From Methylotenera sp. (GTDB taxonomy: Bacteria; Pseudomonadota; Gammaproteobacteria; Burkholderiales; Methylophilaceae): DNA of 34,922 nt. The notes under the pieces were generated by a model, which was given only the letters and a program-made list of their open reading frames with translations, made no database searches and was not told the origin of the DNA. The stretch spans positions 1 to 34,922 of the forward strand of contig JABFSF010000063.1 of the NCBI GenBank assembly GCA_013140755.1, given 5' to 3'. This document shows positions 1 through 34,922 of the stretch, one piece after another; position 1 is the stretch's first letter; every line of letters starts with the position of its first letter. The translations under genes and the position numbers were made by a program.

Positions 1-53
1 CCTGCAAACAGTGTTAATAAGATTAAAACTATTACTAAATGGAGTCGTTTCAT
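1..53 (-). CDS. Periplasmic adaptor (CusB-like), N-terminus only
   Basis: The first codons of a minus-strand gene that runs off the left edge. The 17 complete codons read MKRLHLVIVLILLTLFA, a basic start followed by a hydrophobic stretch, as in a signal peptide or membrane anchor. An AAAGGA ribosome site lies about 7 bases before the ATG. It follows a TolC-type gene and a CusB-like metal-binding lipoprotein on the same strand, so the expected product is the membrane-fusion protein of a heavy-metal RND pump, with the pump gene further left. The identity is inferred from context; only the signal-like start is seen. Confidence 0.6.
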   Translation of the reverse strand, partial: MKRLHLVIVLILLTLFA

Positions 54-79
54 TTTATTTCCTTTATATTTGCGCTTGC

Positions 80-400
80 TTACTCAGCGTATCTAGGGGC
101 TAACTTCATATCCATGAAGGGCGATTGACCTGATTTGCTAAAGTGTCTGCCTGGCACCATTGGGTCTTCCCAAAAAATGACTTTTTTACCGCTAGCATCT
201 TGTTCCACATTGTTACCACTCATATCTTTCGCATCAATCTCGTTCGGCAACATGGCTGTGGGGGTTTCTTCCATTGGCTTTTCTATCGCAGGCATTTCGG
301 TCATAGGTGCTTGACTGGTGGTTTCAGTATTTTCTTGTTTAGAACAAGCGGCTAGAGAAACTAAAAATATTGCAGCGAGTAAAGTTTGTGTTGTTTTCAT
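80..400 (-). CDS. Small lipoprotein with CusB-type heavy-metal-binding motif
   Basis: A 106-residue secreted lipoprotein. Residues 1-19 form a signal peptide ending in the lipobox LAAC, so Cys19 should be lipidated. A low-complexity Glu/Met/Pro/Thr linker follows (about 22-65). The C-terminal 30 residues carry the pattern WEDPMVPG-HF-SG-SPFMDM-L-P, which resembles the metal-binding segment at the N-terminus of CusB-type efflux adaptors, with Met and His as likely Cu(I)/Ag(I) ligands. Here the segment stands alone instead of being fused to the adaptor. The ribosome site (AAGGA) lies inside the last codons of the upstream TolC gene, only 3 bases separate the two genes, and the adaptor gene follows. 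A periplasmic copper-delivery role is an inference. Confidence 0.75.
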   Translation of the reverse strand: MKTTQTLLAAIFLVSLAACSKQENTETTSQAPMTEMPAIEKPMEETPTAMLPNEIDAKDMSGNNVEQDASGKKVIFWEDPMVPGRHFSKSGQSPFMDMKLAPRYAE

Positions 401-403
401 GAT

Positions 404-1711
404 TTATTCCTTTTCAATTTGTTTAAATAAGCGGCTATCGTTTATCAAATAACCGATTTTGATTGCAGCACGTTGCTTATCCGTCAAGATAGTCCAATGG
501 TCGAGCTCAATATCAATGACATCTCTGCGGGCTTGCCAAACCTCACCAATCGACTGTCTACCCGATTGATAAGCTGCTTGCGCAATACTTAATTTGGCGT
601 GTGCATTGGGGATAAGCTTTGTGATGCGCTCGGTTTCACGTGCGTCTGCCGCCTCAGCATCGGCCATGGCACTTTCTAGCTCAGAGGAGAGTTCACGCCG
701 CCTGTCTTCAGTGAGCTTACGAGCCTTCTCAACTAGCACCAGTTTTTCTGCGGTACGTCGGTCTTGCCGATTGGCACGGTCTAATTGCAGATCAATGGAA
801 ACCTGAAAGCTCAGCATATCGCTACGGTCGTTAAACCGTTTACCATAACCGACTTCCCAGCCCCAATTGCGCTCCAAGTTGGCTTGTGCGCTATCAACAT
901 CAAACTGTGCAACCTTTTCTGTTTGATAGGCATTGCGTAACAAAGGATGCTGCTCAAGTGCTGCTTGATTAGCGCCATGACTTAAGCTATTCGTCATCAC
1001 TGGCAGTTCGGACGCGATCGAACGAGATGCTGACTTGCCAATCCAGCGCGCCAAAGCCGCACGCGCTTTACGCTCATCACGTTGCGCGAAAATACGCTTC
1101 TCGTTTGTCATTGAGATGTCCGTATCCATACGCAACACATCACTGGTTTTAGCACCCCCAGAACTGACATTGGCTGCCAATAACTTTCGTTCGGCTGTCA
1201 TGTCATCAATCAAGCGCTGATAAAGCTCAGACTTACGTTGTGCTTCATAAGCATCGAGCCAAGCTAACGCAACATCACGCTCAATGGTTCTGGCTGTGGC
1301 AACTTGTTCAGTCTGAAATTGATCCGCTTCAGCCAGCATACGATTAGACGCTAGTTCACGTTTTTTAAGCGGAATGACATCTTGCGAAATACCTACATTG
1401 ACCATGGTCTGATCATCACGGTTATAACGTAAGGCATCGCTCGTCGTCACGGGCAGATTGATCACACCAAACTTGACTTTGGGATCTGGTAATTGACCTT
1501 CTGCGATAGCCGCCTGGCGTGACGAAGCTGCCGCATCATCTAGTGATTGCAGCAAAGGTTGGTTTTGCGTGGCTAACTGTATGGTTTCAGCTAATGTCAG
1601 CGGCTCTTCTGCTTTCGCAGAGCCAGCTTTTAAAGACATAGCTAATACCACCATAATGCAAAACCACATGCATATTATTTTTGGCTTATAAGCCAATCTG
1701 GGGGCGTTCAT
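404..1711 (-). CDS. TolC-family outer membrane efflux protein (CusC-like)
   Basis: A 435-residue outer membrane factor that would form the exit duct of a tripartite heavy-metal efflux pump. The N-terminus is a long signal sequence with a hydrophobic core at about 13-32, cut near AKA-EE. The rest shows the two long helical, Ala/Gln/Arg-rich repeats of the TolC fold, including a 'LTLAETIQLATQNQP' start typical of OEP repeats. AGGAG lies 7 bases before the ATG. It sits between a Cys/Met-rich secreted protein gene and the metal-binding lipoprotein plus adaptor genes, which favours copper/silver (CusC/CzcC-like) over drug efflux. A shorter start at Met15 is possible. The metal specificity is inferred from the neighbours. 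Confidence 0.85.
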   Translation of the reverse strand: MNAPRLAYKPKIICMWFCIMVVLAMSLKAGSAKAEEPLTLAETIQLATQNQPLLQSLDDAAASSRQAAIAEGQLPDPKVKFGVINLPVTTSDALRYNRDDQTMVNVGISQDVIPLKKRELASNRMLAEADQFQTEQVATARTIERDVALAWLDAYEAQRKSELYQRLIDDMTAERKLLAANVSSGGAKTSDVLRMDTDISMTNEKRIFAQRDERKARAALARWIGKSASRSIASELPVMTNSLSHGANQAALEQHPLLRNAYQTEKVAQFDVDSAQANLERNWGWEVGYGKRFNDRSDMLSFQVSIDLQLDRANRQDRRTAEKLVLVEKARKLTEDRRRELSSELESAMADAEAADARETERITKLIPNAHAKLSIAQAAYQSGRQSIGEVWQARRDVIDIELDHWTILTDKQRAAIKIGYLINDSRLFKQIEKE

Positions 1712-1741
1712 GAGAGCTCTCCTAAAACTTAAATGTGACGA

Positions 1742-1765
1742 ATTAGGGCGTAATTACGCCCTAAT
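1742..1765. repeat. Perfect 24-bp palindrome between two efflux-operon genes
   Basis: A perfect palindrome with arms ATTAGGGCG and CGCCCTAAT around a TAATTA centre. It lies in the 63-base gap between the stop of the 118-residue gene and the start of the TolC-type gene, 31 bases before the TolC ATG. In RNA it would form a GC-clamped stem. No T-run follows on the minus strand, so a partial terminator, an mRNA-stability or processing hairpin, or a dimeric regulator site are all possible. Confidence 0.7.
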
Positions 1766-1774
1766 GGCATCAAT

Positions 1775-2131
1775 TCAAGCTGGAGGCTTTAACGGTGGGG
1801 ATAGATCTACAGACTTTTCAGATGGAACGAAAGTAGGGAATAAGGTTGCGGCAGAAGCAGCAAAGACATATTTAATAGGCGATTCGATGGATGTAACCTG
1901 CATAAACTGGCAACTGACACCCATCGCACAAGATTTATGTTCAGTACTAGATTTGTGCTTATCTTTACCGATCGAGCCTTCATGACAGTTTTTCATACCA
2001 GCCATATCATTAGAGTGCATAGAAGACATAATCGAATGAGAAGCACATGAAGTCACACAAATAGCAGCTAGCGCTGGGCTTGAAGTCAGGGCTAAAATCA
2101 ACACCATTGCAATAGCACGAAAGAATTTCAT
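1775..2131 (-). CDS. Secreted Cys/His/Met-rich protein heading the efflux operon
   Basis: A 118-residue protein with a clear Sec signal peptide (about 1-22, ending ALA). The mature part is rich in putative soft-metal ligands: five Cys (CVTSC, NCHEG, SCAMGVSC), several His, and Met-rich stretches (SIMSSMHSNDMAGMKNCH). The C-terminus ends in a Pro-rich SPPLKPPA tail, as seen in small proteins near copper-efflux operons. It is the first gene of the TolC/adaptor operon on the minus strand. I do not recognise a named family; periplasmic copper or silver binding is inferred from composition and context. Confidence 0.65.
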   Translation of the reverse strand: MKFFRAIAMVLILALTSSPALAAICVTSCASHSIMSSMHSNDMAGMKNCHEGSIGKDKHKSSTEHKSCAMGVSCQFMQVTSIESPIKYVFAASAATLFPTFVPSEKSVDLSPPLKPPA

Positions 2132-2231
2132 GATTCAATGACTTTATCATCATGATTTAGTTTCAACAAGTTACTTATGTCCATTTTCTATCATTATTGT
2201 TGATTAACACTGGTAAGCATATGATAACGAT

Positions 2232-2423
2232 ATGGAATCAAATAAAATTTGGAAACTTAAGCTAATTGACCCAGGAGATGGGTTTGGCGAGGCTTTGGTC
2301 GAACTTCCTGATGAGCTTTTAGCTAAAGTTGGTTGGGTTGAAGGTGAGTTGCTAGAAATTGAGCAAGTTGAAAATTGTATAGTCATAAAAAACCTGACTC
2401 TAAATCATCGTACTAGACAATAA
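2232..2423 (+). CDS. AbrB/MazE-like DNA-binding protein
   Basis: A 63-residue protein resembling the swapped-hairpin AbrB fold: a beta strand with a polar turn (KLIDPGDGFGEALVELPDELLAKVGWVEGE), then ELLEIEQVENCIVIKN. The 'LPDELLAKVG..EGE.LEIE' pattern is characteristic of AbrB/MazE/SpoVT proteins, which bind DNA as dimers and often act as antitoxins or transition regulators. No partner toxin is adjacent; the next gene starts 128 bases on and looks unrelated to MazF or PIN proteins. It reads away from the metal-efflux operon across a 100-base divergent gap. The target is unknown. Confidence 0.65.
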   Translation: MESNKIWKLKLIDPGDGFGEALVELPDELLAKVGWVEGELLEIEQVENCIVIKNLTLNHRTRQ

Positions 2424-2551
2424 AAAAGACCTCTCAATGATCGTGTACTAAGTTTAATCAATACCAAAGAGAGCCGAGCCAATTTCAAGGCAGTCGGAAT
2501 TAATAAGTCTTGCCGCAAGGCGAGTAGTTAAATGAAAAACAGTAAGAGTTT

Positions 2552-3010
2552 ATGGATATTGAAATGGGTTATATTGTGACTGCGCCTATTTTCATGCTGA
2601 TGACTGAGCAGAAGTGTTCATTATGTGATGAAAGTAATATTGTTGTTTTACTGGCGACGCTGAATGAGCCGCGTGAGAAAGATGATCTATCAGCAGTGAT
2701 TTCTGGTGAAGTATTTATACTCAATTATATTGAAACTCTGCCAGATGATTTGTATGCGCTTATTTTAGATCGACATCCAAATTACAGAATTGAGCATAGT
2801 TTAACTGCTGGGGCAGATTACTATATGACAGTTTGTGGATGTGGTGGACATTATGGCGATCATTACGTTAGTAATAAAATATCTGAAACTATGCTCTTAA
2901 ATCCCAGCACACTGAATGTTCAGAAGCTTATAAATGAGGGATGCTGGTCAATTCCTTGTAACTACTCTTATGGTAGTTATGATAGTAATTTATTAAATAA
3001 AGCTCTTTGA
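2552..3010 (+). CDS. Orphan protein with CxxC and CGCGG motifs
   Basis: A 152-residue protein that I do not recognise. It has a CSLC pair near residue 22 and a second cysteine group in VCGCGGHYGDHYV near 113-125. Together these look like a split zinc-ribbon, with His/Asp nearby as further ligands. There is no signal peptide or membrane segment. The ribosome site is weak (AAGAG), so a start at the second Met (residue 5) cannot be excluded. It sits in a patchwork zone between an AbrB-like gene and a truncated permease. The metal binding is a guess from the motifs. Confidence 0.5.
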   Translation: MDIEMGYIVTAPIFMLMTEQKCSLCDESNIVVLLATLNEPREKDDLSAVISGEVFILNYIETLPDDLYALILDRHPNYRIEHSLTAGADYYMTVCGCGGHYGDHYVSNKISETMLLNPSTLNVQKLINEGCWSIPCNYSYGSYDSNLLNKAL

Positions 3011-3013
3011 GAC

Positions 3014-3394
3014 TTAAGAGTGTCGCCAAACTTTAATTGATGACACAACTAATATAACTGCAAGTATAGGTAAAAGTAATGAAACTGGAATTACACCTAA
3101 CAGGCGTCCGCCAATAAAAGCACCTAATAGAGATCCTGCAGCCATTATTAAAAGAAAACTTTTTTTCGCTTTGATGATGCTAAAGCTTTTATCTTGACTA
3201 TATCGAGTAAAACCTACAATCATCGTAGGAAGGCTCACAGCCAATGATAAGCTACCAGCAAGCTTGATATCAACACCAAATAGCAGAACAATGGTCGGTA
3301 TAAGTAACTCACCTCCTGCAACACCCATGAGTGCTGCAACCACACCAATACCAAAGCCAACAATGACACCAGCGATCGCTAAAGACACTCCCAT
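3014..3394 (-). pseudogene. TauE/SafE permease remnant (C-terminal half)
   Basis: The 126-residue reading frame corresponds to only the second half of a TauE/SafE (sulfite or sulfonate exporter) membrane protein, normally about 250 residues. It has roughly four hydrophobic segments and the typical half-repeat GFGIGVVAALMGVAGGELLIP. Upstream of the ATG four more sense codons continue, then an in-frame TAA, so the N-terminal half is missing and is not found elsewhere in the window. The break lies near 3395-3410, where the AT-richer block with the orphan gene and transposition module begins. I read it as a gene cut by insertion or deletion. A functional half-size transporter is less likely. Confidence 0.65.
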
Positions 3395-3429
3395 TAATGC
3401 GGGACGTTAGTTTATGACCTATAAACAAA

Positions 3430-3855
3430 CTATACAGAAAAAATTACTTTGATATCTTCAATATTTTCTTCAGTAACACTTATGTCGCTGGAGTAATATT
3501 TATTTCCATTGCATAGTTCATAGATATCAATTTTCATTTTGTAATCCTCTTCGCTAGCTACTCCAGTACTAACCTGAGCAACCTGATCCATTTTCCATGA
3601 CTCTGTAGAGTTTATATGCGGTGGCGACACTACATATAAACCTTTAATAGCCACATTCTGGTTAGCACGTAGTTCGTTCAGCTGTAATGGATTGGATAAT
3701 ATATACGAGGTTCGAATACTGATTTCATCTTCAGTAATTTGGCAGTCAGCAACGAACCACGGTGCATTTATCATCAATTCCGCATATGCCCACGCACTCT
3801 CATCAGGGTAAGAAATTGGCAAGGAAATTCTGGCATGATCAAAAGTTTGGAACAT
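3430..3855 (-). CDS. Hypothetical protein divergent from XRE regulator
   Basis: A protein of unknown family. I place the start at the ATG at 3855 (141 residues, MFQTFDHARISLP); the frame stays open upstream to a TTG at 3876. It is mostly alternating hydrophobic/polar, suggesting beta strands (ARISLPISY, CQITEDEISIRTSYIL, VAIKGLYVV, KMKIDIYELC), with no signal peptide or membrane helix. It is transcribed away from the XRE gene across a 99-base gap containing a palindrome, a common arrangement for a repressor and its target. It may be cargo of the neighbouring Tn7-like module. I cannot assign a function. Confidence 0.5.
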   Translation of the reverse strand: MFQTFDHARISLPISYPDESAWAYAELMINAPWFVADCQITEDEISIRTSYILSNPLQLNELRANQNVAIKGLYVVSPPHINSTESWKMDQVAQVSTGVASEEDYKMKIDIYELCNGNKYYSSDISVTEENIEDIKVIFSV

Positions 3856-3888
3856 ATGCTCGCTTTTCGATATCAATCACAAAATGAA

Positions 3889-3913
3889 CACTATAGATTG
3901 TAGTCCTATAGTG
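3889..3913. promoter_or_regulatory. Palindromic operator candidate before XRE gene
   Basis: Perfect 8-base arms CACTATAG and CTATAGTG are separated by 9 bases, in the gap between the divergent orphan gene (start 3855) and the XRE gene (start 3955). Size, symmetry and place fit a dimeric HTH repressor site controlling both genes. Two copies of GCTAG follow at about 3913-3926. Binding by the XRE protein is an inference. Confidence 0.55.
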
Positions 3914-3954
3914 CTAGTTTTGGCTAGATGGAGGTTTCAAATTAGGTAACCTTT

Positions 3955-4254
3955 ATGAACTCCAAAGAGGCTTTCGCTAGCGCATTTAAACAGATACGAA
4001 TTTCAAGAAGACTGACTCAAGAGGACTTTTCGGACGTTTCAAGCCGGACTTATGTGAGTAGCTTAGAAAGAGCGATTAAAGGGCCGACATTAGAGAAGAT
4101 AAATTCATTGGCACTAACAATGGAGGTTCACCCTTTAACATTATTAACACTTACTTATTTGATTGAAGGTAAAGTTTCTTTGCCAGATCAAATATTTAAA
4201 TTAGTGACTAAAGAATTAAAAGAACTCAATTTATCTTTAACTGCATCAGCTTAA
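3955..4254 (+). CDS. XRE-family transcriptional regulator
   Basis: A 99-residue protein with an N-terminal helix-turn-helix of the Cro/CI type at about 10-65: FKQIRISRRLTQEDFSDVSSRTYVSSLERAIKGPTLEKINSLALTMEVHP. The C-terminal 30 residues are helical and could dimerise. It ends 11 bases from the end of the tniQ-like gene and runs toward it. The ORF fits small XRE regulators often found beside Tn7-like transposition genes. It probably binds the palindrome about 45 bases upstream and regulates itself, the divergent gene, or both. Any control of transposition is inference. Confidence 0.8.
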   Translation: MNSKEAFASAFKQIRISRRLTQEDFSDVSSRTYVSSLERAIKGPTLEKINSLALTMEVHPLTLLTLTYLIEGKVSLPDQIFKLVTKELKELNLSLTASA

Positions 4255-4265
4255 ATAGACATAAA

Positions 4266-5993
4266 TCAACTCCGTTTTCTCACAAAAGACCGTATCAAAT
4301 TAGCTCTCAATTGAAAAAGATCATTCATTCGCATTCTATATGCCAAGAGCTCGTCAAAAGTGACTTCTAGTTCATTAGAGCGTTTTTTTACCGTGTCATA
4401 ATGCCCTTTTTCATCTCTTATACTATTGCACCATTTGGGTAATCTTTTTGAGGTCATGGTTCCAATGAGCAATTCCACTCCATCATTAGTCTTTTTAAGG
4501 ATTATGGATGGACTCAACTCATGAATTTTAGCCCTGAAATGATTTTTCAAATTTATTTGACTATCAATGACATTACTATTCATTTCAACTTCGTACAACG
4601 CACATATCCAGGTTTGCAAATGTACCAATAAAAGCTGATCTATTATTTCAGTCAGAATTCCTTGGCAAATTGGAATATTTATGTATCTAAAATCCGGTTC
4701 TACTTCACTTTCAAACATAAATCCTGGGGTATATTGTTTCAAAATTTGATGAGTACCAATTTCAATGTAGCCTATCCACTTTGTTACAATTCCAGCCTCA
4801 ATGAGGTTATCAAGTGACCCAATGTCATAAAAAGAATAATTTATTTCTTTCGAATTGCACTTCCCGTAATACGTAATTGACTCTGGGATCAAGCTATCTT
4901 CAACATTTAGGAGCATTTGCAGGAGATTTAAGGTAACGATTCTAGGGCATGGAACCCTGTCAAATCTGGACATATCGTATGGTGGGTGGACATATTCATG
5001 TCCATAGCACCATCTAATTCGAGTTTTTTCAATACTTTCAAAAGAGTTTTTATATAATTTCAAACATTTGGAATGTTTTTTTAGTAAAGATTTGGGCAAA
5101 TCATTCAGGATTGTTTTCCAGATCGGCATCTCACTCTCTATACAGGTGATTTGCCGGGAATGCATGAAATGTCCAATACCCTTGGGCCCTATTTTTACTA
5201 ATAAATCTGCAATTTCAGCAGAACAAGGGTATTTCAGTGGCTTTTCAAAACTCATTGCTTTGTTTTGATGCACTGTTTTGAATACACGATTTAAACTATT
5301 TTTAGCTTTAACTTGGAGTAACAGATTGGACTCATTATTTTTACCGAACAAAATTGAATCATTTTGAAGTTTTTTTTCTGTATAAATTAACGCAGAGCAA
5401 AATTTTTTTGCTTGAGTATTAATCAATTCGTTGTCGATTAATGACCATCGAGATGTTTTTGCTGATTCCCAAATAGCAGAGTTCAGGAACCACGTATCAA
5501 ATATGGGTTTTAAAAGTTTAATATCATTTCTAAAGCCCTTTATTGATTTCTCTTTATTGGTGACGTTGACTAAGTTGTCGCCATGAATGAAGCATTTATC
5601 TACCCAATGAATTTGGTGTAATTCTGAGTGATATCCCGCTGCCATACAAGTTGGACAATATGAAAACATATTGTTACCCCACAGAGAATACCTAGTCTGC
5701 TTGTACAACTTGGGTAGATCATTAATAAGATTTAAGGAAAGTTTTGATACTATAGAGATCGGTTCTTCAAACAGCTTTGCTAGTTTGGCAAAATCGAAAT
5801 CAGGATTATCGAAAGTATTATCTGAGTCAATATAGCTACCATTACCATTGAATTCGCTTATAAGGTTGTAAAACTCTTTAGGTTTAACCTTATTCAAATA
5901 ACAGTATTTTGCTCCAATTGAACCAATCGACTCGTATATTCTTAACGTACCCGGTCGCCAAGATGTCTGATCATATTCAGCGAGTAAAGCCAT
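4266..5993 (-). CDS. tniQ: TniQ/TnsD-family target-selection protein
   Basis: A 575-residue protein of the TniQ family, which picks the target site for Tn7-like transposition and passes it to TnsC. The family zinc finger is visible: CPTC at 113-116, a Gly/His-rich spacer, then C134-x2-H137 (SYCPTC...HQIHWVDKCFIHG). The remainder (about 150-575) lacks motifs I can name. The size is closer to sequence-specific TnsD (about 500 residues) than to short TniQ (about 400), which suggests, without proving, a fixed-site targeting mode. It is the last gene of the operon, 3 bases after tnsC. The reading frame is intact. Confidence 0.85.
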   Translation of the reverse strand: MALLAEYDQTSWRPGTLRIYESIGSIGAKYCYLNKVKPKEFYNLISEFNGNGSYIDSDNTFDNPDFDFAKLAKLFEEPISIVSKLSLNLINDLPKLYKQTRYSLWGNNMFSYCPTCMAAGYHSELHQIHWVDKCFIHGDNLVNVTNKEKSIKGFRNDIKLLKPIFDTWFLNSAIWESAKTSRWSLIDNELINTQAKKFCSALIYTEKKLQNDSILFGKNNESNLLLQVKAKNSLNRVFKTVHQNKAMSFEKPLKYPCSAEIADLLVKIGPKGIGHFMHSRQITCIESEMPIWKTILNDLPKSLLKKHSKCLKLYKNSFESIEKTRIRWCYGHEYVHPPYDMSRFDRVPCPRIVTLNLLQMLLNVEDSLIPESITYYGKCNSKEINYSFYDIGSLDNLIEAGIVTKWIGYIEIGTHQILKQYTPGFMFESEVEPDFRYINIPICQGILTEIIDQLLLVHLQTWICALYEVEMNSNVIDSQINLKNHFRAKIHELSPSIILKKTNDGVELLIGTMTSKRLPKWCNSIRDEKGHYDTVKKRSNELEVTFDELLAYRMRMNDLFQLRANLIRSFVRKRS

Positions 5994-5996
5994 TGT

Positions 5997-6986
5997 TTAC
6001 TTACCTGAACGATTCATTTCAAGGATTTTTCGTATTTTTAGTGACTCTCTAAAGCCGGATGCTTTTACTGCATCCATGACAATGGATTGTTGGATGTCCA
6101 GAAATTCCCCATCGCTGTCGACCAGAGTGTTGAGAGTACCAATTAAAGCCGCTGTGAAATAATGCATTGGTACCACTACACTTCCACTCACACCTGATGC
6201 AATCCAAAGTGTTTCAAATGCGGACCACATAGCAGGACCTAGGGCATTTAGTTTGAATCCACTATTTATAGCTTGCGGGATAAAGTTTTCTGCGAAAAGA
6301 ATATTATTTTCAATGGGGTAAATAGTATTATGAAATTCTATTAGGGCTGAAATCAAATCCTCTTGTGCGCTTATTCCAGTAAACTCCAATTCGCGCGCCA
6401 TGAATCGACCAACTATTTGCTCTTTGCCTGTCTCTATAAAGTTTGTTTTTACCTCTTCCAATTCTGGTTGTCCGACAAGCAAACAAAATAATCTACAACC
6501 GTTAATGTCTAATTCATTACTAATGTTTAAAAGCCATTTGTAATGCTCATTTTTAAGAAATTGAGCTTCATCGAAAAAAATAACTGCAGCATTAATGGTG
6601 GCTCTCTTTGCTCTAGTCACCAACCATTCATTTAATGCGTCACGCTTATCTCCCGCTGAACCTACCATATAATGCCTATGCCTTACACAGTGCAAAATAT
6701 GCTGGAAAAACGCTTTCTCAGATGCAATGTTTTGATTTCTAACTGGCACTTCTATTAGTGGAAAATTTCCAATTAACTCTACTAACATCTTTAAAGCCCA
6801 TCTTGTAGCAGAAGTTTTACCCAGCCGAGGTTGCCCGTACACCAATCCACCATGAGAGCCAGTCGTTAGCCAATTGCTTATAACTTTTAAATAATTTGCG
6901 CAGATAGGTGTTTTAATCAGAAATGCACGGCCAGCCATCATCCGGGTCGATATTTTTGTACGCTCAACACTTTGAAGATATGGCAT
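5997..6986 (-). CDS. tnsC: TnsC-like AAA+ ATPase (transposition regulator)
   Basis: A 329-residue AAA+ ATPase that would bridge target selector and transposase. Walker A is G51-QPRLGKTS (GxxxxGKT/S) and Walker B is AVIFFDEAQ with D139-E140. A QPELEEV stretch later (GQPELEEVKTNF) resembles the sensor region of TniB/TnsC proteins. It lies 11 bases after tnsB and 3 bases before tniQ, so the three are very likely co-translated. Both nucleotide-binding motifs are intact, so the module may still be active. TnsC and TniB cannot be told apart firmly here; the presence of a TnsA-like gene favours TnsC. Confidence 0.88.
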   Translation of the reverse strand: MPYLQSVERTKISTRMMAGRAFLIKTPICANYLKVISNWLTTGSHGGLVYGQPRLGKTSATRWALKMLVELIGNFPLIEVPVRNQNIASEKAFFQHILHCVRHRHYMVGSAGDKRDALNEWLVTRAKRATINAAVIFFDEAQFLKNEHYKWLLNISNELDINGCRLFCLLVGQPELEEVKTNFIETGKEQIVGRFMARELEFTGISAQEDLISALIEFHNTIYPIENNILFAENFIPQAINSGFKLNALGPAMWSAFETLWIASGVSGSVVVPMHYFTAALIGTLNTLVDSDGEFLDIQQSIVMDAVKASGFRESLKIRKILEMNRSGK

Positions 6987-6997
6987 ATACCCTCCCC

Positions 6998-8953
6998 TTA
7001 TCTATATGCTGTGCCTAGACTTTTGATAAATTCATCCAATACATTTACTTTTCTATCAACGGCATTTGTATTTGATTGACTTGCTTCGTTTGGTGCATCT
7101 TCAACCTGCTTTTCCATAACCTCAGAGACAGCGTTATCTTCCATATCCAAAAGTTTTGCTAGCTTTTGATTTTCTTTATCTTGCTCTTTTTGTAATTGAG
7201 CTAGCAATCGCTGTTTTTTTGAATTTTCTTGTACTTCCCGTTCTATATGTTTCCTGAAAGCAAGTGGTATATCGGCAGCTTGACTTATAAAGCTGTTATT
7301 TGTCATATAACGTCTTATGATGGTTCTTGTGTTTATAGAATGAGGCGTGCCCCGCCACCTTTTTTCAACTTGTAATACACCTAACGAAGAACCATCTCTT
7401 AATAAAACCGCCTCAATGAATCTGATATCCTCCTCAGCCATCACTAAAACTTTTTCACCGATAAGACCAGGTATAAGGTGCAATCCAGGGCCATCATACC
7501 TAGCATTCTTCCAACGCAGGATCGGCTTATCTCGCTCCTTACCAATAATAGCTTCATCAAAGATTGAATACTTCATACAGGTGGCACGTTTGTTCTCAGG
7601 TATGTGTCTAAAAATGTCTGTTTGTCTAGTCACTGCACGTTTGAGTACTTCATTGCGACTTATAGTAGTTCCAGGAGAAATTCCTGTGTTGTAGCGAACG
7701 ATAAGTAAATCAATTAAATCCAATAAGGTGTCTAACCCTAAAAGGAATCGATCTTCTTCTTTAGTTGATTTTCTTTTATCCGCTGGATTCGAACCAGTTG
7801 TTCCGTCTAAACAATGTATCCCCGCCTCTTCAAGCAAATCAAATAATAATTCAATTCTAGGGCGGACATTAGGTGACGCTTTGGGACCAAAGACTGGCAC
7901 AGCGTTTATAGTACGTTCTAGCATTGTGAAAAATATATTGCTTAAATGACTTTTTGCATTATCTAGCCATAATTCGTCATAGCACATATAAGCAAGTTCG
8001 GGAATTAATGCATTTGGAAGGCATTCTTCAGGTTTGTATGCGATTGTTGATACAGTTAAATCTCTAGGTTTCCAAGGTACAAGGCTGCTTTGAACAGCCC
8101 TGGTAACATCTGAAGCATTATAATTACGCCCTAAAGCAATACTGTATCCAATTACGGCTGTACTTTTAACTTCTAGTAGTGAAATTAGCCACAAACGGCT
8201 AATTTTCATTCTAATAACACCTTCTCCGTTTAAACCAGGTACTTCTATTATCCAATTAACATCTAGGAAGTGCCCATCGACTTCAACTCTCTCAAAGCAA
8301 CGGCTAGGGGGAGCTTTAAAATCTTGAAAATAATTATTTTCTAAAATACTCGAAGCAACTTGGTCTGCAATACTTTTTTCTCTAAGCCTTTTTCCCCATC
8401 TAATAAGTGAGAATTTTCCATTTGAATCACTGCAAAAAGGATAATATGGCGGCCAAATTTCCAACAAATTGCAGCGATTTAAGAACTCTTCATGTATTAG
8501 ATGCCAAGTAAGTCGTTGATTTGCGCGTTTTGAATCAGGCAACAGTCCTTTGAGGATCACGTCCTTCATCACAATTTCTAAAGCTGGATATTTAACAAAC
8601 AGTGCTTGAAGAGATCCTGAGGTTGCAACGCCAGCGTTTAACTTGTCTATGTTATTACTTCTGTCTACTCCTATTTGCTTGCCTTTGATTAAGGCTGCAT
8701 AGCCAATAGAGTTGCCATTCTCATTGGGAGTGGTGCAACGTTTTAGGAGGTAGTGAAGGTTTTGCCTTGAAATTCCCGTTGCAACTTTTATATCTTTTAG
8801 CGGATTACCATTTCGATATAGGTCTATTGCCTTTTTTTTATTCTCATAGTCTAGTCGAACATCTTCACTCATCCCCAAAACTTCAGGCGACGTCCATGTA
8901 TCAATAGTTTCCAGGCCGGGATAGTCACGTTTCTTTGTTTTAGGATAACTCAT
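6998..8953 (-). CDS. tnsB: TnsB-like DDE transposase
   Basis: A 651-residue Mu/Tn7-type integrase-fold transposase. An N-terminal helix-turn-helix region (about 30-75, LKDIKVATGISRQNLHYLLKRC) precedes the catalytic core. The candidate catalytic triad is D226 (EVDGHFLD), D331 (ELWLDNAKSH) and E368 (VRPRIELLFDLL), giving a D-x36-E spacing typical of this family. A Mu-type beta-barrel region follows (about 490-550), then a charged Lys/Glu/Gln-rich helical tail (570-625) likely to contact TnsC. It overlaps tnsA by 14 bases. TnsB binds the transposon ends and joins 3' ends to the target. All three acidic residues are present. Confidence 0.9.
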   Translation of the reverse strand: MSYPKTKKRDYPGLETIDTWTSPEVLGMSEDVRLDYENKKKAIDLYRNGNPLKDIKVATGISRQNLHYLLKRCTTPNENGNSIGYAALIKGKQIGVDRSNNIDKLNAGVATSGSLQALFVKYPALEIVMKDVILKGLLPDSKRANQRLTWHLIHEEFLNRCNLLEIWPPYYPFCSDSNGKFSLIRWGKRLREKSIADQVASSILENNYFQDFKAPPSRCFERVEVDGHFLDVNWIIEVPGLNGEGVIRMKISRLWLISLLEVKSTAVIGYSIALGRNYNASDVTRAVQSSLVPWKPRDLTVSTIAYKPEECLPNALIPELAYMCYDELWLDNAKSHLSNIFFTMLERTINAVPVFGPKASPNVRPRIELLFDLLEEAGIHCLDGTTGSNPADKRKSTKEEDRFLLGLDTLLDLIDLLIVRYNTGISPGTTISRNEVLKRAVTRQTDIFRHIPENKRATCMKYSIFDEAIIGKERDKPILRWKNARYDGPGLHLIPGLIGEKVLVMAEEDIRFIEAVLLRDGSSLGVLQVEKRWRGTPHSINTRTIIRRYMTNNSFISQAADIPLAFRKHIEREVQENSKKQRLLAQLQKEQDKENQKLAKLLDMEDNAVSEVMEKQVEDAPNEASQSNTNAVDRKVNVLDEFIKSLGTAYR

Positions 8954-9608
8954 GGTGGACTGACAGTTCAGTGATCATACTAAAAGGTGAAAGTCGTATG
9001 TCTGAAAATATTTTCTTCCGTATAATCAGACTAGCTATACAAGCATTAATGTCTTCAGAATCGAAAAATGGAAATTTTTGTACCAGTTTATAAAAAGTAA
9101 TTTTTCTGAAATTCTCTAGTTCTGACAGGATTTGATTTTCCATGGAGTAATCTATTGTCAGACCAGCCACACTGGAAAATCTTAAAAGATGTTTTAGATT
9201 TGCTAATTCAATAGAGTTGCTCTTAAGTGAATCTTTAGACCAATTTTGGTATTGATATCCGTACAGCCCACACCACCCATCCCAATCTAACTCACCATCA
9301 CCATCTTTAGTTTGTAATGTATGTATAGTAATTAGCCCATCTATATCCTGAGAGACGGCTCTAGGAGACGCTTTTGTAGCATGACCATTTTTAAAATTGA
9401 TCGGGAAAGATAAAACCTTCTCATTAAACTTTTTGATGGACTGATTTGTTTCTAACAATACCCATAGGTCGTACATGTTGTGCGAGTACAAATGCACTCT
9501 TCTGTTGAGTTTGGAAGAAAATGGGGCGTACAAATGAGCACAATAATTACCCCGCTCAAATGACTGAGGTGTTAACAGTTCATCAATGCTGATTACATCT
9601 TCATGCAT
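8940..9608 (-). CDS. tnsA: TnsA-like endonuclease subunit
   Basis: A 222-residue protein in the TnsA position, ahead of and overlapping tnsB. The stretch RRVHLYSHNMYDLWVLLETNQSIKKFNEKVLSFP matches the start of the TnsA nuclease fold, in which an early Glu precedes a strand describing the query sequence. Candidate active residues are E53, D88 (SQDID) and Q99-x-K101, resembling the Glu/Asp/Gln-x-Lys set of Tn7 TnsA, though the spacing is shorter and I cannot confirm alignment. The C-terminal half (about 130-222) looks like a winged helix. TnsA cuts the 5' ends to allow cut-and-paste rather than replicative movement. It is the first gene of the operon; a TATAAT on the minus strand at 9635-9640 may serve its promoter. 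Confidence 0.75.
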   Translation of the reverse strand: MHEDVISIDELLTPQSFERGNYCAHLYAPFSSKLNRRVHLYSHNMYDLWVLLETNQSIKKFNEKVLSFPINFKNGHATKASPRAVSQDIDGLITIHTLQTKDGDGELDWDGWCGLYGYQYQNWSKDSLKSNSIELANLKHLLRFSSVAGLTIDYSMENQILSELENFRKITFYKLVQKFPFFDSEDINACIASLIIRKKIFSDIRLSPFSMITELSVHHELS

Positions 9609-9667
9609 AGCTAATGAATTATTAAGTCGTGATAATTATATTGAACCTATTATTTGTGAAATGCAAA

Positions 9668-9716
9668 CATGTCAGTACTTTAGGTATTAGAAATATTTAC
9701 CAAAAGTACTGACATG
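9668..9716. repeat. Long inverted repeat outside tnsA (possible transposon end)
   Basis: Nineteen-base arms with one mismatch: CATGTCAGTACTTTAGGTA, an 11-base AT-rich loop, and the reverse complement CATGTCAGTACTTTTGGTA. It lies 59 bases outside the tnsA start and 100 bases after the acyl-CoA ligase stop. The outermost ACTGACA fits a TGT/ACA transposon terminus; the repeat also sits upstream of a minus-strand TATAAT (9635-9640), so autoregulatory TnsB binding is possible. The alternative is a transcription terminator for the ligase, but no proper T-run follows on the minus strand. Confidence 0.7.
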
Positions 9717-9816
9717 AAAAAAGATTTACTTAACTATCAAGTGATTACTTAAGAAGGATGTATACAACATTCTTTCAGCGCGCGATTATAAGCTTGAGGT
9801 GGTTACAAACACCCTT

Positions 9817-11457
9817 CTATCTAGAGCTCTTAGCGTATGCAATAGTAGTATTCACATCTCTACGCAAAATTTTACCATTCTTAGTACGTGGGAAATCTTT
9901 TGCTAAATAAACCGTTTTGGGTGATTTGTATGCGGCTAGATGCTGCTTACCAAATGCAAGCAAATCATCAGGTGTCATAGTTGCTTCGGCTTTTAGTATG
10001 ATATAAATCACTACTAGCAGTTTATCTTTCTCCAACTCTTCCCCTACGGCTGCACAATCAGCTACATCAGGGTGGCCTTTATATACACGCTCAATTTCAT
10101 AGGGTGAAACGCGGTAGCCAAAACTTTTGATAATGTCGTCTTTTCTGCCTAAGAACCAAATATAACCATCTTCGTCATATTTGGCATAATCGCCCGTAAA
10201 AAAATAACCATCATGCTTATATTTTACGGTTTCATCAGGCAAATTCCAGTAGCTTAAAAATAAGCCTGGGTCATTATCTGGCACACAAATCATGCCTTCC
10301 TCTCCAATTGGCACGGGCACCATAGTTTCTGGGTTAAGCAGGCGAATTGCATGGCCCGGCTGAGGGAATCCTGCAGAGCCTGCGCGAATTGGGCGGAATG
10401 TGCTTTGAGATAAATAATAAGAAAACTCACTCATGCCTACCGCTTCGTAAATATCCAACCCAAACCTTGCTCGCCATTGGCTAAGCACTTCGTCAGATAA
10501 ATGCTCGCCTGCGCTCATATAGTGACGTATCGTCGGTATCTCTGCTTGAGTTGCCGAAGTTTTTTGTAGTAATTGCCGATAAATTGTTGGCACGCCAATA
10601 AAAATCGTTGCGCGATGCTTGTTGATTAAATCTAGCCATTTTTGCGCATCATTCTTACCTTCATGCACAATCACGGTCTTACCTAAATAAAGCGGATCCA
10701 TTAACCCTGAGCCTAGCACGTAAGTCCAATTAAATTTACCAGAGTGCAAAATTCGATCTTGTCCATCACTATGATACTTAAACCAATAAGTAGAAGCTGG
10801 TTGACGTCCAAGCAAAGCGCGGTGAGCATGAAGCACCCCTTTTGGATAGCCTGTTGTACCTGAGGTGTAAACTAAATAAGCGGGATCATCGGCTTGAGTT
10901 CTGTGCGTAGCTTCAAAATCAGGAGCCTCATTCAGTTGGCGCGTAAGGCTTAACACATTGAAGTGGTAATGTTTTTCAATTTCATCTGTTTGCGTAACAA
11001 GTATATGTTGCAATTGTGGTGTTAAATGTTTTTGCTGGTCGAGATTTTCATGAAGCTGTTGCCATGCCTGCACATCTGTTACTAATACGGTAGCTCCAGA
11101 ATCTTTAGCTAAATAAGCCACTTCTTCTGCAGTAAGTAGTGTTGAAGTTGGCACGGCTATCGCGCCCATTTTCATCGCGCCTAAGAAAGCGATGGGGTAT
11201 TCCAAACTGTTGGGGAGGCGTATCAGTACCCTATCCCCCACTTTAATCCCTAAATGTTGCAAGACGGCTGCAAATTGATTGGTTCTTTCTGCTAACTCAG
11301 CAAAGGTAATTGAAGAGGTTCCTAATGTGTCATCTTCTACGATCATTGCGACGTGCTGCTCAAGCTCAGTGCCAAGATGTTGATCTGCACATGCCACACC
11401 AATGTTAAAGTTTTTTGGTAAATGCCATTGCCAAGTAGGGAATGTAGGAAAAGTCAT
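9817..11457 (-). CDS. AMP-forming acyl-CoA synthetase
   Basis: A 546-residue adenylate-forming ligase that would activate a carboxylic acid with ATP and CoA. The AMP-binding P-loop is YTSGTTGYPKGVLHAH (about 197-212), the A5 region is YEAVGMSEF, and the hinge and C-terminal motifs FTGDYAKYDEDGYIWFLGRKDDIIKSFGYRVSPYEIE and TKNGKILRR (catalytic Lys about 529) are all present, so the enzyme looks complete. The size is nearer medium-chain/benzoate-type ligases than to the roughly 630-residue PrpE. It overlaps the upstream CitE-like gene by ATGA and is the last gene of the sdh operon. The substrate is unknown; given its neighbours, a short-chain or C5 dicarboxylic acid (propionate, mesaconate, citramalate) is a reasonable guess. 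Confidence 0.85.
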   Translation of the reverse strand: MTFPTFPTWQWHLPKNFNIGVACADQHLGTELEQHVAMIVEDDTLGTSSITFAELAERTNQFAAVLQHLGIKVGDRVLIRLPNSLEYPIAFLGAMKMGAIAVPTSTLLTAEEVAYLAKDSGATVLVTDVQAWQQLHENLDQQKHLTPQLQHILVTQTDEIEKHYHFNVLSLTRQLNEAPDFEATHRTQADDPAYLVYTSGTTGYPKGVLHAHRALLGRQPASTYWFKYHSDGQDRILHSGKFNWTYVLGSGLMDPLYLGKTVIVHEGKNDAQKWLDLINKHRATIFIGVPTIYRQLLQKTSATQAEIPTIRHYMSAGEHLSDEVLSQWRARFGLDIYEAVGMSEFSYYLSQSTFRPIRAGSAGFPQPGHAIRLLNPETMVPVPIGEEGMICVPDNDPGLFLSYWNLPDETVKYKHDGYFFTGDYAKYDEDGYIWFLGRKDDIIKSFGYRVSPYEIERVYKGHPDVADCAAVGEELEKDKLLVVIYIILKAEATMTPDDLLAFGKQHLAAYKSPKTVYLAKDFPRTKNGKILRRDVNTTIAYAKSSR

Positions 11458-12584
11458 AGTATTACTCCATAAGGCCAGTTTTGACGTACCACTTGCGCAG
11501 GTAATAGTTGCAATACATGCAGTGCAAATTCCATGTCGCTAGTTTTTAACGCACGAAGTGCATGTGCTCTTAGCAAGGTTTGCAAGGCTTTACCAAACAT
11601 GGGGGGGTCAAGCATTTCACCTTCAAATTTGATTGCGCCCCCCAATAGGGCATCAGCATCAATCGCTGCTTTTAAAATCGCTACTTTTTGCGCTACATCG
11701 GTAGGAGAAGGTGTGTAAGCTGTTTTACACAAATGAATGTGGGCTGGATGTATCACCTGCTTGCCTGTTAAGCCCATGGCAGCTTCTTGACAAGCATGTT
11801 TATACACCACGCGCGATTCATTGTCGCCATGTAAATCTAACCAGCGGCGCACATCATGCGGCTCTAAGAATTTTTCTGGCATGGCACTAGCACCTATCAG
11901 TGTTTCAACGCCACCAATCACACCCTTACCCGCAATCCGTGCTTCAAACATTAGTTGATTCATGTAAAACTGCAACTCTTCAATCCAGTTTTCAGGGGTG
12001 ATATGAATACCCATCGCTTTTGAAAAGTCATGAATCCCAAATACCACATGTTTAACGGTGTTGTATTGCATCAACTCTGGGGCAATTTTGAGTGATTTCG
12101 GGTGTTCAATAATCGGCTGAATCGTGATGTTTGGATTAACACTCAATAAAAAACTGGAGAGGTCGCGGACTTCTGCCGCACCATAAGCTTCTCCTGCCTT
12201 AGCTAACATCACTACATCAATATATTCTCCCATCTCACACACCAGCTTCATATCTTCTTCATACTCATCGGTACGGAAAGAATTGGCGCGGATGGCAATG
12301 GTGACGCGCTGATTAACTTTTCTAAGCTGTGGGAGTTCTTGGCGTAGCAAGTCTCGGCTCATCTCTTTTTGACGACAACCATCTTCCAAGTCAAAAATCA
12401 GGGTGTGTGCACTAGTAAGGTGCGCATGTTTTTTCATGCGCGCAGATGCTTGCTCCATATCTTCGTATATCCCTAGACTTGGCGCATATTTCACTGGTGG
12501 GTAATACAGCTGAATACCTGGCCAATAATCGCCCAGTGCTTTTGCATCTAAAGCAATTGGCTGCTCTCCAATGTGTAGGGTCAT
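11454..12584 (-). CDS. CitE-superfamily CoA-ester lyase (376-aa type)
   Basis: A 376-residue TIM-barrel protein of the HpcH/HpaI-CitE superfamily. The key elements are DLEDG (65-69), a CoA-site Arg in IAIRANS (about 99), and the two predicted Mg ligands E160 (PIIEHPKSL) and D186 (VFGIHDFSKAMG). It is longer than typical CitE/Mcl (about 290-330), with extra sequence at both ends. Such enzymes cleave or make 3-hydroxyacyl-CoA such as malyl-, citramalyl- or methylmalyl-CoA. Its start is one base past the sdhE stop, with AGGAGA inside the sdhE end, and it overlaps the CoA ligase, so it may act on that ligase's product. The precise substrate cannot be read from sequence. Confidence 0.8.
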   Translation of the reverse strand: MTLHIGEQPIALDAKALGDYWPGIQLYYPPVKYAPSLGIYEDMEQASARMKKHAHLTSAHTLIFDLEDGCRQKEMSRDLLRQELPQLRKVNQRVTIAIRANSFRTDEYEEDMKLVCEMGEYIDVVMLAKAGEAYGAAEVRDLSSFLLSVNPNITIQPIIEHPKSLKIAPELMQYNTVKHVVFGIHDFSKAMGIHITPENWIEELQFYMNQLMFEARIAGKGVIGGVETLIGASAMPEKFLEPHDVRRWLDLHGDNESRVVYKHACQEAAMGLTGKQVIHPAHIHLCKTAYTPSPTDVAQKVAILKAAIDADALLGGAIKFEGEMLDPPMFGKALQTLLRAHALRALKTSDMEFALHVLQLLPAQVVRQNWPYGVIL

Positions 12585-12585
12585 G

Positions 12586-12867
12586 CTATGTCTCCTGATA
12601 ATTGAGGCGTGCGGTTTTTAACTTTTCAACCACAACTGCTGAATATTCAATTGGTTGCAGTGGTGCCGTAGTGTTTAACATGTGCCAGAACTGATTGTCA
12701 GGTAAATCTAGCATGGCATCAAACGCCTGCAACTCTGCTAGGTTCAGTGTGTTAAATTCATGCGCAATAAAGCGTTGCAATACAATATCAAGCTCGAGCA
12801 TCCCGCGCCTACAGCGCCATGCCAAACGTTTTTGCTCTGCCTCGCGTAAAATTTCAGCATTTAACAT
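12586..12867 (-). CDS. sdhE: SdhE-like FAD assembly factor
   Basis: A 93-residue protein of the SdhE/Sdh5 (YgfY) family, which helps attach FAD covalently to the SdhA flavoprotein. The diagnostic RGMLELD (RGxxE) motif is at about 21-27, and the length matches the family. The start follows the sdhB stop by 11 bases with a GAG-type ribosome site between them, and it is directly followed by the CitE-like gene. In many betaproteobacteria sdhE precedes a citrate synthase gene; here that place is taken by a CoA-ester lyase. Confidence 0.9.
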   Translation of the reverse strand: MLNAEILREAEQKRLAWRCRRGMLELDIVLQRFIAHEFNTLNLAELQAFDAMLDLPDNQFWHMLNTTAPLQPIEYSAVVVEKLKTARLNYQET

Positions 12868-12878
12868 TTCAACATCTC

Positions 12879-13616
12879 CTATACCGCTTTGATTGAAATC
12901 GATTTTTTATGCTTTTTAGTTTCTTTTGCACGCACAATTTTTAGATCTTTAATGCTGGCAATCGCCGCATTCGGGTTCAGTTTTTTTGGACACACATCCA
13001 CACAGTTCATGATGTTATGGCAACGATACAAGCGATAGGGGTCTTCCAAGTTCTCAAGCCGCTCCGTTTCTGCTTGATCGCGCGAGTCCACGATAAAACG
13101 ATAGGCCTGCATCAAGCCAGAAGGTCCCACAAACTTATCAGGGTTCCACCAAAAACTGGGGCAAGAGGTGGTGCAAGCACCACATAAAATGCACTCATAC
13201 AAACCATCTAACTTGGCACGGTCTTCTGGGCTTTGTAAACGTTCAGTTTCTGGCAATGGGTCATCGTTAATCAAGTAAGGCTTCACTGAGTTGTAATGCT
13301 CAAAAAACTGTGTCATATCTACCACTAAATCGCGTATTACTGGCAAGCCAGGCATAGGGCGCAATACCACAGGCTCTTCCAAATCAGTCAGCTTGGTGAT
13401 ACAAGCCAGCCCATTTTTGCCGTTAATATTCATCGCATCGCTACCACATACACCCTCTCTGCATGACTTGCGCAGACTTAAGGTATCGTCTAATTCTTTA
13501 ATGCGTAGCAAAGCATCGAGTAGCATGTGGTCTTCTTCATGCAATGCAACGTCGTAATCTTGCATGTAAGGTTTTTTATCTACATCAGGGTTAAAGCGGT
13601 AAATAGAGAATTTCAT
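12879..13616 (-). CDS. sdhB: Succinate dehydrogenase iron-sulfur subunit
   Basis: A 245-residue electron-transfer subunit of complex II. The [2Fe-2S] ligands lie in CREGVCGSDAMNINGKNGLAC (about 57-77), [4Fe-4S] in CILCGACTTSC (about 141-151), and [3Fe-4S] in CHNIMNCVDVCP (about 198-209). All clusters are intact. It passes electrons from SdhA to quinone at the membrane subunits. It lies 66 bases after sdhA and 11 before sdhE in the sdhCDABE order. The C-terminal tail is Lys-rich. Confidence 0.97.
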   Translation of the reverse strand: MKFSIYRFNPDVDKKPYMQDYDVALHEEDHMLLDALLRIKELDDTLSLRKSCREGVCGSDAMNINGKNGLACITKLTDLEEPVVLRPMPGLPVIRDLVVDMTQFFEHYNSVKPYLINDDPLPETERLQSPEDRAKLDGLYECILCGACTTSCPSFWWNPDKFVGPSGLMQAYRFIVDSRDQAETERLENLEDPYRLYRCHNIMNCVDVCPKKLNPNAAIASIKDLKIVRAKETKKHKKSISIKAV

Positions 13617-13682
13617 AGCCTTCCTAATCTTTTAGTCACTAAAGAACATAAAGTTCACGGTGATTTATCTGCGGGTACATTT

Positions 13683-15452
13683 TTAATACACTCTCTTTTT
13701 AGGCTCAAAACTTTCAACTGTTAGTGGTTTTAAACGCACATCTTTATAATCTAAGCGATTGTTTTGTTTATAAAAAAGTGAATGTTTAAGCCAATTTGCA
13801 TCATCACGCTCACTAAAATCTTCTCTAGCGTGTGCACCTCGGCTTTCAGTGCGATGATGCGCGGCATGCATGGTGGCCACAGCAACTTCCATTAAATTAT
13901 CTAGTTCCAATGCTTCAATCCGAGCGGTATTAAATACCTGGCTCGTATCATTGACGCGCACTTTTGCAATACGACTTGCCACTTCGTTAATTGCAGCAAC
14001 TCCCGTCTCAAGTAAATCTGGAAACCTAAATACCCCGCAGTGTGTTTGCATGGTTTTACGCATGGCTGCACCCACTTCTGCCACCGTTTCGCTATTGTTC
14101 GTATTTTCCAAGCGTGCAAGCCGCGCCAAAGTGCTGTCTGCAACACCTGCAGGGAGTGGTTTGTGAGCTGAAGATTGTGCAATTTCTTGCACCATTTTCT
14201 CGCCTGCTGCTTTACCAAATACCACTAAATCTAACAAAGAATTTGAACCCAAACGATTGGCTCCATGCACTGAAACACAGGCGCACTCTCCTACTGCATA
14301 TAACCCTTTAACCGCTCTTTCGCCATGCGCAGTCGGTTCAACCACTTGCCCATCTAAATTCGTCGGGATGCCACCCATCATATAATGCGCAGTCGGAACA
14401 ACAGGAATTGGATCTTTAATCGGATCCACATTGGCGAAGGTTTTCGCAATCTCACGTATCCCTGGCAAGCGCTTGTTAATCAACGCCTCACCCAAATGAT
14501 CTAACTTTAAGTAAACCGCGTCTTTATTTTTACCAACGCCGCGTCCTTGTTTAATCTCAGTTGCAGTTGCGCGTGAAATCACATCGCGGCTCGCTAAGTC
14601 TTTGGCATTGGGCGCATAACGCTCCATAAAACGCTCGCCTTCAGAGTTCACCAAATACCCCCCCTCGCCGCGCACTCCTTCCGTAATCAGCACACCAGCA
14701 TGTAATACACCTGTGGGGTGAAATTGCCAAAACTCCATATCTTGCAAAGGTAAACCCGCACGTGCCGCCATGCCCAAACCATCCCCCGTGTTAATAAAGG
14801 CATTAGTGCTGGCTTGAAAAATGCGCCCTGCTCCACCAGTTGCCAGCAAGGTGGTTTTAGCTTGGATGACATGAACCTCGCCTGTTTCAATCTCCAGCGC
14901 AATTACGCCCAATACATCGCCATCGCCATCACGAATTAAATCGAGCGCAAACCACTCAATAAAAAACTGTGTGTTAGCACGGATATTACGCTGATATAGT
15001 GTGTGCAACATGGCGTGCCCTGTTCTATCTGCCACGGCGCATGTGCGTGAAATTGGCTGTTCTCCATAATTTTTGGTCATACCACCAAACGGACGTTGAA
15101 AAATTCTGCCATTGTCTAGCCGATCAAATGGCATTCCAAAATGCTCTAGCTCAATAATCGCTTTGGCAGCATTTCGACACATAAACTCAATCGCATCTTG
15201 ATCACCTAAGTAATCTGAGCCTTTGATAGTGTCGTACATATGCCATAGCCAGTTATCTTCACTCACGTTACCCAGCGCGGCCGCAATTCCACCTTGCGCT
15301 GCCACTGTGTGGGATCGTGTTGGAAATACTTTGGATAGCACGGCAACTTTAACACCAGATTCCGCCAACTGTAGCGCAGCACGTAAGCCTGCGCCACCAC
15401 CGCCCACAATCACCGCGTCAAACTGATGATGTTCTAAATTATTTATCCCCAC
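13683..15452 (-). CDS. sdhA: Succinate dehydrogenase flavoprotein subunit
   Basis: The catalytic FAD subunit of complex II, oxidising succinate to fumarate. The frame has a dinucleotide motif [12 protein letters not shown] near its start, SHTVAAQGG containing the His that carries covalent FAD, and [22 protein letters not shown] near the substrate site. The frame opens with a TTG at 15470, but I prefer the GTG at 15452 because GGGG stands 8 bases before it; this gives 589 residues and a 10-base overlap with sdhD. The size is normal for the family. Part of sdhCDABE. In this locus it would also consume the succinate released by PrpB in the methylcitrate cycle. Confidence 0.96.
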
Positions 15453-15787
15453 AAAATTATCCCCAACCAAACTAAATAAGCCATAAGCACTAACTCAACA
15501 ACTAACTGTAACCACTCACGTAAAGTTACGTTAAATACATAGTCACGCATCACATCGCGTATGCCCAACCACGCATGTATAATCAAACAGGTAAAAAATG
15601 TAAATGTCAGCAATTGCCACCAAAGAAGTTGCCAAAACTGCTGCCAATGCACGAAATCATTGGGTGACTTTAATACAACAAATATCAGCGCAAGCACTAA
15701 ATACACCGCCATAAAAACAGCCGTCATGCGTTGCGTCAACCACCAACGCATTCCTGGGTATTTTTTAGTCAGTAGCTCAAATAACAT
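15443..15787 (-). CDS. sdhD: Succinate dehydrogenase membrane anchor subunit
   Basis: A 114-residue protein with three hydrophobic helices (about 20-42, 48-72, 88-112), as expected for the SdhD anchor of complex II. The [13 protein letters not shown] segment carries the His expected to bind heme b and nearby residues for the quinone site. It sits 6 bases after sdhC and overlaps the start of sdhA, which fixes its identity together with fold and size. Confidence 0.92.
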
Positions 15788-15793
15788 AGTGGT

Positions 15794-16180
15794 TTACCAA
15801 ATCTGCCAAGCAAAAATCGCTACAGTAATCGTATCTAAACACAACACCAAACGGCTTGAAAGCTGCGCTTTTTGTAAAGATGTCATCCAATGTACATCTT
15901 GTGCAAGATGCCTTATTCCCGCATAAAAGTGATGAAAAAACGGCCAAGCACAGGTAATCAGCACCAGTTTAACTAACACGTGCTGATTTAAGCTTGCTAG
16001 CCAATCATAGCTTTGTACATCTGTCACCGAAAGTTGAAAGCTCCATAACAATGGCGGAATTAGCAAAAACAACACCACACCACTCATTCGATGCAGAATC
16101 GAAACAACAGCGTTAATCGGTAACCGAATCGTCAATAGATTTAGGTTTTTGGGGCGATTTTTTGTTTGTTTGTTTTTCAT
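15794..16180 (-). CDS. sdhC: Succinate dehydrogenase cytochrome b556 subunit
   Basis: A three-helix membrane subunit of complex II. The family signature is visible as NLLTIRLPINAVVSILHRMSGVVLF, with the Ser/His/Arg triad near the quinone site, and HHFYAGIRHLAQDV, which holds the heme His. I place the start at the ATG at 16180 (128 residues); the frame extends three codons to a TTG. It is the first sdh gene, 33 bases after the malic enzyme stop on the same strand, so the two are likely cotranscribed. Confidence 0.92.
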   Translation of the reverse strand: MKNKQTKNRPKNLNLLTIRLPINAVVSILHRMSGVVLFLLIPPLLWSFQLSVTDVQSYDWLASLNQHVLVKLVLITCAWPFFHHFYAGIRHLAQDVHWMTSLQKAQLSSRLVLCLDTITVAIFAWQIW

Positions 16181-16213
16181 ATATAACAAGTCATAAAAGC
16201 CGAAGGGCTCAAT

Positions 16214-17410
16214 TTAATTTTTGACTGCCTTTGCCACCGCCCCTGCCACCCACGCCAGCAAGCGTTTATCAAAAGGCTTGGGGATAATGTATTCTTTGCC
16301 GAATTCAAGGTCTGTTAAATTGTAAGCTTGCAACACGTCCTCAGGCACTGGCTCACGTGCTAGCGCACTCAGAGCATTAGCCGCAGCAATCTTCATAGCT
16401 TCGGTAATTTGAGGGGCTTTGGCATCCAACGCCCCCCTAAAAAGGTAGGGAAAACACAAAGCGTTATTCACTTGATTTGGAAAATCACTACGCCCTGTTG
16501 CCATCAAAACATCATCGCGTAGCGCGTGCGCAACACTGGGTAAAATTTCAGGATCAGGGTTCGCTAATGCAAAAATAATCGGGTTCTCGGCCATTTTTAA
16601 TACCAAACTCGGGTCTAAGCCATTTTTAGCAGAAACTCCAATAAACACGTCCGCCCCTAAAATTACGTCTGATAAGGTTTTTTCAGCCGATGGCGCAACC
16701 GCCAATTCACGATTATTGTCATGCAAATCTTGGCGGTTAGTATCAATTACGCCCTTTCTATCCACCATGGTAATGTTTTTTGCTCCCATGCTTTTGAGTA
16801 GTTTTGCGCATGAACACCCAGCTGCGCCTGCACCTAAAAACACAATTTTTACCGTCGCGATAGTTTTACCTTGTAACTCTAAGGCATTAAGCAAAGCCGC
16901 AGCAACAATCACCGCTGTACCGTGCTGATCATCATGAAATACGGGAATATCTAAACGTTTTTTGAGTTCATTCTCAATATAAAAACAATGTGGTGCAGCA
17001 ATGTCTTCAAGGTTAATGCCGCCAAAGGTAGGCGCAATGTTGACTACCGTTTCAATAAATTCATCAGGCGTTTTAGCATTAATTTCAATATCAAATACAT
17101 CAATCCCCGCAAAACGTTTGAATAACACCGCCTTACCTTCCATCACAGGTTTACTCGCAAGCGCACCCATATTTCCCAAACCAAGCACGGCTGTGCCATC
17201 GGTAATCACCGCCACCAGATTACCTTTATTGGTATATTTGTATGCGTTTTGTGCATCCGCGTGAATTTCACGCACGGGCTCAGCCACACCTGGTGTGTAG
17301 GCAAGTGATAAATCCTCTTGCGTGGCGCAAGGCTTAGATGACTCCACACTTAATTTGCCAGGGATAGGAAATTGGTGATAATCCAATGCGCGTTGTTTTA
17401 GATCGTCCAT
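16214..17410 (-). CDS. Malic enzyme (short form, no PTA domain)
   Basis: A 398-residue malic enzyme that decarboxylates malate to pyruvate with NAD(P) reduction. Seen are the N-terminal [27 protein letters not shown], the nucleotide fold [16 protein letters not shown], and the ALANPDPEI signature. The frame opens 14 codons earlier, but the ATG at 17410 has AAGGG in place and matches the usual family start ([14 protein letters not shown]). It lacks the roughly 330-residue phosphotransacetylase-like C-terminal domain of long MaeB enzymes, whose loss often goes with different allosteric control. It lies between the GntR gene and sdhC, so it probably drains malate made from methylcitrate-derived succinate. 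NAD versus NADP preference is not readable. Confidence 0.9.
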
Positions 17411-17461
17411 TGTGTGCCCTTTACAACATAAAATTGCCAGCGTAGTTTTCAATAATCACCA

Positions 17462-18196
17462 TTATTCCAGCTCGCTCATATAATGATGATCATCGGTCAA
17501 ACAAAGTCCCAACCGCCATTCCATTGGGTTATCGCCATAGGTGAATGAAACTCTTTCAATGCTAAGCAATGGATACCCTTCTCTCAACCCCAGTGACTTT
17601 GCAACATCTTTTTCAGCAGCTACAGCTTTTAAGCGCTCTTCTGCACGAATCATACGTACGCCAAACTGTGATTCGTACATGCTGTACATAGAGCCATTAC
17701 TTTCCTCCACCTTGACGCTATTTAAGCCCTTAAATGGCGCGGCAGGTACAATAATGTGATCATAAATGAGTGGGCGACCCGAGAACGTGAGTAATCGTTT
17801 AACCTCTATTGTTGCAGCACCAGCTTTAATACCCAGTATTTGAGAAATATAGGTGCTTGCTTTAGTTTTATCGCATGATATAAATTCATTTTGCAATAAC
17901 TCCTTTTGTCCATTGACTGCTGTCAGGCGCAAAAAACGCAACTTAATCACATCTGCACTGTGCGTAGCAACAAACGTCCCCTTCCCCTGACGTCGAATCA
18001 AAATATTTTCGGTCGCAAGACTATCAATCGCTTTACGCACCGTACCTTGACTCACTTTAAAGCGCGCAGCTAATTCAATTTCACTTGGAATCATCTCTCC
18101 AGGCCGCCACTCTCCAGCAATTAAGCTTTGCGTAATCAACACTTTTATTTGCTCATAAAGCGGGCGATAACTTGGCGAAGTAAGTTGCTTGTCCAT
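17462..18196 (-). CDS. GntR/HutC-family regulator
   Basis: A 244-residue repressor-type regulator. The N-terminal winged helix (about 10-75) has the GntR signature PSEIELAARFKVSQGTVRKAIDSLATENILIRRQGKGTFVA. The C-terminal part (about 90-240) is a UTRA ligand-binding domain as in HutC proteins (APFKGL, MYSMYESQFG, LLSIERVSFTYGDNPMEWR). It stands at the divergence point of the two arms, 51 bases ahead of malic enzyme, and faces a palindrome-rich promoter region. GntR regulators of methylcitrate genes are known in proteobacteria. The ligand is probably a pathway intermediate such as methylcitrate or a CoA ester, which is inference. Confidence 0.92.
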   Translation of the reverse strand: MDKQLTSPSYRPLYEQIKVLITQSLIAGEWRPGEMIPSEIELAARFKVSQGTVRKAIDSLATENILIRRQGKGTFVATHSADVIKLRFLRLTAVNGQKELLQNEFISCDKTKASTYISQILGIKAGAATIEVKRLLTFSGRPLIYDHIIVPAAPFKGLNSVKVEESNGSMYSMYESQFGVRMIRAEERLKAVAAEKDVAKSLGLREGYPLLSIERVSFTYGDNPMEWRLGLCLTDDHHYMSELE

Positions 18197-18285
18197 GTTT
18201 TTATTGCCTTTTTACCTTTTCACGAGAAATCATTTTAACTGTTGGAGTATTTATAGCACGACAAATTTATTATGTCCAGTATTTT

Positions 18286-18310
18286 ATATCTTATATAAGA
18301 CATAAGATAT
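18286..18310. promoter_or_regulatory. Palindromic operator candidate for the GntR regulator
   Basis: Arms ATATCTTAT and ATAAGATAT flank 7 bases, and a second perfect 12-base palindrome TCTTATATAAGA (18289-18300) overlaps it. It ends 3 bases before the -35 box of the plus-strand operon and 90 bases from the GntR start, so a bound dimer could control both directions. AT-rich dyads of this kind suit HutC-type GntR proteins. The binding is inferred. Confidence 0.6.
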
Positions 18311-18313
18311 ATG

Positions 18314-18343
18314 TTGACATATTGATATTTACCTCTATATAAT
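18314..18343 (+). promoter_or_regulatory. Near-consensus sigma70 promoter of the mcl-prp operon
   Basis: A perfect -35 TTGACA (18314-18319) and perfect -10 TATAAT (18338-18343) are spaced by 18 bases. The start of transcription is expected near 18350, giving a leader of only about 25 bases before the ATG at 18376. Such a strong promoter next to a palindrome implies repression as the main control. Confidence 0.8.
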
Positions 18344-18375
18344 CAGCTTCAACATGATTTAATGGCTGAATACCC

Positions 18376-19257
18376 ATGGAATACTGTCTAAAACCAAGAC
18401 GCTCAATGCTCTATGTGCCAGGTTGCAACCAACACTACTTGGATCGCGCCCGCACGCTTGCGGCTGACTGCGTTATTCTTGATCTTGGCGATCCAATATT
18501 AGTGGATGCCAAAATTCAATCACGTGAAAATGTCGTCGCAGCTGTTAAACAAGGTGGTTATGGCTCACGTGAAGTCGTTGTCCGCGTCAATAATCTAGAT
18601 TCAATTTGGGGGCATGACGACATTAAAGCCGTTGCCAATATTGGTGCTGATGCTATTTTGTTTCCAAATATCGAGTCTCGTGAAGATGTGCTCAAAGCTC
18701 TCGCCTATTTGGATGAAGCTGGTGGTAGCCGCATGCCCATTATGGTGATGATTGAAAGCCCGATTGCTGTATTGAATGCTAAAGAAATTGCTTCGGCATC
18801 CGATAGAATTAGCTGTATGGTGATGGCAACTTCTGATTTAATCTCCCAGCTCCATGCTCGGGTAACACATGAACGCTCCGCGATTCTAACCTCACTCTCG
18901 TTAGTGACATTGGCTGCACGTGCATACGGGCGATGTGTGATAGATGGAATTACCAGTGATTTCAAAAACATGCATTCATTTGAATACGCTTGCAGATTGG
19001 GGCGTGATATGGGGCTTGATGGCAAATCTCTCGTGCATCCAGCACAAATCGCTTATTGTAACGATGCTTATACCCCCAAAGCGGGCGAAGTTGACCATGC
19101 AAGATTGATTATCAAAGCATTGAAAGAAGCGAACGAGTCTGGGCGAGGCACGGTGGTGGTAAACGATAAATTAGTAGAACATCACCATATCAAGGCAGCA
19201 CAACGTCTCATTAAGTTACATGAGGCGATTATTGAGCTTGAAGAAGGTTACATTTAA
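18376..19257 (+). CDS. Mcl/CitE-like beta-methylmalyl-CoA/malyl-CoA lyase
   Basis: A 293-residue CitE-superfamily enzyme most like malyl-CoA/3-methylmalyl-CoA lyases (Mcl). The start KPRRSMLYVPGCNQHYLDRA, the CoA-site Arg (VVVRVN, R70), predicted Mg ligands E127 (VMIESPIAVL) and D154 (ATSDL), and the C-terminal GLDGKSLVHPAQIAYCNDAYTPKAGEV plus GRGTVVVNDKLVE all fit. Unusually the normal DLEDAV motif reads DLGDPI (G38 replaces Glu). It would reversibly cleave 3-methylmalyl-CoA to propionyl-CoA and glyoxylate, supplying or using the PrpC substrate. It is first in the plus-strand operon and its stop overlaps the Mch start by one base (TAATG). The ribosome site is weak. Confidence 0.8.
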   Translation: MEYCLKPRRSMLYVPGCNQHYLDRARTLAADCVILDLGDPILVDAKIQSRENVVAAVKQGGYGSREVVVRVNNLDSIWGHDDIKAVANIGADAILFPNIESREDVLKALAYLDEAGGSRMPIMVMIESPIAVLNAKEIASASDRISCMVMATSDLISQLHARVTHERSAILTSLSLVTLAARAYGRCVIDGITSDFKNMHSFEYACRLGRDMGLDGKSLVHPAQIAYCNDAYTPKAGEVDHARLIIKALKEANESGRGTVVVNDKLVEHHHIKAAQRLIKLHEAIIELEEGYI

Positions 19258-20339
19258 TGAACATTTCAAACAAAATAAATGCTGGGCGTTTTTTTGAAAA
19301 CTTCCAACTAGGTGAAGTGATTCAACACGCCACCCCGCGCACTATTACCGCTGGGGATACCTCGCTATACATTGCGCTTTATGGTAGTCGCAATCCACTG
19401 CATTGTGCGGAACCTTTTGCGCAATCTCTAGGCTATAAAAGCACCCCCATTGACGATTTACTTGCCTTTCATATCGCCTTTGGCAAAACGGTGCCTGACA
19501 TTTCAGTCAATGCAGTGGCCAATTTAGGTTATGCCGATGTGCGCTTTTTGCAGCCTGTGTTTGTGGGCGATACGCTTGGTACCTCAAGTGAAGTGATAGG
19601 TCTGAAACAAAACTCCAGCGGCAAAAATGGTGTGGTGTATGTGCGCTCAACTAGCGTCAATCAACATAACCTCCCCGTGCTCAGCTGGGTGCGTTGGGTC
19701 ATGGTGCATAAAAACAATTTAGACGCGCCTGCACCTGAAACGGCGATTCCAGCATTACCAGCGTTTATTGAGGCAGAACACCTCACCATACCGCAAAATT
19801 TTTCTACAGCGCGTTTTGATGCTAAAAACATCAATGGGCAATACTTTTGCGAAGATTACCAAGTGGGTGAGCGCATCAATCATCCATCAGGCATGACCAT
19901 TAACGAGAGCGACCACAGCTTAGCCACGCGGCTTTACCAAAACAATGCGCGTTTGCATTTTGATGCACACGCCATGCAAAGCTCTACATTTGGCAAACGC
20001 TTAGTGTATGGCGGCGTGGTGATTTCAGCTTGCCGTGCACTCAGTTTTGAAGGGCTGGAAAATGCATTATGCATTGCCGCCATCAACGCAGGCACTCACG
20101 CTAATCCAAGCTTTGCAGGTGACACCATTTACACGTTTACCGAAGTGCTAGACCGTTGGGAACTCGCGAATAGAGCCGATATTGGTGCACTACGCCTACG
20201 CATGGTAGGCCTTAAAAACGCGCAGCCGAGTGAGATAAGCGAAATTAAACAATTTAATAGCTACCACCCCAATGTGGTGTTAGACCTTGATTACACCGTA
20301 TTGATGCCAAAACGTAGCAACAGTAAAGGAAACCCATAA
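19257..20339 (+). CDS. Mesaconyl-CoA hydratase-like protein (Mch family)
   Basis: A 360-residue double-hotdog MaoC-type hydratase. The N-terminal half strongly resembles mesaconyl-C1-CoA hydratase (3-methylmalyl-CoA dehydratase) of the ethylmalonyl-CoA pathway: GRFFENFQLGEVIQHATPRTITAGD, DDLLAFHIAFGKTVPDIS, NAVANLGYADVRFL, and a later RWVMV segment. The C-terminal hotdog (about 195-350) holds MTINESDHSLATRLYQNNARLHFD, with candidate catalytic Asp/His. The length matches Mch (about 350). It would interconvert mesaconyl-CoA and 3-methylmalyl-CoA and is coupled by one-base overlaps to the Mcl-like gene before it and the CitE-like gene after it. Such a pair without other ethylmalonyl-CoA genes points to a stand-alone mesaconate or propionyl-CoA/glyoxylate branch. 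Confidence 0.85.
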   Translation: MNISNKINAGRFFENFQLGEVIQHATPRTITAGDTSLYIALYGSRNPLHCAEPFAQSLGYKSTPIDDLLAFHIAFGKTVPDISVNAVANLGYADVRFLQPVFVGDTLGTSSEVIGLKQNSSGKNGVVYVRSTSVNQHNLPVLSWVRWVMVHKNNLDAPAPETAIPALPAFIEAEHLTIPQNFSTARFDAKNINGQYFCEDYQVGERINHPSGMTINESDHSLATRLYQNNARLHFDAHAMQSSTFGKRLVYGGVVISACRALSFEGLENALCIAAINAGTHANPSFAGDTIYTFTEVLDRWELANRADIGALRLRMVGLKNAQPSEISEIKQFNSYHPNVVLDLDYTVLMPKRSNSKGNP

Positions 20340-21325
20340 TGGCAGTGCATCCTAATGACGCCCTTTTTAGTGGCGAAAAACCCTTCCCGCTGATTCCAGC
20401 TTGTGAGCATTTTGCAGGAAGCGAAAAGCTCATCTTAAAAGCACTGTCACTGCAAGATTCTATTGGCCCTGTGTTCGACATCACTTGCGATTGCGAAGAT
20501 GGCGCAGCCTCAGGCCAAGAGCGTGAACATGCGCAAATGATAGTGCGCGTGCTGAATTCAGAAGCCAACAAACATCACATGGCAGGTGCGCGCATTCACG
20601 ACTACACCCACTCTGCTTGGAAGTTGGATATTGATATTTTGGTGGGTGGTGCAGGCAAGCTGCTTAGTTATATTACCATTCCAAAATGTACTGATATTGC
20701 ACAAGCCAAAGAAATGATTGCTTACCTGCAAAAGGTTGCCGCGTTTCACGGTGTCGAGCGCGTGATTCCCGTACACATTTTGATTGAAACGCATGGCGCA
20801 CTTAATCAAGTACATCAGATTGCCGTGCTGCCTTGGGTGCAAGTGCTGGATTTTGGCTTAATGGATTTTGTCAGTGCGCATCATGGCGCCATTCCAGCAG
20901 CAGCGATGCGTAGCCCTGGTCAATTTGAGCATCGCCTACTGGCGCGTGCCAAGGCAGAGGTCGTGGCTGCTGCCCTCGCCAATGGCGTGGTACCTGCACA
21001 TAACGTAACCCTTGATCTTAAAAACGTTGAAACCACGCTCAGTGACGCCACGCGCGCGCGCAACGAATTTGGCTTTTTACGCATGTGGAGCATTTACCCC
21101 ACGCAAATTCAAGCCATCGTTGACGCCATGAAGCCTAACTATGATGAGGTGAATGACGCTGCCAATATTTTACTGGCAGCCCAAGCCTCAGATTGGGGGC
21201 CGATTCAATATGCGGGTGAGTTGCATGATAGAGCGACCTATCGCTATTTCTGGGAAGTGCTACAAAAAGCAAAAGTCACAGGGGTTGCCATTTCAGAACA
21301 AGCAGTAAAAGCATTTTTTAATTAA
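20339..21325 (+). CDS. Second CitE-like aldolase/lyase of the operon (328-aa type)
   Basis: A 328-residue HpcH/HpaI-CitE superfamily protein of a subfamily distinct from the other two in this locus. The acidic motif reads DCEDGA (51-56), predicted Mg ligands are E150 (HILIETHGAL) and D176 (VLDFGLMDFVSAHHGAIP), and an Arg-containing GARIHD stretch lies near 85, so the active site appears complete. The C-terminus ends in a helical region different from Mcl. Candidate substrates are malyl-CoA, citramalyl-CoA or methylmalyl-CoA. Its ATG overlaps the Mch stop, which ties its synthesis to the hydratase. A thioesterase activity like that of some Mcl2-type homologues is another possibility. Confidence 0.78.
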   Translation: MAVHPNDALFSGEKPFPLIPACEHFAGSEKLILKALSLQDSIGPVFDITCDCEDGAASGQEREHAQMIVRVLNSEANKHHMAGARIHDYTHSAWKLDIDILVGGAGKLLSYITIPKCTDIAQAKEMIAYLQKVAAFHGVERVIPVHILIETHGALNQVHQIAVLPWVQVLDFGLMDFVSAHHGAIPAAAMRSPGQFEHRLLARAKAEVVAAALANGVVPAHNVTLDLKNVETTLSDATRARNEFGFLRMWSIYPTQIQAIVDAMKPNYDEVNDAANILLAAQASDWGPIQYAGELHDRATYRYFWEVLQKAKVTGVAISEQAVKAFFN

Positions 21326-21337
21326 GCATTATTAAAA

Positions 21338-21464
21338 TAGCCACAGAGCACACAGAGGACATCAATTTTTATAACCATGTGTTGATGAAAACGTAATGTA
21401 GATAGTTTTCAAATCATCATGTGTTTTGAGTTTTTCAGGTTTCTCTCTGTGAGCTCTGTGGCTA
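21338..21464. repeat. MITE/REP-like inverted-repeat element
   Basis: A 127-base element bounded by 20-base inverted repeats with 19 matches (TAGCCACAGAGCACACAGAG and its near complement). Internal parts also pair imperfectly (GTGTTGATGAAAAC with GTTTTC...CATGTG), so the whole could fold into one long hairpin. The CCACAGAGnnCACAGAG type of sequence is, from memory, a dispersed intergenic repeat in several proteobacterial genomes. It separates the mcl-mch-citE genes from prpBCD, ending 17 bases before the prpB start, and could affect transcription through or RNA stability of the operon. Confidence 0.7.
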
Positions 21465-21481
21465 AAAAATGAAAGATTACT

Positions 21482-22366
21482 ATGACTACACTGACATCCG
21501 CAGGAGCACGCTTTCGCGCAGCATTGGCTACTGAAAAGCCGCTTCAAATTATCGGTGCTATCAATGCCTATCATGCGCTACTTGCTACACATACAGGCTA
21601 CAAAGCCTTGTATTTATCTGGCGGTGGCGTGGCGGCTGGCTCATTGGGCATCCCCGATTTGGGTATTTCCACCTTAGAAGACGTGCTGATTGACGTACGC
21701 AGAATTACTGATGTGACCGAAACACCACTGTTGGTGGATATTGATACAGGCTTTGGCGGCGCATTTAACATCGCACGTAGCATCAAAAGTATCATCAAAG
21801 CAGGTGCGGCTGCTGTGCATATTGAAGACCAAGTGTCTGCTAAACGCTGCGGGCATCGCCCTAATAAGGCAATTGTTTCACTGAATGAAATGGTGGATCG
21901 CGTTAAAGCTGCCGTTGATGCAAAAACAGACCCTGACTTCGTGATTATGGCACGCACTGACGCACTTGCTGTAGAAGGCTTGCAATCGGCAATTGACCGC
22001 GCCTGCGCCTGTGTAGAGGCTGGGGCGGATATGATATTCCCAGAAGCGATTACTGAGCTTGGTATGTACAAACAATTTTCTGCCGCAGTCAAAGTGCCCG
22101 TATTGGCCAACATTACAGAGTTCGGTGCAACGCCACTTTTTACCGTCAATGAATTAAGCGATGCAGATGTGAGCATGGTGCTCTATCCGCTTTCTGCTTT
22201 CCGCGCCATGAACCAAGCCGCGCTCAGCGTGTATGAAGCGGTGCGTAGAGAAGGTACACAAGCCAGTGTTGTGCCTTTAATGCAAACCCGTGCGGAATTA
22301 TACGAACACTTAGGCTACCACGCCTTTGAGCAGAAATTAGATGAACTCTTTAAAGGAGAAAAGTAG
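21482..22366 (+). CDS. prpB: 2-methylisocitrate lyase
   Basis: A 294-residue enzyme that cleaves 2-methylisocitrate to pyruvate and succinate. The isocitrate-lyase-family signature KRCGHRPNK places the catalytic Cys at 123, the same number as in E. coli PrpB. Also present are [17 protein letters not shown] (substrate Ser/Gly loop), the metal-site DIDTGFG (86-88) and HIEDQ (115). The Arg of CGHR and the [11 protein letters not shown] stretch favour methylisocitrate over isocitrate. It starts right after the inverted-repeat element and ends one base before prpC. Its product succinate matches the sdh genes on the other arm. Confidence 0.95.
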
Positions 22367-22367
22367 C

Positions 22368-23528
22368 ATGTCAGCCACGACTAACACTTCTACGCAAGAA
22401 CCCAAAAAGAAAAAAGGCGTTGCACTCGCTGGCGTGGCGGCTGGTACTACCGCGATTTGCACCGTCGGACACACAGGCAATGATTTACACTACCGTGGTT
22501 ACGACATTATTGAACTTGCAAAATCTGCCACATTTGAAGAAGTGGCTTACCTGCTCATTCACGGCGAGCTGCCTAATCAAGCTGAGCTCACGGCTTACCA
22601 TGCGCGTTTAAAACAATTACGCGGTATTCCACAAGCACTTAAAGAGGTGTTGGAGCGTATTCCTAAAACAGCCCATCCGATGGATGTTATGCGCACTGGC
22701 TGCTCAATGCTGGGGACACTAGAGCCTGAAGCCCAAGACCGCAACATTCACGATACTAAAAAATTAGGTGATCGCTTGATTAGTTGCTTTAGCGGTGTTT
22801 TGCTCTATTGGTATCACTTTAGCCACAATGGCAAACGAATTGACGTGGAATCCGATGAAGACTCTATCGCTGCTCACTTTTTATATTTATTACACGGCAA
22901 AAAACCTTCGGCTTTACACATCAATGCCATGAATACCTCACTAGTGCTATATGCAGAGCATGAGTTTAATGCTTCCACTTTCACTAGCCGCGTGATTGCT
23001 GGCACGTTATCCGACTTATATTCGTGCATTACTGGTGCTATTGGCGCACTGCGCGGCCCGAAGCATGGCGGTGCCAATGAAGCCGCGATGGAAATTATCG
23101 AGCGCTATAAAACAGCTAATGAAGCCGAAGCCGACATCATGGCGCGGATGGCAAGAAAAGAAATTATTATCGGATTTGGTCACCCTGTTTACACCATTGC
23201 AGATCCACGTAACGAATCTATCAAAGCTGTTAGCCGCAAGCTGTGTGAAGATGATGGCAATATGACGTTATTTAATGTCTCAGCACGCATTGAAGAAACC
23301 ATGTGGCGTGAGAAAAAAATGTTCCCTAATCTTGATTGGTACAGTGCCTCTAGCTATCACATGATGGGGATTCCTACTGGCATGTTCACCCCGATTTTTG
23401 TGATTTCACGTACTACTGGCTGGGTGGCGCACGTGATAGAACAGCGCATTGATAACAAAATAATTCGCCCAAATGCGGAATATACAGGACCAGAAAACCG
23501 CCCCTATATTCCTTTAGAACAACGTTAA
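22368..23528 (+). CDS. prpC: 2-methylcitrate synthase
   Basis: A 386-residue citrate-synthase-family enzyme condensing propionyl-CoA with oxaloacetate. Catalytic His/His/Asp regions are visible: [30 protein letters not shown], and the Asp near SARIEETMW. The short length and the N-terminal [32 protein letters not shown] are typical of PrpC rather than hexameric GltA (about 430). I chose the ATG at 22368 because AAAGGAGA precedes it and the prpB stop is directly adjacent; the frame opens nine codons earlier. Some residual citrate synthase activity is usual in this family. Confidence 0.94.
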
Positions 23529-23545
23529 TTTTTGAAAGTTTTATT

Positions 23546-25006
23546 ATGTCTGCACATATCTCTAACGTCCGCCCTGCCCCAGACCAAGTGATTGTTGATA
23601 TTGCTAATTACGTGGCTGATTTCGACATCAACAGCTCTGAGGCTTATGACACTGCACGTAATTGCTTAATGGATACTTTAGGTTGTGGTTTTGAAGCCTT
23701 AGACTACCCAGCTTGCACCAAACTACTGGGGCCCGTGATTGCTGGCACCGTTGTACCTAATGGAGCAAAAGTACCAGGTACCAATTATCAATTAGACCCC
23801 ATCTTAGCCGCCTTCAACATCGGTGCTATGATACGCTGGTTAGACTTTAACGATACATGGCTCGCCGCTGAATGGGGTCACCCCTCCGATAATTTAGGCG
23901 GCATTTTAGCGGTAGCGGATTATATTTCACGTAAAAGTGTGGCTGAAGGGAAAGCACCACTTACCGTGAAAGATGTACTCACCGCCATGATTAAAGCGCA
24001 TGAGATTCAAGGCGTGCTAGCATTGGAAAACAGCTTTAACCGCGTGGGACTAGACCACGTGATTTTAGTGAAAATCGCCTCCACGGCTGTCGTTACCAAG
24101 CTTTTAGGTGGTAATAAAGAAGATATTATCAACGCGGTTTCGAACGCGTTTGTGGATGGCCAAAGCTTGCGTACCTATCGCCACTCACCAAATACTGGCT
24201 CACGTAAATCATGGGCGGCAGGTGACGCGACCAGCCGTGCGGTGCGTTTGGCATGGATGACGCTACAGGGCGAAATGGGCTACCCTTCTGCACTTACAGC
24301 TAAAACATGGGGCTTTTACGATGTGCTATTTAAAGGCAACGCATTCAAGTTCCAACGCAACTATGGCTCTTATGTGATGGAGCAAGTATTATTCAAAATC
24401 TCATTTCCCGCTGAGTTTCATGCACAAACCGCAGTGGAATGTGCATTCCAACTCAATGCAGAAGTAGGAAGCAAGCTACAAACCTTAGAGCAAATTGCAG
24501 CGATAGATAAAATCGTCATTACGACACACGAGTCTGCCATTCGCATTATTGATAAAACTGGGCCGCTGGATAACCCTGCAGACCGCGACCACTGCATTCA
24601 ATACATGACTGCCGTAGGATTACTTAAAGGTAACTTGACGGCAAAAGATTATGAAGATGAAGCTGCGGCTGACCCGCGCATAGATGCCATTCGCGCAAAA
24701 ATGGTGTGCGTAGAAAAAATGCAATATACAACGGATTACCATGACCCAGAAAAACGCTCCATTGCTAACGCCATCCAAATCTTCTTCAAAGATGGTGGTG
24801 CTTCTAGCAATATCGCTGTGGAATACCCCATTGGTCACCGCCGCCGCCGCGGTGAAGGTATTCCTGAGTTAGTAAAAAAATTCAAAGTCAATTTAGCTCG
24901 TCGTTTTGATACTAAAAGACAGGTGGACATTTTAGAGCTATGCTTAGACCAAACCAAACTAGAAGCTACACCAGTGAATGTGTTTGTAGATATGCTAGTT
25001 GCTTAA
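23546..25006 (+). CDS. prpD: 2-methylcitrate dehydratase
   Basis: A 486-residue MmgE/PrpD-family enzyme that dehydrates 2-methylcitrate to 2-methyl-cis-aconitate. Characteristic stretches are the start [77 protein letters not shown], and the late [22 protein letters not shown]. The length is right for PrpD (about 480). It lies 17 bases after prpC and is the last gene of the operon, ending before a strong hairpin. No acnD/prpF pair is present, consistent with the PrpD route plus a general aconitase for rehydration. Confidence 0.95.
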
Positions 25007-25018
25007 ATTGGTGATAAA

Positions 25019-25049
25019 TAGCCTTTACTTACGGGGTAAGTAAAGGCTA
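25019..25049. terminator. Hairpin between convergent prpD and glnE
   Basis: A perfect stem with 14-base arms (TAGCCTTTACTTAC and its complement) and a GGG loop, 12 bases after the prpD stop. It lacks a long T-run on either side (TTTAT follows on the minus strand), so it is probably a weak bidirectional terminator or 3' protective hairpin serving prpD and glnE. Confidence 0.65.
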
Positions 25050-25103
25050 AGGTGCTGTAAGGTATTCTCAGATCATTTTGCAGGATAATAAATTTACAAG
25101 ATT

Positions 25104-27848
25104 CTAAGTGTTTGTTGGTTTAACCATATCAATTGGGCTGCTGATATACTGTTGCCAAAGTGCCACTACTGCACTCGCTTCTTTTTGTACTGTCTCGCTA
25201 TCGATTTTGGCTTGTACATCCCCTTGCAACTTGGCGGTGTGCTGTAATCGACGCAATTCACGATAAGCATTAGCAACCTGATTAGCGATGTTTGGGTCAA
25301 TCAAGCCAAGTGCGCCAGCACGTTGAAGTAACGCAATATTTCCAATATTTTCAGTAAGTTGTGAGTATTTATTCGCGTGCGCCAGTACCAAATATTGCAC
25401 AATAAATTCCACATCAATAATGCCGCCTACACTTTGTTTTAAATCGAAGTATTCAGCACTTAAATGTTGGGCAGCACGCATTTTTTCACGCATGGCAAGT
25501 ACTTCAGTTTTAAGTTTTTCAGCATCACGTGCTTGTGTCATTACCTCAATACGAATTTTATCAAACGCTGCACCAATCGCCCTATCGCCCGCTACAAACC
25601 TTGCACGGGTCAGGGCTTGATGTTCCCAAACCCATGCTTTATTGAGCTGATACTCTCTAAAAGCTGCCACACTGCTCACCAGCAGACCGCTATTGCCATC
25701 AGGTCGCAATTGTAAATCGGTCTCATAAAGTAAGCCTGCGGAGGTTAAACTGTTAAACCAATTATTAATGCGCTGGGCAAAGCGCGCATATACTTCCCCT
25801 GCTTCAGGGGCATCATCATATAAAAAGATAATATCTAAATCAGACGCATAGCCTAGCTCTTTGCCACCGAGCTTGCCATAGCCGATGACCGCAAATTGTG
25901 GTACCTCGCGGTGCTTACCACGCACATTGGGCCAAATGGTGGCTAAACTCACGCTTAAAATTAAATCAGCCAAATCACTTAAGTAATCGGAAATGGTTTC
26001 GAGCACCAATTCACCGTTCATATCCTGCACGGCAAAGCGAAATACATTGGCGTGTTTAAAGTGGCGCATGATGTCCATTTGGCGCTCTACGTCGCCATCG
26101 GCTTCGGCCAAGCGTTGTGTTAAATCTCGGCGTAACGCCGCAAAGTCAGGCGCAGCGTAGAGGCTGCGCGTATCTAACAGCTCATCTAATAAAATCGGGT
26201 GTTGTGCTAAATAATTAGAGAGCCACGGGCTGCTGCTGCAAAGCTTTACCAATAACTGCATGGCTTGTGGATGCTCTGCCAATAACGCCAAATAGCTGGC
26301 GCGGCGGCAGATGCTTTCGAGTAAATCAATCACCCTTGTCAGTGTGGTATCACTATTAGGCGTTTTGGCAGATTGCGCAATCACGTGTGGCATCACCGCA
26401 TCAAAACGCTGACGACTCAATTCAGGCAACTGTAAATAGCGGCTACTTTGATGCAGCGTGTGTAAATGGCGCAAAGTATCTTGCACGTCAGCAAAGCCTA
26501 AGTTGTGTAAAACCGTGTGCGCTTCTTCGGTATTGATTGTGCTATTCCAAACCGATTTTTCTAGCTCTAGGGCATCCTTTGCGGTTTCATCATCGTTAAA
26601 AGTGGCATCAAAATGTTGCTGCACTTGTGCGCGATAAGCATCAAGCTTCGCTAAAAACCCATCCCAATTCGCAAAGTTCATGGCATACGCAATACGCGCT
26701 TTTGCCTCATCTGTTTTGGGAAGTTCCTGCGTTTGCGCATCTTCTACATACATGAGGCGGTGCTCTACATTCCGCAAAAAGATGTATGCCTCGCACAGCT
26801 CATCCACCGTTTTTTCTGGCAATAAGCCTTTGTTTTTCAATAAAGCTAATACAGAAAGCGTGGGCTTCACTTGCAAGCTCACATCTTGCCCACCACGAAT
26901 CAGCTGGAATACTTGGGCGACAAACTCAATTTCGCGAATGCCACCACGGCCTAGCTTGATATTGTCATGCATACCTTTACTATTCACATCACGCTGAATC
27001 TGGATTTTTAAATCGCGCATGCTGGCAAATGCGCCAAAATCTAAATATTTGCGAAACACAAAAGGTTTGAGTAATTTGGAAACCTGGTTGCCACCTGTGA
27101 CTTCATGGCCTTTAATCCAAGCGTAGCGCTCCCACTCGCGCCCATTGTTTTGATAATACTCTTCCAGCGCATCAAGGCTACTCACCAAGGCACCTTCAGA
27201 GCCAAACGGGCGTAGTCGCATATCCACGCGGAACACGAAACCATCTTCAGTTATTTCATCAATAGCAGCAATGAGCTTTTTAGCTAAGCGCACAAAAAAG
27301 TCTTGGTTGCTAATCGACTTTTCGCCTGTCGTATTACCTTCAGTCTCATAAGCAAAAATCAAATCAATATCTGACGACACATTTAACTCACCACCACCCA
27401 GCTTTCCCATGCCAATGACTATTAAATTTTGTGGATACCCATCTGCATCTACAGGCTGCCCATACACATCCGCTAACCATGTGTGGAGATAATCAATGGC
27501 ACTGTTAATCGTACATTCGGCTAATTGTGAAGTAGTACGCATCACTTCATATAAATCTGCTAAGCCATTTAAATCACGACAAATCATACGTGCCATGACA
27601 TGCGCTCGTAGTTTCCTGAGTGCTTTTTTGAGCGATATTTCATCCACAATGACTTGTGCAGCTAAAAAAAATTTCATTGCCTCTAAGGTATAGGGGATAT
27701 GCAGATTATTTAGCAAATCTAATCGCAGAGCCTCATCTTTTGCCAAGGTACGGTGTATAAATGGGCTGCAATTTTCCAGTTTTTGCAAATAGCTTTGTTG
27801 CAAAAGGCTTAAGTCGTGGGTTTTGGTAATATCGGTCATTGTTTGCAT
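25104..27848 (-). CDS. glnE: Glutamine synthetase adenylyltransferase/adenylyl-removing enzyme
   Basis: A 914-residue bifunctional enzyme that adenylylates and deadenylylates glutamine synthetase in response to PII. Two nucleotidyltransferase domains are evident: GMGKLGGGELNVSSDIDLIF (about 146-165, DxD D160/D162, deadenylylation) and GYGKLGGKELGYASDLDIIFLYD (about 655-680, adenylylation). Conserved DMRLRPFG and DLQLRPDGNSG stretches follow each. The size is close to the E. coli enzyme (about 946). The start could be this ATG or one three codons later; neither has a good ribosome site. It is divergent from acsA and convergent with prpD. Confidence 0.96.
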   Translation of the reverse strand: MQTMTDITKTHDLSLLQQSYLQKLENCSPFIHRTLAKDEALRLDLLNNLHIPYTLEAMKFFLAAQVIVDEISLKKALRKLRAHVMARMICRDLNGLADLYEVMRTTSQLAECTINSAIDYLHTWLADVYGQPVDADGYPQNLIVIGMGKLGGGELNVSSDIDLIFAYETEGNTTGEKSISNQDFFVRLAKKLIAAIDEITEDGFVFRVDMRLRPFGSEGALVSSLDALEEYYQNNGREWERYAWIKGHEVTGGNQVSKLLKPFVFRKYLDFGAFASMRDLKIQIQRDVNSKGMHDNIKLGRGGIREIEFVAQVFQLIRGGQDVSLQVKPTLSVLALLKNKGLLPEKTVDELCEAYIFLRNVEHRLMYVEDAQTQELPKTDEAKARIAYAMNFANWDGFLAKLDAYRAQVQQHFDATFNDDETAKDALELEKSVWNSTINTEEAHTVLHNLGFADVQDTLRHLHTLHQSSRYLQLPELSRQRFDAVMPHVIAQSAKTPNSDTTLTRVIDLLESICRRASYLALLAEHPQAMQLLVKLCSSSPWLSNYLAQHPILLDELLDTRSLYAAPDFAALRRDLTQRLAEADGDVERQMDIMRHFKHANVFRFAVQDMNGELVLETISDYLSDLADLILSVSLATIWPNVRGKHREVPQFAVIGYGKLGGKELGYASDLDIIFLYDDAPEAGEVYARFAQRINNWFNSLTSAGLLYETDLQLRPDGNSGLLVSSVAAFREYQLNKAWVWEHQALTRARFVAGDRAIGAAFDKIRIEVMTQARDAEKLKTEVLAMREKMRAAQHLSAEYFDLKQSVGGIIDVEFIVQYLVLAHANKYSQLTENIGNIALLQRAGALGLIDPNIANQVANAYRELRRLQHTAKLQGDVQAKIDSETVQKEASAVVALWQQYISSPIDMVKPTNT

Positions 27849-27916
27849 TGGTTTTTTTAAGGTAATATGGCGTTTATTATTTTAACTATAAGCTTATCAA
27901 ACTATTAGGGGGTGCT

Positions 27917-29893
27917 ATGTCAATTGAATCAGTTCTTCATGAAAATCGCGTTTTTGAGCCAAGTACAGACTTTGTCAAAAATGCCAATGTCGCTGGCATG
28001 ATTGCCTATCAAGCATTATGTGCAGAGGCTAGCACTGATTATGAAGGATTTTGGGCTAAATTAGCGCGTGAGTTATTGATATGGCACAAACCATTTACAA
28101 AAACACTGAATGAAGACAACGCTCCGTTTTACAAATGGTTTGAAGATGGCGAGCTTAACGTTTCCGCCAACTGTTTGGATAAGCATCTTAATACCATCCC
28201 CAATAAAGTGGCGATTATTTTTGAGGGCGATGATGGCAACACCAGAAACGTCACCTACAAAGAGCTGTACCACCAAGTGTGCCAATTTGCCAACGGCTTA
28301 AAAAAGCTCAATTTAAGCGTTGGCGACCGCGTGATTATTTATTTACCCATGGGCGTTGAAGCCGTTGTTGCCATGCAAGCGTGCGCGCGCCTTGGTTTGA
28401 TTCACTCTGTTGTATTTGGTGGCTTTTCAGCTAAAAGCTTAAATGAGCGCATTATTGATGCGGGCGCAAAAGCGGTGATTACTTCCGATGGTCAGTTCCG
28501 TGGCGGTAAAACCATGCCACTAAAAGCTGCAGTAGATGAAGGCATCGCCATGGGTGGATGCGATACCATTGAAAAAGTCGTGGTGCTCAAAAAAACAGGG
28601 CAAGACGTTGTTTGGCACCCCAATAATATCTGGTGGAGTGACTTGATTGCAGGCTGTGCAGACACTTGCGAACCCGTGGTGGTGAATGCTGAACATCCGC
28701 TGTTCTTACTTTATACTTCAGGCTCAACAGGTAAGCCAAAAGGCGTGCAGCACAGCTCAGCAGGCTATTTACTCCACGCCATGAACACTATGCGCTGGAC
28801 ATTTGACATTAAAGCCGATGATGTGTTTTGGTGTACTGCCGATGTGGGTTGGATTACTGGTCATAGTTATGTAGCGTATGGTCCATTGGCGATTGGTGCG
28901 ACACAAGTGATTTTTGAGGGCATTCCTACTTACCCGAATGCTGGGCGTTTTTGGCAGATGATAGAGAAACACAAAGTCACGATTTTTTACACCGCCCCAA
29001 CCGCTATTCGCTCACTGATTAAAGCATCAGAAACTACACCTGAAACACATCCAAAAAATTACAATTTATCTAGTTTGCGCTTATTGGGCTCAGTGGGTGA
29101 GCCGATTAACCCCGAAGCTTGGATGTGGTACTTTGAGAATGTAGGTGGTAGCCGCTGCCCGATTGCGGATACTTTCTGGCAGACTGAAACTGGCGGCCAT
29201 GTGATTACCCCACTGCCAGGAGCAACGCCACTGGTTCCAGGCTCATGCACACTACCCTTCCCTGGTATCGAGATTGATGTGGTGGATGAAACAGGTAAAG
29301 ATGTACCGTGGGGTACAGGCGGCTTATTGGTCATTAAAAAACCATGGCCATCAATGATACGCACCATTTATAACGATGCTGACCGCTTTATTAAAAGTTA
29401 CTACCCTGTTGACTTAGGTGGCAAAATCTACCTTGCAGGAGATGGTGCCGTACGCGACTCTGTAACGGGTAACTTCACCATTATGGGCCGTATTGACGAC
29501 GTGCTGAATGTATCAGGTCACCGTTTAGGTACGATGGAAATTGAGTCTGCTTTAGTATCAAACCACCTCGTAGCAGAAGCTGCCGTTGTGGGCAAACCAC
29601 ACGATGTAAAAGGTGAATCAGTAGTGGCTTATGTGGTACTCAAGGGCGCGCGCCCACAAGGCGATGAGGCGAAAAAGATTGTAGCAGAACTACGTGACTG
29701 GGTTGGCAAAGAAATTGGCCCTATTGCCAAGCCAGATGAAATTCGCTTTGGCGATAACTTACCTAAAACCCGTTCAGGTAAAATCATGCGCCGCTTGCTA
29801 CGCACACTTGCTAAAGGTGAGGAAATTACTTCCGATATTTCTACGCTTGACAATCCAGGCATCCTCGAACAGCTTAAAGAGGTTATCAAGTAG
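27917..29893 (+). CDS. acsA: Acetyl-CoA synthetase
   Basis: A 658-residue AMP-forming acetyl-CoA synthetase. Motifs are the P-loop [22 protein letters not shown] (about 266-287), the acetate-pocket region [18 protein letters not shown], the hinge [16 protein letters not shown], and [11 protein letters not shown], whose Lys (about 622) is the acetylation-controlled catalytic residue. The TFWQTETGG region keeps the Trp that, in known Acs, restricts the pocket to acetate and excludes propionate, so this is probably Acs rather than PrpE. AGGGGG lies before the ATG. A propionate side activity could still feed the methylcitrate locus. A 68-base divergent gap to glnE holds its promoter. Confidence 0.94.
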
Positions 29894-29925
29894 TTATTAG
29901 CTTTAAAGAAGCATCTATCAGTGAT

Positions 29926-29959
29926 AAACCAATGGCACTAGTTCATGTGCCATTGGTTT
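29926..29959. terminator. Bidirectional terminator between acsA and serC
   Basis: A perfect 13-base stem (AAACCAATGGCAC and its complement) with an 8-base loop. It overlaps the last codons and stop of serC. On the plus strand TTT is followed by CAAAATTTT, so it can terminate acsA; it can act for serC as well. Confidence 0.75.
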
Positions 29960-31037
29960 CAAAATTTTGCATATAAGCCACTAATGCCTGAACACCTTCA
30001 ATCGGCATGGCATTGTAGATACTCGCACGCATTCCACCCACGCTACGATGACCTTTTAATTGAAGCAAGCCCTTAGCCTCAGCACCTTTTAAAAACGCTT
30101 CATTACGTGATTCGTCTTTTAAAAAGAATGGAATGTTCATGCGTGAACGATTTTTTACAGCCACTTTGTTGATGTAAAAATCAGTGCTATCTATGTAATC
30201 GTAGAGCAGTTTGGCTTTAGCAATGTTCACTTTCTCAATCGCTTCCACTCCGCCTTGCGCTAACAGCCACTCAAATACCAACCCCGCGATGTAGATGCTA
30301 TACGTTGCTGGTGTGTTAATCATACTTTGGTTTTCTGCTTGTACTTTCCAGTTAAATACCGCTGGAGTGAGTTTTGATGCAAAGCCTAATAAGTCTTCAC
30401 GTACAATCACAATACACAAACCTGCAGGACCAATGTTTTTTTGTGCTCCTCCGTAAATCACGCCATATTGGCTTACATCAATCTTGCGTGAGAGTATATG
30501 AGACGACATATCTGCCACAATTGGTACGCCGTGGGTGTTGGGTAAAGCTAAACCTTGATCACCAAAAAATTCAACCCCTTGCAAAGTTTCATTTGTGCAG
30601 ATATGCAAATAAGCAGCATCTTTGTTGAGTTGCCAAGTAGCAAAGTCTGGTACATGCGTGAAGTTTTCAGCTTCTGTGTTGGTTGCAATGTTAATGGTGC
30701 CATAAGCACGTGCATCTTCAACACTACGCTTGCTCCAGCCACCTGTAATCGCGTAATCTGCACTTGCACCGTTTAACAAGTTAAGCGGAATCATTGCATT
30801 TTCTGCAATAGCCCCACCTTGTAGAAACAGCACTTTATAGTCATTTGGAATCGCTAGGAGCGCACGTAAATCGGTCTCTGTTTTTTCCAAAATACTCATA
30901 AACTCTTTGCCACGATGCGACATTTCCATCACACTCATGCCACTACCATGCCAATCAAGCATTTCAGCTTGCGCACGTTCTAATGCAGGTTTAGGTAATA
31001 CTGCTGGACCTGCTGAAAAATTGTATATTTTTGTCAT
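29943..31037 (-). CDS. serC: Phosphoserine aminotransferase
   Basis: A 364-residue class-V PLP aminotransferase converting 3-phosphohydroxypyruvate to phosphoserine in serine synthesis (and the equivalent step in pyridoxal phosphate synthesis). The N-terminal [15 protein letters not shown] is diagnostic, and the PLP Lys is K200 in [12 protein letters not shown]. The C-terminal [19 protein letters not shown] is the substrate-phosphate region. It lies 87 bases after gyrA on the same strand; gyrA-serC adjacency is common in beta- and gammaproteobacteria. Confidence 0.97.
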
Positions 31038-31124
31038 ATTGTTAAAACTTTCTTAACCAACGATGAGCGATAAATCTTATGGTCTTTTATAGGGTGGGCA
31101 ATTTATTACCCAAGTTACAAAAAC

Positions 31125-33692
31125 TTAATTTTCATCGCTCTCATCATCTGTTTCTACAATTTTCTCTAGCCCAGATAACTTCTCGCCTTCGCCCATGTTA
31201 ATTAAGGTGACTCCTTGTGCCACGCGTCCCATATCGCGGATTTCTTTCACTCGGGTACGAATCAACACGCCACCCGTGGTGATGAGCATAATTTCGTCTT
31301 CTTCATTGACCAACTTAGCCGCCACCACAATGCCATTGCGTTCGCTTACGGCAATCGCTTTAACACCTTGCGTGCCGCGACCAGAATGACGGAAATCAGC
31401 TAGTACTGTACGTTTACCATAGCCATTCTCAGTCGCCACAAGTACGGTTTGCTGGTCATTATCGGCAATTAACAATGAAAGAACTTGCTGTTTTGTAGCA
31501 AGCTTCATGCCGCGTACACCACGTGTAGCTCTACCCATTGGGCGAACTTCATCCTCGCTAAACCATACTGCTTTACCGCCATTTGAAATTAGCACAATAT
31601 CATTTTTACCATTAGTCACTTCTGCACCAATGAGGTAGTCTCCATCATCTAAGTTAATGGCAATAATGCCTGATTTACGTGGATTGGCAAATTCAGTTAA
31701 TGGTGTTTTTTTCACCGTGCCTAGAGCTGTAGTCATGAAAATAAAGTGATTCTCATCAAACTCTTTTACCGCAAGAATCGCGTTAATTTTCTCGCCTTCT
31801 TCCAGTGGGAACAAGTTCACAATCGGCTTGCCACGCCCAATACGGCTACCTTGTGGCACCTCATACACTTTCAGCCAATAAACACGACCGCGGCTACTAA
31901 AGCACAAGATGTAATCGTGCGTATTCGCCACAAACATTTTGTCGATAAAGTCATCTTCTTTGGTCGCCGCCGCTTGTTTACCACGGCCACCACGACGTTG
32001 CGCACGATATTCTTCTAATGGTTGCGATTTGACATAGCCTGTGTGAGAGAGCGTCACCACCACATCGGTTGGGGTGATAAAGTCTTCGAGCGATAAATCT
32101 TGCGCATTCACCACAATTTCACTACGGCGCTTATCGCCAAATTGTTTTCTGATTTCAGTCAGCTCATCGGTAATAATCGTGGTCACCCGTGAAGGTGTGG
32201 CTAAAATATCTAACAAATCCGCAATCACATCCATCACTTCTTTATACTCAGTCACAATTTTGTCTTGCTCAAGGCCTGTTAAGCGTTGCAAGCGCATTTG
32301 TAGAATTTCTTGCGCTTGTACATCACTTAATTTGTAGCCATTGGGCGTTAAGCCAAAATTCACATCCAAACCTTCAGGGCGCGCGGCTTCCATGGCGGCA
32401 CGTTTGAGCATTTCTTCCACCACGGGGGAATGCCATGCTTTTGCCATCAAATCCATTTTAGCTTCTGGCGGCGTTGGAGCAGCTTTAATAATGGCAATCA
32501 TTTCATCCACATTCGCCAATGCTACCGCCAAACCTTCTAATACATGGCCACGCGCGCGTGCTTTTTTGAGCTCAAACACGGTACGACGGGTAACTACTTC
32601 ACGGCGGTGGCGTAAAAACGCCTCTAACATTTGCTTCAAATTGAGCAAACGTGGTTGGCCATCCAACAAGGCCACCATGTTCATGCCAAAAGTATCTTGC
32701 AACTGCGTTTGTTTATATAAGTTATTCAGCACCACTTCAGGCACTTCACCGCGTTTTAGCTCAATCACCACGCGCATGCCCGATTTATCAGACTCATCAC
32801 GCAGGTCTGAAATACCTTCAATTTTCTTCTCGTTCACAAGTTCTGCAATTTTTTCAATCAGCGTTTTCTTGTTCACTTGGTACGGCAGTTCATCAATAAT
32901 AATGGATTGACGCCCGCCTTTATCCATATCTTCAAAGTGGGTGCGGCCACGCATCACCACGCGGCCACGGCCTGTACGGTAACCTTCTTTCACGCCTACC
33001 GTGCCATAAATAATGCCAGCGGTTGGAAAATCAGGCGCACGCACTAACTCAATGAGTTCTTCCACCGTGGTTTCTGGGTTGCTTAGTAAGGCAAAACACG
33101 CATCCAACACCTCGTTTAAGTTGTGTGGTGGAATATTGGTCGCCATGCCCACCGCAATGCCCGAGCTACCGTTAATCAACAAGTTAGGAATCCGCGCTGG
33201 CATGATAAGTGGCTCGTGTTCAGAGCCATCATAGTTAGGGCCAAAATCGACGGTTTCTTTATCAATATCGGCTAATAATTCGTGCGCAATTTTCGCCATA
33301 CGGATTTCCGTATATCGCATCGCCGCTGCATTGTCGCCATCCACAGAGCCAAAGTTACCTTGCCCATCCACCAACATATAACGCAGACTAAAATCTTGCG
33401 CCATCCTTACAATGGTGTCATACACCGCAGTATCCCCATGCGGATGGTACTTACCGATCACATCCCCCACGATACGGGCAGATTTTTTGTAAGGCTTGTT
33501 GTAGTCGTTAGAAAGCTCATGCATCGCATACAGCACGCGGCGATGCACAGGCTTCAAACCATCGCGCACATCAGGCAAAGCACGCCCCACAATCACGCTC
33601 ATGGCGTAATCAAGGTATGAGCGGCGCATCTCATCTTCTAAACTAATGGGTAAGGTTTCTTTTGCGAACTGGTCTGGCGTTGGTTTATCCAT
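31125..33692 (-). CDS. gyrA: DNA gyrase subunit A
   Basis: An 855-residue gyrase A subunit that breaks and rejoins DNA to introduce negative supercoils. The catalytic Tyr is Y127 ([11 protein letters not shown]). The quinolone-determining region reads [15 protein letters not shown], with Thr88 at the position of E. coli Ser83 and Asp92 at that of Asp87. The GyrA box QRRGGRGKQ starts the C-terminal beta-pinwheel (about 545 on), confirming gyrase rather than topoisomerase IV. The acidic tail ([10 protein letters not shown]) is typical of the regulatory C-terminus. Length is normal. Confidence 0.98.
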
Positions 33693-34022
33693 TGTTATTC
33701 CCGTTTGATTTTACTGCTTGTTGCAACTAACACTTTAAGCAAAAATTGATCTTTGTAATGACATTAAAAACTATAACTTTAAGCGCACTTTTAACCACCA
33801 AATTCTAACATAATTAGGCTTCAAGCTGGCTATTTTTAACACTCTGGCGCACAACATTTAACCCGCACGATTTATACTAAATTTAATTAAAAAATATATT
33901 TTGATTAAATTTTTTTATCACATCAATCAAAATTATCAACTAGACTGAAAAATAAATTAGCGTAAAATCAAACACGTTCACGTTAAAAATTCGTGCTTTT
34001 CAACAAACCTAAGGAGATTTAT
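33693..34022. promoter_or_regulatory. 330-base AT-rich divergent region with inverted repeat
   Basis: This gap separates divergent gyrA and the peroxiredoxin gene and holds no credible gene. Its peroxiredoxin-proximal half is very AT-rich. An inverted repeat with 14-base arms (13 matches, AAATTTAATTAAAA type) spans 33879-33912 around a 6-base spacer. It may be an activator site or DNA-bending promoter element. I cannot pick a convincing promoter; an OxyR-type regulator gene fragment lies beyond the peroxiredoxin and could act here. Confidence 0.45.
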
Positions 34023-34625
34023 ATGGCCGTATTAGTAGGCAAAACCGCCCCAGACTTTACTGCAGTGGCTGTGATGGGTAATAACGAAATAAATGAAAGC
34101 TTTAACCTTGCCAGCCACATTAAAGGCAAAGTTGCGGTGATTTTCTTTTATCCACTTGATTTCACTTTTGTATGCCCATCAGAGCTGATTGCGTTTGATC
34201 ACCGTTTAGTAGATTTTAAAAGCCGTGGTGTTGAAGTCATTGGCGTATCAATTGACTCACAATTTACACACTTAGCTTGGAAAAATACGCCTGTTAATAA
34301 CGGCGGCATTGGTCAAGTTGGCTACCCATTAGTCGCTGATATTAAACATGAAATCTGTAAAGCTTATGATGTTGAGGCTGATGGTGGCGTGGCGTATCGC
34401 GGCTCGTTCTTAATCAACAAAGCGGGCGTTGTGGTGCATCAAGTAGTGAACGATTTACCATTAGGTCGCGACATTGACGAAATGCTTCGCATGGTAGATG
34501 CGCTTCAGTTTTTTGAAACAAACGGTGAAGTATGCCCAGCTGGCTGGAAAAAAGGCAAAAAAGGCATGGATGCTTCAACCGCAGGCGTTGCAAAATACTT
34601 GGAAGAAAACGCTAAAGATTTGTAA
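34023..34625 (+). CDS. 2-Cys peroxiredoxin (AhpC/TSA family)
   Basis: A 200-residue typical 2-Cys peroxiredoxin that reduces hydrogen and organic peroxides. The peroxidatic Cys51 is in YPLDFTFVCPSE and the resolving Cys171 in GEVCPAGW, with GGIGQVGYPLVAD matching the GGLG-type loop that makes these enzymes sensitive to overoxidation. I chose the ATG at 34023 because AAGGAG precedes it by 7 bases; the frame opens ten codons earlier. It is monocistronic, followed by a clear terminator. No ahpF is adjacent, so the electron donor is probably thioredoxin or another reductase. Confidence 0.93.
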   Translation: MAVLVGKTAPDFTAVAVMGNNEINESFNLASHIKGKVAVIFFYPLDFTFVCPSELIAFDHRLVDFKSRGVEVIGVSIDSQFTHLAWKNTPVNNGGIGQVGYPLVADIKHEICKAYDVEADGGVAYRGSFLINKAGVVVHQVVNDLPLGRDIDEMLRMVDALQFFETNGEVCPAGWKKGKKGMDASTAGVAKYLEENAKDL

Positions 34626-34651
34626 TTTTTAAGTGGTTAATTTACAAGTAT

Positions 34652-34675
34652 AAAAGGCGCGAATTGCGCCTTTTT
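34652..34675 (+). terminator. Intrinsic terminator of the peroxiredoxin gene
   Basis: Stem AAAAGGCGC and GCGCCTTTT with a GAATT loop, ending in a run of T (TTTTT-G-TTT), 26 bases after the stop codon. A textbook Rho-independent terminator. Confidence 0.9.
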
Positions 34676-34776
34676 GTTTGCTTAAATTTTGTGCTATAAA
34701 ATTTCATGCCTATGTGAAGCAGTATCCATCAAGCTTACATCGGTAATGTAATGATGCTGGTATTTTTAAGGCACTT

Positions 34777-34922
34777 TTAACCGTTGACTACTTTCATATA
34801 ATCTGAGCCAATTGAACGTATTGCTTCGGCAATTTTCTCTACCGCTTCTACCCGCACAAAACTTTTTCGCCATGCGATGGCGATGCGTCTGGTGGGTGCT
34901 GGTTGGGTGAAGGGAATCACTT
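34777..34922 (-). CDS. LysR-type regulator, C-terminus only (OxyR candidate)
   Basis: The last 47 codons and stop of a minus-strand gene entering from the right edge. They translate as VIPFTQPAPTRRIAIAWRKSFVRVEAVEKIAEAIRSIG and so on, ending MKVVNG. The 'P.P.R.IAI.WR..F.R......IAEAIR' pattern is typical of the end of LysR-family effector domains, including OxyR, and the neighbouring peroxiredoxin supports OxyR. The DNA-binding half and redox cysteines lie outside the window, so OxyR is only a candidate. Confidence 0.6.
   Translation of the reverse strand, partial: VIPFTQPAPTRRIAIAWRKSFVRVEAVEKIAEAIRSIGSDYMKVVNG

Follow-up and report, generated by a model that had tools for sequence, protein, structure and literature searches.

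What feeds the methylcitrate cycle of Methylotenera? The genes for this cycle are already in print as the methylcitric acid cycle cluster of Methylotenera and other Methylophilaceae (PMC3728764, PMC4109929, PMC6794327), a record that escaped a first-pass annotation of the DNA studied here, which knew of no described pathway with this set. In the passages concerned, the cluster has the same gene set in conserved order, its substrate is left open or assumed to be propionate, and the ligase and the CitE proteins are named prpE and cyl1-3. The relevant part of the 2013 paper calls the substrate and role of the cluster unknown. Excerpts of this literature also report that expression of the cluster is strong in situ at a time when the main C1 assimilation route declines, that it is raised on dissolved organic matter in an OM43 relative, and that in marine OM43 the transcripts of an HpcH/HpaI aldolase and a CoA ligase with adjacent locus numbers peak on dissolved organic matter. 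These passages do not set apart the five-enzyme module discussed below, its active sites or its occurrence outside the family, and no paper on it was found among the matches listed from the openly licensed literature, which leaves its absence unproven. It is this module that hints at a possible input to the cycle.

The window analyzed is a 34,922-nucleotide stretch of Methylotenera sp. (contig JABFSF010000063.1). The gene list and divergent two-arm layout given for 9817-25006 in the first-pass annotation hold, with every gene present and the prp and sdh genes over curated cut-offs:

9817-11457, minus strand: lig, AMP-forming acyl-CoA ligase (Pfam AMP-binding, 269 bits), at the position of prpE in the printed list
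11454-12584, minus strand: cit376, CitE-superfamily protein of 376 aa with all lyase residues intact (HpcH_HpaI, 47.6 bits)
12586-12867, minus strand: sdhE, SDH flavinator (Pfam Sdh5, 73 bits; cut-off 27)
12879-13616, minus strand: sdhB (NF004616, 364.6 bits; subfamily cut-off 228)
13683-15470, minus strand: sdhA (TIGR01816, 954 bits; equivalog cut-off 727)
15443-15787, minus strand: sdhD (TIGR02968, 87 bits; equivalog cut-off 41.8)
15794-16189, minus strand: sdhC (TIGR02970, 115 bits; equivalog cut-off 52.3)
16214-17452, minus strand: malic enzyme, short form, 412 aa (Pfam malic 114.9 and Malic_M 82.8 bits)
17462-18196, minus strand: GntR/UTRA (HutC-type) regulator, putative SdhR (Pfam UTRA and GntR; operator match)
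18282-18307, no strand: predicted SdhR operator, core TCTTATATAAGA at 18289-18300
18376-19257, plus strand: CitE-1, the Mcl of the first-pass annotation (lid Glu, E44 changed to G; putative thioesterase-group protein or pseudo-enzyme)
19257-20339, plus strand: Mch, predicted mesaconyl-C1-CoA hydratase / beta-methylmalyl-CoA dehydratase (PDB 4e3e, 424 bits; 8hgn, 379 bits)
20339-21325, plus strand: CitE-3 (cit3), PDB 3qqw/3r4i family, lyase residues intact (522 and 379 bits)
21482-22366, plus strand: prpB, methylisocitrate lyase (NF008455, 540 bits; NCBIfam equivalog cut-off 353)
22341-23528, plus strand: prpC, methylcitrate synthase (NF009006, 676 bits; equivalog cut-off 550)
23546-25006, plus strand: prpD, methylcitrate dehydratase (NF006943, 884 bits; equivalog cut-off 575)

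The scores of prpB, prpC and prpD are those expected of a methylcitrate cycle. Apart from the three CitE-like proteins, the genome has no PF03328 match at E 0.001, and sdhA is the stronger of two PF02910 matches. Chance assembly is excluded by the presence of the full arrangement in 47 of 80 fetched Mch-carrying loci.

The two arms keep company in relatives: cit376 and prpB occur together in 70 of 120 Methylophilaceae genomes, and each occurs without the other in one. The neighborhood comparison suggested in the first-pass annotation therefore does not speak against its proposal. The locus is nevertheless not the single indivisible pathway that had been proposed, because part of it stands apart elsewhere. 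A six-gene divergon (ligase, CitE-376, GntR / CitE-1, Mch, CitE-3) lacks adjacent prp or sdh genes in 13 of 80 loci, Gallionellaceae-type, and the ligase/CitE/Mch module is also separate from prp and sdh in Chromatiales-type loci. None of the six core genes encodes a transporter, a point against the pathway proposed below. Within a sample of 120 Gallionellaceae genomes, prpB is present, at a non-adjacent site, in all 16 module genomes and in 31 of the 104 others (Fisher p = 4.8e-8, uncorrected for relatedness). Among 22 module genomes, prpB exceeds its cut-off in 18 and the other four have MM_CoA_mutase-family matches; the propionyl-CoA outlet of module genome G501 is uncertain, since one of its mutase matches lies in a 1103-aa frame and the other is cut by a contig end. 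Across the class, a search at E 1e-60 detected cit376 in 6 of 369 genomes, this one included. The module therefore seems rare beyond the named families, and a plasmid search with cit376 returned 20 records, all below 30% identity. An apparent cit376-ligase fusion in locus L110 (a 1424-aa ORF) was rejected: the ligase frame is open backwards across its neighbors in a high-GC genome, and the stretch before the ligase is not cit376.

Mch matches the Chloroflexus protein 4e3e and the Methylorubrum mesaconyl-CoA hydratase 8hgn over its full length, end to end. Comparison of the alignment by eye indicates that all eight malate-contact residues of 8HGN are kept (F71, S79, N85, R142, N226, H231, Y248 and G249), and the protein is predicted to be a mesaconyl-C1-CoA hydratase (Mch/MeaC). 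The ligase reaches no NCBIfam cut-off among the 25 matches listed, which include no propionate ligase. Its nearest solved structures are benzoate-CoA ligases and 3etc, not a dicarboxylate ligase, which weighs against the pathway proposed below. All seven catalytic and metal residues are retained by CitE-3 in 75 of 75 sequences and by CitE-376 across 66 sequences, apart from one X in one of them. These residues mark both proteins as putative CitE-type C-C lyases, with substrates that we infer. The AlphaFold2 model of CitE-376 is poor (mean pLDDT 66.5, below 50 over residues 212-290), so its fold matches were used for the superfamily level alone. A Ccl/RipC protein, as in itaconate degradation (Ict, Ich, Ccl), was not found by profile search, in which equivalog NF038242 gave 115, 52 and 51 bits against a cut-off of 375.

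The third protein, CitE-1, had been taken for Mcl, and it does not have a malyl-CoA-lyase active site. When the Mcl1-type residues R76, E141, D168, E44, D45 and lid D299 were checked, E44 was found to be G and D299 to be E (E268 in its own numbering), which does not agree with an Mcl1-type malyl-CoA lyase. Among 78 sequences, position 44 is G in 76 and Y in 2, and the lid residue is E in 76, as in Mcl2-type proteins, and Q in 2; D45 is lost in 7, E141 becomes A in 3, and D168 is lost in 4. Glu in place of Asp at the lid is a feature of malyl-CoA thioesterases. Such a role is doubtful here because E44 is gone and some relatives have also lost metal ligands. The AlphaFold2 model (pLDDT 88.5) has malyl-CoA lyases and CLYBL as its nearest folds, with TM scores of 0.82-0.84 by query length for the best five matches, and lyase and thioesterase consequently stay unseparated. 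CitE-1 might thus belong to the thioesterase group or be a pseudo-enzyme, and we hold either assignment with doubt. A somewhat unlikely elaboration, compatible with the pathway proposed below, is that it is a pseudo-enzyme that assembles with CitE-3 or CitE-376 into mixed trimers and modulates these lyases. Malyl-CoA lyases donate the lid residue to the neighboring subunit (PMC3832036), and a Glu-lid subunit could therefore alter its partner's reaction. The decay of the metal residues, with R76 and D42 kept in all 78 sequences, is consistent with this idea, but the nearly invariant lid Glu also fits a catalytic role.

We propose that an SdhR-type methylcitrate-cycle cluster has been joined to a separable C5-dicarboxyl-CoA module, a proposal whose flow we consider evenly balanced between right and wrong. 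Most likely, the five-enzyme set would split mesaconate or another C5 acid to give propionyl-CoA and glyoxylate. This idea of the first-pass annotation gives the best fit to gene order, active sites and co-occurrence, but its assumed Mcl, which lacks lyase residues, falls away. We infer the reactions of the ligase and the three CitE proteins, the assignment of lyases to steps and the direction of flow as follows. The ligase would convert mesaconate, or a close C5 acid, into its C1-CoA ester, Mch would hydrate mesaconyl-C1-CoA to beta-methylmalyl-CoA, and CitE-3 would cleave this product to propionyl-CoA and glyoxylate. PrpC, PrpD, AcnB and PrpB would then take propionyl-CoA and oxaloacetate to pyruvate and succinate, and SDH, fumarase and malic enzyme would carry succinate to pyruvate. 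CitE-376, as the second intact lyase, could condense glyoxylate with acetyl-CoA to malyl-CoA, and CitE-1, if it is of the malyl-CoA-thioesterase group, may help to free malate for malic enzyme. The malate-synthase N-terminal domain PF20656, the one family searched for that enzyme, has no match in the genome.

Genes next to the ligase in relatives bear on the ends of this route. A class I fumarase, which could supply mesaconate from citramalate, follows the ligase in four relatives inspected, and acnB lies beyond it in two of the three with room. In the window this left arm is shortened, with a low-GC block at 4266-9608 instead, and fumarase and acnB sit on another contig of the genome. The acnB copy there (contig C153), predicted to encode the aconitase that forms 2-methylisocitrate in the cycle, is 88% identical to the acnB of locus L096, which passes TIGR00117, and SDH and fumarase, both part of oxaloacetate regeneration, are present in the genome. 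A malic enzyme of another branch (54-55%) comes directly after the ligase in 3 of 10 core-only loci with room. In the Methylophaga locus L049 that place is taken by PEP synthase and its regulator. Both arrangements would be expected of a route that yields malate and pyruvate.

The same enzymes could run in the opposite direction, which we judge unlikely. Glyoxylate and propionyl-CoA would form beta-methylmalyl-CoA and then mesaconyl-CoA. Mesaconate released from the latter would be turned into citramalate by fumarase acting as mesaconase; the ligase would activate citramalate, and a citramalyl-CoA lyase would split the ester to acetyl-CoA and pyruvate. In the 3-hydroxypropionate bi-cycle the second loop takes a similar course, but it transfers CoA intramolecularly where hydrolysis and a ligase would act here. 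It gives a role to two lyases, a thioesterase-like protein, the class I fumarase and the ligase, and many module carriers are Gallionellaceae-type bacteria that could form glyoxylate. Gallionellaceae-type bacteria are reported to be autotrophs. The fumarase that follows the ligase in relatives would suit this direction, but the methylcitrate cycle needs fumarase equally. Class I fumarases can act as mesaconase (PMC4682846). A consumer of propionyl-CoA would, however, need neither prpB nor a mutase-family protein, and one or the other is matched in 22 of 22 module genomes, with prpB in every module genome of the Gallionellaceae sample; the own genome also has no family III CoA transferase.

Splitting of a C5 acid remains our preferred reading, and it shares steps with several known systems as these are described in the excerpts cited. 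The last steps of the ethylmalonyl-CoA pathway (Mch, Mcl1, Mcl2; PMC2948502, PMC10164722) have Mch in common with it, and the apparent malate synthase there is a lyase plus a thioesterase. A Ruegeria protein with the same lid Glu as CitE-1 likewise has MaoC and sdhCDAB in its neighborhood. In contrast, the intact lyases here are from other CitE branches and a ligase is present, and the lack of a PF01642 (MM_CoA_mutase) match in the genome (control matches in 8 of 14 genomes) indicates that there is no ethylmalonyl-CoA mutase. The methylaspartate cycle of haloarchaea (PMC5592240) has a CoA-transferase where this locus has a ligase, its Mch is of a different branch, and propionyl-CoA here would enter the methylcitrate cycle. 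The second loop of the 3-hydroxypropionate bi-cycle (PMC6593406) also combines Mch with a CitE-type lyase. Unlike that system, this genome would have no Mct, since PF02515 (family III CoA transferase) has no match in it (control matches in 5 of 14 genomes).

The regulator is predicted from its operator to be SdhR, a HutC-subfamily GntR protein (PMC4494728, in part). Upstream of its gene, positions 18282-18307 match the published SdhR motif, the palindrome TCTTATGTCTTATATAAGACATAAGA, at 24 of 26 positions, and the exact core recurs in 69 of 73 gntR/CitE-1 intergenic regions. The consensus typical of HutC regulators, GTNTANAC, occurs in none of 74 intergenic regions. The window's one further near match to the SdhR-type core, at 16177 (2 mismatches), is at chance level. 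The divergon controlled here differs from the SdhR system in that it includes the C5 module. The Gallionellaceae-type loci L113, L114 and L119 show no SdhR site closer than about 1.5 kb to prpB, and the core is absent at up to 2 mismatches from these loci and from L115 and L116 (about 3.85 kb each around prpB), which leaves a shared regulon in Gallionellaceae without support.

An ordinary propionate/methylcitrate cluster, with a propionyl-CoA synthetase (prpE) as its ligase and with CitE and Mch proteins that do no more than repair or remove side products (malyl-, citramalyl- or mesaconyl-CoA), is improbable. The published annotation fits such a role, as do the description of SdhR in a paper whose title concerns malonate and propionate catabolism and a Burkholderia arboris CitE-3 relative in a plain sdh/mdh/prpD neighborhood, with no Mch in the stretch seen. 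Against it, the unit without adjacent prp has its own order and operator, the module shares its pattern of presence and absence with prp in Methylophilaceae, and the ligase profile matches given above reach no cut-off and name no propionate ligase.

Gene content, homology, active-site state, operator and co-occurrence are established. What is new here is the cit376/prpB co-occurrence, the separable divergon, the active-site states of the CitE proteins, the SdhR-type operator and the plasmid pairs described below. The role of the cluster becomes directly testable now that a substrate class, a product and an operator can be predicted for a five-enzyme module. If our reading is true, it also casts doubt on the printed naming of the ligase as prpE and of one of the three CitE proteins as a lyase. 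More tentatively, and with less confidence than in the flow itself, the locus may represent an undescribed, ligase-started C5-dicarboxyl-CoA pathway, encoded by a six-gene divergon of its own, in which a Glu-lid CitE protein that no longer has a metal site and two lyases yield propionyl-CoA and malate. Such a pathway would be common to methylotrophs and relatives of iron oxidizers and, with the methylcitrate cycle, might let supposedly obligate C1 users consume multicarbon acids in nature.

Parts of the module also occur on plasmids. No Mch was found near the CitE-3 relative in four of six plasmid stretches; in the other two, from Cupriavidus oxalaticus and Sphingobium, a CitE-3 relative (63-67%) directly follows an Mch relative (53-55%). 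The two pairs speak for the proposed pathway and the four unpaired stretches against it. Profile scores show that a CoA-transferase beside a CitE-3 relative need not be of the mesaconate kind. The Sphingobium neighbor scores evenly low (134 bits at best, below cut-off), and that of Variovorax paradoxus best matches succinate-glutarate CoA-transferase (266 bits, below cut-off). In Cupriavidus oxalaticus, two genes separate the CitE-3/Mch pair from a CoA-transferase whose best match, at 458.6 bits and below the cut-off of 700, is succinyl-CoA:mesaconate CoA-transferase.

The divergent gene set named by the first-pass annotation is present around the GntR gene, in two arms read outward from that gene.

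9817-25006 region, left arm: malic enzyme, sdhC, sdhD, sdhA, sdhB, sdhE, the CitE-like CitE-376 (376 aa) and an AMP-forming CoA ligase
9817-25006 region, right arm: the CitE-like CitE-1 (293 aa), Mch, a third CitE-like protein, CitE-3 (328 aa), prpB, prpC and prpD

The window corresponds to contig C119 in a genome of 2.6 Mb (99.6% complete), and its closest relatives by Mch comparison are Methylotenera records. HpcH_HpaI is matched in this genome by the three CitE-like proteins alone. PF02910 is matched only twice, by sdhA and more weakly by a protein on contig C67 that we take for L-aspartate oxidase, so the cluster's SDH looks like the sole SDH of the genome.

The simplest scheme employing every gene would take a C5 acid to propionyl-CoA and glyoxylate, and then to pyruvate and malate. 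The ligase, Mch and CitE-3 would carry out the first conversion, PrpC, PrpD, AcnB, PrpB, SDH, fumarase and malic enzyme would lead to pyruvate, and CitE-376 with CitE-1 would make malate from glyoxylate and acetyl-CoA. For Methylobacterium, the available text reports a lyase and a thioesterase as an apparent malate synthase.

Seven catalytic and metal-site lyase residues were mapped onto the CitE proteins through HMMER alignments to 4l9y and 5ugr and counted among orthologues of more than 85% of query length and more than 36% identity, window included. All seven are kept in CitE-3 (75/75 sequences) and, save one X at R76, in CitE-376 (66/66). The CitE-1 named Mcl by the first-pass annotation has E44 replaced by G in 76 of 78 sequences and the lid D299 by E in 76 and by Q in 2; D45, E141 and D168 are lost in 7, 3 and 4 of these 78. 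A lid Glu with an intact metal site occurs in CitE-1 relatives of Ruegeria, Rhodococcus koreensis and Variovorax. Because of these counts and relatives, CitE-1 is predicted to be a thioesterase-group protein or a pseudo-enzyme, and not Mcl. The Ruegeria relative precedes two small genes, then the gene of a MaoC protein at 51% to Mch, then sdhCDAB; the gene order in Rhodobacter sphaeroides is similar. On three separate contigs (loci L058, L060 and L076) the Mg-ligand glutamate of CitE-1 is an alanine.

The window Mch aligns end to end with 4e3e, a Chloroflexus MaoC-domain protein, and with 8hgn, the Methylorubrum mesaconyl-CoA hydratase. The eight residues named as malate contacts in the available text of PMC10164722 are identical in it, as read by eye from the alignment. 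Flow may instead run in reverse of the proposed scheme. The direction of the Mch reaction is not fixed by sequence, because the Chloroflexus and Rhodobacter enzymes, in the accounts available, run in opposite directions.

The distribution of propionyl-CoA outlets bears on the products. Among 120 genomes from the family of G491, a Gallionellales record, cit376 occurs in 16 and prpB in 47, and all 16 lie within the 47; prpB is found in 31 of the 104 genomes lacking cit376 (Fisher p = 4.8e-8, uncorrected for relatedness). The two genes are on separate contigs in 12 of the 16 and 22-479 kb apart on one contig in the other 4. In a second sample of 22 genomes bearing the six-gene module (ligase, CitE-376, GntR, CitE-1, Mch and CitE-3), which includes the window's own and shares 13 with the first, prpB passes the cut-off in 18. 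Two of the others (G203 and G327) have no prpB match and two (G501 and G502) a sub-cut-off one; MM_CoA_mutase matches occur in all four and are strong in G203, G327 and G502. G501 has two of them: one lies in a 1103-aa frame and perhaps represents a different mutase, and the other is truncated where the contig ends. Both prpB and MM_CoA_mutase are present in G180 and G500, and the window's own genome has no MM_CoA_mutase match. The presence of prpB or a mutase in module genomes may point to propionyl-CoA as a product needing removal. The module enzymes may instead serve a mere repair role.

The first-pass annotation had proposed conservation of the gene set among relatives as a check, and this check does not refute its reading. 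The comparison covers the best 80 of 151 loci selected by Mch, and 47 of them combine the core with prp, sdh and malic enzyme. Three lack sdh (two Methylophaga and one gammaproteobacterial MAG), two (Chromatiales and Sedimenticola) have no gntR, a different order and a CitE-1 of 38%, and 15 have a partial core close to contig ends. The remaining 13 carry the six-gene core without adjacent prp or sdh and without a close malic enzyme. At least 5 kb follows Mch in 9 of these, so in these 9 the lack of an adjoining prp operon is directly seen; the other 4 have 1.2-2.3 kb. At least 2.5 kb lies past the ligase in 10, and 3 of the 10 carry there, within 100 bases, a malic enzyme that is full length but from a different branch (54-55% to the window's).

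L060, 4137-5318: malic enzyme
L074, 1221-2405: malic enzyme
L076, 1362-2585: malic enzyme

This amounts to a second union of malic enzyme with the module, apparently a separate one. In one Methylophaga locus (L049, 701-3969) the ligase arm adjoins the PEP synthase regulator PpsR and PEP synthase, and another (L053) has ORFs of similar size. Across 120 Methylophilaceae genomes, cit376 and prpB have 73 matches each. After removal of G061 and G116 (CitE-1 cross-matches only) from the cit376 count and of G024 and G070 (weak paralogues) from that of prpB, each is found in 71 and both in 70; the discordant genomes, G052 (with cit376 fragments) and G116, are less than 90% complete. In eight genomes inspected, cit376 and prpB are separated by 9.4-10.2 kb.

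The divergent promoter region (179 bp) carries TCTTATATAAGA. Of 73 such regions, 69 have this sequence unaltered and the other 4 have a version altered at one or two positions; the exact sequence occurs nowhere else in those 73 loci. A first-order model gives an expected chance count of 0.04 for the 80 loci together (1.35 Mb). Its 26-bp context fits the SdhR motif in the available text of PMC4494728, which cites a study on malonate and propionate catabolism, at 24 of 26 positions. The operator core is absent near prpB in three loci (L113, L114 and L119).

The first-pass annotation knew of no described pathway with exactly this set, and the cluster is already in print. The available portion of PMC4109929 lists prpCBD, cyl1, maoC, cyl2, gntR, mdh, sdhABCD, cyl3, prpE, fum and can as methylcitric acid cycle genes, conserved across the genomes compared there. 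From the parts available, PMC3728764 describes the cluster as highly expressed in situ, gntR being one of the most over-expressed genes, and calls the metabolite processed still unknown, and PMC6794327 describes a conserved gene order, loss in Methylopumilus and propionate as substrate. PMC5120137, likewise in part, reports the methylcitric acid cycle. Two entries in its table of responding genes, one a putative HpcH/HpaI aldolase and the other a CoA ligase, have adjacent locus numbers and peak on dissolved organic matter; we infer them to be counterparts of cit376 and the ligase. The cluster is known and the question of its substrate is old; the module offers a sharp test of that question.

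Six plasmid stretches were taken around CitE-3 relatives. The relative directly follows an Mch relative in two, from Cupriavidus oxalaticus and Sphingobium, and none is seen in the stretches of Cupriavidus metallidurans, Azoarcus, Variovorax paradoxus and Burkholderia arboris. Besides MmgE/PrpD and an acyl-CoA dehydrogenase, the C. oxalaticus cluster holds a CoA transferase that scores best in NCBIfam, below cut-off, with succinyl-CoA:mesaconate CoA-transferase; this is the gene content expected of a cluster for degrading mesaconate or methylsuccinate. The family III CoA transferases in the Sphingobium and V. paradoxus stretches are not particularly mesaconate-like. In B. arboris the CitE-3 relative is placed between mdh and prpD.

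B. arboris L094, 4711-10222: GntR (51% to the window's), mdh, CitE-3 relative (52%) and prpD (72%), beside sdh

The same operator core precedes the GntR-domain coding part there, inside an over-long ORF. The window cluster may have descended from a TCA cluster like this one.

The left end of the cluster is broken in the window. Class I fumarase and acnB follow the ligase in two relatives (L096 and L099), fumarase with acnB not adjoining in L097, and the N-part of fumarase in L075, whose contig ends there. Where relatives carry fumarase, the window has a low-GC stretch (0.34-0.39 versus 0.43-0.48 over 10-30 kb).

4266-9608, minus strand: low-GC block with four ORFs (575, 329, 651 and 222 aa)

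These ORFs give weak TniQ and TnsC matches plus AAA_22, and the block is perhaps a divergent Tn7-like element. The genome's own class I fumarase and acnB sit apart from the ligase, at 11324-15904 on contig C153 (L112).
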